In this document: piece by piece, positions 1 to 64,000 of the stretch
Layout of the letters: each line of letters starts with the position of its first letter
Numbering within the stretch: position 1 is the first letter of the stretch
Origin: Streptomyces longispororuber
Lineage (GTDB): Bacteria; Actinomycetota; Actinomycetes; Streptomycetales; Streptomycetaceae
NCBI RefSeq assembly: GCF_024448165.1
Contig: NZ_JAMOLN010000002.1
Location: forward strand, 1-64,000
Length of the DNA: 64,000 nucleotides
Direction of reading: 5' to 3'
Translations under genes and position numbers: made by a program
The notes under the pieces: model-generated
The model's database searches: none
The model's input: only the letters and a program-made list of their open reading frames with translations
What the model was told of the DNA's origin: nothing

Positions 1-2036
1 GCTCGCCCGGCGGGCGCGCGGTGGCGGTGAAGGTGGTGCGGGACGCGCTGCTGCGGGACGAATTGTTCCGGCGGCGCTTCGTGCGCGAGGTCGAGGCGGC
101 GCGGCGAGTGACGGGATTCTTCACCGCCGGGGTGGTCGACGCCGATCCGGAGGGAAACCCGGCCTGGCTGGCCACGGAGTACGTTCCCGGACTTTCCCTC
201 CAGGACGCGGTGGCCTCGCACGGAGTGTGGCAGCAGCAGGCGGTACGGGGCCTGGGCGCCGCCCTGGCCGAGGCACTCGCCGCCGTGCACGCCGCGGACC
301 TGGTGCACCGCGATCTGAAGCCGTCCAACGTCCTGCTGGCGGCGGACGGTCCCCGGGTGATCGACTTCGGCATCTCGGCGGCGGCCGACGACACCGCGCT
401 CACCGAGGCCGGGATGGTCATCGGGACAGCCGGTTTCATCCCTCCCGAGCAGCTGCGCCACGAGAGCTTCGGACCGGCTGGTGACGTGTTCGCCCTGGGG
501 GCGGTGCTGGCGTACGCGGCCGCAGGAGTCGGCCCCTTCGGTGGCGGCGCAGCGCACGCGGTCAACTACCGGGTCGTGCACCAGGACCCCGACCTGAGGG
601 GCCTGGAGCCCGCTCTGGCGGCGGTGGTGGCCCAGTGTCTGGCGAAGGACCCGGAGGAGCGGCCCACGGTGTCGTGGTTGCTGGACGCATTAGGACACCC
701 GGAACCCACCGTCGACGACCGCCACGCTCGACAGGGCACTCCGGGACTGGAAGCCGACGTCACCACGGTTCAATGGATGCCCGGCCCAGTGGTCGAAACG
801 GCCGCACGGCTGCGGGCCGAGGTGCCCACAGAGCCCGTGCCCCGGGCAGAGGACGGCACGCCGGAGCCGCCGGCCGATGCACCTGCGCGCACCCGTCCCC
901 GCCACCTGCGGACGGTTCTCGCCGCGGCGACCGCCCTGGCCGTCGTAGTGACCGGTGCCGTCGTGTGGCAGGTGACCGCGAACAAGGGGACGGACGATTC
1001 CCCCTCCGCCGCCCCGCCGAACGTCGAGGAACTCTGGTCCCGGCCACTGCACGAGGGACAGACGATCGCGGCAACGGCGGACCGGACGGTCTACCTCCAG
1101 AACACGGACCGCCACGAGATCGCCGCCCTGTCCCTCGCCGACGGCTCCGATCGCTGGACCCGCCGCGTCAAGATCTCCGACATCTCCGGGGAGAGCGACT
1201 ACGTGAGGAACACGGTGGGAGACGACATCGAGGTCACCGGCGTCTCCGGCGGCCAGCTGTACTACGGAAGCGGACAGTACCTGTACGCGCTGGACGCGGA
1301 CGATGGTGATCCGCTCTGGAAGCACATGGACGACTCCTTCCACCCGTCCCCGATCGTCGTGGGTGACGGCGCCTACGCGCAGATGAACGCCTTCTTCTAC
1401 GTCCTCGACCCGCGGACGGGCAAGAAGCTGTGGACGCACGTGTACGACAGCCTGACGTCCGACGACGCCACCGTCACCGGTGACAAGCTCCTCACACACG
1501 GCAAGAAGAAGCTGATCGCGGTCCACATCCGTACACGCAAGGAGGCATGGACCTACGAAGCCGACTCCGAGGTGGAGACGGCCCCCGTGACGGCGAACGG
1601 CACGGTCTACTTCGGCACCAAGGACGGCGCTTTGTACGCCGTCGACGCCGCGTCGGGCGACGAGCTGTGGCGCGGCACCTTCGAGGGGGAGCTGTGGGAC
1701 GGCCGCCTCGGTGGGGGAGCCGGCGGGCCGGAAGTGGCCGACGGGACCGTCTACTTCGAGAACGACGGCTATGTGTCGGCCTTCGACGCGGACACCGGTC
1801 GGGTGCTGTGGCGGAACAAGCAGACGACGGAAGAGGTGACGTCCCTGACCGTCGTGGACGACACCCTCCTCGTCCACGACTCGGACGGGTACCTGAGCGC
1901 ACTGGACACCCGTAGCGGAAAGTCCCGATGGCGGGAACCGGTCGACATGGACGACGACTCGGACTTCTGGATCGCCGGAAGCACCGTGTTCGTCGAGCTG
2001 GACGACCGGCTGACCGCCTACCGGGCTGCTACCTGA
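1..2036 (+). CDS. Membrane Ser/Thr protein kinase with PQQ-propeller ectodomain (5' partial)
   Basis: Hanks-type kinase anchored in the membrane. The frame is open to the window edge (first full codon at base 3, reading SPGGRAVAVKVV), so the P-loop and true start lie outside; the GTG at 21 is not the start. HRDLKPSN and DFG catalytic motifs are near residues 95-120. A disordered linker follows, then one membrane helix (about residues 295-320), then an extracytoplasmic domain of repeated PQQ-like beta-propeller blades (patterns such as ALDADDGDPLWKH and VLDPRTGKKLWTH). It lies 47 bp upstream of a paralogue with the same architecture, so the pair looks like a tandem duplication. A TTA leucine codon occurs in frame at 690-692, which in Streptomyces would make translation bldA-dependent. 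The ligand of the ectodomain cannot be told from sequence. Confidence 0.9.
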   Translation, partial: SPGGRAVAVKVVRDALLRDELFRRRFVREVEAARRVTGFFTAGVVDADPEGNPAWLATEYVPGLSLQDAVASHGVWQQQAVRGLGAALAEALAAVHAADLVHRDLKPSNVLLAADGPRVIDFGISAAADDTALTEAGMVIGTAGFIPPEQLRHESFGPAGDVFALGAVLAYAAAGVGPFGGGAAHAVNYRVVHQDPDLRGLEPALAAVVAQCLAKDPEERPTVSWLLDALGHPEPTVDDRHARQGTPGLEADVTTVQWMPGPVVETAARLRAEVPTEPVPRAEDGTPEPPADAPARTRPRHLRTVLAAATALAVVVTGAVVWQVTANKGTDDSPSAAPPNVEELWSRPLHEGQTIAATADRTVYLQNTDRHEIAALSLADGSDRWTRRVKISDISGESDYVRNTVGDDIEVTGVSGGQLYYGSGQYLYALDADDGDPLWKHMDDSFHPSPIVVGDGAYAQMNAFFYVLDPRTGKKLWTHVYDSLTSDDATVTGDKLLTHGKKKLIAVHIRTRKEAWTYEADSEVETAPVTANGTVYFGTKDGALYAVDAASGDELWRGTFEGELWDGRLGGGAGGPEVADGTVYFENDGYVSAFDADTGRVLWRNKQTTEEVTSLTVVDDTLLVHDSDGYLSALDTRSGKSRWREPVDMDDDSDFWIAGSTVFVELDDRLTAYRAAT

Positions 2037-2083
2037 TCCACATGTCGTCCAGATCCGCGACAGCGACGAACGAGGAGGAGTGA

Positions 2084-4356
2084 GTGCAGGCGTACACGCC
2101 GCTGGAGGCGGGTGACCCCGTGCGAGTCGGCCCGTACCGGATCGTCGGAAGGCTCGGCTCGGGAGGGATGGGTCGCGTCTACCTCGGCCTGTCACCGGGC
2201 GGCCGGGCGACCGCGGTGAAGGTGGTGCACGACGAACTGGCCGAGGACCCGTCCTTCCGCACACGGTTCGGGCGGGAGGTGGCGGCGGCACGTCGGGTGA
2301 CGGGCCCCTTCACCGCGCCCCTGGTCGACGCGGACCCGGGCGCGGACGTGCCGTGGCTGGCCACCGCCCACGTGCCGGGCCTCTCGCTGGGCGCGGCGGT
2401 CGCGACGCACGGCGTCTGGCCCGAGCTGTCCGTACGGGCCCTGGGCTCCGGGCTGGCGGAGGCACTGGATGCGATCCACCGGGCCCACGTGGTGCACCGT
2501 GACCTGAAACCGTCGAACGTGCTGCTGGCACCGGACGGTCCGCGGGTGATCGACTTCGGGATCTCGGTGGCCGCCGACGACACCAAACTGACCACCACGG
2601 GGGCGGTGGTCGGCAGTCCCGGCTACCTTCCCCCCGAGCAACTGGTCGGTCGCGAGGTGGGGCCCGCCGGTGACGTGTTCGCGCTGGGTGCGCTGCTGGC
2701 GTACGCGGCGACCGGGACCGGCGCCTTCGGGGACGGGCTCGCATACGGCGTCAACTACCGTGTGGTCCACGAGGATCCCCACCTGGACGGCCTGCCGGAC
2801 GGCCTCGCCGACGTGGTCGCCCGGTGCCTGGCCAAGGACCCGCGGCAGCGGCCCGCGGTGCTCGAACTCATTGAGGAACTGGGCCGGTGGGAGGGGGCCG
2901 ACGGAACTCAGGGCACCTTCACCGCCGGCACGTGGCTGCCCGCGCCGATCGCCGCCGAAGTCACCGCTCTGCGCGCGGCCCCGCTGCCGGAAAAGCCCCC
3001 ACGACAGCGGAGGACGCGGACCTGCCGACGATCCCCGTGGGCACGGCCCCGACCGCCGTCGCCACGGCGCGGCTCGGCGCGCCGCCCACGCGGCCGTCGT
3101 TCGCCGCCCGGCTGCGCGGGGTGCCCCGGCAGCGGCGTACGGCGGTCATCGCCGCCGCGGGCAGCCTCGTCGTCCTGACCGTCGTCGCCGGCCTGCTCCT
3201 GCCACGCGCCTTCTCCGGCTCGCCGGACCGGGGCAACGACAAGGGCAGCACCGGCAGCCCCACGCCCGCCGCGAAACAGCTGGCCGTGCGGGAACAGTGG
3301 TCGTCCGACGAGGACTTCTGGCAGCCGGTGGCAGCCCACGGCAAGGTGGTCGGCGAGGGCCAGGACGGCGCGCTGCACGCGGTGGACGCCGGGAGCGGCG
3401 ACGCCGAGTGGACGTACGACGATCCGGGCGCCTCGTCCTTCGAGGGCGTGAGCGAAGGACTGGTGGTCGCCTCCAGCAGGGAGAACGGCACGATCCAGGG
3501 CATCGATCTGGACAGCGGCAAGCGGGCCTGGAGCGTGGCGGCCAAGGCGCACACGGCGCCCGGAACGTCGTTCCACCTCTATACACGGGTCGTGGTGGCC
3601 GACGGGACCGTCTACGTGAACGCCATGTACGACTTGCCCGAGGGGTCCGAACGCTTCGGCACGTACGCCGTGTCGGCCCTGGACGCCGCCACCGGGCGGC
3701 TGAAGTGGACCCGACCGATCGAGTACATCCTGTCCGGTGCGCTCGCGGTCGTGGACGGGGTCGTCTACGGCGGGGTGCGGGAGAAGGGCGGCACCTACTT
3801 TCACGCCTGGGACGCGGACACAGGAAAACAGCTCTGGCGGTACCACGCGAGCGCGAGCCGGCGCTACGGGGGCGAGCTGACGGCGATCGCCGTGTCGGAC
3901 GGCACGGTCTACTTCGGCGACGACCGCGGTGTCCTGCACGCCGTCGACGCCCGGCGGGGCACGAAGCTGTGGACGTACGAACCGGACGTCGACGGTGTGG
4001 AGGAGTGGCTCGAACCGCTCGTGGTCTCCGACGGCGTCGTCTACGGCGGGACCGGAGAGACCACCAGCGACTATGGACCCGGCGCCGTGCATGCGGTCGC
4101 CGCCGACTCCGGCAGACCGCTCTGGTCCGAGCACACCGAACGCGAACCCGAGCTGCACGGTCTGCTGGACGGCTCGCTGCTCTTCAGCACCAAAGCCGGC
4201 ACATTGCACACCGCGGACGCCCGTGCCGGAGTGTCCCCGGCTGAGGCGCGGCTGTCGTCCGGCGACCCCGACGCAACCTTCGATGGCGACCGGGTGTACT
4301 TCGACGGAGGCGACGGACGTCTTCACGCGGGAAGGATCTCCCTCACCGGCGGCTGA
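2084..4356 (+). pseudogene. Second Ser/Thr kinase with PQQ-propeller ectodomain, frameshifted in a C-run
   Basis: Paralogue of the preceding kinase. The GTG start at 2084 follows a purine-rich GAGGAGGAGTGA. The kinase part is complete: GSGGMGRVYLG P-loop, AVKVV lysine, HRDLKPSN, DFG. It is read in one frame to about 2995, while the rest (TTAEDADLPTIP linker, membrane helix AAGSLVVLTVVAGLLL, PQQ-like blades to the stop at 4354-4356) is in another. The switch is at the five-C run 2996-3000; adding one C joins the frames as EKPPTTAEDADLP. As given, the product would be a soluble kinase with a junk tail. A sequencing or assembly indel and a real phase mutation are both possible. No slippery heptamer or stimulator suggests programmed frameshifting. 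Confidence 0.85.
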
Positions 4357-4614
4357 GCAACGCGACCGGACAGGCCCGGCGTCCCGCAGGTCTCCCGGTG
4401 ACCGACGATCTTCGCCGACGTCATTCGCCCTCGACCAGCACGAGCATGACCGGACCCACGCACACCACAGCCCTCATCTGCACGTTTGGGATGCACCTCC
4501 CTCACTGGACGTGTGCGTTCATGTCTCGCACCATGGGCATGACTGGAGGCGCGGAGATCACGGCACTCAGCCGCCGCTCACCGGACGCACATGTACAGCA
4601 GAGGATGAAAAGGG
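4357..4614. other. Intergenic region with a histidine-rich open stretch
   Basis: No gene is supported between the kinase and the aldo/keto reductase. One plus-strand frame from about 4433 reads a His-rich stretch (HEHDRTHAHHSPHLHVWD, then HHGHDW) but has no start codon of its own and is continuous with an alternative frame of the kinase gene. It may be a remnant or a coincidence. The promoter of the reductase probably lies here, but no clear -35/-10 pair was found. Confidence 0.3.
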
Positions 4615-5607
4615 ATGGGGAACATGGAGCAGCGGACCTTCGGCAGGAGCAAGCAGCAGGTGTCCGTTGTCGGTCTGGGCACCTGGCAGCTGGGGGCTGA
4701 CTGGGGTGACGTGCAGGAGGAGGACGCTCTGGCGGTGCTGGATGCTGCCGTCGAGTCCGGGGTGACCTTCTTCGACACCGCCGACGTCTACGGGGACGGC
4801 CGCAGCGAGGAGCTCATCGGCCGGTTCCTGCGCCGGCGCCCGGACGCGGATGTACTGGTGGCCACGAAGATGGGCCGCCGGGTGGAACTGGATCCGGCGC
4901 TGTACACGCTGGACAACTTTCGCGCCTGGACGGACCGTTCGCGCCGCAACCTCGGGGTGGACCGTCTGGATCTGGTGCAGCTGCACTGTCCGCCCACGCC
5001 GGTGTTCTCCTCGGACGCCGTTTTCGACGCCCTCGACACTCTCGTGGAGGAGGGCCGGATCGCGGCGTACGGAGTGAGTGTGGAGACCTGCGCGGAGGCG
5101 CTGACCGCCATCGCGCGCCCTGGCACCGCGAGCGTGCAGATCATCTTCAACCCGTTCCGGCTCAAGCCCCTGGAGGAGGTACTGCCTGCGGCAGCACAGG
5201 CAGGAGTCGGCATCATCGCCCGTGTGCCGCTCGCCAGCGGACTCCTGTCCGGCCGGTACACCAAGGACACGGTCTTCGCCGCGAACGACCATCGCACCTT
5301 CAACCGGCAGGGTGAGGCCTTCGACCAGGGCGAGACGTTCGCAGGCGTCGACTTCGCGACGGGTGTCGAGGCCGCCGCCGCGTTCTCGGCGCTGGCGCCC
5401 GAAGGTGCCAGCCCGGCACAGACGGCATTGCGCTGGATCATGCAGCAGCCGGGCGTCTCCTCCGTCATTCCCGGCGCCCGCAACCCCGAGCAGGCCCGTG
5501 CCAACGCCCAGGCCTCCGCTCTGGCTCCGCTGCCGCAGTCGACGCTCGACGCCGTCCAGGCCCTGTACGACGACAAGATCCGAGGCCAGGTGCACCACCG
5601 CTGGTGA
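4615..5607 (+). CDS. Aldo/keto reductase
   Basis: NAD(P)H-dependent carbonyl reductase of the aldo/keto reductase superfamily, 330 residues, a normal length. The TIM-barrel tetrad is visible: D54 and Y59 in DTADVYG, K85 in VATKMGRR and H124 in VQLHCPP. The C-terminal half has ARVPLASGLLSGRY and IPGARNPEQA, typical of the YhdN/Tas-like branch. Starts at 4615 or at the ATG three codons later (4624) are both possible; AAAAGGG at 4608-4614 fits the latter. Monocistronic, followed by a hairpin at 5711-5739. Substrate unknown. Confidence 0.9.
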   Translation: MGNMEQRTFGRSKQQVSVVGLGTWQLGADWGDVQEEDALAVLDAAVESGVTFFDTADVYGDGRSEELIGRFLRRRPDADVLVATKMGRRVELDPALYTLDNFRAWTDRSRRNLGVDRLDLVQLHCPPTPVFSSDAVFDALDTLVEEGRIAAYGVSVETCAEALTAIARPGTASVQIIFNPFRLKPLEEVLPAAAQAGVGIIARVPLASGLLSGRYTKDTVFAANDHRTFNRQGEAFDQGETFAGVDFATGVEAAAAFSALAPEGASPAQTALRWIMQQPGVSSVIPGARNPEQARANAQASALAPLPQSTLDAVQALYDDKIRGQVHHRW

Positions 5608-5710
5608 TCCCATGTTCGCCGCAATGCACGTAAAGCAGCCCAGTTCATTCCTCCCTCGGATGGTTGGCGCAATGCCGACTGGCATCTGAGCTGGGTGCAG
5701 TTCGTTCTGC

Positions 5711-5739
5711 TGGACAGCGCTGAGCTGCAGCGCTGTCCA
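5711..5739 (+). terminator. Rho-independent-type hairpin after the aldo/keto reductase
   Basis: Perfect 11-bp inverted repeat (TGGACAGCGCT, 5711-5721, with AGCGCTGTCCA, 5729-5739) around a 7-nt loop, about 100 bp after the reductase stop. No U-tract, as is usual in high-GC actinobacteria. It occupies the ATG at 5739, which argues that the next gene starts later. Confidence 0.55.
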
Positions 5740-5774
5740 TGGACAAACGGTCCGGTGCGGTTGAGGATCTGCCT

Positions 5775-6281
5775 GTGACTGATGACGATCTCGTCCTGGC
5801 CGTGCGTGCGCAAGTGGCCGACAGGGAACTGCCGGAGCCTGCCTCTGCAGATCATGTAGGGGCAGTGGAGCAGATAGTGGGGCACCCCATGCCTCAACTC
5901 CTGCGAAGGCTGTACTGCGAAGTGGCCAACGGGGGCTTTGGCGCCTGGGACGTGGTGTCGTTGACGGACACCGGCGACTGGTTCAGCGACTGTGCGGACA
6001 TCACGGAGGCGTTCAGCAACTTCGCCGACCCCGAGAACCCTCTTCCGTCCGGGATCGTTCCGCTCATGGACCGGGGCTGTGCGATGTGGGCGCTGATCGA
6101 CTTCAGGACGGCCGACGGGCAGATGTGGGACTGGGACCCGAACCTGTGCTGCAGGGCGCATGCGCTGGCTCCGCTCAGCCAGTCGCTGGCCGAATGGCTC
6201 ACCGACTGGCTGAACGGCGCCATGCCGGACGGGCCCTACCCGAATCGTGTGCAGGTGGCGCAGGACTGTCCCGCGCGGTGA
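5775..6281 (+). CDS. SMI1/KNR4 (SUKH) family protein
   Basis: Small cytoplasmic SUKH-superfamily protein, 168 residues from the GTG at 5775. Support for that start is GAGGA at 5763-5767 and a hairpin covering the upstream ATG at 5739, which would add 12 residues. The family core is seen in GHPMPQLLRRLYCEVANGGFG, followed by a long acidic middle and a WDWDPN strand near the C-terminus. SUKH proteins are often immunity proteins to contact-dependent or polymorphic toxins, but no toxin or secretion gene is adjacent, so the role here is open. An orphan immunity gene is one option. Confidence 0.75.
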   Translation: MTDDDLVLAVRAQVADRELPEPASADHVGAVEQIVGHPMPQLLRRLYCEVANGGFGAWDVVSLTDTGDWFSDCADITEAFSNFADPENPLPSGIVPLMDRGCAMWALIDFRTADGQMWDWDPNLCCRAHALAPLSQSLAEWLTDWLNGAMPDGPYPNRVQVAQDCPAR

Positions 6282-6413
6282 CGGTGGATGAGCGGGGATG
6301 AATGGGCTGATCGGTCGGAGCGAGTGGATGACCCAGGGATCGTCTCTTTGGGCGGCGCGGCGATTCTGCAGAAGCGGGACGCGGCTGGGCTTGTGGCCGG
6401 CGGTGCCGAGCCC

Positions 6414-6914
6414 TCAGAGGGCTGGCGTTCCTTGCCGGCTGCCGTTGAAGTTGTGGCCCTTCTCGATGTCCGCGATCAGCGGGACGTGCGTGGGCCGCCA
6501 GCCCAGGCGTTGCTGCGTGAGCGCGCTCGACGCCGGAGTGTCGAGCGACGTCAAGGGGCCGGGAAGGCCGAAGTGTCGGCCTGCATCCTCGGCGGCGATG
6601 CTGACGACCGGCACGTTCAGCCGACGGCCGATGGCCTAGGCGGTCTCCCTGAAGGACACCGCTTCGTCATCGACCGCGTGGAGGCGCGAGCCGGCCGGAG
6701 CGCCCTCGACGGCCAGCCGGTACAGGTGTGCCGCGTCCAGCCGGTGCACCGCGGGCCACCGGTTCGATCCGTCGCCGACATAGGCGGACACGCCCCTCGC
6801 CCGGGCGATGCCGATGAGCGTGGGTACGAAGCCCTTGTGGTCCCCTTCGTCGTGCACCAGCGGCGCGAGCCGTAGGACGGCCGCGCGCACGCCCCGCTCT
6901 GCCATGGCGATCAC
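6414..6914 (-). pseudogene. Remnant of an NAD(P)-dependent SDR/epimerase, nonsense-interrupted and N-truncated
   Basis: The minus strand reads the C-terminal half of an atypical SDR epimerase (VLRLAPLVHDEGDHKGFVP..., YVGDGSNRWPAVHRLDAA, HAVDDEAVSFRETA). An in-frame TAG at 6638-6636 breaks it. The same frame then continues with AIGRRLNVPVVSIAAED and SALTQQRLGWRPTHVPLIADIEKG to a natural stop at 6414-6416. The N-terminal Rossmann part with GxxGxxG is absent; recognisable similarity ends near 6915. This is a decayed gene, not two small ones. Confidence 0.75.
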
Positions 6915-7190
6915 GACATGCTCGGCCGGAACCCTTCGACGCCGCCCGTGCCCCTGCCTCCGGGCGACCCGTCGCCTCTCGAGTGAACCTCACGCTCCCG
7001 GTACGAACCGCAAGGCAGGGCCTCCACCATCTCGGCGAAGGCTCGCCCGCGCGCGGCACGGGGCGGTGCAGCACCGGTAGCGGCGGAAGAACACCTGGTG
7101 ACGGCCGGGCGAAGTCCGGCTCCGCGCGGCCGTCACCGTGATCTTCTCCTCCGAGCGGAACCACGCGTCTCGCGTCCCGGAGGGGGAACC

Positions 7191-8243
7191 TTGTTGCTCA
7201 CACGCACCAGATGCGTCCGTCTCGTCCTCGTGGCGGCTGTGCTCGGTCTCGGCGCGGGTCTCACCCCGCCCGCCGCTCCGGCCTCGGCCGCGCCCGCCCT
7301 CGCGTCGGGTGCCAGTGCTGGGGAGGCCTGTCCCCGGCAGATGCTCGGGGCTCCGGCCGGGACCCGGCGGGCAGGTATCGCCGACGCCGATCCGACGGGC
7401 CGTTTCCAGGCCGGCTACGTCGAGGATGCGTCGTTCATCAGCCGTCTCGCTCTCTGGACCGACGGCGTGGCACAGCCGCAGACCCTGGGGGCCGAACATC
7501 CCGGAGTGACGGGGGTCAACTCCCATGGGGACATGGTCGGTTCGGACTTCTTCCCGGAAGGTGGAGGGCGCGGCTGGTCCTACCGGAACGGCGAGTTCAA
7601 CACGCTGCCTGGTCTGAGCGCCGGGGCGTCGGGCTTCCCGGCCGCGGTCAACGCCGAGGGGACCGCCGCGGGTTCGAGTCTCGACGGCGGCGCCTTCCTG
7701 CCGGTCCTCTGGGCTCCCGACGGCGCCGTACGACAGCTCGCGCTGCCCGAGGGGGATACCCGGGGGCAGGCGCAGGACATCGATGACGACGGCACCGTGG
7801 TCGGCTGGGCCTCTACCGACGCGGGCGTGACCCACGCAGTGCGCTGGCTGCCCGACGGCTCGGTGGAGCGCCTGCCGGGGACGCCGCCGCAGGACGGTTC
7901 GCGCGCCACGGCTGTCCGCGGCGGGAACGTGATCGGCCAGGTGATCCCGGACACGGGCGACTCGTCGATGCTGCTGTGGCGCTGGGACACCGCGTCCCCG
8001 CAGGCGTTCACCGGTACGCCGCAAGCGGTCAACGCCCGGGGTGCGGTGGTGGAACTGACCTCCTACTACGTCAAACTGCAGCTCACCGAACCGGACGGCA
8101 CGGTGCGCTCGCTGCCCACCGACACGACCCCCTACCCCACGGGCCACGTCGTGGCCCTCACCGATGCCGGGGTCGCCTATGGCAATTGGAACAGCACACC
8201 GGTCAAGTGGGACTGCCGACCGGCTGCCCTGGCAGAGCGCTGA
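7191..8243 (+). CDS. Secreted HAF-repeat protein
   Basis: Predicted exported protein of about 350 residues. The TTG start at 7191 (or 7194) follows GGAGGGGGAA at 7179-7188; an open frame extends further upstream but lacks such a site. A signal peptide follows (basic LTRTRCVR, hydrophobic LVLVAAVLGLGAGL, cleavage near ASAAPA). The mature part is built of HAF-type repeats such as INDDGTVVGWAS-like units (DIDDDGTVVGWAS, VNAEGTAAGSS, VNSHGDMVGSD), as found in extracellular beta-propeller proteins of actinomycetes. Two cysteines near each end (EACP and WDCRP) may form a disulphide. Function unknown. Confidence 0.75.
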   Translation: MLLTRTRCVRLVLVAAVLGLGAGLTPPAAPASAAPALASGASAGEACPRQMLGAPAGTRRAGIADADPTGRFQAGYVEDASFISRLALWTDGVAQPQTLGAEHPGVTGVNSHGDMVGSDFFPEGGGRGWSYRNGEFNTLPGLSAGASGFPAAVNAEGTAAGSSLDGGAFLPVLWAPDGAVRQLALPEGDTRGQAQDIDDDGTVVGWASTDAGVTHAVRWLPDGSVERLPGTPPQDGSRATAVRGGNVIGQVIPDTGDSSMLLWRWDTASPQAFTGTPQAVNARGAVVELTSYYVKLQLTEPDGTVRSLPTDTTPYPTGHVVALTDAGVAYGNWNSTPVKWDCRPAALAER

Positions 8244-8260
8244 CCGGTCGAGCGGACCGG
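8244..8260 (+). terminator. Short hairpin immediately after the HAF-repeat gene
   Basis: CCGGTC (8244-8249) pairs with GACCGG (8255-8260) across a 5-nt loop, directly abutting the stop codon. Candidate terminator. Confidence 0.4.
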
Positions 8261-8330
8261 CCTGCCCACAGCACTGGGTGAACGCAGAGCCGACGCCGGC
8301 ACACCTGCGCTCGGAGGCGGGCGCGCGGCG

Positions 8331-8456
8331 TCACCCGTGGTCTTCCCATTCCTCTTGGCAGAATCGCGCTTCGCTGAGCATGGCGTCTCCTGCTCTGGTG
8401 GCCCGTACGTACATGTTGAGGTCATCAGGCCCGAGGTCCCCGCCGCAGCCGAACAC
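8331..8456 (-). CDS. Possible 41-residue ORF or gene remnant
   Basis: Minus-strand frame from GTG 8456 reads VFGCGGDLGPDDLNMYV, then RATRAGDAMLSEARFCQEEW and EDHG before TGA. Amino-acid composition looks protein-like and about two thirds of codons end in G/C, but there is no clear ribosome-binding site, and the frame is closed by TGA just upstream. It could be the C-terminus of a decayed gene. Not recognised. Confidence 0.25.
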   Translation of the reverse strand: MFGCGGDLGPDDLNMYVRATRAGDAMLSEARFCQEEWEDHG

Positions 8457-8471
8457 CAGCTGTATGGGCCC

Positions 8472-9446
8472 TCAGGTGGTGTGCAGGGCTGAGGTGAGGG
8501 CGTCGATGGCGAGTTTGCGGGCGACGTTGGCGGCGCGGGTGTCGCGCAGGCTGTCCAGGAGCAGGAAGTCGTGGACCATGCCCGCGACGCGGACGGATGT
8601 CACGTCCACTCCCGCCTCACGGAGCTTGTTCGCGTACTGCTCGCCCTCGTCGCGCAGTACGTCGGCCTCGTCGGTGATGACCAGCGTGGTGGGGAGGCCC
8701 TTGAGCTGATCGAGGGGCGTCCGCAGAGGTGAGGCGTGGTGCTCGGCGCGCTGGGCGGGGTCGGTGGTGTAGGCGTCCCAGAACCACTTCATCCCGTCGC
8801 GGGTGAGGTAGTAGCCCTCCGCGAACTGCAGGTACGACGGGGTGTCGAAGTCAGCGTTCGTGACCGGGTACAGCAGGACCTGCGCCTTGAGGTCGATGCC
8901 GCCGCGCTCCTTGTTCATCAGGGCGAACACCGCGGACATGCAGCCGCCGACCGACTCCCCGGTCACGGCGATGCGTGAGGTGTCCAGGCCGTGCGCGGCG
9001 CCGTTCTCCAGGACCCACTTGCCCACCGCGTAGTTCTGCTCGACCTGTGTCGGGTACTTCGCCTCCGGTGCACGGTCGTAGACCGGGAAGACGCCGGCGG
9101 CACCGGCGCCGACCGCCAGCTCGCGGAAGAGCCTGTCGTGGGTCTTGTCGTCGCCGAAGACCCAGCCGGCACCGTGGATGTAGAACACCACCGGAAGCGG
9201 CCCGGTGGATCCCTTCGGCCGGATGATGCGGGTTCGGACCGTGCCCCACTCGCCGGCGTCGACGTCGACCCACTCCTCGTCGACGTCCGGGCGCGGGACG
9301 CTCGGATCGCTCTGCAGACCGAGGAGGATGTCACGGCCCTTCTCCGGTGGGACCTCGTAGATCCGCGGGTGGGGGTCGGTTGCTTCACACAGTTCTTTGG
9401 CGGCAGGTTCGAGGTACGGGGTGATGGGCGGCGGTATCTCGGTCAT
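8472..9446 (-). CDS. Alpha/beta hydrolase, hormone-sensitive-lipase family esterase
   Basis: Carboxylesterase-type hydrolase, 324 residues, cytoplasmic (no signal peptide). The HSL family signature is complete: oxyanion-hole HGAGW at residues 91-95, nucleophile S165 in GESVGG, acid D262 in DEADVLRDEGE, and H292 in GMVHDF. The N-terminal cap region (about residues 1-60) is typical. The ATG at 9446 has AGGGAG upstream. It lies downstream of, and in the same direction as, the OYE-type oxidoreductase but 150 bp away, so co-transcription is possible, not proven. Substrate unknown; short-chain or aryl esters are usual for the family. Confidence 0.9.
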   Translation of the reverse strand: MTEIPPPITPYLEPAAKELCEATDPHPRIYEVPPEKGRDILLGLQSDPSVPRPDVDEEWVDVDAGEWGTVRTRIIRPKGSTGPLPVVFYIHGAGWVFGDDKTHDRLFRELAVGAGAAGVFPVYDRAPEAKYPTQVEQNYAVGKWVLENGAAHGLDTSRIAVTGESVGGCMSAVFALMNKERGGIDLKAQVLLYPVTNADFDTPSYLQFAEGYYLTRDGMKWFWDAYTTDPAQRAEHHASPLRTPLDQLKGLPTTLVITDEADVLRDEGEQYANKLREAGVDVTSVRVAGMVHDFLLLDSLRDTRAANVARKLAIDALTSALHTT

Positions 9447-9596
9447 GACTGCTCCCTGCGCCGGATGTGTGCTCTGTGCCTCGCATCCGGCGCCTCTAGG
9501 TCAGAACTTCACACGCCTGTCCATCCTTGCGGCCTATTGGTGATGTGCAACTTGCAGGGGAATTTCGCGCCTGCCGGGCGGTATGGCCCGCAGTGG

Positions 9597-10862
9597 TCAC
9601 GCGGCCCGGCTCGTGGATGTGCCGGTGTGCCGGGACGCGGTCAGCCAGGTGCGGTAGCGGCGCAGCGCGCGGCGCTGCTGGAGTTGTTCACGGAGCAGGG
9701 CGTGCGCCGGGTGGGTGCCGGGCCTGGGGGACCGGCCGTGGGCGATGCGGCGCATCTGGTGGCGGACCTGGGCCATGGTGGCGGCCGATGCCAGAGCCTT
9801 GTCGGACCAGGTCGCCGGCCGCAGTTGCCGGTCGGCCTCGCGGTCGCTGCGCCAACGGTCGGGCAGGTCCGGCGTGATGGAAAGGGCGGTCCCCATGCCG
9901 ACGAGCGCCACGCCGCTGGCGAGGACCGTCTCGGCGGTCTCGCGGCGGGTGATGCCGCCGGTGAGCATCAGCGGGACCGAACTGGTGCGCGCCAGGTCCT
10001 TGGCCAGGTCCAGGAAATAGGCTTCGCGGGCCTGCGTGCGCTCATCGGCGGGGCGGCCGGTCATCGCCGGGCTCTCGTAGCTGCCGCCGGACAGCTCGAC
10101 CAGGTCCACACCCAGGGGTTCGAGCATTTCGATCACCTGCCGTGCGTCATGGGCGTCGAACCCGCCGCGCTGGAAGTCGGCGGAGTTGAGCTTCACTCCG
10201 ACCCCGAACGACGGTGAGACGGCGGCGCGCACGGCGCGGACGACGTCCAGCAGCATGCGCGCCCGATTCTCCAGCGACCCGCCCCAGGCGTCGGTCCGCT
10301 TGTTGACCAGCGGTGAGAGGAACTGCGACAGGAGGTAGCCGTGCGCGGCGTGGACCTCCACGCCGTCGAAGCCTGCCTTCTCGGCGCGGTGGGCCGTCAC
10401 GGCGAACCGGTTCACCGTGGCATCGATCTGCTCGGGCGTCATGGCGACGGGGCGACCGAACCGGCTGCTGTGCCGGCCCAGATCGACGCCCACGTCCGAC
10501 GGCCCCCACACCACGCCGGGCATGCCGGCCTGTACCTGGCGGCCCGGGTGGTTGATCTGCATCCAGATCGACCCCCCGCCCGACTTGCCGGCCTCGGCCC
10601 AGTCGGCGAACGGCGCCAACGGCGTGGCCTCGTCGAGCACGACCCCCGCAGGCCCGGTCAACGCCTCGGCGTGCACCATGACGTTGCCGGTGATCAGCAG
10701 CCCGGTACCGCCCGCTGCCCAGCGCCGGTACAGCTCCATAAGGTGCCGGCCGGGCACCTGGCCTTCGTCGGCCAGGTTCTCCTCCATGGCCGCCTTGGCG
10801 ATCCGATTGCCCAGTACCTGCCCGGAACGCAGGGGCAATGACGAGAACAGCACGCTGGTCAT
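9597..10862 (-). CDS. NADH:flavin oxidoreductase, Old Yellow Enzyme family
   Basis: FMN-dependent ene-reductase-like TIM barrel, 421 residues. Family features: N-terminal NRIAKAAMEE, WMQINHPGRQV, the active-site region GFDGVEVHAAHGYLLSQFLSP with its paired histidines, FGVGVKLNSADF, and the phosphate-binding end SVPLMLTGGITRRETAE...GMGTAL. There is a C-terminal extension of about 60 mostly basic residues beyond the barrel. Transcribed divergently from a TetR regulator with a shared operator at 10912-10957, so it is very likely the regulator's main target and inducible by an electrophile or enone-like ligand (inference). Confidence 0.92.
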   Translation of the reverse strand: MTSVLFSSLPLRSGQVLGNRIAKAAMEENLADEGQVPGRHLMELYRRWAAGGTGLLITGNVMVHAEALTGPAGVVLDEATPLAPFADWAEAGKSGGGSIWMQINHPGRQVQAGMPGVVWGPSDVGVDLGRHSSRFGRPVAMTPEQIDATVNRFAVTAHRAEKAGFDGVEVHAAHGYLLSQFLSPLVNKRTDAWGGSLENRARMLLDVVRAVRAAVSPSFGVGVKLNSADFQRGGFDAHDARQVIEMLEPLGVDLVELSGGSYESPAMTGRPADERTQAREAYFLDLAKDLARTSSVPLMLTGGITRRETAETVLASGVALVGMGTALSITPDLPDRWRSDREADRQLRPATWSDKALASAATMAQVRHQMRRIAHGRSPRPGTHPAHALLREQLQQRRALRRYRTWLTASRHTGTSTSRAA

Positions 10863-10911
10863 CCGAATCCTTCTCTGCTCTGCTCGACCGCGCGGGGCGA
10901 TCCCATAGAAT

Positions 10912-10957
10912 GTGTACGGCGCTTACATTAATCAGAAAATGTAAGCGGTGCATACAT
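10912..10957. promoter_or_regulatory. TetR-type operator between the OYE and TetR genes
   Basis: Perfect 10-bp inverted repeat CGCTTACATT (10920-10929) and AATGTAAGCG (10938-10947) around an 8-bp AT-rich spacer. Similar flanks (TGTACGG on the left; TGCATACA on the right, reading TGTATGCA on the other strand) extend the imperfect dyad to about 45 bp. It is the only AT-rich block in the 110-bp divergent spacer, overlaps the probable promoters of both genes, and ends about 15 bp before the TetR start codon. Confidence 0.8.
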
Positions 10958-10972
10958 GAGAGGGTATGGCCC

Positions 10973-11581
10973 GTGCCACAAGCGACTGCGTACCATCACG
11001 GCGACCTGCGTGCTGCCTGCCTGCGTGCCGCGCGCGAGCTGCTGGAGGAGGACGGCAGTGCCGCACTGTCGATGCGGGCCGTCGCGCGGCGTGCGGGCGT
11101 GTCGCCGACCGCTCCCTACCGCCACTTCCCGGACCGCGAAGCGCTCGTCTCCGCCGTCGCGGCCGAGGGCTACCGCGAGCTCACCGAACAGCTGGCCATG
11201 GCCCACCCCGCGCCCGCGACCCCTGAGGAGCTTGCCGAGGTCGCCGTTGCCTATGTCCGCTTCGCGCTGGACCACTCCGCGCTGTTCCGGGCGATGTTCG
11301 CCGAGCCCTGCGACTCCGACAGCGAGGAACGGGTCGCCGCGACAGCGGCCATCTCGGAATACGTACGCGACATCGTTCGCCGCGCCTTCCCCGGCGCCGA
11401 CCCCGAGGCGCTGTGGACCGCGGTGTGGGGACTCGCCCACGGTTTGGCGTTCCTGCACCTCGACGGCAAGTTCGACGCCGCCACTCCCGAAGCGGTCGCC
11501 GGTCACGTCCGCGCTGCGGTCCTTGCGTTGTTCGGCGCCGCCCCGGCGCTCTCGCGGACGGCAGCCACGCGGTCCCGGTAG
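10973..11581 (+). CDS. TetR/AcrR family transcriptional regulator
   Basis: Probable repressor of itself and of the divergent OYE gene, 202 residues. The GTG start at 10973 has GAGAGGG at 10958-10964. The N-terminal helix-turn-helix is clear (HGDLRAACLRAARELLEEDG, then LSMRAVARRAGVSPTAPYRHFPDREAL). The C-terminal ligand-binding domain has WxxVHGLA-like AVWGLAHGLAFLHLDGKF, as in the TetR_C_33/WHG group. The ligand is unknown. Confidence 0.92.
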   Translation: MPQATAYHHGDLRAACLRAARELLEEDGSAALSMRAVARRAGVSPTAPYRHFPDREALVSAVAAEGYRELTEQLAMAHPAPATPEELAEVAVAYVRFALDHSALFRAMFAEPCDSDSEERVAATAAISEYVRDIVRRAFPGADPEALWTAVWGLAHGLAFLHLDGKFDAATPEAVAGHVRAAVLALFGAAPALSRTAATRSR

Positions 11582-11659
11582 CGTGCGGTCGGAGTGATGG
11601 TTCGGTGAACGTCTGGGGTGGCGATTCCCTGGCCATTTGGGGGTTGCGAAGCTAGCCGC

Positions 11660-11980
11660 ATGGCCGGTGAGTCAGTGCGGGAACAGGCGGAGCTCACCCG
11701 CGCGAGGGCCCGTGAGCTGAGGCGCATCGCTCGTTTCCTGCTTGAGCAGAACCATCGACTGCTTGATGAGAATGACGAGCTCAGGCGGGAACGTGCCGGA
11801 CTGTTCCGCACGGCCTGGGGCCGTGTGGCGTCTGAGCCGAGGTGGCCGCTGACATTGCCGGGACCACCACACCCCCCCGCCCGAGAACCAGAACCCGTAA
11901 CGACAGCGGAGCGCGGGGCGAACCGGCAGTCCGCCCACCGTGCTTCACCGGCGTCACCCCACGCGCAGCGGAATCCATGA
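11660..11980 (+). CDS. Small predicted coiled-coil protein
   Basis: From the ATG at 11660 the first 55 residues form a charged helix with heptad spacing (ELTRARARELRRIARFLLEQ, then NHRLLDENDELRRERAGLF), suggesting a short coiled coil. The rest is Pro/Ala/Arg-rich and lies antisense over the dehydrogenase remnant, so the original C-terminus may have been replaced at a break near 11820. The upstream ribosome-binding site is weak. Function unknown. Confidence 0.4.
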   Translation: MAGESVREQAELTRARARELRRIARFLLEQNHRLLDENDELRRERAGLFRTAWGRVASEPRWPLTLPGPPHPPAREPEPVTTAERGANRQSAHRASPASPHAQRNP

Positions 11981-12392
11981 CCCGGCCACCGGGAGCAAGG
12001 TTGGCCAGAGCACTGCGGAGCGCCGCACCGGCACCGGCGGCGTCACAGAACACATCGACACCGTCCCCTCCCCCCAGGCCCGAGACCAGCGCCTCGAGAT
12101 CCTCGCCCACGGGGTCCACGACATGCGCCCCGAGCGCCGCGATCTTCCCCCGACGCTCAGCGTTGGGCTCGGACACCACAATGTGCTCGCCCCCGCGCGG
12201 GAACGCGTACCAGGCACCGATACCCACAGGACCCGCACCGGCCACAAGCACGACGTCCCCCGGCCCGGAACTGCTCCGACCGGCACCGTGCCATGGCACC
12301 GACATCGGCTCCACCAGAGCACCCTGCTTCAGGTCCACGTCGTCGGGCAGCCGATGGAACTGCCGGGCATCGATCGACACGAACCACATGTG
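11930..12392 (-). pseudogene. Internal fragment of a zinc-type alcohol/butanediol dehydrogenase
   Basis: Reads the middle of an MDR-family dehydrogenase: FVSIDARQFHRLPDDVDLKQ, GALVEPMSVPWHG, the NAD-binding GDVVLVAGAGPVGIGAW, and DVFCDAAGAGAALRSALANL. The N-terminal zinc-binding catalytic domain and the C-terminal end are missing. No complete start, so this is a relic. Confidence 0.7.
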
Positions 12393-12444
12393 CCGGATCC
12401 GCCCCCCCGTGCACCGCAACCAGCGCGGGGCCGCACCCGGTCGA

Positions 12445-12750
12445 GACGTGACGGCGAAGGGAGGCGACGTGGTCGGGCCGCGGGGCGAGGACGACGACCC
12501 TTCGGTGCAGGGGTACGGCCAGGGTGGCCAGGACCGCAGCGAGATCTGTGGCGCCGATCAGCAGCAGCCGCGGCTGACTGGTCAGTACTTCAGTGAAGGC
12601 GGGTCCCGGGTGGGGCAGTTGGCCGGGTGCGGCTGTCGTTGACCAGTGGTAGGGCGGCGTCAGCTCCAGCCGTACCGTCAACGGACGGTCCTCGGTCATA
12701 GCCGTGGTGATGGCGGCGCGCACGCCCAGCGACGCGAGCGCGGCTGCGTC
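12445..12750 (-). pseudogene. Fragment of an XdhC/CoxI-family protein
   Basis: The minus strand in a different frame from the dehydrogenase remnant reads TEDRPLTVRLELTP and the Rossmann segment RLLLIGATDLAAVLATLAVP followed by LHRRVVVLAPRP, characteristic of XdhC molybdenum-cofactor insertion proteins. Both ends are lost; it runs directly into the dehydrogenase relic. No molybdenum hydroxylase gene is near. Confidence 0.5.
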
Positions 12751-12760
12751 CGAAGGTCTC

Positions 12761-13222
12761 CTACTTTTCGGGGCGCCATTGGTATCGGATGTCCGGCTCC
12801 CCCTCCTCGTTACGGTGACCGTCGGTGCACTCGGTGGGGATGAAACCGTGTCGCTCGTAGAAGCGGCGGGCCGGCTCGTTGATCTGGAACGTCCACAGCG
12901 CAAGACCTGCCGGTCGACGCCGCTTCGCCACCTCCACGAGACGATCGCCCATTCCTCGGCCCCGCCAGGCCGGATCGAGATAGAGCTGGTCCAGGTCGTC
13001 GCCGTCCAGCACCATCATCCCGACCACCGCCCCGTCGACCGTCGCCACCCAGGTCTCCAGACCGGGTACGACCACCTCCCGGAACCAGGATCTGACCTGG
13101 TCGTCCGTATGAGCGCGACGCACACCGGGAAGTGCGGCCGTGAAGGAACGCAGCCACACCTCGGCCACTGCCGCGGCATCGGAGTCGACCGCACGCCGGA
13201 CGACGAAACTGTTGATCTCCAC
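12761..13222 (-). CDS. GNAT family N-acetyltransferase
   Basis: Acetyl-CoA-dependent N-acetyltransferase, about 153 residues from the GTG at 13222 (EINSFVVRRAVDSDA). An ATG at 13288 or 13342 would add residues that look unlike the family, and no start has a good ribosome-binding site. Acetyl-CoA pyrophosphate-binding motif A is LDQLYLDPAWRGRGMGDRLV; motif B ends in ARRFYERHGF. The stop abuts the XdhC relic. Substrate unknown. Confidence 0.82.
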   Translation of the reverse strand: MEINSFVVRRAVDSDAAAVAEVWLRSFTAALPGVRRAHTDDQVRSWFREVVVPGLETWVATVDGAVVGMMVLDGDDLDQLYLDPAWRGRGMGDRLVEVAKRRRPAGLALWTFQINEPARRFYERHGFIPTECTDGHRNEEGEPDIRYQWRPEK

Positions 13223-13342
13223 GGTGCTGCATACTTGCAGACGTACAGCCTGGCCGCATGCGACTTCCTGCGACGCTCGGGCCACCATCAGATGTGTCGG
13301 CTCCCGCGCGCCCCACGAAGTGCGTGTCGGTCCCGTCGTCAC

Positions 13343-13801
13343 GGGGATGAGACGGCGGGACCGACTGCCGCCGCGCGGGGCGCAGCAGCTATCCAGGTTG
13401 CCGGTTCAACAGTCGCTCCGCCAGGTCGACTTCAGGCCTCCTCGCGTGCGGGCCAGCCCGCTTGCCTCTCGGGTGCTTCGCCGGTGGGTGGGAGGCGAAC
13501 GGATCGGGTGGGGGCCGACCGCAGAAGGAGGGCAATTGCGTGTCCGGGTCTCGTCCTCCCAGACGCGGCCGGGCTCGCCGTTGATGTCGTAGTGGCGGCC
13601 CAGACGGACCTGTACGGATGGGAATCCGCCGACGATGTCCGATCCGTCGAGTGGCCAACGGTGGCACCAAGGGCTTCAACTTCACGGCGTAGGTGTCTCC
13701 GGAGCTCAGCGCCAACGCCCGCAAGACGTCTGAGCGATCCCTTCCCACCGTCCACTCCCGATGCCCCCTGCAACCGTCAACTGGCCATGTAGGAGGTGGT
13801 C
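13343..13801. other. Gene-poor stretch
   Basis: About 460 bp with no supportable gene. Two protein-like scraps occur: a minus-strand piece containing GRHYDINGEPGRVWEDETRT near 13540-13610, and a plus-strand tail VANGGTKGFNFTA followed by TAG near 13650-13691. Neither has a start or can be assigned; both may be remnants of lost genes. Confidence 0.4.
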
Positions 13802-15073
13802 TTAACGCCATTCCAGGACGTATCCGGTGCTCAGTGCCTCTTCCGCACCCGACTCACTGATTCTCTTTGGGCTGGCGCCGGGGGTGATGGGGGAGAGGAA
13901 ATGCGTGAGGCTGGTGCCCTGGAGAGAAGCAAAGATCATCTTCTTGCCGTCCGGCGAGATGGCCTGCACGGTATTCTCCCGGTCCGTGGCCGGGATGATC
14001 GGCTTGCCCATCGCGTCGTCCGGGACTTCATCGACACCGGCGAGGCCCGAGGTGTCCAGCGTCCAGAATGAGTTCTGCCGCTTCGGGTCATCCGTCGAAC
14101 CATCCGGACCGCACAGCACTCTCGCCTTGTCGACCCAGCCGTAGCAGTCGATGTCGTAGGAGATGTAGGAACCGTCCAGCCCGGCGCCGAGCACGGCACT
14201 GCGCTGCGGGAGATCGACGATGTTGAGGCCGTCGAGGCTCGCGATCGCCTTCCGCTCATCGGGGCTGATGCGCACGTTCATTCCATAGATGCCGCGTGCT
14301 GCGTTTCCAACAAGCGCGAGGCGCGCGTTGGTGCTGTTCATGGCGCCGCTGCCTTGTTCCTTACGTGCGTGGTCTCCTGAGACGGAGCGGCTGGCGATCC
14401 GTGCGGTGCCCGTGCCCTGGTCGAACTCGGTGAACCAGACGGCACTGCCATCCCCGGAGAAGACGGCATTCTCCTCGTGGGGGGCGTCCGCGAAGTCGTC
14501 ACCTCCGTCAGCTGACAGCTCCGTCACCTTGCCGTTGGTATCGACGTAGCCCACGCGCGTGGCCTCGGTCTCGCGGTCCATGAGCACGACCGCCATCCGC
14601 GTGTAGCCCTTGTCGAAGAGCTGTCGAAGCGAGGACTCCGGGATCGTGCGGGGTCCGTCATCGGTCACGCCGACATCGTCGACGGCGTTGCCGCACAGCT
14701 CTGTCAGGGACGAATCGGCCGCCATGGTGGTGAAGGGTCCGGAGTCGTCCATTGCCGCAGCGGGGACAGGGAAGGTACGCGATGCCGTCGGCTCCCAGGT
14801 CTGCGCGTCCCAGCCCGTGACGGTCACCCGGGGCTGGTCATCCGTGGACTTGGAGCATGATGCTGTGACAATCACGTCCTGGTCGGGGAAAGCCGTGGTC
14901 TTGGATTGCTGCTCTCCGTCTCCGTTGGGGCCCTGCCGATCCCCTGGGGCGCCGGAGTTGCCCGGGCCGTCGCATGCTGTGGCAAGGGTGAACAGCATCA
15001 TCGTGATGGCTAGTCCCGCCCAATGGCGCGGTGGTTGCCGGCTGCCGGTTCTGCGCACTCCTTTACCGCGCAT
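13802..15073 (-). CDS. Lipoprotein with TolB/WD40-like beta-propeller
   Basis: Predicted surface lipoprotein of 423 residues from the ATG at 15073, preceded by GAGAGGGCAGG. The signal has basic residues, the hydrophobic stretch WAGLAITMMLFTLATAC and a lipobox LATA-C, followed by a Gly/Ser/Pro-rich linker. The mature domain has repeated blade-like units with WDAQTWEP, VWFTEFDQGTG, ISPDERKAIASLDG and ISPDGKKMIFASL, resembling TolB/WD40-like propellers. It is alone in its transcription unit. Function unknown; binding or sensing at the envelope is plausible. Confidence 0.8.
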   Translation of the reverse strand: MRGKGVRRTGSRQPPRHWAGLAITMMLFTLATACDGPGNSGAPGDRQGPNGDGEQQSKTTAFPDQDVIVTASCSKSTDDQPRVTVTGWDAQTWEPTASRTFPVPAAAMDDSGPFTTMAADSSLTELCGNAVDDVGVTDDGPRTIPESSLRQLFDKGYTRMAVVLMDRETEATRVGYVDTNGKVTELSADGGDDFADAPHEENAVFSGDGSAVWFTEFDQGTGTARIASRSVSGDHARKEQGSGAMNSTNARLALVGNAARGIYGMNVRISPDERKAIASLDGLNIVDLPQRSAVLGAGLDGSYISYDIDCYGWVDKARVLCGPDGSTDDPKRQNSFWTLDTSGLAGVDEVPDDAMGKPIIPATDRENTVQAISPDGKKMIFASLQGTSLTHFLSPITPGASPKRISESGAEEALSTGYVLEWR

Positions 15074-15219
15074 ACCTGCCCTCTCGGACGTCGCAATTGA
15101 CAGTGTCCGCACAATCGTAGGGCGGGAGGACCGAATGGGCGCCTACGTCGCTCAACGCCCCCTCGATATCGGCCACATGGCGCGATGGGACGGCTCGATC
15201 GCGCCCATCGGGGAGCATG

Positions 15220-15255
15220 TGACGTGGGGCCGTTGAAGTGCGCGGCCCCACGTCA
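15220..15255 (-). terminator. 13-bp hairpin downstream of the M4 protease gene
   Basis: TGACGTGGGGCCG (15220-15232) pairs perfectly with CGGCCCCACGTCA (15243-15255). It lies between two minus-strand genes, 110 bp after the protease stop, so it most likely terminates protease transcription. Confidence 0.6.
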
Positions 15256-15261
15256 AGGCTC

Positions 15262-15316
15262 ACGGCCACCGCGTGATGTCCAGGGGCAAAGCCCCCGGTC
15301 ACCAAGCGGTGGCCGT
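15262..15316. repeat. Nested inverted repeat next to the terminator
   Basis: ACGGCCACCGC (15262-15272) pairs with GCGGTGGCCGT (15306-15316); inside is a second stem GGGGC-AAA-GCCCC. Together with the adjacent hairpin this gives two consecutive strong structures between stop codon 15366 and the lipoprotein promoter. Confidence 0.5.
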
Positions 15317-15365
15317 TGCGCTCTCTACCGTGCTTGAAGCCGGTTACGACCGTTGAGGGAAAGCC

Positions 15366-17733
15366 TCAGAAGGTCAGGCTCCAGCGCTGGAGATGACCCG
15401 GGTCCAGGTCGAATATGCCCGGGGTGCCGTCGGTGACGCGCAGCTTCCAGGTGCCGACCGCGGGCACCGCCGAGGCGTCGACCGTGTAGGTCTCGTGCAG
15501 GTCGGGCGTGAGCACCCAGGGCCCCCAGGGCTTGACGTGGATGACGGTGCCGTCGGGGGCGATCAGGTCAATGACCATGGCATTGCTGAACCCGTGGTCG
15601 AGATCGATCGCGACCTTGAGGTCATTGGGTGCGTTGCCCGGCTTTCTCCGGACGACCAGTGGGGACTCGACCACACCCCACTTGGGGATCACATACGTGG
15701 TGGGGTTGACGAAGAAGTGTCCGCCGGATGCAAGAGCGGTCCAGGTGAACGAGAACTTCCGGGTGTTCCTCGCCGCGTCCGTGATGATGATGACCGAGTT
15801 GTAGTCACCGGCCTTGCCGGGCCTGCCGGTGATCAGACCGGTGGTGTGGTTGATCGACAGACCCCGGGGCAGCGACTTGGCGGAGTAGGTCAGCGGGCCG
15901 GGACGACTGCTGGATGCGGTGATCTGACGGCTGACCGGCTGGCCGACCGCCACCGGCTCGGTCGGCAGCGGTTCCGCGGCGATGTGGTTGACGTAGCGGA
16001 TCCCGACGTTGACGGCCGCCCAGGAGTTGGCGACGGCCTCGTAGGCGTCGCTCCTCCCGCCGTAGAGGTCGGCGGCGGCCTGGAGCGTCGCGGTCCGGGC
16101 GCCGGCGTAGTCGGTGGTGCTGGTCATGTAGACGGTGAGCGCGCGGTACACCACGGCCGCGGCGTCGGTCAGGCCGATGCCCGCCACCGGGAGCCCGTCG
16201 TACGTGGGGCTGTCGTAGTCCACGCCGCTGATGGTCTTCTGTCCGCTGCCCTCGGCGAGCAGGTAGAAGAAGTGGTCGCCCACGCCGGCCACCATGTGCG
16301 GCTCCTGCCCCTTCGCCTGCGGCGTCCAGTAGTCCAGGGGCGCGTAGCCGACGGAGCTGATGCCGGCCTTGGAGGGACGGTCCATGTAGCGGATGGGCTT
16401 GCCGTCGCCGTGCAGGTCGTCCAACTCGGCCATCGTGTAGTCGGGTACGTCGTTGGGGTTGTCGGCGTGGAACTCGACGGCGGCGGCCATCATGTCGCTG
16501 ATCGCCTCGTTGAGGCCCGGCGATTCGCCGCTGTTGCCCAGCCCGGCCGTGGCGGAGGTGACTCCGTGCGTCATCTCGTGCGCGGCGATGTCCAGGGACG
16601 TGACTGGGTGCTGTCCGTCCGCGCCGTCGCCGTAGCTCATGCAGAAGCAGCCGTCCTGCCAGTTGGCATTGGCGAGGGGGACCCCTTGCACGGATTCGTA
16701 GTGGACCCGGGAGGAACTGCCGCGGCCGTCGTTGGCTATGCCGTTGCGGCCGAAGTTGTCATGGTAGAAGTCCCACGTCGTCTGCGCGCCGTAGGCCGCG
16801 TCCACCGCCGCGGTTCCGGGGTTCGCCGTCGTTCCGTCGCCCCACACGTCGTCGCTGTCGGTGAACAGGACCCCCGTTGGCGTTGTCGCTCGAGTCGAGT
16901 GTCCGGTGGTTACCGTGTGCGGGGTCGATCAGGGCGTACGTGCCGTCGTCCTGGCGGGTGGAGCCGATCGTGACCTGCCCGCTGTAGAGGCTGTTGCCCT
17001 CGGCGGACTCCACGTGTTCGGCGTTCTCCAGGGTGGCGCCGCTCGCTGCGTCGGTCACGACGTGGCGTTCGCTGGGGGACCCGTCCCGCTGCAGGCCGGT
17101 GACGACCGTCTCCCAGGCCAGCTGGGGCTTGTCGTTCATCATCCAGACAACCTGGTGGGGTGCGGTGCGCGCGGCCCCCTTGCGGGTGCCCTTGGCCGCG
17201 GCCCTGCTCAGGGCCGACTTCTTCGCGGTGCCGGCCGACACCTTGGCCTTGGCCGTCGGCAGGGTCAGGTGTGCCTTGGAGGCGTAGGTGACGGTGTGCG
17301 ACCCCTCGTGCTGATGGTCCACCAGGTCTCCGCCGAGCACGGGCAGTCCGGCATACGTCCGGTCGTAGCGGATGTGGACCGTTCCGTCGGCGTCTTTGAT
17401 GACGTCCTTGGGGATCAGCTTCTCCTGAGGGCCCAGACCCAGCGAACGGGCGGTGTCCGGAGCCGTGTTGGTCGCCTGGTCGAGCAGCTTCCGGCGCTGC
17501 CCGGGCGACAACTGCACGGTGGCGGTTCCTGGTCTGGCCGTGGCCTTGATCTGGGGGAGCGCTCGTGCCGTGCGAGTGCTCCCGGATGCGTCGGAGGGGG
17601 AGGCGGCGCCGGCCGAGGCGGGCAGTGCGGACAGGGTGAGTGCTGCGGCCGTGACCACCACGGTCGAGATCAGGCGCCGCCGGGACCGGTGCGAACCCTG
17701 AGTGGACGCAGCCCTGTTACTGGAGGAATTCAA
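15366..17733 (-). pseudogene. Secreted M4 (thermolysin/neutral protease) metallopeptidase with P-domain, frameshifted in a G-run
   Basis: Zinc neutral protease precursor. The likely TTG start at 17733 has GGAAGG upstream; a GTG at 17778 lies inside a hairpin. Order: signal peptide (RRRLISTVVVTAAALTLSAL, ASAGA), FTP/PepSY propeptide (about residues 60-230), M4 catalytic domain with HEMTH zinc motif and GLNEAISD third ligand, a He_PIG-like domain (RPGPLTYSAKSLPRGLSINH), and a C-terminal proprotein-convertase P-domain (FSNAMVIDLIAPDGT). The propeptide and catalytic frames differ. The break is at the five-base run 16871-16875 (G on the coding strand); with four, the sequence reads SSDNANGVLFTDSDDVWGDG. 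Either an assembly indel or a true null. Confidence 0.85.
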
Positions 17734-17777
17734 TCTGGGGGACCTTCCGTTCGGCTGTCTGCCGATGTCGAGCGGCA

Positions 17778-17809
17778 CACGGGCCGGTCTCCGGGGGGAC
17801 CGGCCCGTG
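17778..17809 (-). promoter_or_regulatory. Strong 12-bp hairpin in the leader of the M4 protease gene
   Basis: CACGGGCCGGTC (17778-17789) pairs with GACCGGCCCGTG (17798-17809), loop 8 nt, ending 45 bp before the TTG start. It could be an attenuator or mRNA-stabilising stem for the protease, or a leftover terminator. Confidence 0.45.
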
Positions 17810-18148
17810 CTGTTTCACGGGGACAGGGGCACGAGCTTCACTTCAACGGGAAGCCGGTGTTGCTGGCGGGGAGAGGCTCGCCGCGCGCTTCGAAGTGCGC
17901 ATCGTTTGAACCCCCACTGCCGAGCTGGGGCCGACCCGCGCTGATTCAAGGTCGACAGCGGACGGTGTACATCCGCTGAGAGAAGAAACTAAGTGCCATC
18001 ACCATGTCTCCGGCAGGTGAGATGGGTGGCGACTACATGCCACGTGGCACGGATCCGCCAGGCTGCGCTTGAACGGCGTCGGAAGTGCCGGTGTGCCGCC
18101 GGCCGGCCGGCCGCCCTGTGACGGATGCGGTGATCGACATGAGGCTCG
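17810..18148. other. Upstream region of the M4 protease gene
   Basis: No gene seen. It contains a perfect 12-bp palindrome TGCCACGTGGCA at 18038-18049, a candidate regulator site, and probably the protease promoter. Confidence 0.4.
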
Positions 18149-19189
18149 TCACGCTCCCTCGCCCACGGTCGTGGGCTCAGCGGACGCCGAAGGCTCGTGC
18201 AGCCATCCCCGGCGGGCGGCCTGGGCCGCGGCCTGGAAGCGGGTAGTCGCGCCGAGTTCGGTCATCAGATGGTGGATGCGACGTTGGGTGGTGCGCTGGC
18301 TCCAGCCCTGAGTACGGGCGATCGCCGCATCCGAGCAACCCGCGGCGAGCAACCTGACGAGGGAGACATGGTCGGGGTGGCCGGGCGCGCCGGGTGAGGC
18401 GGTCGGCGGTGCGGGGTCCTGAATGGGGGACGCACGGTCCCACTCCGCTTCGAAGAGTGCTTCCAGCGCGGTCAGCATCGGTGAGCGGCGGATCACGTGC
18501 GCAGTGAGGTGTCCACCCGGGGCGAGGCTGAAGGGAATGACTGCCTGCGTGTCGTCGGCTATCACGAGCTTGATCGGCAACTGTGCCCGCACACGTGCCT
18601 GTTCGCCGGAACGTATGCTCGGCAGGATGTCGTCCCTGAGGCGGTCCGGCCATGCGACAGCAGCCCGGTCGTAGACCACGCGGTGCGTGACGCCCGAGCT
18701 CTGTCTGCGGCGTTGGTCGTCCAGGTTGCTGCCGGGTCGGTCGACGTAGGGCGGCCGGTCGAAGGTGCGGATCTGATGGAGGGCGCCGTCGGTGAGCCGG
18801 CGGATGGCGGCGCTGATGTCGTCACGACCGCGGAGCAGTTCCACCGCGATGTCCGGGTCGGCGATCCGCAGAGCTTCGCGGTGTCTGTCGGCCAGTTGGT
18901 GAACCAGCGCGCGGGCCGCACCGAGCTGCTGCTCGCGTTCCTTGATCAGCTCGCTGACCGCGACGTCGGGGGCGGCCGCGGTGAAGCGTGGAGGGCGGCC
19001 CGCCGATCTGGTCGCGAGGCCGGCCTTCACCAGGGTGGACAGCTGGCGCCCGGCCTGGCTCGTGCTCGTCTTGCAAGCGCTCGCCACCTCGGAGGCAGTG
19101 CTGTGGGGCAAGCCGATCAGCGCGGTGTAGACGCGTTGCGTCTCCTCGCCGAGTCCGAGGACGTCGAGTTCCATGTCAGCTCCGGTCAT
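18149..19189 (-). CDS. TrmB-like/LuxR-type transcriptional regulator
   Basis: DNA-binding regulator of 346 residues (ATG 19189, or 19174 for MELDVLGLG). The N-terminus is a TrmB-type winged helix (LGLGEETQRVYTALIGLPHS, TASEVASACKTSTSQAGRQL), the middle resembles the TrmB effector region with a coiled linker, and the C-terminus is a LuxR-type helix-turn-helix (LVRLLAAGCSDAAIARTQGW, SQRTTQRRIHHLMTELGA). Such dual-HTH proteins are common in Streptomyces beside secreted hydrolase genes. It lies between the M4 protease and a LAL regulator, all on the minus strand, and may control the neighbouring proteases (inference). Confidence 0.85.
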   Translation of the reverse strand: MTGADMELDVLGLGEETQRVYTALIGLPHSTASEVASACKTSTSQAGRQLSTLVKAGLATRSAGRPPRFTAAAPDVAVSELIKEREQQLGAARALVHQLADRHREALRIADPDIAVELLRGRDDISAAIRRLTDGALHQIRTFDRPPYVDRPGSNLDDQRRRQSSGVTHRVVYDRAAVAWPDRLRDDILPSIRSGEQARVRAQLPIKLVIADDTQAVIPFSLAPGGHLTAHVIRRSPMLTALEALFEAEWDRASPIQDPAPPTASPGAPGHPDHVSLVRLLAAGCSDAAIARTQGWSQRTTQRRIHHLMTELGATTRFQAAAQAARRGWLHEPSASAEPTTVGEGA

Positions 19190-19371
19190 TCGGGCCGTCG
19201 ACTGCCAGTCGGCGGCACCCGGTCACACGTGTCGAACGGCAGCGAGGTGCCTTCATGCACCGTGCAAGTCCTGTCACCCGCTGGCGCGTCTGCGGCTGCA
19301 CAGGACATGGGCTCTGCCCAACTCAAGGGCAGAGCCGGTCTTCCTGTCGGGCTGACAGGAACCGGCCGGCG

Positions 19372-22257
19372 TCATGCGTCGATGTCGAGAAGCATCGGCG
19401 CCAGCTCCTTGCGCGACCCGCAGCCGAGCTTGCGCAGGGTGCTGGAGATGTGGCTCTCGACCGTGCGGCGGGACAGGAACAGCTCGGTGGCGATCTCCTG
19501 GTTGGTCTTGCCCGAGGCCGCCAGAGCGGCCACCCGGTGCTCCTTCGGCGACAGCGTCTGACCGAGGGAGCGCCGTCCACCCCGCCAGGGATAAGGGATC
19601 GGTACGCCGAACTGCCGCATGCTGCGGCAGACGCGCGCGATGTCACGCGAGGCGGTCATCGCACCGTACAGGCGAAGGGCGGCCTCCAGGTCGGGACCGC
19701 CCCGCGCCGGATCGCGCTCACAGCGGAACCGGCCGAGCCGTTCGGCGGCCTGGGCCTCGTCGTAGCGCAGCCCCGCGTCCATGAGGATCCGACGCGCCTG
19801 CCCGAGCAGGGCCTCGGCATCGTCGGCGCGCCCGTGGGCGGAGGCGAGCACGCCCCGGACGGTCAGGAGGGAAGCCTGCGCGCGCGGCGCGTCCGTCCCG
19901 TCGAGCCCGGCCGCGAACTCGTCGACGAGTTCGGCGGCCTCGCTGTCCGGTCCCCGTACGGTCAGTGCCTCCACGAGGCACACCACCGGCGCGGCGCCCC
20001 ACACCCAGTTCCCCTTGGCGCGGACGTCGGCGACAGCGGCCCTGGCGTGATCGGCGGCGCCGCCCGCGTCGTCCGTCGTCAGCAGCAACCGAGCCATGGC
20101 GGTCCTCGCCGCGATGAGGGGCCAGACGGCGCCGACCCGTTCGGCGACGGCGATCACCTCGCTGAAGCGGGCGGCGGCCTCCTCGGCCGGGCCGACCGCC
20201 GCGAGCAGCGAGCCGTGCAGCAGCCGCGAGTCCAGTGACGCCGCCCCGAACGTCGCGTCGGCCCCGCCCATCGGGCGAACACTGTCGAGCAGGCCGTCCC
20301 ACCGGCCGGCGGCGTGATCGACCGCGGCGGCGACGAGGTCGACCACCTCGGCCAGGCGCAGGTAGTCCGCCTGCTCGGAGACCCGGCGCCCCTCGGCCAG
20401 CAGCGTCTCGGCGCGGTCCGGACGGCCGATGTGCAGGGCGGCCTGGGCCCAGTTGAGGCACGCGCGCGCACGCTCCCGGTAGGAGGCGCGCAGATCGTCC
20501 CCGCCCAACAGGTCGTCGATCAGCGGCCAGCTCTCCGGCCGGCCCTGCTCGAGCATGAGCCCCGCCCGCGTGATGCGGACGGCGACGTCGACACTCCGGT
20601 CGCCACTGCGCAGCGCGGCCGCCGCCGCTTCGTCACAGCGAGCGATGTGCTCGCGCATGTGCCGGTCCGTGACCGTCTCGGGCGCGGCAAGGACGGCGAG
20701 TGCACGGCCGAGGAGCGCGGGCTCGTCGGCAAGGTCCGCGAGGGCGTTGTCGATCTCCAGGTAGCCGGCGCGGGCGTCACCGGACTGGCGCAGCAGGCGT
20801 CCATGAGTGAAGCGCAACTCGCCGCGTACGGCGGCCGGCAACTGCTCGGTCACCAGCAGCCCGTGGACGATCGGCAGCGCCTCGGTGTGGGCGAGCCCGT
20901 CGACCGCGGCCCGGCCCAGTTTGAGGGCGAGCCGGACCCGGTCCGGCTGCGGGACGCCTTGCGCGTCGAGCGCCTCCAGCAGGAAGCGGGCGGCCGTCGC
21001 GTCGTTGCCGTGCGCGAGTGCGGCCTCGGCGGCCGCCTCCGCGTGGACGACGAACTCCTGGTGGCGGCCCGCGAGCCGGTAGTGATGGGCGAGCCTGGCC
21101 GCCGTGGGAGTGCCCACCCCCGACTCCAGAGCACGGGCGGTCCGCAGATGCAGCCACCGCCGCTCGGCCGCAGGCACCGCCTCGTACACCACCTGCTGGG
21201 CCAGGGCGTGGCGGAAGCAGCTGTGCCCGCCCTTCTCGTGCAGCAGGCCCATGGTCTGTGCGCGTGCGAGTGATCGGGCGATCGCGCGGGCGTCGTGCTC
21301 GGTCACTTCCGCCAGCAGACGGTCGTCGGTGACCAGGCCCAGGACGGCAGCCGCGTTCACGATCTGCCGGGCGTCGTCGTCGAGGGTGAGCAGGCGCTGC
21401 ACGATCACGTCGCGGAGCACCGCCGGAACCGCGAGGTCGTCCAGAGCCTCGGGGCGAGCCGGGATCGTGCGCGGTGCCGAGCCCTCCACGAAGGTGCGCA
21501 GGACCTCTTCGACCACGAACGGAATGCCGCCGGTTCGGTCGTAGAGACGATCGGCGACCTCAGGAGAGAGGTCGGCGTGCAGGATTCGGCCCGCGAGCTG
21601 AGCCACTTCCGGCCGGTTCAACGGGCTCAGGACGACGACGCGGGCCGCGCCGGAAGGTGCCCGAGCCAAGGCCTCACTGATCGGGAGCCGCCCGGTCTCG
21701 GTGCGCGCGGTGAGGATCGCTGTCAGGCGAGGAGGAAGGTGTGCGGCGAGGAAGGCCAGGAAGTCGAAGGTCACCGTGTCTGCCCAGTGCACGTCCTCCA
21801 GCACGAGCACCAAGGGGCCGAGCCGGTCGAGCAGAGCGACGGCGGCGCGGAAGACCCGGTGTCGCTCCGCTCCTTGGTCGGTGAGGGCCGGCGGGGGCGG
21901 CGGCAACTGCGAGGCGATCTCGGGGACCAGCGGTGCCAGGGCGCCGAGCACCGGGTTGAGCACCTCGGCGCCGGCCGGCATGCTGCCCACCTGGCGGAAG
22001 GCGTCGAGCAGCGGGGACAGCGGCAGGGGCTCCTGGAGCTGCTCGCACTGTCCGACCAAGATCCTGCGGCCGACGACCGCAGGGGAGGACAAGAGCTCTC
22101 GTACCAAGCGGCTCTTGCCGATACCGGCCTCGCCCTCGACGAGGACGAGGGACGGCGGGGCGGCGATGGCCGCCTGCAGGACGGCGAGTTCCTCCCGCCG
22201 TCCGATGAGGCTGTCGGCCGGATCCACCGCGTGGCCCGCCTGCGACGGCAAGGGCAC
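19372..22257 (-). CDS. LAL-type (large ATP-binding LuxR) transcriptional regulator
   Basis: 961-residue STAND ATPase regulator. N-terminal AAA_16 domain with LIGRREELAVL, Walker A GEAGIGKS (about residues 41-48) and Walker B LVLVLEDVHWAD; a long TPR-like helical middle; C-terminal LuxR helix-turn-helix (LSPKEHRVAALAASGKTNQE, IATELFLSRRTVESHISSTL). GTG start at 22257 after GGGGCGGAAG. Divergent from the secreted subtilase with a 143-bp spacer, so the protease is an obvious candidate target. The inducer is unknown. Confidence 0.93.
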   Translation of the reverse strand: MPLPSQAGHAVDPADSLIGRREELAVLQAAIAAPPSLVLVEGEAGIGKSRLVRELLSSPAVVGRRILVGQCEQLQEPLPLSPLLDAFRQVGSMPAGAEVLNPVLGALAPLVPEIASQLPPPPPALTDQGAERHRVFRAAVALLDRLGPLVLVLEDVHWADTVTFDFLAFLAAHLPPRLTAILTARTETGRLPISEALARAPSGAARVVVLSPLNRPEVAQLAGRILHADLSPEVADRLYDRTGGIPFVVEEVLRTFVEGSAPRTIPARPEALDDLAVPAVLRDVIVQRLLTLDDDARQIVNAAAVLGLVTDDRLLAEVTEHDARAIARSLARAQTMGLLHEKGGHSCFRHALAQQVVYEAVPAAERRWLHLRTARALESGVGTPTAARLAHHYRLAGRHQEFVVHAEAAAEAALAHGNDATAARFLLEALDAQGVPQPDRVRLALKLGRAAVDGLAHTEALPIVHGLLVTEQLPAAVRGELRFTHGRLLRQSGDARAGYLEIDNALADLADEPALLGRALAVLAAPETVTDRHMREHIARCDEAAAAALRSGDRSVDVAVRITRAGLMLEQGRPESWPLIDDLLGGDDLRASYRERARACLNWAQAALHIGRPDRAETLLAEGRRVSEQADYLRLAEVVDLVAAAVDHAAGRWDGLLDSVRPMGGADATFGAASLDSRLLHGSLLAAVGPAEEAAARFSEVIAVAERVGAVWPLIAARTAMARLLLTTDDAGGAADHARAAVADVRAKGNWVWGAAPVVCLVEALTVRGPDSEAAELVDEFAAGLDGTDAPRAQASLLTVRGVLASAHGRADDAEALLGQARRILMDAGLRYDEAQAAERLGRFRCERDPARGGPDLEAALRLYGAMTASRDIARVCRSMRQFGVPIPYPWRGGRRSLGQTLSPKEHRVAALAASGKTNQEIATELFLSRRTVESHISSTLRKLGCGSRKELAPMLLDIDA

Positions 22258-22400
22258 CTTCCGCCCCTCTCACCAGCCCGATTCCGCAACGTCGCGATCA
22301 GATTACCGTCAAAGTTCCGTGTGTCCTACGGAGGTTATTGAGGTGACACCGTCGCTAGCGTCTGCGTTCGATCCCAGAGCTTCATGCGGAAGGCGAACGA

Positions 22401-26147
<3,747 letters not shown>

Positions 26148-26161
26148 GAGGCTGACGGACA

Positions 26162-26191
26162 GCGCGGCCGCCCTCGACGGGGTGGCCGCGC
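26162..26191. terminator. Bidirectional terminator between convergent genes
   Basis: GCGCGGCC (26162-26169) pairs with GGCCGCGC (26184-26191), with extra GCC/GG pairing inside. It sits between the subtilase stop and the stop of the convergent stress-protein gene. Confidence 0.55.
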
Positions 26192-26249
26192 CGGCTTGGT
26201 TCCTCACCCGGGCGACACCGCCACGACTCCCGACAACGCAACGCAACGG

Positions 26250-27113
26250 TCAGGTATGTGGGACGACCGCGACCGGACACGCGGAGTGGTGGAGCGCCGC
26301 ATGACCCACCGGGCCCAGTTGCAGTCCGAGGGCGCTGCTGCGACGGCGGGCTCCGACGACCAGGAGGTCTGAGAGGGCGGATGATTCCACCAGGGCGTCC
26401 CGTGCCCGCCCTTCTTGGGCTGTTGCGTGCACGGTCACTGTCGGGTGGGTCTTGCGGGCGTCGCGCAGGCCTTCCGTCAGCTCGTTCTCGGTGTGGACCA
26501 CGTGGGCCTCGAAGTCGGTGTTCGGGTAGTCGGGCAGCTCGTGGGCCGGGCAGCGCCAGGCGCGCAGTGCCAGGACGGCGCAGCCTCGCAGGTCGGCCTC
26601 GCGGAGGGCGAACTCGGCTACTGCCGCGGCCCGTTCGGGCGGGCCGACCCCCAGGGTGATCTGGCCGAAACCGCCATCCACGTTCTTGTCGTTGCCGCGT
26701 ACGACGATGACGGGTGTCTCGGCGTGCGCGGCAACGGGCAGACTCACCGAGCCGAGCAGCAGTCCGGCGAACGTGCCGCGCCCGCGACTTCCCACGACCA
26801 GTACGGACGCTTCGCGTGATGCTTCGATGAGAGCGGCTGCCGGGTCCTGTGGAACCACTTGAGTGGTGATGGTCGCTCGGGGCGCGCGTAGCCGGGCGCG
26901 TTCGGCGGCCTGTGCGGTGATGTGCTCGGCGTACTGTTCCACCGAGCGGCGGTCGACGTCGAAGGACGGCTGGTGCCCCTCGTACCACTCCCTGCGCGAG
27001 GCGTGGACCACACGCAGGGCCGCTTTGCGGCGTTGGGCTTCGTCGACTGCCCAGTCCAGGGCCCGCAGGCTGGAATCCGAGCCGTCGACCCCCACGATCA
27101 GCGGACCGTCCAC
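26250..27113 (-). CDS. Tandem-domain universal stress protein
   Basis: 287-residue protein of two UspA domains. Domain 1 starts LIVGVDGSDSSLRALDWAVD and has the ATP-binding glycine pattern GSRGRGTFAGLLLGSVS. Domain 2 ends GARRRSSALGLQLGPVGHAA, where the Ser/Thr of the second nucleotide motif is replaced, then SACPVAVVPHT. Tandem USPs of this kind are hallmark members of the DosR/OsdR hypoxia regulons. A GGGNCGNNCGNCCC palindrome lies 101 bp upstream of the start. Cytoplasmic; exact role unknown. Confidence 0.92.
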   Translation of the reverse strand: MDGPLIVGVDGSDSSLRALDWAVDEAQRRKAALRVVHASRREWYEGHQPSFDVDRRSVEQYAEHITAQAAERARLRAPRATITTQVVPQDPAAALIEASREASVLVVGSRGRGTFAGLLLGSVSLPVAAHAETPVIVVRGNDKNVDGGFGQITLGVGPPERAAAVAEFALREADLRGCAVLALRAWRCPAHELPDYPNTDFEAHVVHTENELTEGLRDARKTHPTVTVHATAQEGRARDALVESSALSDLLVVGARRRSSALGLQLGPVGHAALHHSACPVAVVPHT

Positions 27114-27213
27114 TGTCCCCGCCTCCTTTCGGGGACTCGTCTGCCTGAGCCCCCTCGGCTCAGACTGGCAGTCGTGGGGTGAGGGGTGGAGGTGCGAACC
27201 GGTCCCCGGTCAT

Positions 27214-27227
27214 GGGTCGTTCGGCCC
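27214..27227. promoter_or_regulatory. DevR/OsdR-box-like palindrome upstream of the stress-protein gene
   Basis: GGGTCGTTCGGCCC, flanked by AT/AT to give ATGGG...CCCAT. Fits GGGNCGNNCGNCCC shared with four other promoters in this window; 101 bp from the stress-protein start codon. Confidence 0.6.
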
Positions 27228-27359
27228 ATGGGCGGGTGGGGCGGAAGGGCGCAGCCGGCAGGGGCGCGGGCCGGACGAGCGGGATCCGTCGACGGGTGCT
27301 GCGGGGACGGCTGCGACGGGAGACGTGGATGATGGCGAGGGGTTCTCGAGGTGCTGGCG

Positions 27360-29105
27360 TCACGGGGGCGTGGAGTCGAGCGGGACGGTCCACTCAAGGG
27401 TTGTTCCGGGCGGTTCGTCGGCGGTGATCGTGAACGAGCCGTGGAGCGCTGCGGCGCGGGCGCGCATGTTGGCCAGACCGCTGCTGCGCGTGACCTCGGG
27501 GTCGATGCCTCGGCCGTTGTCCGTGACCCGGAGCCGAAGCCGGTCGCTCGTGGCCTCGACCGAGATCTCCAACGAGGTGGCCGCTGCGTGGCGTGCGGTG
27601 TTCGACAGGGCCTCGTGCAGAACGGCAACCAGATGGTCGGCGTGCTCGTCGGGCACCGCGGTGTCCAGCAGCCCGCTCATGCGCAGTGACGGGGTGAATC
27701 CGAGGGACTCCGTCACCCGGCCGACCTGGGCGACCAGGCGGGCGCGGAGTCCTGCGGCCTCGGTGCGGTCGGTCTCGCGCAACGCATAGACGGTGGAACG
27801 CACCACTTTGATCGTGTCGTCGAGGTCCTGCACCACGCGGCGCACCCGTCGGGCGATGTCGGGGTGGTCGGCGAGCCGGTTGAGGACGGACTGCAGGCTC
27901 AGGCCGCTGGCGAACAGCCGCTGGATCGCCAGATCGTGCAGGTCGCGGGCGATGCGGTCGCGGTCGTTGAGGACGAGCAACTGCTCCGCCTCGCGCCGGT
28001 GCTCGGCGATCTCCAGGGCGAGTGCGGCGTGATCGGCGAATCCGGTGATCATCGCGATCGTGGTGTCGGGGAAGGCCATGCCGTCGTCCCGGTTGGCGAT
28101 CTGGAGCACCCCACGCATCCGGTCCCGGGTGCCGAGCGGGATCAGGAACGCCGAGCCGGGGTGCGGAGCCGACGTGTGCCCGGCCTCGGTGCCCGCGTCC
28201 TCGTCCGGGGCTGCGCTCACGATGGTCTCGCCCGAACTGAGTACCTTGGCGGCCAGACTGGTTCCGCTGGGGAGGGCCAGGCCACGCTGTTGCTCGGCGC
28301 CGATGCCGACCGCCGCCTCGACGACGAGGTCGCCGCTGTCGCCCACGGGGACCGCGAGGGTGACGAGGTCGGCGTCGGACAGCTCCCGGACGGTGGCCGT
28401 GAAAGAGTCCAGTACGTCGGCGGGGTCCGTGCCCGAAAGCAAGGTGCGGGTCAGTTCGCTGCTCGCCGCCAGCCAGCGCTCCCGACGCCGGGCGTCGTCG
28501 TACAGGCGTGCGTTGTCGATGGCCACGCCCGCCGCTGCTCCCAGGGTGCGCAAGAGGGCCTCGTCGTCGGCGTCGAACGACTCGCCGCTGTTCTTCTCGG
28601 TGAGGTACAGGTTGCCGAAGACGCGTCCGCGGACCTGGACGGGGGTGCCGACGAACGTGGTCATCGGCGGGTGGCCCGGAGGGAAGCCGACGGAGTCGGG
28701 GTGTGCGCCAAGGTCGGTGAGCCGCAAGGGGTGGGGCTCGCGGATCAGGAGGCCGAGGATGCCCTCGCCGCGCGGGTAGTGGCCGATGCGGGCGATGGTC
28801 TTCTGGTCGATTCCGACGGTGATGAACTGATTGATCCCGCCCTCGTCGCCGATCACGCCGAGGGCCCCGTAGCGGCAGTCGACCAACTGGGTCGCGGACT
28901 CGACGATCTGATGCAGCACCACATCGAGGTCCAGGTCGCTTCCGATGGCCAGCACCGCGTCCAGGAGGGTGTGCACGCGGTTCTGGGTGGCGCGCACCCG
29001 GTGCACTTGTTGCTGTAGTTCCTCCATGAGGGCGTCCAGCCGCAACTGTGGCGCTGAAGCACCAGGACGCGCGGGTAACTGCGGATCGACTGCGGGTTGC
29101 CCCAT
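27360..29105 (-). CDS. osdK: GAF-GAF sensor histidine kinase, DevS/DosT (OsdK) type
   Basis: Cytosolic two-component sensor of 581 residues (ATG 29105 after GAGGGGGCAGTG). Two GAF domains (about 60-200 and 215-370) precede a HisKA_3 domain with phospho-acceptor H390 (DRIARDLHDLAIQRLFASGL) and HATPase_c (EALSNTARHA, DNGRGIDPE, GLANMRARA). The first GAF contains AHPDSVGFPPGHPPMTTFVG; H145 aligns by eye with the haem-ligand histidine of mycobacterial DevS (GFPPYHPPM), so haem-based O2/redox sensing is likely. Divergent from its probable partner regulator across 271 bp. The gene symbol follows the Streptomyces OsdK/OsdR precedent and is tentative. Confidence 0.9.
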   Translation of the reverse strand: MGQPAVDPQLPARPGASAPQLRLDALMEELQQQVHRVRATQNRVHTLLDAVLAIGSDLDLDVVLHQIVESATQLVDCRYGALGVIGDEGGINQFITVGIDQKTIARIGHYPRGEGILGLLIREPHPLRLTDLGAHPDSVGFPPGHPPMTTFVGTPVQVRGRVFGNLYLTEKNSGESFDADDEALLRTLGAAAGVAIDNARLYDDARRRERWLAASSELTRTLLSGTDPADVLDSFTATVRELSDADLVTLAVPVGDSGDLVVEAAVGIGAEQQRGLALPSGTSLAAKVLSSGETIVSAAPDEDAGTEAGHTSAPHPGSAFLIPLGTRDRMRGVLQIANRDDGMAFPDTTIAMITGFADHAALALEIAEHRREAEQLLVLNDRDRIARDLHDLAIQRLFASGLSLQSVLNRLADHPDIARRVRRVVQDLDDTIKVVRSTVYALRETDRTEAAGLRARLVAQVGRVTESLGFTPSLRMSGLLDTAVPDEHADHLVAVLHEALSNTARHAAATSLEISVEATSDRLRLRVTDNGRGIDPEVTRSSGLANMRARAAALHGSFTITADEPPGTTLEWTVPLDSTPP

Positions 29106-29295
29106 CACTGCCCCCTCGTTCCCCTCCTCGGAGGCCATCCTCCCGGCCGACGGTGCCCGTGGTCGAGTCCTCGTGCGCTGTGCCGGCGGGTTCATGTCTC
29201 CGTCCGAATGCTCTCGGACACCGGTGCTCGAGTTGAGGGTGGCGACAGGTACGTGCGGGGTGTGGCGGGGCGGATGGCGAAGTGTCGCCCTCCCA

Positions 29296-29323
29296 GGGCC
29301 GACCGGCCCTGGACCCCGGGTCC
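29296..29323. promoter_or_regulatory. DevR/OsdR-box-like palindrome pair between the sensor and regulator genes
   Basis: GGGCCGACCGGCCC at 29296-29309 (extended to AGGG...CCCT) is followed at once by a second palindrome GGACCCCGGGTCC (29311-29323). The pair lies 54-81 bp before the response-regulator start, a natural autoregulation site. Confidence 0.6.
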
Positions 29324-29376
29324 GGAACCGCGAAGGATCGGGGGGCCAGGGTCCGATGCGCAGGAAGGAGCCATCG

Positions 29377-30069
29377 ATGACGGACACCGAGAAGCCCGGC
29401 TCCAGCACTCCCATCAGGGTCTTCCTCCTCGACGACCACGAGGTCGTCCGGCGCGGAGTCCACGACCTGCTGGAGGACGAACAGGACATCACGGTCGTCG
29501 GTGAGGGCGCCACGGTCGAGCAGGCGCTGGCGCGGGTGCCTGCGCTGCGTCCGCACGTTGCCGTGCTCGACATCCGGTTGCCGGACGGCGACGGCGTCAC
29601 CGTCTGCCGGGAACTGCGCTCCCGCATGCCCGAACTGGCCTGCCTCATGCTCACTTCCTTCGATGACGAGGAGGCCCTCCTCGACTCGATCATGGCGGGT
29701 GCGGCCGGGTACGTGCTGAAGCAGATCGAGGGCTCGAACCTGGTCGGCGCCGTGCGCACGGTGGCCTCGGGCCAGTCCCTCCTCGACCCGAGTGCCACCA
29801 CCAAGGTGATGGCCCGGCTGCGCGGCGAGCGGACGAAGGAAGCCGAACCGGACGCCCTCGCCCGTCTCACGGAACGGGAACGGCAGATCCTTGACCTCAT
29901 CGGTGAGGGCCTGACCAACCGGGAGATCGGCCGGCGCCTCTACCTCGCCGAGAAGACCGTCAAGAACCACATTTCCCGGGTGCTCCACAAGCTGGGCGTC
30001 GAGCGGCGCATCCAGGCCGCGGTCATGGCGACCGAGACGCACGAACGGCACCGGCAGGGCGGCACCTGA
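29377..30069 (+). CDS. osdR: NarL/FixJ response regulator, DevR (OsdR) type
   Basis: 230-residue regulator, ATG 29377 with AGGAAGGAG at 29362-29370. Receiver domain with acidic pocket LLDDHEVVRRG, phospho-acceptor D65 (VAVLDIRLPDGDG) and the conserved Lys in YVLKQIEG, as in DevR/DosR. The C-terminal LuxR-type helix-turn-helix is LTERERQILDLIGEGLTNRE, IGRRLYLAEKTVKNHISRVL. It closely resembles mycobacterial DevR in layout and is the obvious master regulator of the surrounding stress, fermentation and hydrogenase genes (inference from gene content and shared palindromes). Confidence 0.92.
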   Translation: MTDTEKPGSSTPIRVFLLDDHEVVRRGVHDLLEDEQDITVVGEGATVEQALARVPALRPHVAVLDIRLPDGDGVTVCRELRSRMPELACLMLTSFDDEEALLDSIMAGAAGYVLKQIEGSNLVGAVRTVASGQSLLDPSATTKVMARLRGERTKEAEPDALARLTERERQILDLIGEGLTNREIGRRLYLAEKTVKNHISRVLHKLGVERRIQAAVMATETHERHRQGGT

Positions 30070-30082
30070 CCGGGTGCGGCAG

Positions 30083-30096
30083 GGGCCGAACGTCCC
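30083..30096. promoter_or_regulatory. DevR/OsdR-box-like palindrome upstream of the gap-hya-hyp operon
   Basis: GGGCCGAACGTCCC, within a longer partial dyad GCAGGGG...CCCTGC, 94 bp before the glyceraldehyde-3-phosphate dehydrogenase start. Confidence 0.6.
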
Positions 30097-30189
30097 TGCT
30101 GCGCACCCCGCACGGCCCATGTCCGTGCCGCCCCGGACCAGCAGGCTGACAACTCAGGGGTCGGCGAGGCGACCGGGAGGAGAACGGGC

Positions 30190-31212
30190 ATGGGCGTGCG
30201 CGTGGGCATCAACGGATTCGGCCGGATCGGGCGCGACTACCTGCGCTGCGTGCTGGAACGAGCCGAGTACGGGGACCGGTTCCCGGTCGAGGTGGTGGCC
30301 GTCAACGACATCACCTCGCCCGCGGCGCTGGCCCATTTGCTGGAGTACGACTCCACGTACGGCAGGCTGCGCCGCACCGTGGCCTGTGACGACACCTCCC
30401 TGTTCGTGGACGGGCGGCGTATCGCCGTGACCGCCGAGCGGGATCCGGCCGTCGTGCCCTGGAGCACGACCGGGGTGGATGTGGTCATCGAGTCGACCGG
30501 CCGGTTCCGGACCCGTGAGGAGGCCGGAGCACATCTTGGATCGGGAGTGCGCAAGGTGCTGTTGTCCGTACCCGGCAAGGGAGTTGATGCCACCCTGGTC
30601 ATGGGTGTCAACGAGGACAGGTACGACCCGCAGGCGCACCACGTGATCTCGAACGCCTCGTGCACCACGAACTGCGTCGCACCGATGGTCAAGGTCCTCG
30701 ACGGGCGGTTCGGCATCACCAGGGGTCTGATGACCACGATCCACAGCTACACGAACGACCAGGTGGTCCTGGACGGGCCGCACAAGGACCCGCGCCGCGG
30801 CCGGAGCGCCGCGGTGAACATCATCCCCACGAGCACCGGTGCCGCCCGGGCGGTGGGCGTGGTGCTGCCCGAACTGGCGGGAACGCTGGACGGGTTGGCG
30901 GTGCGTGTGCCGGTGGCGGACGGCTCGCTGACCGATCTGACCGTTGTCCTGGAGCGGCCGGGGAGCGCCGACGAGGTCAACGCCGCGTTCCGTGAGGCGG
31001 CCGACGGGCCCCTGAAGGGGATCCTGCGGGTGTCCGATGCCCCGATCGTCTCGCGGGACGTGGTGGGCGATCCCGCATCGTGCGTCGTGGACGCCCCGCT
31101 CACCCAGGTCAACGGCGATCTGGCCAAGGTGTTCGGCTGGTACGACAACGAGTGGGGGTACGCCAACCGACTCCTCGACCTGACCGAGTGCATCGGCGCC
31201 CGACTGCCGTAG
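30190..31212 (+). CDS. gap: Type I glyceraldehyde-3-phosphate dehydrogenase
   Basis: Glycolytic NAD-dependent dehydrogenase, 340 residues. Rossmann start RVGINGFGRIGRDYLR, catalytic C158 in SNASCTTNC, the histidine region MTTIHSYTNDQ, and the C-terminal WYDNEWGYANRLLDL. Start ATG 30190 after GGGAGGAG. It heads a nine-kilobase run of closely spaced co-directional genes (hydrogenase protease, hypF, hypC, acyl-CoA synthetase, CBS-BON, SHOCT, flavodoxin-like). It is probably a second, hypoxia-linked Gap isozyme rather than the housekeeping one, which usually sits with pgk-tpi (inference). Confidence 0.95.
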   Translation: MGVRVGINGFGRIGRDYLRCVLERAEYGDRFPVEVVAVNDITSPAALAHLLEYDSTYGRLRRTVACDDTSLFVDGRRIAVTAERDPAVVPWSTTGVDVVIESTGRFRTREEAGAHLGSGVRKVLLSVPGKGVDATLVMGVNEDRYDPQAHHVISNASCTTNCVAPMVKVLDGRFGITRGLMTTIHSYTNDQVVLDGPHKDPRRGRSAAVNIIPTSTGAARAVGVVLPELAGTLDGLAVRVPVADGSLTDLTVVLERPGSADEVNAAFREAADGPLKGILRVSDAPIVSRDVVGDPASCVVDAPLTQVNGDLAKVFGWYDNEWGYANRLLDLTECIGARLP

Positions 31213-31253
31213 CGGCCTCGGCAGTGGTCGGGAGCCGAGCGGAGGGAGCGGTC

Positions 31254-31754
31254 ATGGACGGACCGACGCGGATCGCGGTGATCGGGGTGGGCAACGAGTT
31301 CCGGCGCGACGACGCCATCGGCTGTGCCGTGGTGCGACGGCTGCGTGCGCGCGCCGTGCACCGGCCGCTGCCCGCGGGGACCGCCCTCGCCACCTGCGAC
31401 GGGGATCCGGGGCGTCTGATCGGCCTGTGGGAGGGAGCCGAGTTCGCGGTCGTCGTGGACGCCGCACACGCGCACCCGGGCAGCCCCGGCCGGGTGCACC
31501 GCATCGAGCTCGACTCCGAGCGGCTGAACCGGCCGCCCACGACGAGCTCCCACGGGATGGGCCTGGGAGAGGCCGTCGAACTCTCCCGCGTCCTGGGCCG
31601 GTTGCCGGACCGCCTCGTCGTGTACGCGGTGGAGGGCGCCGACAGCTCGCTCGGTACCCAGATGTCCCGTGCGGTGGCGGACACGGTGGAGCCGCTCGCC
31701 ACGGCGGTGGAGGACGAGATCGTCCGGCATCGCGACGCCGCCGCGCGGGGGTGA
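31254..31754 (+). CDS. [NiFe]-hydrogenase maturation protease (HyaD/HycI family)
   Basis: Endopeptidase that removes the C-terminal peptide of the hydrogenase large subunit after nickel insertion; 166 residues. Start ATG 31254 with GGAGGGAG. Diagnostic GVGNEFRRDDAIG (metal-binding Glu/Asp), VVVDAAHAHPGSPGRVHRIE and SSHGMGLGEAVELSRVL, with VYAVEGAD near the end. The expected substrate is the large subunit encoded at 48473-49840, which keeps 25 residues after its final histidine. Stop lies 4 bp before hypF. Confidence 0.9.
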   Translation: MDGPTRIAVIGVGNEFRRDDAIGCAVVRRLRARAVHRPLPAGTALATCDGDPGRLIGLWEGAEFAVVVDAAHAHPGSPGRVHRIELDSERLNRPPTTSSHGMGLGEAVELSRVLGRLPDRLVVYAVEGADSSLGTQMSRAVADTVEPLATAVEDEIVRHRDAAARG

Positions 31755-31758
31755 CCAG

Positions 31759-34083
31759 GTGAAGCGTGCCGTGCGGGACTTCCAGGTCACCGGGATCGTC
31801 CAGGGTGTGGGCTTCCGGCCGTTCGTGCACCGCACGGCCACATCGCTGGGGCTCGACGGCTGGGTGGCCAACGTGGACGGCCATGTGCAGGGCACGGTCG
31901 CCGGGGTGCCGGACGACGTCGAGGCGTTCGCCCGCTGCCTGCGATCCGCGCCGCCACCCCTGGCGCGCGTGCGCGCGGTCCGGATGGCCGATGCGCCGAC
32001 GGCGTCGCCGACACCGGGCAGCGGCTTCGAGGTGCGCTCCGGCGATCCGCGCCGGTGGCCGGCCGTACGGCCGCGCGAGATCCCGCCGGACGCGGCGACC
32101 TGCCCGGCATGCGTGACCGAGCTGTTCGATCCGCACGACCGTCGTCACCGCTACCCGTTCGTCAACTGCGCCGACTGCGGACCGCGCGCCACGATCATCG
32201 AGGAGCTGCCCTACGACCGCGTCCGCACCACGATGCGGCGCTTCCCGATGTGTGATGGCTGCGCGGCGGAGTACGCCGATCCCGGCGACCGGCGCTTCCA
32301 CGCCGAGCCGATCGCCTGCGCGGCCTGCGGGCCGCAGCTCTGCTGGGCGGACCTGAGGGGTGAGGCGGCCCTGCAGGCAGCGGTGGGGGCCGTGCAGGAG
32401 GGCCGGATCGTCGCGCTGAAGGGGCTCGGTGGCTACCAGTTGGTCTGCGACGCGACCGACGACGAGGCGGTGGTGCGGCTGCGGCTGCGCAAGCGGCGTC
32501 CGGGCAAGGCGTTCGCCGTGATGGTGCGCGATCTGGACGCGGCACGGTGCCTCGCCCGGATCGGCTCGACGGCGCGCGAGGCCCTCACCTCGCCGGTGCG
32601 GCCGGTGGTGCTGCTCACCGCGGGGACTGTCCGGCTCCCTACGGCAGTCCACCCGGGTACGGACCGGATCGGCCTGTTCCTGCCCACCACGGGGCTGCAC
32701 CACCTGCTCCTGGCCGCACTCGACCGGCCCCTCGTCGTGACCAGTGGCAACACCGCGGACGAACCGATCGCCGTGGACGACGCGATCGCCCGGCAGGATC
32801 TCGGAGGGGTGGCCGACGGACTCCTCGGGCACGACCGGCCCATCCGGGCCCGCTATGACGACTCGGTGGTCCAGGTGAGCGGCCGCACCGTCGTGACGGT
32901 CCGCAGGGCCCGGGGGCTGGCGCCGGCTCCGCTGCGGCTGCCCCGGCGGACTTCCGTACCGGTGGCCGGGGCGGGAGCGCAGCTCAAGCACACCTTCACG
33001 CTCGCCGAGGACGGGCGAGCTCATCTGGCGGCGCACACCGGGGACCTGGAGAACCCGGCGACGTATGAGGCGTTCCGCTCCTCGTACGCGGATCTGTGCT
33101 CGCTGACCGGGATCACCCCGCAGGCCGTCGCCCACGACCTGCACCCCGGATACCTCTCCACCCGCTGGGCGCACACCACCGGACGGCCCCGCATCCCCGT
33201 CCAGCACCATCATGCCCACCTGGCCGCGTGCGCCGCGGAGCACGGACTGACCCGCCCTTTCACCGGTGTCGCCTACGACGGCCTCGGGCTCGGCGACGAC
33301 GGCACGCTGTGGGGCGGCGAGGTGATGGTCGCCGACCTCGTGTCGTACCGGCGCGTGGGCCGTTTCGCCACGGCCCCGCTGCCCGGTGGGGACGCCGCCG
33401 TACGACACCCTTGGCGTGCCGCGCTGGGGCATCTGTACGGTGCCGAGCCGCTGGGAGTGCCGAACCCGGCGGGGGAGTTGACCCGAGAGTTCACCGAGAG
33501 GCTCGATCCGGTCGGGGTCACGACGGTGCGCGCCATGATCGAACGCGGGATCAACTGCCCGCGGGCGTCCAGTGCGGGCCGCCTGTTCGACGCGGTGGCG
33601 AGTCTGCTCGGTCTGGTGGACAGCGTCTCGTACGAGGGGGAGGCGGCCGTCGCGTTGGAGAGCGCGGCCGGACGGATCCGTGTCGTCGCGCTCGATCGGC
33701 GTCTCGTGCGGGCCGGCGGACTCTGGGTGTACGACCCGGTGCCGACCCTCACCGACCTGCTGGCGCGCCGGGCGCACGGAGAGCCTGTGCCCGCGCTGGC
33801 GGCCGCCTTCCACCGCACGGTCGCGGAGGTGACCGCCGAACTCGTCGGCCGCGCCGTCGAGTCGGGTGCCCCACGCACGGTGTGCCTGGCCGGCGGCTGC
33901 TTCGTCAACCGCCGCCTGCTCGCCGACGTGCGGCGGCTGCTGCGTGCACAGGGGCTGCGCGTCCTGGTGGGCCGTGCCGTACCTGTCGGCGACGGCGGCA
34001 TCAGCTTTGGGCAGGCGGCGGTCGCGGCCGCCCGGCTGGCCGCGGCCGGAACGAGCACGACAGGGGTGAGGGAGAGGGAGTGA
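31759..34083 (+). CDS. hypF: Carbamoyltransferase HypF
   Basis: Makes the carbamoyl/cyanide precursor for the NiFe(CN)2CO cofactor from carbamoyl phosphate and ATP, passing it to HypE. 774 residues from GTG 31759. Acylphosphatase domain (GIVQGVGFRPFVHR), two paired zinc motifs (CPACVTELFDP...CADCGPR and CDGCAAEY...CAACGP), YrdC-like ATP domain (IVALKGLGGYQLVCDATDDE), and Kae1-like domain with the HHHAHLAA histidines and VAYDGLGLGDDGTLWGGE. Translationally close to the upstream protease and 9 bp from hypC. Confidence 0.95.
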   Translation: MKRAVRDFQVTGIVQGVGFRPFVHRTATSLGLDGWVANVDGHVQGTVAGVPDDVEAFARCLRSAPPPLARVRAVRMADAPTASPTPGSGFEVRSGDPRRWPAVRPREIPPDAATCPACVTELFDPHDRRHRYPFVNCADCGPRATIIEELPYDRVRTTMRRFPMCDGCAAEYADPGDRRFHAEPIACAACGPQLCWADLRGEAALQAAVGAVQEGRIVALKGLGGYQLVCDATDDEAVVRLRLRKRRPGKAFAVMVRDLDAARCLARIGSTAREALTSPVRPVVLLTAGTVRLPTAVHPGTDRIGLFLPTTGLHHLLLAALDRPLVVTSGNTADEPIAVDDAIARQDLGGVADGLLGHDRPIRARYDDSVVQVSGRTVVTVRRARGLAPAPLRLPRRTSVPVAGAGAQLKHTFTLAEDGRAHLAAHTGDLENPATYEAFRSSYADLCSLTGITPQAVAHDLHPGYLSTRWAHTTGRPRIPVQHHHAHLAACAAEHGLTRPFTGVAYDGLGLGDDGTLWGGEVMVADLVSYRRVGRFATAPLPGGDAAVRHPWRAALGHLYGAEPLGVPNPAGELTREFTERLDPVGVTTVRAMIERGINCPRASSAGRLFDAVASLLGLVDSVSYEGEAAVALESAAGRIRVVALDRRLVRAGGLWVYDPVPTLTDLLARRAHGEPVPALAAAFHRTVAEVTAELVGRAVESGAPRTVCLAGGCFVNRRLLADVRRLLRAQGLRVLVGRAVPVGDGGISFGQAAVAAARLAAAGTSTTGVRERE

Positions 34084-34092
34084 GCGCGCGTC

Positions 34093-34440
34093 ATGTGCCT
34101 GGGAATTCCCGGACGGATCGTGGACGTGTACGACCACGCCGGACTGCGGATGGCCACCGTCGACTTCGGAGGTGTGCGCCGCGAGGTGTGCCTCGCGTAC
34201 ACGCCTGAGGCCGACGAGGGCGTGTACGTCATCGTGCACGTCGGATTCGCCATCACCACTGTCGACGAGGCGGAGGCGCGCCGCACGCTCGAGGTACTGC
34301 GGGAGATGGGCGGGGCCGTCGAGGGAGAGCTCGGTGAGCCGCTCCCCGCCGGGCCGGGTGGCGAGCGCGACCGGGCCGAACGGCCCCGGAGCGACGCCCG
34401 GGCAGCCCATGGGGGCGCCGATCCCGGCGCCGGACGCTGA
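34093..34440 (+). CDS. hypC: Hydrogenase assembly chaperone HypC
   Basis: Small chaperone that carries the Fe(CN)2CO unit with HypD and docks on the large-subunit precursor. 115 residues: MCLGIPGRIVDV at the start (Cys2 is the essential ligand after Met removal), then FGGVRREVCLAYTPEADEGV and YVIVHVGFAITTVDEAEA. The last 30 residues are a charged tail beyond the usual 75-90-residue family length. Part of the gap-hypF operon. Confidence 0.93.
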   Translation: MCLGIPGRIVDVYDHAGLRMATVDFGGVRREVCLAYTPEADEGVYVIVHVGFAITTVDEAEARRTLEVLREMGGAVEGELGEPLPAGPGGERDRAERPRSDARAAHGGADPGAGR

Positions 34441-34494
34441 GAAGGACGGACCGACGGTCGCGCCGGCCCGGCCAAGACCCGGAAGGCGAAGGAC

Positions 34495-37188
34495 ATGACG
34501 CACAGGCGAGAGACCGTGGCCGAGGCGCATGCGCTCCTGGCGGACGGGACGACCGCACGGATCCGGGCGGCCGACGCCCGGGACCACGACGCCGTGGTGG
34601 GCTTCTACGAGGCGATGTCCCCGGAGAACCTGCGACTGCGGTTCTTCGGCGTGAGCCGCCGGTCGGCGCGCAGGGCGGCGGACCGCATGTGCGGCCGTGA
34701 CCACCCCGGTCACCTCGGTCTGCTCGCGGAGGTGGAGGGGCAGCTGGTGGGTGTCGCGGAGTACGAGCGGACGCCGGACACGGACCTCGCGGAGATCGCC
34801 CTCGCCGTCGGTGATGCCTGGCACCACCGGGGGGTCGGCACCATTCTCATCGAGCACCTGGTGTCCGCGGCACGCGTCGACGGCATCACCGCGTTCACCG
34901 CGGACGCTCTCGCCGAGAACCACGAGATGCTGAAGGTCTTCGCCGATCTGGGGCTGCGCACGGCCCGTCGGTTCGACGGCCCCGAAGTCCATTGCACGGT
35001 CCAACTCGCCGAGGAGGCAGGGTATGCGGCGGCCGTGGCGGAGCGCGGGCGCGCTGCCGACGTGCTCAGCCTCGTCCCGTTGCTGCGACCGCGGTCTGTG
35101 GCGGTGGTCGGTGCGGGGCGCAAGCCCGGCTCGGTGGGGCGGGCCGTCCTGCGTAATCTGTCCACCGGTGGCTACACCGGCCGTGTGTACGTCGTCCATC
35201 CGCAGGCCGCCGCGATCCTCGGCGTCCACGCGGTGTCGTCCGTGGCCGTACTGCCGACGGTTCCGGATCTGGTGGTGGTGGCCGTGCCCGCGCCCGGGGT
35301 CGCAGCGGTTGCCGCGGAGTGCGGCAAGGCGGGGGTGCGTGCCCTGCTCGTCGTCACCGCCGGGCTGGACGCGGCTCAGGGCGCCGAGCTCCTGGAGACG
35401 TGCCGTGCGCACGGCACGCGCCTCGTCGGTCCCAACAGCCTCGGTCTCGCCAACGCCGAGGACACCGTCCGGATGGATGCCACCTTCGCTGCCGCGCACC
35501 CGAGCCCCGGCACGGCCGGGGTCGCCGTGCAGTCCGGAGGTGTCGGCATCGCGCTGCTCGGCGGCCTGACCCGCCTCGGCATCGGCGTGTCCAGTTTTGT
35601 CTCACTGGGCGACAAGTACGACGTCAGCGGCAACGACCTGTTGCAGTGGTGGGAGAGTGACGGGCGCACCGATCTCGCGCTGTTGCACCTGGAGTCCTTC
35701 GGGAACCCGAGGGCGTTCTCCCGTACCGCGCGCCGCGTCACCCGCCGCATGCCCCTGCTGACCGTCGACGCGGGTCGCACTGAGGCCGGGCGCCGTGCGG
35801 CCGCCTCGCACACCGCGGCCGCCGCCACCCGCACGATGACCCGGCAGGCCCTGTTCACCCAGGCCGGTATCACCGCCACCCGCACCGTTCCCGAACTCCT
35901 GGGCACCGCCGCCCTGTTGCACAGCCAGCCACTTCCTGCCGGACACCGGGTCGCCGTGGTCACCAACGCGGGAGGCGCCGGCGTGCTCGCGGCCGACGCC
36001 TGTGCCGAGGCAGGACTCGCGGTACCGGAGTTGAGGACGGATCTCGTCGGCGAGTTGTTGTCCGTCCTGCCGCCCGGTGCCGTCGCCACCAATCCCGTCG
36101 ACGCCACCGCCGCCGTGTCCGAACAGCAGTTGAGCACCTGCCTCGACAAGCTCATGACCACCGGTGCGGTCGACGCGGTCCTCGTGGCTCTGGTCCCGAC
36201 CGCGGTGTCCGCGGCGACCGGCGACGATCTCGTCCGCGCCCTCACACACGCACCTGGACGGAGTGGCACCCGCACGCTCACCGCGGTCCTCCTCGACCAG
36301 GCGAAACCCGTCCGCCTGCTGCCCGCCGGCACAGGGCGCGTACCGGCGTACGCCGACCCGCAGGCCGCCGCGCGCGCCCTGGCCCACGCGGTGCGCCGCG
36401 CGGCGTGGCTCGCCCGGCCGCCGGGCACGGTACCCGCACTCGCCGATACCGACCCGGTACGCGCACGGAGCGTCGTCGAGCGGTACCTCGCCGAGCACGA
36501 GGACGGAGGCTGGCTCCATCCGCAGGCCTGCGCCGAACTCCTGGACTGCTACCGGATTCCTCAACTGCCCTGGGCCTGGGCGGAGACCGAGGACGAGGCC
36601 GTCCTCGCCGCCGAGCGCCTCAAAGGGCCCGACGACCGGACGGTGCTGAAGGCGTACTGGCCTGGCCTGCTGCACAAGACGCAGGAACACGCCGTCCTGC
36701 TGGACCTGCGCGGAGACGCCCAGGTCCGCGCGGGCTGGCGGGACCTGGAGACCCGGTTCGCCGGGCTCCTGACGGGGGCCGTGGTGCAGCCGTTGGCGCG
36801 GCGCGGCATCGAACTGTTCACGGGGGTCGTCCAGGATGCGGTGTTCGGCCCGCTGGTGCTGTTCGGGCTCGGCGGAACCGCGACCGAGGTCCTCGCGGAC
36901 CACGCCGCCCGCCTCGCCCCGCTCACCGACCACGACGTGCACGACCTGATCACGGCTCCACGCTGCGCCCCGCTGCTGTTCGGGCACGGCGGTGAGGGCC
37001 CCGTCGACCTGGAGGCTCTCGAACAGCTGCTGCTGCGCGTCTCCGCGATGGCGAGCGATCTGCCGCAACTGGCCGAGGCCGACCTCAACCCGGTGCTCGC
37101 GTGGCCCGGGGGCGTCACCGCTCTCGACGTACGGGTGCGCCTCGTGCCCGCGCGAGCGGCGGACCCGTATCTGCGGCGTCTGCGCTGA
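34495..37188 (+). CDS. ADP-forming acyl/acetyl-CoA synthetase fused to an N-terminal GNAT domain
   Basis: 897 residues. An N-terminal GNAT acetyltransferase (about 20-165; LAVGDAWHHRGVGTILIEHL) is followed by the NDP-forming acyl-CoA synthetase core: CoA-binding Rossmann (LRPRSVAVVGAGRKPGSVGR), ligase-CoA domain (GFASHTAA-equivalent AASHTAAAATRTMTRQALF, containing the phosphohistidine region), and a C-terminal ATP-grasp half (VLKAYWPGLLHKTQEHAVLL, then GLGGTATEVLADHAARLAPL). The GNAT is N-terminal, unlike the better-known PatZ order with GNAT last. Either ATP synthesis from acyl-CoA or protein acylation is possible. In this fermentation/hypoxia setting it could give ATP from acetyl-CoA (inference). 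Confidence 0.9.
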   Translation: MTHRRETVAEAHALLADGTTARIRAADARDHDAVVGFYEAMSPENLRLRFFGVSRRSARRAADRMCGRDHPGHLGLLAEVEGQLVGVAEYERTPDTDLAEIALAVGDAWHHRGVGTILIEHLVSAARVDGITAFTADALAENHEMLKVFADLGLRTARRFDGPEVHCTVQLAEEAGYAAAVAERGRAADVLSLVPLLRPRSVAVVGAGRKPGSVGRAVLRNLSTGGYTGRVYVVHPQAAAILGVHAVSSVAVLPTVPDLVVVAVPAPGVAAVAAECGKAGVRALLVVTAGLDAAQGAELLETCRAHGTRLVGPNSLGLANAEDTVRMDATFAAAHPSPGTAGVAVQSGGVGIALLGGLTRLGIGVSSFVSLGDKYDVSGNDLLQWWESDGRTDLALLHLESFGNPRAFSRTARRVTRRMPLLTVDAGRTEAGRRAAASHTAAAATRTMTRQALFTQAGITATRTVPELLGTAALLHSQPLPAGHRVAVVTNAGGAGVLAADACAEAGLAVPELRTDLVGELLSVLPPGAVATNPVDATAAVSEQQLSTCLDKLMTTGAVDAVLVALVPTAVSAATGDDLVRALTHAPGRSGTRTLTAVLLDQAKPVRLLPAGTGRVPAYADPQAAARALAHAVRRAAWLARPPGTVPALADTDPVRARSVVERYLAEHEDGGWLHPQACAELLDCYRIPQLPWAWAETEDEAVLAAERLKGPDDRTVLKAYWPGLLHKTQEHAVLLDLRGDAQVRAGWRDLETRFAGLLTGAVVQPLARRGIELFTGVVQDAVFGPLVLFGLGGTATEVLADHAARLAPLTDHDVHDLITAPRCAPLLFGHGGEGPVDLEALEQLLLRVSAMASDLPQLAEADLNPVLAWPGGVTALDVRVRLVPARAADPYLRRLR

Positions 37189-37216
37189 CCTCGAACGACG
37201 AAAAGAGGTAGGGGAC

Positions 37217-37948
37217 ATGAAGCACAGCAAGGTGGGTTCCGTCATGGTGAGCGAGGTTGTCCGCGCTCAGTACGCCACCCCGTTCAAGGAGATCGCGCGG
37301 CTCCTGAACCGGCACCACATCAGCGGCCTTCCGGTGGTGGACGAGGAGCAGCGAGTGATCGGGGTGATCTCCGAGACGGACCTCATGGCCCGTCAGGCCC
37401 GGGCGGAGGAGGCCTCGTCCACGGCGGAGCACCGGTTCCACCTCCCCGTCGGCCGCGGCTCCCGCACCGAGCTTCGCCGGGCCAGGGCCCGGACGGCGGG
37501 CCAGTTGATGTCCCAGCCGCCCGTCACCGCGCATGCCGACGACTCGATCGCCGAGGCCGCTCGCATCATGGCCCAGCACAAGGTGGAGCGACTGCCGGTG
37601 ATCGACGAGGAGGACCGCCTCGTCGGCATCGTCACCCGCCGGGACCTGCTCCAGGTGTTCCTGCGCCCGGACGACGCGATCCGCCGCGAGGTGGTCGACG
37701 AAGTCCTCGTGCGCACCCTGTGGTTGATGCCGGGAACCCTCGACGTACAGGTCCACGAAGGCGTGGTCACTCTGGGCGGACAGGTCGAACGGCGCAGCGA
37801 GAAGGAGATAGCCGCGCGCATGACCGGCCACATCGACGGAGTTGTCGCCCTGGTCGACCAGCTGACCTACCGGCTCGACGACTCCCACCTCCGGCCGGAC
37901 GACCAGGCGTTGCACGGAGTCGCGGACGACTGGCTGCGCAGGACGTGA
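37217..37948 (+). CDS. CBS-pair protein with C-terminal BON domain
   Basis: 243-residue cytoplasmic protein. Two CBS motifs (VGSVMVSEVVRAQYATPFKE ... LPVVDEEQRVIGVISETDL; TAGQLMSQPPVTAHADDSIA ... LPVIDEEDRLVGIVTRRDLL) probably bind an adenine nucleotide. A BON domain follows (LDVQVHEGVVTLGGQVERRS). ATG 37217 has AGAGGTAGGGG upstream. A paralogue lies in the hydrogenase operon at 49812. This family recurs in DosR-type regulons; the partner protein is unknown. Confidence 0.88.
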   Translation: MKHSKVGSVMVSEVVRAQYATPFKEIARLLNRHHISGLPVVDEEQRVIGVISETDLMARQARAEEASSTAEHRFHLPVGRGSRTELRRARARTAGQLMSQPPVTAHADDSIAEAARIMAQHKVERLPVIDEEDRLVGIVTRRDLLQVFLRPDDAIRREVVDEVLVRTLWLMPGTLDVQVHEGVVTLGGQVERRSEKEIAARMTGHIDGVVALVDQLTYRLDDSHLRPDDQALHGVADDWLRRT

Positions 37949-37987
37949 GCTCGCCGAAGGGACGAGGAGCGAGAGGAGGAGGCGAAC

Positions 37988-38254
37988 ATGTACGGAAACT
38001 GGGGGCACGACGTCAGTACGTGGGGCTACGTGTGGCTGAGTGCGAGCACCGTCGTCTTCTGGGTCGTGATCGGTCTGGTGGCCTTCGCGGTGGTCCGGGC
38101 GGCGTCGCGCGGACCCGGACGGTCGCAGGAACCGGTTGCGCAGCCCGAGCGGCTGCTCGCCGAGCGGTTCGCCCGAGGAGAACTGGACGACGACGAGTAC
38201 CGTCGGCGGATCGCTGTCCTGCGGGACAACGCCCCGTCGGCAAAAGGGGGTTGA
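37988..38254 (+). CDS. Small SHOCT-domain membrane protein
   Basis: 88 residues: one membrane helix (VWLSASTVVFWVVIGLVAFA) and a C-terminal SHOCT motif (AERFARGELDDDEYRRRIAV). SHOCT segments are short oligomerisation motifs; function unknown. ATG 37988 after GAGAGGAGG. Five bases separate it from the next gene. Confidence 0.85.
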   Translation: MYGNWGHDVSTWGYVWLSASTVVFWVVIGLVAFAVVRAASRGPGRSQEPVAQPERLLAERFARGELDDDEYRRRIAVLRDNAPSAKGG

Positions 38255-38259
38255 CGGAC

Positions 38260-38790
38260 ATGGCCCGCAGGGATCCCCGGGTGCTTGTCGCCTACGGGAC
38301 GAAGAACGGCTCCACCGGCGAGATCGCGGCCCACGTCGCCGATGTGCTGGCCAGGGCCGGGTGTGCCACCACGGTCCGTCCGGCCGGTGAGGCGCTGCGG
38401 GACTTCTCCGGGTACGACGCGGTGGTGCTCGGTGGAGCACTGTATGCAGGTCGCTGGCACCGCGACGCCCGGCGGTTCGCGCGCCGCGCCCGCCGGGCGC
38501 TGGGCACGCGCCCGGTGTGGCTGTTCAGTAGCGGCCCGCTCGATGCCTCCGCGTCGGAACGCGACCTTCCACCCGTGCCGGGTGTGCGGCGCATCGCGGA
38601 CCGGCTCGACGCACGGGGGCATGTCACCTTCGGCGGCAGGCTCGATGAGAACGCCCGCGGCCGGTTGGCCCGGATGATCGTCAGTTCCGGCAAGGGGGGT
38701 GATTTCCGGGACTTCACGGCGATCACCGCCTGGGCCGAGCGGATCGCCCACGACCTCAGCGGCGTCCCGGCCCAGCGCGAGGAGGCGTGA
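38260..38790 (+). CDS. Flavodoxin-like (protoporphyrinogen-oxidase/HemG-type) protein
   Basis: 176 residues. N-terminal FMN-binding loop VLVAYGTKNGSTGEIAAHVA, then YDAVVLGGALYAGRWHRDAR and VWLFSSGPLD, as in the flavodoxin_5 family. ATG 38260 with AAAAGGGGG upstream. Last gene of the gap-hypF operon. Probably a one- or two-electron carrier or quinone-type reductase; a link to haem synthesis is only by family resemblance. Confidence 0.85.
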   Translation: MARRDPRVLVAYGTKNGSTGEIAAHVADVLARAGCATTVRPAGEALRDFSGYDAVVLGGALYAGRWHRDARRFARRARRALGTRPVWLFSSGPLDASASERDLPPVPGVRRIADRLDARGHVTFGGRLDENARGRLARMIVSSGKGGDFRDFTAITAWAERIAHDLSGVPAQREEA

Positions 38791-38878
38791 CGCGTGCGAG
38801 GCGTACCGAGGGGCGGTGCTCGTCAGGGGTGGGGCACCCTGAGCCTGCCGATCCCATGGATTTCGCGCGCGGGGGGTT

Positions 38879-38903
38879 GATTCCCACCATCCATTGCGGG
38901 TAT
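38879..38903 (+). promoter_or_regulatory. SigB-type stress promoter candidate
   Basis: GATT (38879-38882), 15-bp spacer, GGGTAT (38898-38903). This fits the Streptomyces SigB consensus GNNT-N14-16-GGGTAY. About 95 bp before the STAS gene. A 7-bp inverted repeat GTCCACC/GGTGGAC (38923-38945) lies just downstream in the leader. Confidence 0.5.
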
Positions 38904-38998
38904 GCCAGAGGCATCGATGCAGGTCCACCCGGGACCCCGGTGGACAGGGTGTTCGAGCCCATCCGAGACTCCACCCGCCGCTCCACTGTGAGGGGACC

Positions 38999-39406
38999 AT
39001 GCCTGACGATTCCACCTTCGGTCTCAGAATCCGCCGTCACGGGTCCCCGCTGGTCATCGAACTGTGGGGCGAGCTCGACGTTCTCGCCGCAGTCCGGCTG
39101 TCCGACCGGCTGCTTCGCCTGGCGGCCGGGGCACGGGGCGTGCTCGTCCTCGATCTGCGCGACGTGGTGTTCGTGGACTGCAGCGGCCTGTCGATGCTGT
39201 TGCGCGTCCACCGCCGTCTGGGACTGCGCCACGGACACCTGACCCTCGTCGTCGTCAACCCGTTCCACCGGCGCCTGTTGCGGCTGACACATCTGGACAC
39301 GGTCCTGCATGTGGTCGAGGAGTTTGATGGTGACCTTCCCCCAGGTGTCCGCGGAACGGAGTCCGTCGACTCCGGAGCGGCGTTGATCGGCACTACGGGG
39401 GAGTGA
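38999..39406 (+). CDS. STAS-domain anti-sigma-factor antagonist
   Basis: 135 residues, SpoIIAA/RsbV-like. VIELWGELDVLAAVRLSDRL, then the phospho-acceptor region VVFVDCSGLSMLLRVHRRLG, where the conserved Ser is S64 (DCSGL, with Cys before it). ATG 38999 after GAGGGGA. Has its own promoter region with a SigB-like element and may feed into a SigB/anti-sigma partner switch (inference). No anti-sigma kinase gene is adjacent. Confidence 0.88.
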   Translation: MPDDSTFGLRIRRHGSPLVIELWGELDVLAAVRLSDRLLRLAAGARGVLVLDLRDVVFVDCSGLSMLLRVHRRLGLRHGHLTLVVVNPFHRRLLRLTHLDTVLHVVEEFDGDLPPGVRGTESVDSGAALIGTTGE

Positions 39407-39462
39407 CGTCGACGTGCCCGCGTGGTTCCGGCCGCCACCGGATCCGTGCGCGACCGAGCGGC

Positions 39463-40302
39463 TCAGGGCGCCGACGGCACGACCACGACAGGGCAGTGCG
39501 CTTCGGACAGCAGCGCCGAGGCGGTGTCTCCCAGGGCGCGTTGCCCGCGTCGCCCCACGACGATCATCTCGGCGTCGGCCGAGGCCCGGATCAGGGCGGC
39601 GGCCGGAGTCCTGGCCAGGAAGACGTCCTCCAGTACGGGGACGTGGCCATGCTTCTGGCGCCAGGGCCGCAGGGCATCGGCGAGGAGTTGTACTTCCCGG
39701 GCCTCCCACGTCGCCAGTTCCTTCTCCGGAAAGCCGAACGGAAAGGCGCGGACGGCGCATTGGGGTGGGGTCCACACGTGCAGGGCGTGGACGCGTGCCG
39801 CGCGGCGGTGCGCCGCATCGAGAGCGAAGCCGACGGCCGGCTCGGCCGGTCGGCGGGCGTCGATGGCGAGGGTCACCTTGTCGGGGCGGCTCCGACGCGC
39901 AGCGGTCGGCCCACTGGGGACGAGTACCACCGGGCAGGCGCAGGCCGATGCGAGGCCGAGCGCGACGGATCCCACGCGCAACCCCGCGTACCCGCCCGCA
40001 CCCCGCATTGCGAGGACGATCAGCTCGGCTGTGGCGCCGAGGCTGAGCAGACGCGGTACGGCTGATCCCGTGAGGACGTCGGCCTCGGCCGTCAACTCGT
40101 CGACTCCGGCGAGAAGTCGGGAGCGCCCCCGCGCGTTGTCGGGGCGGGCGTCGTGCGAGGCCACATGGACCAGGCGCAGGGGCAGGCCGTGCAGTGCGGC
40201 CTCCCGGGCCGCCCAGTCGGCTGCTCGTGCGCAGCGGAGCGAGCCGTCCATCCCCACCACCACGGACCGTGCCATGCCCGACCGTCCTCCGCGACGTCGC
40301 AT
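39463..40302 (-). CDS. Tandem-domain universal stress protein
   Basis: Two UspA domains: MARSVVVGMDGSLRCARAADWAAREA and, near the C-terminus, IVVGRRGQRALGDTASALLSEAHCPVVV (both shown in part). The first nucleotide motif is degenerate (AMRGAGGYAGLRVGSVA). Start ATG 40302 has a full GGAGGTGA ribosome site; the alternative ATG at 40275, giving MARSVVVG, has GGAGGA. Divergent from another stress-protein gene with a palindrome between them. Convergent with the STAS gene. Confidence 0.9.
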   Translation of the reverse strand: MRRRGGRSGMARSVVVGMDGSLRCARAADWAAREAALHGLPLRLVHVASHDARPDNARGRSRLLAGVDELTAEADVLTGSAVPRLLSLGATAELIVLAMRGAGGYAGLRVGSVALGLASACACPVVLVPSGPTAARRSRPDKVTLAIDARRPAEPAVGFALDAAHRRAARVHALHVWTPPQCAVRAFPFGFPEKELATWEAREVQLLADALRPWRQKHGHVPVLEDVFLARTPAAALIRASADAEMIVVGRRGQRALGDTASALLSEAHCPVVVVPSAP

Positions 40303-40365
40303 GCTGTCACCTCCACGGTCGGCCACGCACACCAGAGGCGCACTGGGCCGAGTGGGCCTGCGCGG

Positions 40366-40379
40366 GGGACCGCCGGCCC
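40366..40379. promoter_or_regulatory. DevR/OsdR-box-like palindrome between two divergent stress-protein genes
   Basis: GGGACCGCCGGCCC, one mismatch to GGGNCGNNCGNCCC (C for G at position 6). It is 64 bp from one start codon and 69 bp from the other, so it could serve both. Confidence 0.55.
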
Positions 40380-40447
40380 CTGCTGCGCCTGTCCGTCCCG
40401 CACCAGGATGACGGCGACGGACAACGCACAGCCGGAGGTGACGTGCC

Positions 40448-41323
40448 ATGTCACGCCCGCGCATCGTCGTCGGTGTCGACGAGTCCAGCGAGAGCGCGGC
40501 CGCAGCTCGGTGGGCGGCACGCGAAGCACTGTGCAGGGACGCGCCCCTGCACCTCGTGCACGCCTGGGCATGGTCCCCGTGTCCGCCCACCGGCACGCCG
40601 GAGGCGGCCGGACGGCGGGGACGTCCTGCCCGGGCCGTGGCATTCGTGGCCGAGCGTCTGGTGGAGATCCTTCCCGCGGGGTACGCGACCACCGGGACCG
40701 TCGAGGGGCCGGCCACGTCCGCTCTCCTGAAGGCGGCGGAGACGGCAGGCATGCTGGTGCTCGGATCTCGCGGGCTCGGCGCCGTGGCGGGGGTACTCGT
40801 CGGATCCGTCGCGGCCGCCGTGACGGCGAGGGCCTCGTGCCCCGTGGTCCTCGTGAAGGAAGATGCCGGCGGCGCGGGGCACGCAGCGGACTCCCACGAC
40901 GTGGTCCTCGGTCTCGACCTGGGCGACCCCTGCGACGAGGTGATCGACTTCGCCTTCGAGGCCGCTCGGACTCATCGCGCCCGCCTGCACGTGGTGTCCG
41001 CCTGGCCCCGGCCCGGCCCGCTCACCGTCGGCCCCGGCGAGATCGCCCTGACCGACGAGTCACAACAGGCCCGGGAGTGGGACGGCTTCCAGGACGCGGT
41101 GCTGCGCACCTGGCGCGACAAGTATCCCGGCGTCGACGTGTGCCGGACCCTGACACAGGGCCGTCCGCAGACGGCACTGCCGGCCGCCGCGTCAGAAGCG
41201 GGTCTCGTGGTCGTCGGCAGGCGCCGTCGGCACGAGCCGTACATCGGTCCACGCACCGGTCCCGTGGCGCACGCCGCCCTCCACCATGTGCTCTGCCCCG
41301 TGGCCGTCGTGCCGCACGACTGA
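40448..41323 (+). CDS. Tandem-domain universal stress protein
   Basis: 291 residues, two UspA domains. Domain 1: RIVVGVDESSESAAAARWAA and the intact ATP motif GSRGLGAVAGVLVGSVAAAV. Domain 2 ends GRRRRHEPYIGPRTGPVAHAALHH. Start ATG 40448 after GGAGGTGACG. First gene of a unit with pyruvate phosphate dikinase and another stress protein; only 10 bp separate it from the dikinase. Confidence 0.92.
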   Translation: MSRPRIVVGVDESSESAAAARWAAREALCRDAPLHLVHAWAWSPCPPTGTPEAAGRRGRPARAVAFVAERLVEILPAGYATTGTVEGPATSALLKAAETAGMLVLGSRGLGAVAGVLVGSVAAAVTARASCPVVLVKEDAGGAGHAADSHDVVLGLDLGDPCDEVIDFAFEAARTHRARLHVVSAWPRPGPLTVGPGEIALTDESQQAREWDGFQDAVLRTWRDKYPGVDVCRTLTQGRPQTALPAAASEAGLVVVGRRRRHEPYIGPRTGPVAHAALHHVLCPVAVVPHD

Positions 41324-41333
41324 GAGGTCTGCC

Positions 41334-44021
41334 ATGCATACGACGAACCCGACACCGGTGCGCTACGTGTACGCCTTTGCCGACGGCAGCCGGGAGCTGA
41401 CCGCCCTGCTGGGCGGCAAGGGCGCCGGTCTGGCGGAGATGACCCGTCTCGGCCTGCCTGTGCCGCCCGGCTTCACCCTGACCACCGAGGCGTGCCGCCG
41501 GTATCTGGCCACCGGCGCGGAGCCGGTGGAACTCGGCGTGGAGGTGGCCCGTGCCCTCGCGGAGCTGGAGAGGGCCATGGGCCGCACCCTCGGAGGCGGT
41601 GACGACCCGCTGCTGGTGTCCGTGCGTTCCGGCGCCCGCTACTCGATGCCCGGCATGATGGAGACGATCCTGGACGTCGGGCTGAACGACACCACGGTCA
41701 CCGCGCTCGCCCGGACGACGGGGCAGGACCGCTTCGCCTGGGACTCCTACCGGCGGCTGCTGCAGATGTTCGGGCACACCGTCATGGGTGTGGACCGTGC
41801 GCTCTTCGCACCGGCCCTGACCCGGCACCAGCGCGCCCACGGCACAGGCCGCGATGCCGCCGGACTTCCCGAACTGGTCGAGGAACTCAAGGCGATCATC
41901 AGGGGCGAGACCGGCGAGGACTTTCCGCAGGACCCCGCCGAGCAACTGCAGCGCGCCATCCGTGCCGTGTTCACCTCCTGGAACGGTGAGCGCGCCCGCG
42001 TCTACCGCGGCCGCCACCGCATTCCGGACGACCTCGGTACCGCCGTGACCGTCCAGGCCATGGTCTTCGGCAACCTGGGAGAGCACTCCGGTGCCGGCGT
42101 CGCCTTCACCCGTGACCCCGCAACCGGCGCGCCCGGCGCGTACGGCGACTACCTGGCGAACGCCCAGGGGGAGGACGTCGTCGCGGGTGCGCGCGATACC
42201 CGTCCGCTCGAAGCCCTCCGCGAAAGCGTGCCCCGTGCGTTCCGGGAACTCGAAGCGCATCTTCGGACGTTGGAGCGCCACTATCAGGACCTGTGCGACG
42301 TCGAGTTCACCGTTGAGCGTGGCCGGTTGTGGATCCTGCAGACCCGCGTAGGGCAGCGAACCGCCGAAGCCGCGTTCCGCGTCGCCTACGACCTGTGCGA
42401 CGAAAAGGCCCTGACCGAGGACGAGGCGTTGAGCCGTGTGGACGGTGCCGCCCTGACTCGTCTGCTGTTCCCACGGTTTGCGTGCAGCGCCGTCGGCGTG
42501 CCGATCGCCCGCGGCGTGCCCGCCTCGCCGGGCGCGGCCGTCGGAGCTGCGGTCTTCGACTCGGCCGCAGCCGTGCGCCACGCCAGGGCGGGCCGGCGGA
42601 CCGTCCTCGTACGACGGGAGACGAGCCCCGACGACCTGCCCGGCATGATCGCCGCCGAGGCGGTTCTCACCATCCGCGGTGGCAAGACCAGTCACGCCGC
42701 CGTGGTCGCGCGCGGGATGGGCAAGGTGTGCGTCTGCGGTGCCGAGAGTCTCGTCGTCGACCCTGCCGCGCGCACGCTCACGGCGCGCACGGGAGTGGTC
42801 GTCCGTGAGGGGGACACCATCTCGGTGGACGGGACCGCGGGCACCGTGCACCTGGGCGCTCTGCCGACGGCCGACTCCACCGTCCGGCAGTCGCTGATCA
42901 GCGGTGATCGCGCGGATCCGTTGGCGTCCGCGGTGCACCGCGCGCTCGACCACGCCGACGCCGTCTCCCGGTTGGAGGTGCGCGCCAACGCCGACACCCC
43001 GCAGGACGCGGCCCTCGCCCGCAGGCTCGGAGCCCGGGGCATCGGTCTGTGCCGTACCGAGCACATGTTCCTGGGGGCCCGTCGAGAACTCGTCGAGGCG
43101 ATGGTCCTGGCCGCCGACGAGGCCGACCGCCGTAGGGCGCTCGACGCCCTACTGCCGCTGCAATCCCGGGACTTCACCGGGATCCTCCAGGCGATGGACG
43201 GGCTGCCCGTGACCATCCGCCTGCTGGACCCGCCGTTGCACGAGTTCCTGCCCGACCTCACGGCCCTGTCGACCCGCGTCGCGTCGAGCGCGCACCCCAG
43301 CGAACGCGACCGCGAACTCCTCGCCGCTGTCAGCCGGTTGCACGAACGCAACCCCATGCTCGGACTGCGCGGCGTACGCCTCGGGCTGACCGTGCCAGGG
43401 CTGGTCGCGACCCAGGTGCGGGCGATCGGCCAGGCGGTCGCACGGCGGCTGAGCGACGGAGGAACCCCGCGGGCCGAAATCATGATCCCGCTCATCGCGA
43501 CGTACGAGGAGCTGCGGGCCACCAGGGAACTGGCCGAGCGGACGCTCGCCGAGGTGGCTGCCGAGACCGGTCGCCCGCTGCGACTGCCCATCGGCACCAT
43601 GATCGAACTGCCGCGGGCGGCCCTCACCGCGGGCGAGCTCGCCCAGGCCGCCGACTTCTTCTCCTTCGGTACCAACGACCTGACGCAGACGACCTGGGGA
43701 CTGTCCCGCGACGACGCGGAAGCCTCCTTCCTGCCGCAGTACCTCGATCAGGGTCTGATGACGGTGTCCCCGTTCGAGAGCCTCGACGAGGAAGGCGTCG
43801 GCCGCCTCGTGACCCTCGCGGTCCGCGAGGGGCGTGCGGCCCGTTCTCGGTTGCAGACCGGTGTGTGCGGCGAACACGGGGGCGATCCCCGGTCCGTCCA
43901 CTTCTTCCACCGCGCGGGCCTGGACTACGTCTCCTGCTCGCCGTTCCGGATCCCGGCCGCCCGCCTGGAGGCAGGCCGTGCCGCACTCGACAGCCGTGCC
44001 CCGATCCCGGAGAGCAGGTGA
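41334..44021 (+). CDS. ppdK: Pyruvate, phosphate dikinase
   Basis: Interconverts pyruvate + ATP + Pi and PEP + AMP + PPi; 895 residues, normal length. N-terminal ATP-grasp (LLGGKGAGLAEMTRLGLPVP, SVRSGARYSMPGMMETILDV), phosphohistidine domain with H454 in GGKTSHAAVVARGMGK, and the PEP/pyruvate barrel (GLCRTEHMF, FSFGTNDLTQTTWGLSRDD, CGEHGGDP). Between two stress-protein genes in an operon headed by an OsdR-type palindrome. In low-oxygen metabolism it can make glycolysis PPi-linked or support gluconeogenesis; direction cannot be told from sequence. Confidence 0.96.
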   Translation: MHTTNPTPVRYVYAFADGSRELTALLGGKGAGLAEMTRLGLPVPPGFTLTTEACRRYLATGAEPVELGVEVARALAELERAMGRTLGGGDDPLLVSVRSGARYSMPGMMETILDVGLNDTTVTALARTTGQDRFAWDSYRRLLQMFGHTVMGVDRALFAPALTRHQRAHGTGRDAAGLPELVEELKAIIRGETGEDFPQDPAEQLQRAIRAVFTSWNGERARVYRGRHRIPDDLGTAVTVQAMVFGNLGEHSGAGVAFTRDPATGAPGAYGDYLANAQGEDVVAGARDTRPLEALRESVPRAFRELEAHLRTLERHYQDLCDVEFTVERGRLWILQTRVGQRTAEAAFRVAYDLCDEKALTEDEALSRVDGAALTRLLFPRFACSAVGVPIARGVPASPGAAVGAAVFDSAAAVRHARAGRRTVLVRRETSPDDLPGMIAAEAVLTIRGGKTSHAAVVARGMGKVCVCGAESLVVDPAARTLTARTGVVVREGDTISVDGTAGTVHLGALPTADSTVRQSLISGDRADPLASAVHRALDHADAVSRLEVRANADTPQDAALARRLGARGIGLCRTEHMFLGARRELVEAMVLAADEADRRRALDALLPLQSRDFTGILQAMDGLPVTIRLLDPPLHEFLPDLTALSTRVASSAHPSERDRELLAAVSRLHERNPMLGLRGVRLGLTVPGLVATQVRAIGQAVARRLSDGGTPRAEIMIPLIATYEELRATRELAERTLAEVAAETGRPLRLPIGTMIELPRAALTAGELAQAADFFSFGTNDLTQTTWGLSRDDAEASFLPQYLDQGLMTVSPFESLDEEGVGRLVTLAVREGRAARSRLQTGVCGEHGGDPRSVHFFHRAGLDYVSCSPFRIPAARLEAGRAALDSRAPIPESR

Positions 44022-44026
44022 CAGCG

Positions 44027-44914
44027 ATGCCCAGGCCGATCGTCGCCGGGATCGACGGTTCGCGCGAGGCCCGCGCGGCCGCGGAATGGGCCGCTCGCGA
44101 AGCGTTGCGCAGGCAGCGGCCGCTGCGCCTGATCCATGCCGGCGAGGGCTTGCCCCCGGACGGCTCGGCGGCCACCCTGCCCGAGCTGCGCGCACCGCAG
44201 GACCTGGCCCAGCAGGTGCTTCGCACTACGGCCGAGCAACTCACCGACTGCCACCCGGAGCTGATGCTCACGACCGTGCAGGTCTGCCGTCCGCCCGCGC
44301 CCGCCCTGATCTCCGAGACCCGGCACGCGGAACTCCTCGTGCTGGGCAACCAGGGGCTCGGCAGCGTCGGCGGGGTACTCGTCGGCTCCGTGGCCCGCGC
44401 CACGGTGGGGCACGCGGCCTGCCCGCTCGTCCTCGTCCGCGCCGGATTCACCGCAGCGGACGAACGTCTGCCGGTGCATGACGGCGCACTGGTGCCCAGC
44501 CGGGACGTGACGCTCGCCGTCGACGCGGCAGGCGGTTGCGAAGGGGTGGTCGAATTCGCCTTCCGCGAGGCCGAGTTGCGCGGGGCGCCCGTGCGTGCGG
44601 TGTACGTGTGGCACGTGCCGTTCACCACCGCGATGCCGGATCCCGAGCACCGTGCCGCCCTCCGAGCGGAGGCGGACCGTGCTCTCGTGGCGCTGCTGCG
44701 GCCATGGCGGGAGAAGTTTCCCCAGGTGCCGGTCCGCGACAGTGTCCTGGAGGGGCGGCCGGCGTACCAGGTCGGACGAGCGGCCCGTGGTGCGGGCCTC
44801 CTGGTCGTCGGACGCCGGACCCGCCGCCGGGCGGTCGGCTCTCGCACCGGACCGGTCGCGCACGCACTGATCCACCACGCTGCCTGTCCCGTCGCCGTGG
44901 TGCCGCACGACTGA
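44027..44914 (+). CDS. Tandem-domain universal stress protein
   Basis: 295 residues, two UspA domains. IVAGIDGSREARAAAEWAAR and GNQGLGSVGGVLVGSVARAT in domain 1; GRRTRRRAVGSRTGPVAHAL in domain 2. ATG 44027 lies 5 bp after the dikinase stop. Fourth stress protein of the window; domain-2 ending (ACPVAVVPHD) is nearly identical to that of the protein at 40448, suggesting duplication. Confidence 0.92.
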   Translation: MPRPIVAGIDGSREARAAAEWAAREALRRQRPLRLIHAGEGLPPDGSAATLPELRAPQDLAQQVLRTTAEQLTDCHPELMLTTVQVCRPPAPALISETRHAELLVLGNQGLGSVGGVLVGSVARATVGHAACPLVLVRAGFTAADERLPVHDGALVPSRDVTLAVDAAGGCEGVVEFAFREAELRGAPVRAVYVWHVPFTTAMPDPEHRAALRAEADRALVALLRPWREKFPQVPVRDSVLEGRPAYQVGRAARGAGLLVVGRRTRRRAVGSRTGPVAHALIHHAACPVAVVPHD

Positions 44915-44932
44915 GACGACGGCTTGGCGCGT

Positions 44933-44950
44933 CCCTGTCCGGGGGCAGGG
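44933..44950 (+). terminator. Hairpin after the stress protein-dikinase operon
   Basis: CCCTGTCC...GGGCAGGG fold-back 18 bp after the operon's last stop, with an alternative CAGGG...CCCTG pairing just downstream (to about 44963). Confidence 0.4.
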
Positions 44951-45311
44951 GTGGGCCTGCCCTGGAGGAACGGAGCCGCGCCCAGCCGTCGCCGCAGTCG
45001 GGATCGGCCGAGCGATCGGATTGCCGCGGGGCCAGACCGTCCGAGCCGGTCTCACCGCGCCTGGCTGGTCCGTGGCGGTCACGGGAGCTCTCCGGCGGGT
45101 TCTCCCCAGCGTGCCGCGGACCCGTGGAACGGGCCAGGAACGTTGTGGCCCGCATATCTGTCCGCCGGACCGGTCGCGAGGGTGCCGGCAGGGCAGCGGG
45201 CCCGGCAGGCCCAGGAACTGGGGCCGCCCGGCCCATCCCCGCGACGAGGAGCCCGCGTGACGCTGGATGAGGAGTGAGGAACCGCAGGGTGACGAGCAGG
45301 GAGGACGGACC
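44951..45311. other. Long leader/promoter region of the hydrogenase operon
   Basis: About 360 bp with no gene seen. The only clear element is the palindrome at 45221-45234; the start region has AGGGAGGACG before the ATG at 45312. Confidence 0.45.
45221..45234. promoter_or_regulatory. DevR/OsdR-box-like palindrome upstream of the hydrogenase operon
   Basis: GGGCCGCCCGGCCC, one base different from the box before the response-regulator gene, 78 bp before the first hydrogenase gene. Confidence 0.6.
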
Positions 45312-46439
45312 ATGCCGGACACCGGACAGACGGCGTTACTCGACCGGGCGGGGCTCGACGCTCTCGTCGCGGCTCTGACGGCCGACGGGCGCACGGTCGT
45401 CGGACCGACGGTTAGGGACGGCGCCGTCGTGCTCGCGGAACTCGATGGTGCGGACGCCCTGCCCTGGGGATGGGGAACCGAACTCGAGGCGGGACGCTAC
45501 CGGTTGGTGCGTCGCGACGACGGTGCGGCCTTCGCGCACACCTCGGGGCCGCAGTCCTGGAAGTCCTTCCTGCACCCGCAGCGCGAGAAGCTGTGGGACG
45601 TCGACCGCGATGCGGCCGGCGAACTGACCGTGTGTCCGGCCAGGAACGAACCGCCGTCCTACGCCTTCCTCGGGGTGCGCCCCTGCGACCTGCGGGCCAT
45701 TGCGATCCAGGACCGTGTCCTGGCCGGCGGACACTTCAGGGACGACGGCTATGCGGAACGCCGGAGCGGAGCCTTCCTCATTGCCGCCGAGTGCACCGAA
45801 CCGGGGGCGACGTGCTTCTGCGTGTCGATGGGGAGCGGGCCCGCGGCCGAGGCCGGCTTCGATCTCGCCCTCACGGAACTCATCGACACCGGAGGGCATC
45901 GCTTCCTGGTCCGGGCCGGCAGCGCGGAGGGCGCGCGGATCCTGGACCGTGTCCCGTCCGAGAAGGGGGACACGACCACGTCCGACGCCGCCCGCTCCGC
46001 CGTCGACGCGGCCCGCGACCGGATGGGTCGCGCGATGCCCCCGATGGACCTGCGCGCGCTCCTGGGGGCAAGCCCGGAAGCCGAGCGGTGGGACGATGTG
46101 GCCGCCCGCTGCCTGACCTGCGGCAACTGCACCATGGTGTGCCCCACCTGCTTCTGCACCACCACGGAGGAGGTCACCGATCTCACCGGCGACCACGCGG
46201 AGCGATGGCAACGCTGGGACTCCTGCTTCGACCTGGACTTCAGCTATCTGCACGGCGGTCCGGTGCGGGCCTCGGCCCGCAGCCGCTACCGGCAGTGGCT
46301 CACCCACAAACTCTCCACCTGGCACGACCAGTTCGACTCCACGGGATGCGTCGGCTGTGGCCGCTGCATCACGTGGTGCCCCGTCGGCATCGACATCACC
46401 GAAGAGGTCAACGCTCTGGCAGAGGAGGCCCGGTCATGA
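45312..46439 (+). CDS. hyhB: Hydrogenase iron-sulfur beta subunit (group 3b, HyhB type)
   Basis: 375-residue electron-transfer subunit of a soluble NAD(P)-linked hydrogenase, related to sulfhydrogenase beta and anaerobic sulfite reductase A. N-terminal domain with SFLHPQREKLWDV and GVRPCDLRAIAIQDRV; two [4Fe-4S] motifs CLTCGNCTMVCPTCFC and CVGCGRCITWCPVG near the C-terminus. ATG 45312 after GGGAGGAC. Codon 9 is TTA (45336-45338), very rare here, making the operon's first gene a candidate bldA target in Streptomyces. Stop overlaps the next ATG (ATGA). Confidence 0.92.
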   Translation: MPDTGQTALLDRAGLDALVAALTADGRTVVGPTVRDGAVVLAELDGADALPWGWGTELEAGRYRLVRRDDGAAFAHTSGPQSWKSFLHPQREKLWDVDRDAAGELTVCPARNEPPSYAFLGVRPCDLRAIAIQDRVLAGGHFRDDGYAERRSGAFLIAAECTEPGATCFCVSMGSGPAAEAGFDLALTELIDTGGHRFLVRAGSAEGARILDRVPSEKGDTTTSDAARSAVDAARDRMGRAMPPMDLRALLGASPEAERWDDVAARCLTCGNCTMVCPTCFCTTTEEVTDLTGDHAERWQRWDSCFDLDFSYLHGGPVRASARSRYRQWLTHKLSTWHDQFDSTGCVGCGRCITWCPVGIDITEEVNALAEEARS

Positions 46440-46900
46440 TCGCGACGAGCACGCCCCGCATGGGACAGGCACTGCCCGCCGTCCACCGCGAGCGCCTGAT
46501 GCCCCTGGCCCGGCATGTGAACTTCTCGTCGGGTACCCGCCTGTTCGAGGAGGGCGGGCATGCCGATCGGTTCTGGATCGTCCGCACCGGGACCGTCGCC
46601 CTCGACATGCACGTGCCCGGCCGCCGGCCGGTCGTCATCGAGAACCTCGGCTTCGGTGAACTCGTCGGCTGGTCCTGGATGTTCGCACCGTATGTGTGGC
46701 AACTCGGCGCCGAGGCGGCCACCCCTGTGCGGGCCCTCGAGTTCGACGCGGCGACGGTGAGGCAACTGTGCGAGACCGACGCGGTCCTGGGGCAGGAGGT
46801 CGGTCTCTGGGTCGGCAAGGTCCTCGCCCACCGGCTGCTGGCTGCCCGCATGCGGCTTCTCGACCTGTACGCGCCGCACGGCAGCGGGCTGCCGCGATGA
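46436..46900 (+). CDS. Cyclic-nucleotide-binding-fold protein within the hydrogenase operon
   Basis: 154 residues consisting only of a cNMP-binding (Crp-type) beta-barrel: FSSGTRLFEEGGHADRFWIV, TGTVALDMHVPG, VIENLGFGELVGWSWMFAPY, with a C-terminal helix. There is no helix-turn-helix, so it is not a Crp regulator. Overlaps its neighbours on both sides by 4 bp (ATGA), so it is translated with the hydrogenase subunits. It may be an accessory or regulatory subunit; the phosphate-binding cassette (GELVGWSW) departs from the cAMP consensus and the ligand is unknown. Confidence 0.85.
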   Translation: MIATSTPRMGQALPAVHRERLMPLARHVNFSSGTRLFEEGGHADRFWIVRTGTVALDMHVPGRRPVVIENLGFGELVGWSWMFAPYVWQLGAEAATPVRALEFDAATVRQLCETDAVLGQEVGLWVGKVLAHRLLAARMRLLDLYAPHGSGLPR

Positions 46901-47703
46901 GTACCGTCCCCGTTCCGTACCGGGTGATCGACCGCTGGGACGAGACGAGGGACACGATCACCCTGCGGCTCGACCCGGTGGGAGAACCGCTGGCTCCCTT
47001 CGCGCCCGGCCGGTTCGCGATGGTGTACGCCTTCGGGGTCGGGGAGATCCCGGTGTCGGTGAGCTCGATCCCGACCGACGGCGGCGTGGCCCACACGATC
47101 CGTGCGGTCGGTGCCGTCTCGGAAGCCCTGTGCCGTAAGAGGGTCGGCGACGCGGTGGGTCTGCGCGGCCCTTTCGGTACCGGCTGGCAGCTGGAGACGG
47201 CACGGGGGCAGGACCTGGTGGTCGTCGCGGGAGGGATCGGCCTGGCCCCGCTGCGGCCGCTGATCCGGCGCGTGGTGGCCGATCCGCGGGCGTACGGCAG
47301 GGTCAACGTCCTGGTCGGCGCACGCACCCCGGCCGACCTCGTCTCCCGTGTGGAGATCCGGCGGTGGGCCACCGCCTACACAGGGGTGACCGTCGACCAT
47401 CCCGGCGCGTACTGGCGGGGCGAGATCGGTCTCGTCACGCGTCTGCTGGACGGGGCGCAGTTCGATCCGGGACAGGCAACGGCGTTCGTGTGCGGTCCCG
47501 AGCCGATGATCCGCGCCACCGCCCGCGATCTGGTCCACCGGGGTGTGGCCGCGGACCGTGTCCGCGTCTCCCTGGAGCGGAACATGCGCTGTGCCACCGG
47601 ACATTGCGGTCACTGTCAGCTCGGCCCCGTGCTGTTGTGCCGGGACGGGCCGGTGATCGGGTTCGACCGGGCCGAGCCGTTGATGAGGACGAGGGAGTTG
47701 TGA
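46897..47703 (+). CDS. hyhG: Hydrogenase FAD/NAD(P)-binding gamma subunit (HyhG type)
   Basis: 268-residue ferredoxin-reductase-like subunit that passes electrons between NAD(P)H and the iron-sulfur subunits. FAD-binding barrel with [20 protein letters not shown], nucleotide-binding [20 protein letters not shown] and [16 protein letters not shown], and a C-terminal [2Fe-2S] site with cysteines in [22 protein letters not shown] 46897 overlaps the preceding stop; the stop overlaps the GTG of the small subunit. Confidence 0.92.
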
Positions 47704-48476
47704 ACGAGATGGCCGCTGTTCCGACGCTCGCCGTGTTCAAGCTGGCCTCCTGCGACGGCTGTCAGCTCACCCTGCTCGACTGCGAGGACGAACTCCTCGC
47801 GCTCGCCGGGAGGGTACGGATCGCGCACTTCCTGGAAGCGTCGAGCGCGGTCCAGCCGGGACCGTACGACCTGTCCCTGGTCGAGGGCTCGATCACCACA
47901 CCGGCCGACGCGGAACGGATCCGCGCCATCCGGTCCGCGTCGAGGCGCCTGGTCACCATCGGCGCCTGTGCCACCGCGGGCGGCATCCAGGCGCTGCGCA
48001 ACTTCGCCGACGTCGAGGAGTTCCGGCGCACCGTCTACGCCCGGCCCGACTACATCGACACCCTCGCCACCTCCACGCCCGTCTCCGCCCACGTCGATGT
48101 CGACTTCGAACTGCGCGGCTGCCCCATCGACCGCCGCCAACTCCTCGAAGTCGTCACCGCGTTCCTCGCGGACCGCAGGCCCGACGTCCCCGACCACAGC
48201 GTCTGCTTCGAGTGCAAACGGCGTGGCACGGTCTGCGTCACCGTCGCCCACGGCACCCCCTGTCTGGGCCCGGTCACGCACGCGGGCTGCGGGGCGCTCT
48301 GCCCCGCGTACGGGCGGGGCTGCTACGGCTGCTTCGGCCCGTCCGGCTCGGTGAACCTGCCCGCGCTGATCCCGGTGCTGCAGCGGGACGGTCTCGACGA
48401 CCGGGACACCGAGCGTCTGTTGAGCACCTTCAACGTCGCCGCTTTCGCTGCCCACGACAGGGAGCCCCGCCCGTGA
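47700..48476 (+). CDS. hyhS: [NiFe]-hydrogenase small subunit (group 3b, HyhS type)
   Basis: 258 residues, NADH-dehydrogenase 20-kDa-subunit family. Cysteine ligands for three [4Fe-4S] clusters: [60 protein letters not shown] and [12 protein letters not shown]. No Tat signal peptide, so the enzyme is cytoplasmic, as expected of group 3. Start GTG 47700 (GTGA overlap) or ATG 47709. The stop overlaps the large-subunit GTG. Confidence 0.93.
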
Positions 48477-49840
48477 CACACCGCGGCACCCGCGTCCTGC
48501 ACGTCGGCTCACTCGCCCGCGTGGAGGGCGAGGGCGCGCTGCACCTGACGGTCGACGGCGACGACGTCACCGCCGCCCGGCTGCAGATCTACGAGCCGCC
48601 GCGCTTCTTCGAGGCGTTCCTGCGCGGCCGCGCCCATACCGAGCCGCCCGACATCACCGCACGGGTCTGCGGCATCTGCCCCGTCGCCTACCAGTTGAGC
48701 GCGTGCGCGGCGATCGAGGACGCGTGCGGGGTCCTCGTCCCCGACGGGGTAGGGGAGTTGCGCAGGCTGCTGTACTGCGGTGAGTGGATCGAGAGCCAGA
48801 CCCTGCACATCTACCTGCTGCACGCCCCGGACTTCCTGGGCCGCGACGGTGCCATCGATCTGGCCCGCACCCACCGCGCCGACGTGGAGCGCGGCCTGCG
48901 GCTGAAGCAGGCGGGCAACGCCATCCTCGATCTGCTCGGCGGGCGCGCCGTCCACCCGGTCAACGTCCGCGTCGGTGGCTTCCACCGTGCGCCCGCCAGG
49001 GCCGAACTGCAGCCGCTGGCCGAGCGGTTGCGCCGGGCGCTCGACGACGCGTGGGCGACGGTGTGCTGGGTGTCGGGCTTCGACTTCCCCGACGCCGACT
49101 GCGACCACGACTTCCTCGCCCTGTCCGAAGCGGGCCGGTACGCCATCGAGACCGGCACGCCCACGGTGCTGCGCCAGGGAGGCGACACGGTGCGGCGGTT
49201 CGCACTCGCCGACTTCCCCCGCGAGGTCGTCGAGGTGCAGGTCGCGCACTCCACCGCCCTGCACGCCACACTGGGCGGCCGCCGTCACCTGACCGGATCC
49301 CTGGCCCGGTACGCGATCAACCACCGTCTCCTGTCACCGCTCGCCCAGCAGGCCGCACAGGAGGCAGGACTGGATGCCGTGTGCCGCAATCCTTTCCGCA
49401 GCATCCTCGTGCGGTCGGTGGAGACCGTGTACGCCGTGGACGAGGCGCTGCGGATCATCGACAGGTACGAACCGCCCGAGCGCGCCCACGTCGACGTGCC
49501 GCCGCGCGCGGGCGTCGGGCACGGAGCGACGGAGGCGCCGCGCGGACTGCTCTACCACCGCTACGCGCTGGCCGCCGACGGCACCGTCACCGACGCGCGG
49601 CTCGTCCCGCCCACCGCGCAGAACCAGGGCGCCATCGAGGAGGACCTGCGCCGTCTGGCCGGAACGGCCCTCGCCGGGGGGTCGCCCAGCGATGAGGAGT
49701 TGACGCGTCTGTGCGAGCGCGGGATCCGCAACCACGACCCGTGCATCTCCTGCTCCACCCACTTCCTCGACCTCACCGTCGACCACGTCGCACCGCCCGG
49801 AGGAGGCAGCCGTGAGCGAGAGCCCGCACATCGTCAGTGA
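48473..49840 (+). CDS. hyhL: [NiFe]-hydrogenase large subunit (group 3b, HyhL type)
   Basis: Catalytic subunit, 455 residues, binding the NiFe centre by two CxxC pairs: C66/C69 in [10 protein letters not shown] (L1) and C424/C427 in DPCISCSTH (L2). The L1 form CGICPVAY and the subunit set point to group 3b (NADP-linked, O2-tolerant, bidirectional). After H430, the expected cleavage site of the maturation protease, 25 residues remain. GTG 48473 overlaps the small-subunit stop. The end overlaps the next gene by 29 bp. In mycobacteria a homologous enzyme is DosR-controlled; the palindrome upstream suggests the same here. Confidence 0.94.
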
Positions 49841-50450
49841 CGTGATGACCCAGACCGTCGTCGCCGTCGGCCGCGACGCACCGTTCAAGGAGATCGTCGA
49901 GGTGATGGACCAGTGGCGGGTGAGTGCGCTGCCCGTACAGGAAGGCGAGGGACGCGTCGTCGGGGTGGTGTCCGAGGCCGATCTGCTGCCCAAGGAGGAG
50001 TTCCGCGACCTGGATCCGGACCGGCGCGAGCAGTTGCGCCGTCTGTCCGATCTGGCCAAGGCCGGCGCGGTGTGCGCGGGCGAGCTGATGACGAGTCCTG
50101 CCGTGTGCGTACACGCGGACGCCACCCTGGCCGAGGCCGCCAGGATCATGGCCACGCGCAGGGTCAAACGGCTCCCCGTCGTCGATGCCGAGGGCCTTCT
50201 CGAAGGCATCGTCAGCCGCTCCGACCTGCTCAAGGTCTTCCTGCGGTCCGACGACGACATCGCCGAGGAGGTGCGCCGCACCGTGGCGTCCTATCTGTTC
50301 CCCGGCCAGAACGTGACGGTGACGGTCGCCGAGGGGGTGGTCACCTTCGGCGGCACTTTGAGCAATCGCAATCTGGTGCCCGTGGCAGCGCGTCTCGCAC
50401 GGGCCGTGGAGGGCGTCGTCGACATCCGCATGGACTTCGCGGCGCCATGA
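49812..50450 (+). CDS. CBS-pair protein with BON domain in the hydrogenase operon
   Basis: 212 residues, paralogue of the protein at 37217: CBS 1 ([20 protein letters not shown] ... [11 protein letters not shown]), CBS 2 ([20 protein letters not shown] ... [15 protein letters not shown]), then BON ([20 protein letters not shown]). GTG 49812 lies inside the end of hyhL with AGGAGG just before it (49799-49806). Stop overlaps the hypD ATG. One such protein rides in each hydrogenase-linked operon. Confidence 0.9.
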
Positions 50451-51568
50451 AGTACTTGACGGAGTACCGGGATCCGGTGCTGGCCCGACGCCTGCTCGCC
50501 GAGCTGACCGCGACGGCCACCAGGTCCTGGCGGATCATGGAGGTCTGCGGCGGACAGACCCACACCCTTGTCCGCCAGGGCATCGACGAACTGCTGCCCG
50601 CCGGGATCCGCATGATCCATGGCCCAGGCTGTCCCGTCTGCGTCACCCCGCTGGAAACCCTTGATCGGGCCATGGCCATCGCGGCCCGCCCCCGCACGGT
50701 CCTCGCCAGTTTCGGCGACATGCTCCGCGTCCCCGGCTCCACGACGGACCTGCTGTCGCTGCGGGCCAGGGGCGCCGACGTGCGCGTCGTCTACACCCCG
50801 ATGGACGCGGTCCGGCTGGCGGCCGAACTCCCGGACAGGGACGTGGTGTTCCTTGCCGTGGGGTTCGAGACAACGGCTCCCGCCAACGCGATGGCGGTGC
50901 TGCACGCGGAGCGGCTGGGGCTGACGAACTTCTTCGTCCTGGTCAGTCATGTCCTGGTGCCGCCCGCCATGACCGCTCTGCTCGACGATCCCGACTGTGA
51001 GGTCCAGGCGTTCCTCGCGGCCGGGCACGTGTGCACGGTGATGGGCTGGCGCCAGTACGAACCGATCGCCGCCCGCTACCGAGTGCCGATCGTGGTGACC
51101 GGGTTCGAACCGCTCGACCTCCTCGAAGGTGTCCTGATGGCGGTACGCCAACTGGAGTCCGGGCGCCACAGCGTCGAGAACCAGTACGCGCGAGCGGTGC
51201 GGCGAAGCGGGAACACGGAGGCGCAGGACGCGATCTCCCGCGTCTTCCGCGTCGCCGACCGGGCCTGGCGCGGCATCGGCACGCTTCCCGCCAGCGGCCT
51301 CGAACTCGCCGAACCGTACGCCCGGTTCGACGCGGCCGGCCGTTTCGACGTCACCGGCCTGCACCCGGCGGAGGACCCGGAGTGCATCGCGGGCGCCGTC
51401 CTCACCGGTGCCGCCCTGCCGACCGACTGCACCGCGTACGGCACCCGGTGTACGCCCCGCACCCCGCTCGGTGCTCCGATGGTCTCGACGGAGGGCACCT
51501 GTGCCGCGTTCCACTCCGCAGGCCGCACCCGAAGCGAGACACCTTCGCCCACCAGGAGGACTCCATGA
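50447..51568 (+). CDS. hypD: Hydrogenase formation protein HypD
   Basis: Iron-sulfur scaffold that, with HypC, assembles Fe(CN)2CO. 373 residues. Conserved [71 protein letters not shown] and C-terminal [23 protein letters not shown] overlaps on both sides couple it to the CBS protein and hypE. Confidence 0.95.
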
Positions 51569-52596
51569 CATCGGCCTGCCCCACGCCCCATCACGCACAG
51601 GACACGCTCCTCCTCGGTCACGGCGCGGGCGGCCTGCTCACCGCCGAACTCCTGCGTGACGTCGTCCTGCCCGCACTCGGTGCTCCGGCGGACGGCGCCC
51701 TGGAGGATGCGGCGCTGCTTCCTGGTGACAGCGAACTGGCGGTCTCCACCGACGCGTTCGTGGTCGACCCGCTGTTCTTCCCCGGGGGCGACATCGGATC
51801 GCTCGCCGTGCACGGCACCGTCAACGACCTGGCCATGCGCGGCGCCTTGCCCGTGGCCCTCGCCCTCGCGGTGATAGCCGAGGAGGGTCTCCCGATCACC
51901 GACCTGCGCTGTGTGCTGCAGTCCGCGGGCAAGGCCGCCCGTGACATCGGCGTGCCCGTCGTCACCGGCGACAGCAAGGTGGTGGGCCGCGGCGCCGCCG
52001 ATCGACTCTTCCTCGTCACCACCGGTATCGGCCGCCGCGTTCCCGGCCTCACTCCGTCCGCCGTCCGGGCCGCGCCAGGCGACGCGATCATCCTCTCCGG
52101 ACCCGTCGGTCTGCACGGCACCACCATCCTCTCGGCCCGCGAAGGCCTCGGCTTCGAGGCCGACATCGCCTCCGACACCCAGCCGCTGCACCGGCTCGTC
52201 ACCGCGCTCGCCCCCTTGGGCGGGCAGGTGCACGCACTGCGCGACCCCACGCGAGGAGGGCTCGCGGCGGCACTCAACGAGATCGCCCGTGAAGCACACG
52301 TCGGCGTCGAGATCGACGAGGCCGTACTGCCCGTGCCGGCGGCCGTCGCCGCGGCGTGCGACCTGCTCGGCCTCGACCCGCTCGTCGTGGCCAACGAGGG
52401 CTGCCTCATTGCCTTCGTCGCCCCGCAGGCCACGGACACCGCGCTGGACGCCCTGCGCGCCCTGCCGGAGGGGCACGCGGCTGTCCGGATCGGCACGGCA
52501 GGGAAGGCGCCGGAGGGCGTGGTGGCGCGCACTCTGGTCGGCTCGCGACGCATCGTCGACATGCCGCTGGGCGAGCAGCTGCCTCGTATCTGCTGA
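51565..52596 (+). CDS. hypE: Carbamoyl-dehydratase HypE
   Basis: Dehydrates the S-carbamoyl group to thiocyanate for CN ligand delivery. 343 residues, PurM-like fold: [76 protein letters not shown], and the essential C-terminal cysteine in the terminal PRIC. Last gene of the hydrogenase operon. HypA and HypB (nickel insertion) are absent from the window and must be elsewhere or replaced. Confidence 0.95.
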
Positions 52597-52649
52597 TCCG
52601 TGGGGCCAGGCCACCAGGAGAGACGTCATCGCATGCCGTGCGGCGCAGG

Positions 52650-54131
52650 TCACCCCCTGCTGTCCTGGTTCTCCGCACCGGCACCGTCGGCCAGGCGCAC
52701 CGTGAAGGTGGTGGCGCCCGGCTCGGTCGTCACGGTCACCGTGCCGCCGTGTGCGGCGGCGACGGCATCGACGATCGAGAGGCCGAGGCCTGTTCCACCG
52801 CCGTGCTCGCCGCGCGGACCGTCGCCGTGCACGAAGCGTTCGAAGAGGTTCTCGCGCAGGTCGGCCGGGATGCCGGGGCCATTGTCGGTGACGGTCAGTC
52901 GTACTCCGCCGTCACCTGATGCGGTCCGGACGGTGATGTCGGTGCCGGGCGGCGTGTGCAGGCGGGCGTTGGCGAGGAGGTTCGCGAGGAGCTGCTGGAG
53001 GCGGTGCGCGTCGCCGCACATCGTGATCGGCTCCTCGGGCAGCTCCAGGGACCAGTGGTGGTCGGGGCCTGCCGCGCGGGCGTCGGTGACGGCGTCCAGG
53101 ACGAGCCGGGTGAGGTCCACCTGCTCGCGTTCCAGAGGGCGTCCAGCGTCGAGTCGGGCGAGCAGGAGCAGGTCGTCGACCATGGCGCCCATCCGGCTCG
53201 ACTCGGCGGCGATGCGCTCCAGGGCACGGGTGATGTCCGGCGGGACGGGGCCCGGGTGCAGCAGGGCGAGTTCGGCGTGGCCGCGCACCGAGGCGACGGG
53301 GGTGCGCAGTTCGTGGCTGGCGTCGGCGGAGAAGCTGCGCAACCGCTCCTCGCTGCGATGGCGCTGGGTGAGGGCGTTCTCGACGTGGCCCAGCATGCGG
53401 TTGAGCGCGTGGGTGACCTGGTCGACCTCTCGGCTGCGCGGAGGGGTGTCGGGAGCGCGCGCGGGCAGCGCCACTTCGCCACTGCCCAGCGGGAGTTCGC
53501 TGACCCGGGTCGCGGTGGAGGCGATCCGGCTGAGCGGGCGCAGCGACCGGCGCACCCACAGGGCGCCGGCCACGCCGGCACCGATCAGCACCAGGCCGAG
53601 GACGATCGCGGCCACGAGTTCGAGGCGGTGCACGGCGGCCTCGACGGGCTCCAGCGGGAGTCCGGTGAGCAGGACGTCGCCGTCGCGTCCCGGCCAGGCC
53701 GCGACGCGGTAGTCGCCGAGCGAGGAGAGTTCGACGCTGTGACCCGTGCCGTCCGGCGGCAGAGCGGCGAGCGCGCGTGCGTCCCTGGTGGACAGATCCA
53801 CGGTGAGGGCGGTGGTGGAGCTGTCGGCGTGGACCACGGCGGCGTTGGTGACGGCGCCGTCGACGAGGCGGATGCCGAGGGTGCCCGTGGCCTGTCGGCG
53901 GGTGTCGCCGTGTTCGTCGCCGTCGTGGTCGTCGTGGGCCGTACGGCTGTGTTCGAGGCTTGCCGCGAACACGCTGCCGGTGTCGGACAGTTGCTGGTCG
54001 AGGCGGCCGGTGAGGAATCCACCGAGTTCCAGGACCGCCGTGCCCCCGACGGTGGCGCAGCCGACGGTGAGCAGGACGAGCATCCCCGCGGTGATCCGGG
54101 CGCGCAGTGTGCGTAGGCGCGGCCGTCTCAC
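52650..54131 (-). CDS. OmpR-type-partner sensor histidine kinase
   Basis: 493-residue membrane sensor, GTG 54131 overlapping the regulator stop (GTGA). First membrane helix (AGMLVLLTVGCATVGGTAVL), extracytoplasmic loop of about 130 residues with a His/Asp-rich stretch HDDHDGDEHGD, second helix (ELVAAIVLGLVLIGAGVAGA), HAMP, HisKA with SADASHELRTPVASVRGHAE, and HATPase_c (NLLANARLHT, DNGPGIPADL, GGTGLGLSIV). The acidic/His-rich loop could bind a metal. It faces the flavin electron-transfer operon and convergently meets hypE. Confidence 0.92.
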   Translation of the reverse strand: MRRPRLRTLRARITAGMLVLLTVGCATVGGTAVLELGGFLTGRLDQQLSDTGSVFAASLEHSRTAHDDHDGDEHGDTRRQATGTLGIRLVDGAVTNAAVVHADSSTTALTVDLSTRDARALAALPPDGTGHSVELSSLGDYRVAAWPGRDGDVLLTGLPLEPVEAAVHRLELVAAIVLGLVLIGAGVAGALWVRRSLRPLSRIASTATRVSELPLGSGEVALPARAPDTPPRSREVDQVTHALNRMLGHVENALTQRHRSEERLRSFSADASHELRTPVASVRGHAELALLHPGPVPPDITRALERIAAESSRMGAMVDDLLLLARLDAGRPLEREQVDLTRLVLDAVTDARAAGPDHHWSLELPEEPITMCGDAHRLQQLLANLLANARLHTPPGTDITVRTASGDGGVRLTVTDNGPGIPADLRENLFERFVHGDGPRGEHGGGTGLGLSIVDAVAAAHGGTVTVTTEPGATTFTVRLADGAGAENQDSRG

Positions 54132-54859
54132 CGGTCCACCGGTTTCAGGACGTATCCGGCACCGCGCACCGTGTGGATCATGGGGGAGCGGCCCGCGTCG
54201 ATCTTCTTGCGCAGATACGAGATGTACAGCTCCACGACGTGGGCCTGACCGCCGAAGTCGTAGGACCAGACGAGGTCGAGGAGCTGGGTCTTGCTCAGGA
54301 CGCGGCGCGGGTGGCGCATGAGGCAGCGCAGCAGCTGGAACTCGGTGGGGGAGAGATCGATCGGGGCGCCGCCGCGGGTGACCTCGTAGGCGTCCTCGTC
54401 CATCTCCAGGTCGCCGACCACCAGCAGGGACGCAGCCGTCCGTTCCCGTGTCATGCCCGCCCGGCGCAGCAGGCCGCGTACCCGTGCGACGAGCTCGCCG
54501 AGGCTGAACGGCTTGGTCACGTAGTCGTCGCCACCTGCGGTGATTCCGGCGATGCGGTCCTCGACGGTGTCCCGGGCGGTGAGGAACAGCACGCACACAT
54601 GCGGCTGCTCGGCCCGCAGGTCACGCAGGACGGCCAGTCCGTCGCGGTCGGGCAACATGATGTCCAGGACGACGGCGTCGGGCCGGAAGTCGCGGGCTTC
54701 GCGCACGGCGGCCCCGGCCGTCGCCGCGGAGCGCACCTCCCAGCCCTCGTAGCGCAGCGCGCCGGTGACGACCTCGGCGAGGTCGGGTTCATCGTCGACG
54801 ACGAGGACGCGCACAGGCGTGCCGTCGGGGCGGGTCAGGGCCGCGGGGCGTTGGTTCAT
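54128..54859 (-). CDS. OmpR/PhoB-family response regulator
   Basis: 243 residues. Receiver with VLVVDDEPDLAEVV, phospho-acceptor in AVVLDIMLPDRDGL, and YVTKPFSLGELVARV; winged-helix DNA-binding domain (LSPTEFQLLRCLMRHPRRVL, YISYLRKKIDAG, IHTVRGAGYVLKPV). Divergent from the ferric-reductase-like gene with a 128-bp spacer, so autoregulation and control of that operon are likely. Confidence 0.93.
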   Translation of the reverse strand: MNQRPAALTRPDGTPVRVLVVDDEPDLAEVVTGALRYEGWEVRSAATAGAAVREARDFRPDAVVLDIMLPDRDGLAVLRDLRAEQPHVCVLFLTARDTVEDRIAGITAGGDDYVTKPFSLGELVARVRGLLRRAGMTRERTAASLLVVGDLEMDEDAYEVTRGGAPIDLSPTEFQLLRCLMRHPRRVLSKTQLLDLVWSYDFGGQAHVVELYISYLRKKIDAGRSPMIHTVRGAGYVLKPVDR

Positions 54860-54987
54860 GGCCCTTCCAGGGTCTCTCGGATGGCTCTGAGTTTCCTATG
54901 AAGGCGGCCTCCGGCGCGGGACCTCAGAGCCGGTTCAGAGGTTGCCGCACCACAGTGGGCAGCTCGAACGCGCAGGAGGAGCCGCAC

Positions 54988-56358
54988 ATGACCACCACCA
55001 CGCACGGCCCACCACCGGCGCGGCATCGTACGCCCGCTCCGCGACGGAACCGGTCTCCCGCCGTGCCGTTGCAGGCCGCGGCCTGGGCGGGCGGCCTGGC
55101 GGTGCTGGCGCTGTGGTGGGCCGACACCGGATCCGTGGTCGGCGTCGCCGGCTGGCTGACCGGGGCGGGCCGCATCACCGGTCTGGTCTGCGGCTACATG
55201 TGCGCTCTGCTGGTCGCCCTGATGGCGCGGGTGCCGTGGCTGGAGAACGGGGTGGGCAGCGACCGCACCGCTCGCTGGCACGCCGCCGCGGGCCGCTGGA
55301 CGATCGGCCTTCTCGTCGCCCACATCGCGCTCATCACGCTCGGCTACGCGGCGCAGGCGCGAGTGGGCCCGCTGCCCGAGCTGAGCACGATCGTGTTCGA
55401 CCTCCCGGAGATGCTCAAGGGCGCGGCGGGGGCCGCGGCGCTGCTCGCCGTGGGCTACACCTCGGTTCGCGCGGTACGGCGCCGCATGCGCTACGAAACC
55501 TGGTACTACCTGCACCTGTTCACCTACGCCGCGGTGTTCCTCGCCTTCTCCCACCAGGTGGCGCTCGGCGCCGACTTCGTGGCCGGAACCACCGCCCGCA
55601 CGGCGTGGTACGTGCTCTACGTCTCGGTTGCCTGCCTGGTCCTCTGGTTCCGGGTGCTGATGCCCGTGCGGCTCAATCTGCGACACCGACTGCGCGTCGA
55701 AGCCGTCGTGCGGGAAGCGCCGGACGTCCACTCGGTGTGGATCCGAGGGCGACGCCTGGGCGAACTCGGCGCCGAGCCGGGGCAGTTCCTGCGCTGGCGG
55801 TTCCTGTCCCCGGGCATGTGGTACGCCTCGCACCCCTACTCCCTCTCCGCGGTGCCGAGGGGCGACCTGCTGCGCGTCACGGTCAAGTCACTCGGGGACC
55901 ACAGCGGTGCCGTCGCCACCTTGCCGGGCGGCACGCGGGTGTGGGCGGAGGGCCCGTACGGGGCCCTGACCGCCGGACGGCGCCGGCGGGGCAAGGTGCT
56001 CCTCGTCGCGGGCGGTGCCGGAATCACCCCACTGCGCACGCTGTTCGAGACGCTGCCCGCCGCGCCCGGCAATCTCACTCTGCTCTACCGGGCACGTACC
56101 GCCGAGGAGTTGGCGCTGCGCGGCGAACTGGAGTCGATCGCGGGCAGCCGCGGGGCGCGGCTGCTGTATGCGCTCAACGGTCCGGACCACACGCGTGCCC
56201 CGTTCACGGCGGACCGGCTACGGACGCTGCTGCCCGACATCGCCCGGCACGACGTGTACCTGTGCGGGCCACCCGGCATGGCGGACGCCGCGTACGACGC
56301 CCTGCGCGCGGCAGGCGTCCCAGCCACGCGCATCCACCACGAATCCTTCGAACTGTGA
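54988..56358 (+). CDS. Ferric-reductase-like transmembrane flavoprotein (ferredoxin reductase family)
   Basis: 456 residues. Six predicted membrane helices with haem-binding-type histidines (ARWHAAAGRWTIGLLVAHIA, YYLHLFTYAAVFLAFSHQVA), then an FAD-binding barrel (PGQFLRWRFLSPGMWYASHP, YSLSA) and NAD(P)-binding domain (VLLVAGGAGITPLRTLFETL, DVYLCGPPGMADAAYDAL). Moves electrons from cytosolic NAD(P)H across the membrane via haem b. ATG 54988 after AGGAGGA. GTGA overlap with the FMN-binding protein suggests that as the electron acceptor. Confidence 0.92.
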   Translation: MTTTTHGPPPARHRTPAPRRNRSPAVPLQAAAWAGGLAVLALWWADTGSVVGVAGWLTGAGRITGLVCGYMCALLVALMARVPWLENGVGSDRTARWHAAAGRWTIGLLVAHIALITLGYAAQARVGPLPELSTIVFDLPEMLKGAAGAAALLAVGYTSVRAVRRRMRYETWYYLHLFTYAAVFLAFSHQVALGADFVAGTTARTAWYVLYVSVACLVLWFRVLMPVRLNLRHRLRVEAVVREAPDVHSVWIRGRRLGELGAEPGQFLRWRFLSPGMWYASHPYSLSAVPRGDLLRVTVKSLGDHSGAVATLPGGTRVWAEGPYGALTAGRRRRGKVLLVAGGAGITPLRTLFETLPAAPGNLTLLYRARTAEELALRGELESIAGSRGARLLYALNGPDHTRAPFTADRLRTLLPDIARHDVYLCGPPGMADAAYDALRAAGVPATRIHHESFEL

Positions 56359-56801
56359 GCCCCGCCATGCGCGCCCACTCCGTCCGCCGCACCGTACTGA
56401 CCTGCGTGGCGACCGTGACCGTGACGGTCCTCGCCCTGTCCCTCAAACCGCACCACGTGACCCATGCCGTACCGGCCCCGTCCACGTCAGCGGCGACGGG
56501 CGGCACCGGCAGCAGCTCCTCCGGTACGCGCACGATCACCGGCTCCACTGTGCAGACCCGCTACGGGCCCGTCCAGGTCGAGGTCACCCTCGACGGATCC
56601 AGGATCACGGCCGCACGCGCCGTACGAGCGCCTGACGGCGACCCGCGCAGCCGGCAGATCAACGCATCGGCGATACCGGTCCTCGTCCAGGAGACCCTGG
56701 ACGCCCAGAGCGCCCACGTCGACACCGTCTCCGGAGCCACCTACACCAGCGAGGGCTACACCAACTCCCTCCAGAGCGCCCTGGACCAAGCGCATGGCTG
56801 A
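56355..56801 (+). CDS. Exported FMN-binding-domain protein
   Basis: 148 residues: N-terminal membrane or signal helix (RRTVLTCVATVTVTVLALSL), Ser/Gly/Thr-rich linker, then an FMN_bind domain (VQTRYGPVQVEVTLDGSRIT ... VDTVSGATYTSEGYTNSLQS). The motif SGATYT (126-131) matches the flavinylation consensus, so T131 should carry phosphoester-linked FMN attached by ApbE, the next gene. GTG 56355 overlaps the reductase stop. Probable extracytoplasmic electron carrier. Confidence 0.9.
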   Translation: MSPAMRAHSVRRTVLTCVATVTVTVLALSLKPHHVTHAVPAPSTSAATGGTGSSSSGTRTITGSTVQTRYGPVQVEVTLDGSRITAARAVRAPDGDPRSRQINASAIPVLVQETLDAQSAHVDTVSGATYTSEGYTNSLQSALDQAHG

Positions 56802-57561
56802 CCCCACAGCACTCCACCGGGTCGTCCACACCATGGGCACGGTCTTCTCGCTCACCGTGCGCGACGCGCCAACCCCTCGCCTGCGCAGTGCACTTGATGA
56901 CGTCGAGAACCTGCTGCACCACGTCGACGCGGTCTTCTCCCCGTTCCGTTCGGACAGCGCCGTCTGCCGGATCCGGCGGGGCGAACCAGTGCCGCACCGG
57001 TGGGACGGCGAGGTGCAGGAGGTGCTGACGATGTGCACCGACGCCGAGAACCGCACCGGAGGCTGGTTCTCGTCCCGGCACTCCGGGGCCTTCGATCCCT
57101 CCGGTCTCGTCAAGGGATGGGCGGTGGAACGCGCGGCCCGGCTGCTGCGGGCCGCGGGCGCCGGACACCTCTGCCTCAATGGCGGCGGAGACGTCCAACT
57201 GCACGGCGGACCCTGGCGTGTGGGCATCAGTCATCCGCTGGCGCCGGGCCTGCTCGCCGCCCGCGTCGAGTCCGCCGCGGGCCCGCTCGCCGTCGCCACG
57301 TCGGGCCCGGCCGAGCGCGGCTGTCACATCGTCGACCCGCACACGGGCGAACCCCCGCGCCACGGGCTTGCCTCCCTCACCGTGGTGTCCACCTCCCTCA
57401 CCGAGGCGGATGTCGCCGCGACATCCGCGTATGCCATGGGAGGTGACGCTCGCGCCTGGTTGGAGGAGCTGCCGGGTGTCACGGCCTTCGCGGTCGAGAT
57501 GGACGGTTCGACTTGGATGACGGGTCACGCCGCTGGCAGCTGTCAGGTGCAACGCCGATGA
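56794..57561 (+). CDS. apbE: FAD:protein FMN transferase ApbE
   Basis: 255 residues. Transfers FMN from FAD to Thr of FMN_bind proteins. HTMGTVFSLTV, GAFDPSGLVKGWAVERAARL, LNGGGDVQLHGGPWRVGISH, SGPAERGCHIVDPHTGEPPR and the metal-binding EADVAATSAYAMG. The ATG at 56794 overlaps the previous gene. No signal peptide or lipobox is visible, although its substrate is exported, so flavinylation may occur before export or another start is used. Its last 19 bp overlap the convergent MFS gene. Confidence 0.92.
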   Translation: MADPTALHRVVHTMGTVFSLTVRDAPTPRLRSALDDVENLLHHVDAVFSPFRSDSAVCRIRRGEPVPHRWDGEVQEVLTMCTDAENRTGGWFSSRHSGAFDPSGLVKGWAVERAARLLRAAGAGHLCLNGGGDVQLHGGPWRVGISHPLAPGLLAARVESAAGPLAVATSGPAERGCHIVDPHTGEPPRHGLASLTVVSTSLTEADVAATSAYAMGGDARAWLEELPGVTAFAVEMDGSTWMTGHAAGSCQVQRR

Positions 57562-58892
57562 GTCCGTGCAGCGTACGAGGTTGCGATGTCGACGCGGGGT
57601 TCGCCGGCGGACGCGACGACTGCCTCGGTGATGGTGCGGTCGGTGATCCAGCGGGCGGCGAGGAGGCCCGAGGTGGCGGTGAGCGCGGCGGCGGCGATGA
57701 CGGTGGCGTTGAGTCCGAGCGTGTCGGCGAGGAGGCCCGCGACGAGGGCGCCTCCTGCGTAGCCGATGTCGCGCCAGAAGCGGTAGGTGCCGAGGGCGTT
57801 GATGCGCCAGGTGGGGTGGGCGTGGTCGGAGACGGAGGCGATGAGGGCGGGGTAGACCATGGCGGTGCCGAGGCCGAGGGCGACGGCCGACAGGATGCCC
57901 GCGAGCAGGGGTTCGTCCAGGAGGGCGAGGGCGAGGACGAAGCCGGCGGCCTGGACGAGCATGCCGGTGACGATCAGGGGTTTGCGGCCGATGCGGTCGG
58001 CCAGGTGGCCGGTGGGTATCTGACCGATGCCCCACAGGATGGGGTAGAGGCCCTTGATGAGCCCGACGGCGGCCAGCCCGAGGCCGTGGTCGGTGAAGAG
58101 CAGGGGGAAGACACCCCAGGTGAGTCCGTCGTTGAGGTTGTTGACGAGGCCGGCCTGGCTGGCGCCGCGCAGTGAGCGGTCCCGCCAGGAGGTGCGGGCG
58201 AACGTCGCCGCCAGGCCGGGCTTTTCACCGGTGGGCAGGGGCTTGGGGTGCTGGGCGAGTTCGAGGGCGACGTGGTCGGCGGTGTCCCGGACGGCGAGGG
58301 ACAGGGCGAGGCCGGCGGCGACGAAGACGACGCCGAGCAGTTCCGGGACGGGGCGCAGGCCGTAGCCGGTGGCGAGGTAGCCGGTGAGCAGGGCGGTGAT
58401 GCCGACTGCGGTGTAGCCGGCGGCTTCGTTGAGTCCGGTGGCGAGTCCTCGTCGGGCGGGGCCGACCAGGTCGATCTTCATGTTGACGGTCATCGACCAG
58501 GCCAGACCCTGGTTGAGGCCGAGCAGGACGTTCGCGGCGACGATCCAGAGCCAGGACGGTGCCCAGGCGAGCATGAAGGGGACGGGGACGCCGATCAGCC
58601 AGCCCGTGAGGAGGAGTTGCCTGCGGCGGAAGCGGGCCGTCAGGGCTCCGGCGGCGAGGTTGGTGAGGGCCTTGGTGGCTCCGAAGGCGATGATGAACGA
58701 GAAGACCGCCAGGTCGCTGGTCAGGCCGAAGACGTCGGTGCCGATGAGCGGCACGGTGGTGCGTTCCAGGCCCACCAGGCCGCCGACGGCGATGTTGACG
58801 ACGACGAGGAGAGTGAACTGGAGCCAGTTCTCCCGCAGTCCGAGGCGCACGGCGGTTTCGGCGGGCCGTGTGGTGTGGGCGTTCGTGGCCAT
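57543..58892 (-). CDS. Major facilitator superfamily transporter
   Basis: 449 residues, 12 predicted membrane helices. MFS loop motifs include GALTARFRRRQLLLTGWLIG (2-3) and GHLADRIGRKPLIVTGMLVQ (8-9); also GLNEAAGYTAVGITALLTGY. Start ATG 58892. Separated from the TSUP gene upstream by a strong hairpin, so it probably has its own promoter. Substrate unknown; the neighbourhood of sulfur genes is only weak evidence. Confidence 0.88.
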   Translation of the reverse strand: MATNAHTTRPAETAVRLGLRENWLQFTLLVVVNIAVGGLVGLERTTVPLIGTDVFGLTSDLAVFSFIIAFGATKALTNLAAGALTARFRRRQLLLTGWLIGVPVPFMLAWAPSWLWIVAANVLLGLNQGLAWSMTVNMKIDLVGPARRGLATGLNEAAGYTAVGITALLTGYLATGYGLRPVPELLGVVFVAAGLALSLAVRDTADHVALELAQHPKPLPTGEKPGLAATFARTSWRDRSLRGASQAGLVNNLNDGLTWGVFPLLFTDHGLGLAAVGLIKGLYPILWGIGQIPTGHLADRIGRKPLIVTGMLVQAAGFVLALALLDEPLLAGILSAVALGLGTAMVYPALIASVSDHAHPTWRINALGTYRFWRDIGYAGGALVAGLLADTLGLNATVIAAAALTATSGLLAARWITDRTITEAVVASAGEPRVDIATSYAARTHRRCT

Positions 58893-58939
58893 GCGTGGGT
58901 GTCCTTGAACGGTGCGGGTGTGGCTGCGGTGCGGTGGGG

Positions 58940-58970
58940 CCTGGTCCGGCCTGCTCGGGGCCGGACCAGG
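58940..58970 (-). terminator. 12-bp hairpin after the persulfide-detoxification operon
   Basis: CCTGGTCCGGCC (58940-58951) pairs perfectly with GGCCGGACCAGG (58959-58970), loop 7 nt, 34 bp after the TSUP stop. Confidence 0.65.
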
Positions 58971-59003
58971 ACGGTGCCCGTGGCGGCGGACCCCTGGAGG
59001 GGG

Positions 59004-59747
59004 TCAGACGAACGCGTCGACGAGCATCAGGCCGGCGACCGCGAGGAGCACGTAGGCGAAGATCCGCCGGAGGGTGTCGCCGGTGAGTCGTTGTGCGTGG
59101 CGTTTGCCGTCCCAGGCTCCGAGGATCGCGGCGGCGGTGAACGGCGCGATGACGGCCCAGTCCAGGTCCACGGCGGTTCCGGCGCGGGCGCCGAGAGCGG
59201 CCAGCGAGTTGATGGTGATGACGAGGAGACTGGTGCCGACCGCCCTGCGCATGGGCAGGCGTAGCACGCGGACCAGGGCGGGGACGGCGAGGAAGCCGCC
59301 GCCCACGCCCAACAGCCCGGTGATCGCGCCGAGTCCCGCTCCGGCGGCGCCCGCCTTGACGGTGCGCACCTCGCCGACGGCCGGGGTGCGTGCGGGCCGC
59401 AGCATGCCCATGGCGGCGACCGAGGCGACCGCCGCGAAGGCGACGGTCAGCGCCGCCTGCGGCAGGTGACCGGCGCCCGCCCCGGTGAGCATGGCGGGGC
59501 CGACCCCGGCCGCGGCGAACAGCAGGCCGGTCCGCCAGGCCACGTTGCCGTCCCGGGCGTGCCCGGCGAGCGCGGTCACGGACGTCACGGTGACGATGAT
59601 CAGGCTGGCGGTGATCGCCTCCGCCGGGCTCAGACCGAGCAGGTAGGTCAGGGCGGGGACGGCCAGGACACTGCCGCCACCGCCGAGTCCACCGAGGGCA
59701 AGTCCGACGACGGCGCCGGCGACGAGCGCCAGGATCAGGGCGCTCAC
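59004..59747 (-). CDS. TSUP (TauE/SafE) family sulfite/organosulfur exporter
   Basis: 247-residue membrane protein with 7-8 helices in two repeats, each beginning with a Gly-rich motif (GLALGGLGGGGSVLAVPALT; GLLGVGGGFLAVPALV). GTG 59747 overlaps the rhodanese stop (GTGA). In cst-type operons this family exports sulfite or thiosulfate made by persulfide oxidation, which fits here. Confidence 0.9.
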   Translation of the reverse strand: MSALILALVAGAVVGLALGGLGGGGSVLAVPALTYLLGLSPAEAITASLIIVTVTSVTALAGHARDGNVAWRTGLLFAAAGVGPAMLTGAGAGHLPQAALTVAFAAVASVAAMGMLRPARTPAVGEVRTVKAGAAGAGLGAITGLLGVGGGFLAVPALVRVLRLPMRRAVGTSLLVITINSLAALGARAGTAVDLDWAVIAPFTAAAILGAWDGKRHAQRLTGDTLRRIFAYVLLAVAGLMLVDAFV

Positions 59748-60112
59748 GCCACCGAGCCGTTGTTCCCGCGGGTGTCGACGACCGGGTGCCCGGCCGCCGC
59801 CCATGCCTTCATGCCGCCCTTGACGTCCACCGCGTCCAGGCCGCGCGCGGAGAGAAGTTCGGCGGCTTTCTGCGAGCGGTTGCCGCTGCGACAGATCACT
59901 ATCAGAGGCCGTCCTTGGGCGGCCTGCGGCAGGGCGGAGTTCGCGACCAGGCCGGACAGGGGTGCGTACACGGCGCCGGGCGCGTGCCCGGCGTTCCACT
60001 CACCCCGCTCGCGTACGTCGAGCAGGACGGCTGGGGCGTCGTCGCCCTGGGTACGCCGGTGGGCGTCTTCCACGGTGACGCGCTGTGTGGTGTTCCGGGA
60101 GAACAGGGACAT
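59744..60112 (-). CDS. Single-domain rhodanese
   Basis: 122 residues from ATG 60112 (AAAGG upstream; an ATG at 60154 is less likely). Catalytic loop IVICRSGNRSQKA with the persulfide-forming cysteine, and VLLDVRERGEWNAGHAPGAV. Sulfurtransferase that would pass sulfane sulfur between low-molecular-weight thiols and partner enzymes. Between the MBL-rhodanese and TSUP genes. Confidence 0.9.
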   Translation of the reverse strand: MSLFSRNTTQRVTVEDAHRRTQGDDAPAVLLDVRERGEWNAGHAPGAVYAPLSGLVANSALPQAAQGRPLIVICRSGNRSQKAAELLSARGLDAVDVKGGMKAWAAAGHPVVDTRGNNGSVA

Positions 60113-60198
60113 CACAGAACCTTTCGATGAAGCGGAGTTACTGACGAGGGGCACGTCGGCTGGGTGGGCCGCGGTGCCGTGCCGCCGGGGTGGACCGG

Positions 60199-61557
60199 TC
60201 AGTCGGTGACGACGGTCAGACCGGTGGCGGTGGCGGCGTCGAACCCGTCGTCGACGGCCACCACGTCACGGCCGGCAGCGTCGAGCAGGGAGGCCGCGAT
60301 CCCGGCGCGCAGGCCGCCGGCGCAGTGCACCCACACGGTGCCGGCGGGCACTTCGCCGAGGCGCTTGTGCAACTCGTGGATCGGTATGTGGACGGAGCCC
60401 TCGATGTGTCCGGCGGCCCGCTCGGAGTCGCGTCGCACGTCGAGCACGACGGTCCGGGCGGTGTCCCGTCCGGCGAGCCCGGCGAAGGTGGAGCGCGGGA
60501 AGGACGCGAGCTCGGCGCCCGCGGGCACCCAGGCGCGCGGGGCGCCGGTCGCCGCGGCGGCGGGCCGGTCGATGCCGACCCGGACCAGCTCGCGCTGCGC
60601 CGCGGCCAGCTGCTCCGGTGACTCGGCGAGCAGGGTCACCGGCTTGCCCCACGGGATCATCCAGGCGAGGTAGGTGGCGATCTTGCCGTCCGCATCGAAG
60701 TTGAACGACCCGGCGACGTGTCCCTCGGCGAAGGCGACCCGGTTGCGCAGGTCGACGACCCACTCGCCGGCCGCCAGCCGGGCGGCGATCTCGGCGGCGT
60801 CCGCGACGGCCGGGGGCGTCAGGTCCACCGGGGCGGGGCCGGAGGCGTTGACCGGGCCCATGTGCGCGTAGTAGGCGGGGACGTCCTCCAGCCCGGCCAG
60901 GAGCTCGGCGACGAAGGTGTCTACATCGGTGGTGAGCGCCGTATTGGCGGTCTTCTCCTGGCCGATGGTGGTGTTGTCCCCCTCGGCCTGGGCGGAGGAG
61001 CAGAAGCTGCCGAAGCCGTGCGTGGGCAGGACGGCCGTCTCGTCGGGCAGTTCGGCCGCCAGCCGGTGGGCGGAGGCGTGCTGGGCGCGGGCCAGCTGCT
61101 CGGTGAGGCGGGGTTCGACCAGATCGGGGCGGCCCACCGTGCCGATGAGCAGCGAACCGCCGGTGAACGCGGCCACCGGCGTGCCCTGCTCGGCGAGCAC
61201 GTAAGCGGTGTGGTGCGGGGTGTGCCCGGGGGTGGCCACCGCTCGTAGTTCGAGGCCTTCCTCGACCGTGATCGTGTCGCCTTCGGACACCGGGGTGCGG
61301 GCGAACGACACGTGGGCCCCGGCGGGTACCAGGTAGAGGGCGCCGGTGATCCGGGCGAGCTCCAGACCGCCGGTGACGTAGTCGTTGTGGATGTGGGTCT
61401 CCACCACGTGGGTGATCCGTACACCGCGTCGGGCGGCCGCCGCCAGCACCTGGTCGATGTCGCGCGGCGGGTCCACGGCCACGGCCGCCCGCTCGCCGCC
61501 GGCGAGGTAGTGGCGGTTGCCGAGTCCCTCGAGCTCGATGGTGTCGACGAAGAACAC
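60199..61557 (-). CDS. Metallo-beta-lactamase/rhodanese fusion, CstB-like persulfide dioxygenase
   Basis: 452 residues from GTG 61557 (AAAGGAG upstream). MBL-fold non-haem iron domain with HIHNDYVTGG and ATPGHTPHHTAYVL; FTGGSLLIGTVGRPDL and LPTHGFGSFCSS. Two rhodanese repeats follow: the first lacks an active-site cysteine (VVDLRNRVAFAEGHVAGSFN), the second has HCAGGLRAGIAASLL. CstB-type enzymes oxidise persulfide to sulfite and combine it with sulfane sulfur to thiosulfate. Directly downstream of two CsoR/CstR-type operators. Confidence 0.9.
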   Translation of the reverse strand: MFFVDTIELEGLGNRHYLAGGERAAVAVDPPRDIDQVLAAAARRGVRITHVVETHIHNDYVTGGLELARITGALYLVPAGAHVSFARTPVSEGDTITVEEGLELRAVATPGHTPHHTAYVLAEQGTPVAAFTGGSLLIGTVGRPDLVEPRLTEQLARAQHASAHRLAAELPDETAVLPTHGFGSFCSSAQAEGDNTTIGQEKTANTALTTDVDTFVAELLAGLEDVPAYYAHMGPVNASGPAPVDLTPPAVADAAEIAARLAAGEWVVDLRNRVAFAEGHVAGSFNFDADGKIATYLAWMIPWGKPVTLLAESPEQLAAAQRELVRVGIDRPAAAATGAPRAWVPAGAELASFPRSTFAGLAGRDTARTVVLDVRRDSERAAGHIEGSVHIPIHELHKRLGEVPAGTVWVHCAGGLRAGIAASLLDAAGRDVVAVDDGFDAATATGLTVVTD

Positions 61558-61581
61558 GTGCTTGCTCCTTTCCTGGAAAAT

Positions 61582-61595
61582 TACCCCCGGGGGTA
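61582..61595. promoter_or_regulatory. CsoR/CstR-type operator 1
   Basis: Perfect palindrome TACCCCCGGGGGTA, 24 bp before the start of the MBL-rhodanese gene. Matches the TACCCC-GGGGTA form of CsoR/CstR-family sites. Confidence 0.7.
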
Positions 61596-61611
61596 TCTGT
61601 ACATCACGGTA

Positions 61612-61639
61612 ACAGCAATACCCCCAGGGGTATTGCTGT
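61612..61639. promoter_or_regulatory. CsoR/CstR-type operator 2
   Basis: Perfect 13-bp arms ACAGCAATACCCC (61612-61624) and GGGGTATTGCTGT (61627-61639) around CA. The core AATACCCC-GGGGTATT fits CsoR/CstR operators. Sixteen bases separate it from operator 1, like the paired sites of cst operons. Confidence 0.75.
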
Positions 61640-61788
61640 CCAGGTGTGTGACGACTCGCACCAACGCCGGTCTCACCCGTGCAGGACCGCCGGCGGACTA
61701 CCGGCGGGCGGGTCGGGCGAGCGCACCGCGCCGCGGGCAGCAGTGCCCCGTGACGCACATCCGCCGTGCGCCACAGCCGCCCGCAGGC

Positions 61789-61878
61789 TCACGCCAGGGA
61801 GATGACTCCCGCGAGCTGGCCCTGGGCGCGGCGCAGCCGGTTGAGGACTGCGCTCACCGCCTCTTCCCGTACCTTCAC
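61789..61878 (-). pseudogene. N-terminal stub of a CsoR/CstR-family repressor
   Basis: GTG 61878 with AAGGAG upstream reads 29 residues: KVREEAVSAVLNRLRRAQGQ, LAGVISLA, then TGA. This is the first helix of the CsoR/CstR (DUF156) fold (LNRLRRAQGQLAGV). The rest, including the sensing cysteines, is missing and not found in other frames nearby. The start overlaps the upstream gene stop (GTGA). Confidence 0.65.
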
Positions 61879-62081
61879 CGGGCTTTCTCCTTCGTGCGTG
61901 ATGACGTGTGGCGTGCGCCCCCCGCGAAGTGCGTCAGGGGTGCACGCTCACCGATCATGCTGACCGAGCCGAAGATCAGCCCGGTGTGCCAGCGGACCCG
62001 ATGGGCGCTTGCGTGCGGGATCAGGCCGACGAGGCTGGTGACGCCGACGACGAACAGGGCGGCGAGGACGAGGGTGATCAC
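61875..62081 (-). pseudogene. Collapsed TSUP (TauE/SafE) exporter remnant
   Basis: 68-residue frame: ITLVLAALFVVGVTSLVGLI, PHASAHRVRWHTGLIFGSVS, MIGE, then an unrelated charged tail. TSUP proteins have about 50 residues with the first Gly-rich repeat between LVLAAL and VVGVTSL, and about 150 more after GSVSMIG; both are deleted. GTGA overlaps with its neighbours remain, showing the former operon layout. Confidence 0.65.
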
Positions 62082-62662
62082 GACCGGTCCCGCAGGGAGG
62101 CGACGACCGTGCGGATGTCGGTGCGCGGACCCCGGTTGTAGGGCAGCTTGGAGAGCATCATGCCCATCGCGCAGGTGTTGCTGAGCGCGGCGAACGTCAG
62201 CCCGGCGCCGATCGCGGTGCCGATCAGGTGCACGCCGGGGACGAAGAAGCCCACGACACCGGTGACCAGCACGACCGAGCCGGCGATCAGACGGACCTGA
62301 CGCTCCAGCTCCCAGCGCTGCGGGCCACGGTTGACCGGCAAGCCGGCCGCCTCCCAGGCCATCATGCCGCCGTCCAGGACACGCAGGTTCGGCAGGCCCA
62401 CCTCGGCGAGCGCCTGCTCGGCCTGCGAGGCGCGGGCACCGGAGCGACAGATCAGCACGACGTCCTCGTCGAGGTGCCGGCGCAGCTCCGCTCGGTGCTC
62501 ACGCAGGGTGTCCAGCGGCACGTTGTAGGCGCCGGGGATGTGGCTGGTCTGGAACTCGCCCGGGGTACGCACGTCCAGCAGGCGAGGGGTGTTTCCGTTG
62601 TCGATCAGGTGCTGGAGGGCGGTGGGGGTGAAGGAGGCGGTGCGGGCGGTGTCGGTCGTCAT
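62078..62662 (-). CDS. YgaP-like rhodanese with membrane (DUF2892) tail
   Basis: 194 residues from ATG 62662 (AGGAG upstream). Rhodanese domain with VLICRSGARASQAEQAL (active cysteine) and a C-terminal DUF2892 pair of membrane helices (LIAGSVVLVTGVVGFFVPGV, GTAIGAGLTFAALSNTCAMG). Membrane-bound sulfurtransferases of this type accompany persulfide-oxidising enzymes. Third rhodanese in the cluster. Confidence 0.92.
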   Translation of the reverse strand: MTTDTARTASFTPTALQHLIDNGNTPRLLDVRTPGEFQTSHIPGAYNVPLDTLREHRAELRRHLDEDVVLICRSGARASQAEQALAEVGLPNLRVLDGGMMAWEAAGLPVNRGPQRWELERQVRLIAGSVVLVTGVVGFFVPGVHLIGTAIGAGLTFAALSNTCAMGMMLSKLPYNRGPRTDIRTVVASLRDRS

Positions 62663-62774
62663 GAGAACTCCTGGGAGGGAAGGCGAGGAAAGCGGAAGGC
62701 GAGGAAGAGGGGGAAGGGGACTGGTGCGGCCGGTGCACCCGCGCGGGCGCACCGGCAGGTCGTGACGTGCCGGG

Positions 62775-64000
62775 TCAGACGGCGGTGGGGGTGGTGAGCA
62801 GAGCCCAGGCGGCCCAGCCGCCGAGGACGTCGGAGACGTCCTCGAAGCCTTCGTGCCGCAGCAGGCTGGCGGCGATGGAGGAGCGGTGACCGCCCGCGCA
62901 ATGCAGGACCAGCGGCCGGTCGCGCGGGATCTCGTCCAGCCGGTGCGGCAGCTCGCCGAGGCTGATGTGCAGGGCGCCGTCGATGAACCCGTTCTCGCCG
63001 CGTTCGCCGCAGTTGCGGACGTCGACGACGACCGGCGGGTTGGCGCCGTCCAGCTCGGTGCGGAGCTGGGCCGCGGTCAGGCGGCTGGCCGGGGTGACCT
63101 CGTCGGCCATCGACTCCAGTGCTTCGTCGGAGGAGGCCAGGTAGCCGGCTGTGCGGTCGAAGCCGATCCGGGCGAGCCGGGTGACGATCTCCACCTCGCG
63201 GTCCTCCGGCGCGATGACCAGCACCTGGGCGCCCAGCGGCAGCACCGTGCCGGCCTGCTCGGCGAACCGGCCGTCGGCCGGAACGTTGACCGCGCCGCGC
63301 AGGTGGCCCGCGGCGAACTCCTGCGGGTCACGGGCGTCGACCACCACCGCGCCCGCCTCCCGCAGTGCGGCGAAGTCCGCAACGCTCAGCGCCCGGGGCG
63401 CGTTCTGCGGATCGAACAGCTCCCGCTGCCTGCGGTTGAGGTCCGCGTCGTAGGCGAAGTAACCCGGAGCCGTGGACTGACCGGCGGTGACGATGGTGAC
63501 GAAGTCCTCACGGCTCATCGGGGCGCACGCGTAGTTGGTGGCGCGCTGCTCACCGATCGTGGACTGACGCTCGGTGGAGAGGTTCTTGCCGCAGGACGAA
63601 CCGGCGCCGTGGGCGGGGAAGACCCGCACGTCGTCGGGCAGCCCCATCAGCTTGTTCTGCACGCTGTCGTGGAGCATCGCGCCGAGCTCGTCCGCGGTGA
63701 CCCCGACCGAGGCCAGCAGGTCGGGGCGGCCCACGTCACCGATGAACAGCGCATCGCCGGTCAGCACGCCGTACGGCACGGCATCGTCGGCGTGCTCGTA
63801 CACCAGCACGCTGATCGACTCCGGGGTGTGACCCGGCGTTTCCATGATCCTCAGAGTGACGTCGCCGAGGCTGATCGTGTCCCCGTCGGCCAGCTTCCGA
63901 ATCGCGTACTCGGTCTCCGCGCGCCGCCCGTAGCCGATCCACGCGCCGGTACGGTCGGCCATCTCCAGGTGTCCGGCGACGAAGTCCGCGTGGAAGTGGG
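62775..64000 (-). CDS. Metallo-beta-lactamase/rhodanese fusion, CstB/persulfide dioxygenase-like (5' partial)
   Basis: The 5' end lies beyond the window: upstream of the ATG at 63962 the same frame reads HFHADFVAGHLE, the MBL metal motif. Visible part: METPGHTPESISVLVYEHAD, GDALFIGDVGRPDL, FPAHGAGSSCGKNL, then two rhodanese repeats, the first without a catalytic cysteine (VVVDARDPQEFAAGHLRGAV), the second with LHCAGGHRSSIAASLL. Paralogue of the protein at 60199. Different metal-motif residues (HADF versus HNDY) suggest non-identical substrates. Confidence 0.9.
   Translation of the reverse strand, partial: HFHADFVAGHLEMADRTGAWIGYGRRAETEYAIRKLADGDTISLGDVTLRIMETPGHTPESISVLVYEHADDAVPYGVLTGDALFIGDVGRPDLLASVGVTADELGAMLHDSVQNKLMGLPDDVRVFPAHGAGSSCGKNLSTERQSTIGEQRATNYACAPMSREDFVTIVTAGQSTAPGYFAYDADLNRRQRELFDPQNAPRALSVADFAALREAGAVVVDARDPQEFAAGHLRGAVNVPADGRFAEQAGTVLPLGAQVLVIAPEDREVEIVTRLARIGFDRTAGYLASSDEALESMADEVTPASRLTAAQLRTELDGANPPVVVDVRNCGERGENGFIDGALHISLGELPHRLDEIPRDRPLVLHCAGGHRSSIAASLLRHEGFEDVSDVLGGWAAWALLTTPTAV

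Follow-up and report, generated by a model that had tools for sequence, protein, structure and literature searches.

The window, a stretch of 64,000 nucleotides at the start of contig NZ_JAMOLN010000002.1 of Streptomyces longispororuber, encodes a hydrogenase that we read, with a probability of roughly 65%, as a cytoplasmic group 3b HyhBGSL enzyme placed in an OsdR-type low-oxygen regulon and disposing of reductant as H2. The subunits, their group, the maturation genes, the regulator, its predicted boxes and the conservation of a box ahead of hyhB across roughly half of the clade are features read from sequence (Table 1).

The genes at 45312-52596 are co-directional and follow the order HyhB, cNMP-domain protein, HyhG, HyhS, HyhL, CBS-BON protein, HypD and HypE. 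The four-subunit HydBGDA set is complete within one operon according to Pfam and NCBIfam, and the HyhBGSL-type genes put forward in the original prediction are real; the span given there leaves out the upstream protease, hypF and hypC. The 13 Cys of HyhS and the 16 of HyhB fit, in our reading, the expected [4Fe-4S] ligand patterns, and the C-terminus of HyhG carries a Cys-rich [2Fe-2S] motif (Pfam DHODB_Fe-S_bind). Inspection of the HyhS N-terminus found no twin-arginine (Tat) signal, and the enzyme is therefore assigned to the cytoplasm, as had been proposed.

Table 1. Features of the hydrogenase region and its upstream neighbourhood in the window.
Feature	Position	Strand	Evidence and remarks
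OsdK/DevS-like GAF-GAF sensor histidine kinase	27360..29006	-	Pfam GAF, HisKA_3, HATPase_c; PDB DevS GAF domain 2y8h E 3.7e-52
OsdR-type box AGGGCCGACCGGCCCT upstream of osdR	29295..29310	.	20.5 bits; softer matrix 19.6 bits
OsdR/DevR-like LuxR-type response regulator	29377..30069	+	PDB DevR 3c3w E 9.8e-74
OsdR-type box GGGGCCGAACGTCCCT, ~100 bp before gap	30082..30097	.	18.7 bits; softer matrix 17.8
Type I glyceraldehyde-3-phosphate dehydrogenase (gap)	30190..31212	+	TIGR01534 418 bits, above cut-off
Hydrogenase maturation protease, HycI family	31224..31754	+	PF01750; TIGR00072 above cut-off
HypF	31759..34083	+	Pfam acylphosphatase, zf-HYPF, YrdC, HypF_C
HypC, N-terminus MCLGIPGR	34093..34440	+	PF01455; TIGR00074 above cut-off; start corrected to 34093
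OsdR-type box CGGGCCGAACGGCCCC, ~115 bp before GNAT-ACD gene	34372..34387	.	16.6 bits; softer matrix 15.9
GNAT + NDP-forming acyl-CoA synthetase (ACD) fusion, PatA-type domain order	34495..37188	+	Pfam; PDB 4nxy/4u5y residues 9-164, 8wzu 195-882
CBS-BON protein	37217..37948	+	Pfam
Weak OsdR-type box, ~75 bp before USP gene (40448)	40365..40380	.	10.1 bits; softer matrix 9.9
Universal stress protein (USP)	40448..41323	+	Pfam Usp on 40637-41323; full frame
Pyruvate, phosphate dikinase (PPDK)	41358..44021	+	TIGR01828 1178 bits, above cut-off
Weak OsdR-type box GGGGCCGCCCGGCCCA, centre -84 from hyhB	45220..45235	.	9.9 bits; position shared with relatives' strong boxes; exact arm-pattern match
HyhB, 4Fe-4S dicluster subunit	45312..46439	+	Pfam Fer4_22; NCBIfam sulfhydrogenase beta, under cut-off
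Single-domain cNMP-binding-fold protein	46436..46900	+	PF00027
HyhG, FAD/NAD(P)H and 2Fe-2S subunit	46897..47703	+	Pfam, NCBIfam; start re-assigned, probably 46897
HyhS, small subunit	47700..48476	+	PF01058; NCBIfam HydD/ShyD top, under cut-off
HyhL, [NiFe] large subunit, C-terminal extension past DPCISCSTH	48473..49840	+	PF00374; NCBIfam top ShyA/HydA; PDB 9nez E 1.2e-60
CBS-BON protein, overlapping hyhL 3' end	49812..50450	+	Pfam CBS, BON
HypD	50447..51568	+	TIGR00075 470 bits, above cut-off
HypE, C-terminus PRIC	51565..52596	+	TIGR02124 385 bits, above cut-off; start corrected to 51565

By PDB rank, NCBIfam rank and tree, HyhL is a group 3b [NiFe]-hydrogenase large subunit, in agreement with the original prediction. 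Its best structural matches are 9nez, 9e15, 9e1j and 5yxy (E 1e-60 to 4e-59), which we take to lie on the 3b side, followed by 5odc (1.5e-44), 5xf9 (1.5e-35) and 9sfi (4e-32), whose group labels we likewise assume. Among NCBIfam models ShyA (242 bits) and HydA (216 bits) score above frhA (133 bits), every score being under its cut-off. In a tree with references from 3b, 3c and 3d (none from 3a or groups 1, 2 and 4), for which warnings about long branches and composition were raised, the Pyrococcus furiosus and Thermococcus kodakarensis references and all HyhL split from the 3c and 3d references with an SH-aLRT of 99. The P. furiosus soluble hydrogenase I (SHI; 9nez) and the T. kodakarensis cytosolic hydrogenase (5yxy) are thus the top solved relatives of HyhL and have the same NCBIfam subunit types, but they have no OsdR context and, to our knowledge, no cNMP or CBS-BON genes at their loci.

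The change of a His residue to Tyr at the end of L1 (CxxCxxxH) also sets the window's HyhL apart from P. furiosus SHI, the T. kodakarensis enzyme and Mvh. All four Ni/Fe cysteine ligands are present, in RVCGIC (L1) and in DPCISC within DPCISCSTH (L2), so that the expectation of complete cluster ligands and motifs holds for the cluster cysteines, the Ni/Fe cysteines and L2, and was slightly overstated for L1 because of this replacement. Tyr occurs in 120 of the 120 distinct HyhL rows; before duplicates were merged, 80 of the 125 rows came from a two-pattern scan, one pattern of which holds the L1 Tyr, and therefore only the other 45 (the window, 4 plasmid loci and 40 genome loci) are unselected for it. 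We regard Tyr as a clade variant, which gives no ground for exclusion from group 3b. The closest NCBIfam models bear sulfhydrogenase subunit names, and rhodanese, metallo-beta-lactamase + rhodanese and TauE genes at 59004-63962 would fit an enzyme that reduces polysulfide in vivo. Such a role appears very improbable: the archaeal models owe their names to history, and the sulfur genes lie at least 6.4 kb away, on the opposite strand and past an unrelated two-component system.

A DevR/DevS-type regulator pair is located 15 kb upstream of the hyh cluster, and the alignment of the OsdK-like kinase to 2y8h spans the GHPPM stretch, which presumably holds the DevS haem His. Three predicted boxes in the window reach at least 15 bits, a number that none of 100 second-order Markov simulations attained; with the threshold lowered to 13 bits there are still three sites, which is not unusual (simulations 0-3, mean 1.5). 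The box ahead of hyhB is weak (9.9 bits), and 13 sites in the window reach at least 9.5 bits. Comparison of hyhB upstream regions (120, 115 of them distinct) adds to this picture. A predicted box of at least 12 bits precedes hyhB in 27 of 54 loci of the window's clade, against 1/54 in the reversed control and 6.1% of 2160 random segments from the same loci, a background that contains genuine OsdR targets, and 23 of these 27 boxes are centred at -60 to -110. For Streptomyces-type regions the count is 31/66, against a mean of 0.8 over 40 permuted matrices. Outside the clade, boxes at 12 bits are found in 4 of 12 other Streptomyces, none of them at -60 to -110, and in 6 of 49 further regions. The regulator pair, the boxes of the window and the hyhB box shared by about half of the clade thus lend support to the predicted placement of hyh under a DevR/OsdR-like system.

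The weakness of the strain's own hyhB box is also what would be seen if the operon were no OsdR target here and merely lay among stress genes, responding to another signal, for instance through the cNMP-domain or CBS-BON proteins or the phosphate or energy state. The other 27 of the 54 clade loci have no hyhB box of at least 12 bits; where OsdR (at least 50%) is encoded nearby, 6 of 14 loci have the box and 8 lack it; and among 13 loci in which a protease gene precedes hyhB, a box stands ahead of either gene in one. We nevertheless consider this reading unlikely, given that the window's box occupies the position of the relatives' strong boxes and that the gap-protease-hypF-hypC operon, the source of hyh maturation factors, carries an 18.7-bit box.

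A mycobacterial parallel had been proposed and holds: the available text of PMC8125079 names the Hyh of Mycobacterium smegmatis as a member of the dos regulon, and this group 3b enzyme is described there and in the available part of PMC13332983 as important in hypoxia. It has the same four subunits, and HyhL of mycobacterial relatives is 59-65% identical to that of the window. The mycobacterial loci differ in having no cNMP gene between hyhB and hyhG (0/23), no CBS-BON gene after hyhL (0/23) and hypDE nearby in only 1/23. In the proposed reading, a fall in oxygen would cause the DevS-like kinase to phosphorylate OsdR, which would then bind the 16-bp palindrome ~84 bp before hyhB as well as the boxes that precede osdR, the gap-protease-hypF-hypC genes and the GNAT-ACD gene. 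HypF, HypE, HypC and HypD would assemble Fe(CN)2CO, nickel would be inserted, and the maturation protease would trim the C-terminal tail of HyhL. We infer OsdR binding, low-oxygen induction, the cofactor and the direction of the reaction: electrons from NAD(P)H would reach the NiFe site by way of HyhG, HyhB and HyhS and leave as H2, a sink for reductant beyond respiration and a redox valve of the kind suggested by M. smegmatis.

The same enzyme might instead work mainly in H2 uptake, making NAD(P)H, or in two-way exchange, as an electron source at low oxygen. Group 3b is reversible and group 3 is called bidirectional in the text available from PMC12319191, and a second hydrogenase occurs in 60 of the 96 hyhL genomes, as would be the case if H2 were being consumed somewhere. 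We find this rather unlikely, since the M. smegmatis 3b enzyme is reported to produce H2 while oxidising NAD(P)H (PMC13332983, available part) and the genome of the window has no detected second hydrogenase for H2 recycling.

Our searches also bear on the insertion of nickel, for which HypA and HypB are stated to be required in the accessible text of PMC3287977. HypC, HypD, HypE, HypF and the protease are all present by Pfam and NCBIfam. In the window's genome, PF01155 gave 0 matches for HypA, no second [NiFe]-hydrogenase was detected, and the top TIGR00073 match for HypB reached 76 bits, below the 121.2 cut-off, and is UreG (TIGR00101 273.6 bits). Among the 96 hyhL genomes, HypA is found in 60/60 with a second [NiFe]-hydrogenase and in 4/36 without, and both HypA and HypB are missing from 31 of the 36 genomes in which 3b is the sole one detected. 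HypA thus tracks the second hydrogenase, and 3b-only genomes usually retain hypC, D, E and F next to the enzyme. Streptomyces antibioticus DSM 40234 (L076) is a named strain without HypA and HypB. The tested mycobacteria, unlike the window's genome, have HypA, even the two whose sole detected hydrogenase is 3b.

These counts join two sets. HypB was tested in all 48 genomes of the first and in the 17 of the second without a second hydrogenase. The second comprised 49 genomes of 80 loci, after exclusion of 5 duplicates of used genomes and another 26 (such as metagenome bins, short contigs and additional mycobacteria); one genome sharing coordinates between the sets (L094, G084) was counted once, and other overlap was not systematically removed. 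G213, whose match covers 125 residues, did not enter the searches for HypA, HypB and a second hydrogenase. HyhL and second hydrogenases, the latter counted without classification, were told apart by PF00374 best E, with the boundary set after the values were seen (at most 4.3e-19 on one side; on the other, 9.7e-14 to 1e-9 for set one and at least 1.5e-15 for set two), and a low-scoring second enzyme would escape notice. A regular-expression search for HypA-like small ORFs was not used because it is insensitive, having missed the annotated HypA of L005.

Since HypA and HypB were not detected, nickel would have to be inserted by another route if the enzyme is active, through UreG/UreE, another G3E GTPase or unassisted. 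UreG could stand in for HypB in most of the 31 genomes, although the sub-cut-off TIGR00073 match was individually shown to be UreG for the window's genome only. As a general replacement it was dropped: 4 of the 31 lack a HypB-model match of UreG strength (G247 24 bits, G102 27 bits, G277 and G288 no match), which leaves room for unassisted insertion or an unknown loader. The loss of both proteins from those 31 genomes might also mean that the enzyme is non-functional or nickel-starved, with the cluster decaying or active only with excess nickel. This seems quite unlikely, as hypD and hypE adjoin hyh at 22 of the 27 HypA-less loci examined, compared with 16 of 58 loci whose genomes have a second hydrogenase, a pattern suggestive of continued use, and as HyhL, HyhS, HyhB, HyhG, HypF, HypC, HypD and HypE of the window are open frames with intact motifs. 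We tentatively propose, at somewhat less than even odds, that nickel naturally enters the group 3b [NiFe]-hydrogenases of actinobacteria by a route for which HypA and HypB are both dispensable.

The neighbouring genes say less about fermentation than had been suggested. An ADP-forming acyl-CoA synthetase had been counted as a fermentative enzyme, but the protein is a GNAT + ACD fusion that may well be a PatA-type protein acetyltransferase, its GNAT part matching 4nxy and 4u5y, which we take to be S. lividans PatA; this likeness weakens the argument, and we dropped the gene as a sign of ADP-forming fermentation. The SHT motif of its ACD part aligns with SHTGA of 4-hydroxybutyrate-CoA ligase, with Ala in place of Gly, and hence neither the acetyltransferase nor the synthetase reading is proved. 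The PPDK gene is present as predicted, but PPDK (SCO0208) is an OsdR target in Streptomyces coelicolor according to the accessible text of PMC5069765, whose main text does not contain the word 'hydrogenase', and it is therefore no specific pointer to H2 fermentation. That regulon has the same regulator type, box and USP and PPDK neighbours; the window adds the hydrogenase and its maturation genes.

Of the accessory genes, the CBS-BON gene lies immediately 3' of hyhL in 29 of 54 clade loci. A small cNMP-domain gene is likewise found inside the operon of the Cupriavidus necator SH (HoxI), and a 3b-associated gene of this type is termed HoxI in the available text of PMC12319191. We dropped that name here, the window's protein matching C. 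necator HoxI with a BLASTP E of 0.012 and 28% identity over 88 columns (25% in alignment). Its family is matched in 193 of 242 Streptomyces genomes, against 49 of 246 with hyhL, and is therefore not a dedicated hydrogenase subunit family.

Streptomyces are usually regarded as strict aerobes. Our results extend to them a pattern seen in mycobacteria, a 3b hydrogenase under low-oxygen control: the window's enzyme is probably switched on at low oxygen, as in mycobacteria, and its assembly seems to do without HypA and HypB, the helper proteins that usually deliver nickel. If the enzyme is active, the loss of both with HypCDEF kept would question the need for them in nickel insertion, and the genomes concerned provide strains for studying nickel loading in their absence. 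The hydrogenase of this oxygen regulon could then be a module that moves together with a FeCN2CO factory of its own, with nickel handling borrowed from the host.

The original prediction assigned the hydrogenase to group 3b, and structural, family and phylogenetic rankings bear this out. The closest solved relatives of its large subunit, HyhL, are sulfhydrogenase 1 of P. furiosus and the cytosolic enzyme of T. kodakarensis (PDB, 1e-60 to 4e-59), followed by 5odc (1.5e-44), 5xf9 (1.5e-35) and 9sfi (4e-32). The top NCBIfam models are ShyA and HydA, both under the archaeal cut-offs. A rapid tree of 125 rows, with references of groups 3b, 3c and 3d alone, separated two archaeal 3b references and all HyhL proteins from the 3c/3d references with an SH-aLRT of 99; the program flagged the references for long branches and unusual composition. 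The predicted completeness of ligands and L1/L2 motifs holds for the Cys ligands, all of which are present, but not for the last residue of L1 (CxxCxxxH), where Tyr replaces the usual His. This Tyr is found in 120/120 distinct HyhL rows; before de-duplication, 45 of 125 rows came from searches independent of it.

Nickel loading in these organisms may not follow the usual scheme. No match to PF01155 (HypA) was found in the genome of S. longispororuber, and its top match to the HypB model (76 bits, cut-off 121) is UreG, within a urease cluster. Of 48 hyhL-bearing genomes within the genus, HypA was detected in 31, HypB over the cut-off in 32 and a second PF00374 hydrogenase in 29; HypA accompanies the second hydrogenase in 29/29 and occurs without it in 2/19 (G106, G148), while G097 has a partial HypB and no HypA. 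In 49 further genomes (HypA in 34, second hydrogenase in 32), the corresponding counts are 32/32 and 2/17, the two exceptions, M. shimoidei (L109) and M. peregrinum (L133), being also the only 2 of the 17 with HypB over the cut-off. With one genome shared by the two sets counted once, HypA is present in 60/60 genomes with a second hydrogenase versus 4/36 without (Fisher p 2e-21), and a kinship-aware test gave 11 concordant, no opposite and 2 equal among 13 independent pairs (p 0.001). Both helpers are absent from 31 of the 36 genomes without a second hydrogenase, draft assemblies being liable to miss genes. Among the HypA-less loci examined, 22 of 27 have hypD and hypE adjoining hyh, versus 16 of 58 loci from second-hydrogenase genomes. 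It is possible that UreG stands in for HypB in S. longispororuber; in G277 and G288 the HypB model has no match at all, and in G247 and G102 its matches reach only 24 and 27 bits. The absence of HypA and HypB is no proof that the enzyme is active.

The features of the window, which lies on contig 112 of a 442-contig draft of 10.5 Mb, are collected in the table.

Features of the hydrogenase region and its surroundings
Feature	Position	Strand	Remark
OsdK/DevS-like kinase	27360-29006	-	
OsdR	29377-30069	+	
OsdR-type boxes (predicted)	29295; 30082; 34372; 45220		before osdR; gap; GNAT-ACD gene; hyhB
Protease, HypF, HypC	upstream of 45312-52596		remaining maturation genes; one run with gap
GNAT-ACD, CBS-BON, flavodoxin-domain, STAS, universal stress proteins, PPDK	between upstream maturation run and hyh operon		
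GNAT-ACD fusion	34495-37188		
CBS-BON pair	37217-37948; 49812-50450		latter overlaps hyhL 3' end
HyhB, cNMP-fold protein, HyhG, HyhS, HyhL, CBS-BON, HypD, HypE	45312-52596	+	short overlaps
Single-domain cNMP-binding-fold protein	46436-46900	+	154 residues
HyhL	48473-49840		
Ferric-reductase-like membrane flavoprotein, FMN-binding protein, ApbE	55063-57561		in a row; Pfam
TauE/SafE exporter, rhodanese, metallo-beta-lactamase-rhodanese proteins	59004-63962	-	Pfam

The ferric-reductase, FMN-binding and ApbE genes possibly encode an extracytoplasmic flavin electron route, and the TauE/SafE and rhodanese genes, judged by their domains, would likely form a persulfide or sulfite handling set. Of 246 Streptomyces genomes, 49 carry hyhL (one as a partial match). 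Two genomes, G101 and G212, carry two copies each (L028 and L063 in the latter), L063 lying outside the HyhL clade around the window, which has 55 rows and an SH-aLRT of 98. In fetched stretches of unequal length, as a rule about 20 kb, a CBS-BON gene directly follows hyhL in 29/54 clade, 0/23 mycobacterial and 0/42 other loci. The HyhL tail past DPCISCSTH is longer here than in most relatives and runs over the CBS-BON start; in 80/120 rows it is 9 residues after the final H. The cNMP gene separates hyhB from hyhG in 50/54, 0/23 and 21/42 of these loci, respectively. Its product has matches in 193/242 Streptomyces genomes (1-7 per genome among the matches listed), and thus belongs to a broader family, one member of which joined the hyh operon; several copies in the fetched loci neighbour CBS-BON and OsdR genes. 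The protein resembles C. necator HoxI only marginally. SCO0168 of S. coelicolor, which PMC5069765 calls Crp-like and gives with OsdR sites, may belong to the same family. In Streptomyces sp. NBC_01450, hyhB (L007:17000-18351) lacks an adjoining cNMP gene and gives no alignment before residue 92, perhaps through truncation or a misread start.

The proteins of the predicted DevR/OsdR-like system are borne out: the regulator matches DevR over its full length (1e-73), with an identical recognition-helix stretch (LAEKTVKN), and the kinase matches the haem GAF domain of DevS (4e-52). A matrix was built from 25 S. coelicolor OsdR sites published in PMC5069765. The predicted sites before osdR, gap and the GNAT-ACD gene score 16 to 20 bits; three sites of at least 13 bits are not unusual (simulations 0-3, n=8), and three of at least 15 bits were matched in 0/100 simulations (mean 0.15). 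The candidate before hyhB (centre -84) is weak, at 9.9 bits, because its central two bases are unusual. The arm pattern has 186 copies in the genome versus 134 for the reversed control, and therefore a single copy alone carries little weight.

The scan of relatives covered the 350 bp preceding hyhB together with 30 bp more, at 115 distinct loci. Boxes of at least 12 bits occur in 31/66 Streptomyces-type regions, versus a mean of 0.8 and a maximum of 8 for 40 permuted matrices. Within the clade the count is 27/54, against 1/54 for reversed regions and 6.1% of random same-locus segments (n=2160), and 23 of the 27 boxes lie at -60 to -110, the position of the window's site. Half of the clade regions have no strong box, as do 8 of 14 clade loci with OsdR nearby; where a protease gene precedes hyhB, a box stands before either gene at 1 of 13 loci. 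The threshold of 12 bits is reached in 4/12 regions of other Streptomyces, always outside -60 to -110, and in 6/49 of other taxa. OsdR of at least 50% identity is found in the fetched stretch at 14/54 clade, 6/23 mycobacterial and 2/42 other loci. These patterns suggest that hyhB was likely under OsdR control in the ancestor from which the window's branch of the clade descends, and make such control plausible in S. longispororuber.

Sources drawn on were PMC5069765, PMC8125079, PMC13332983, PMC12319191, PMC7055735 and PMC12727194. A group 3b hydrogenase with DosR in Streptomyces was not found in the open-licence literature. The sole match there for a Streptomyces hydrogenase with OsdR appears to concern S. 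lividans protein production, and no report of HypA/HypB-less actinobacterial 3b enzymes was found in the same literature.

A fermentative module of PPDK, a second Gap and an ADP-forming acyl-CoA synthetase had been proposed. PPDK and a type I GAPDH were recovered, but the third member is a GNAT-ACD fusion whose domains are arranged as in S. lividans PatA; it matches the PatA structures 4nxy/4u5y (PDB). With the predicted box upstream of its gene, low-oxygen control of protein acetylation would be possible. A 2014 M. smegmatis paper reportedly describes fermentative H2 production, and, by analogy, H2 evolution as a redox valve would most likely be the function of this hydrogenase.
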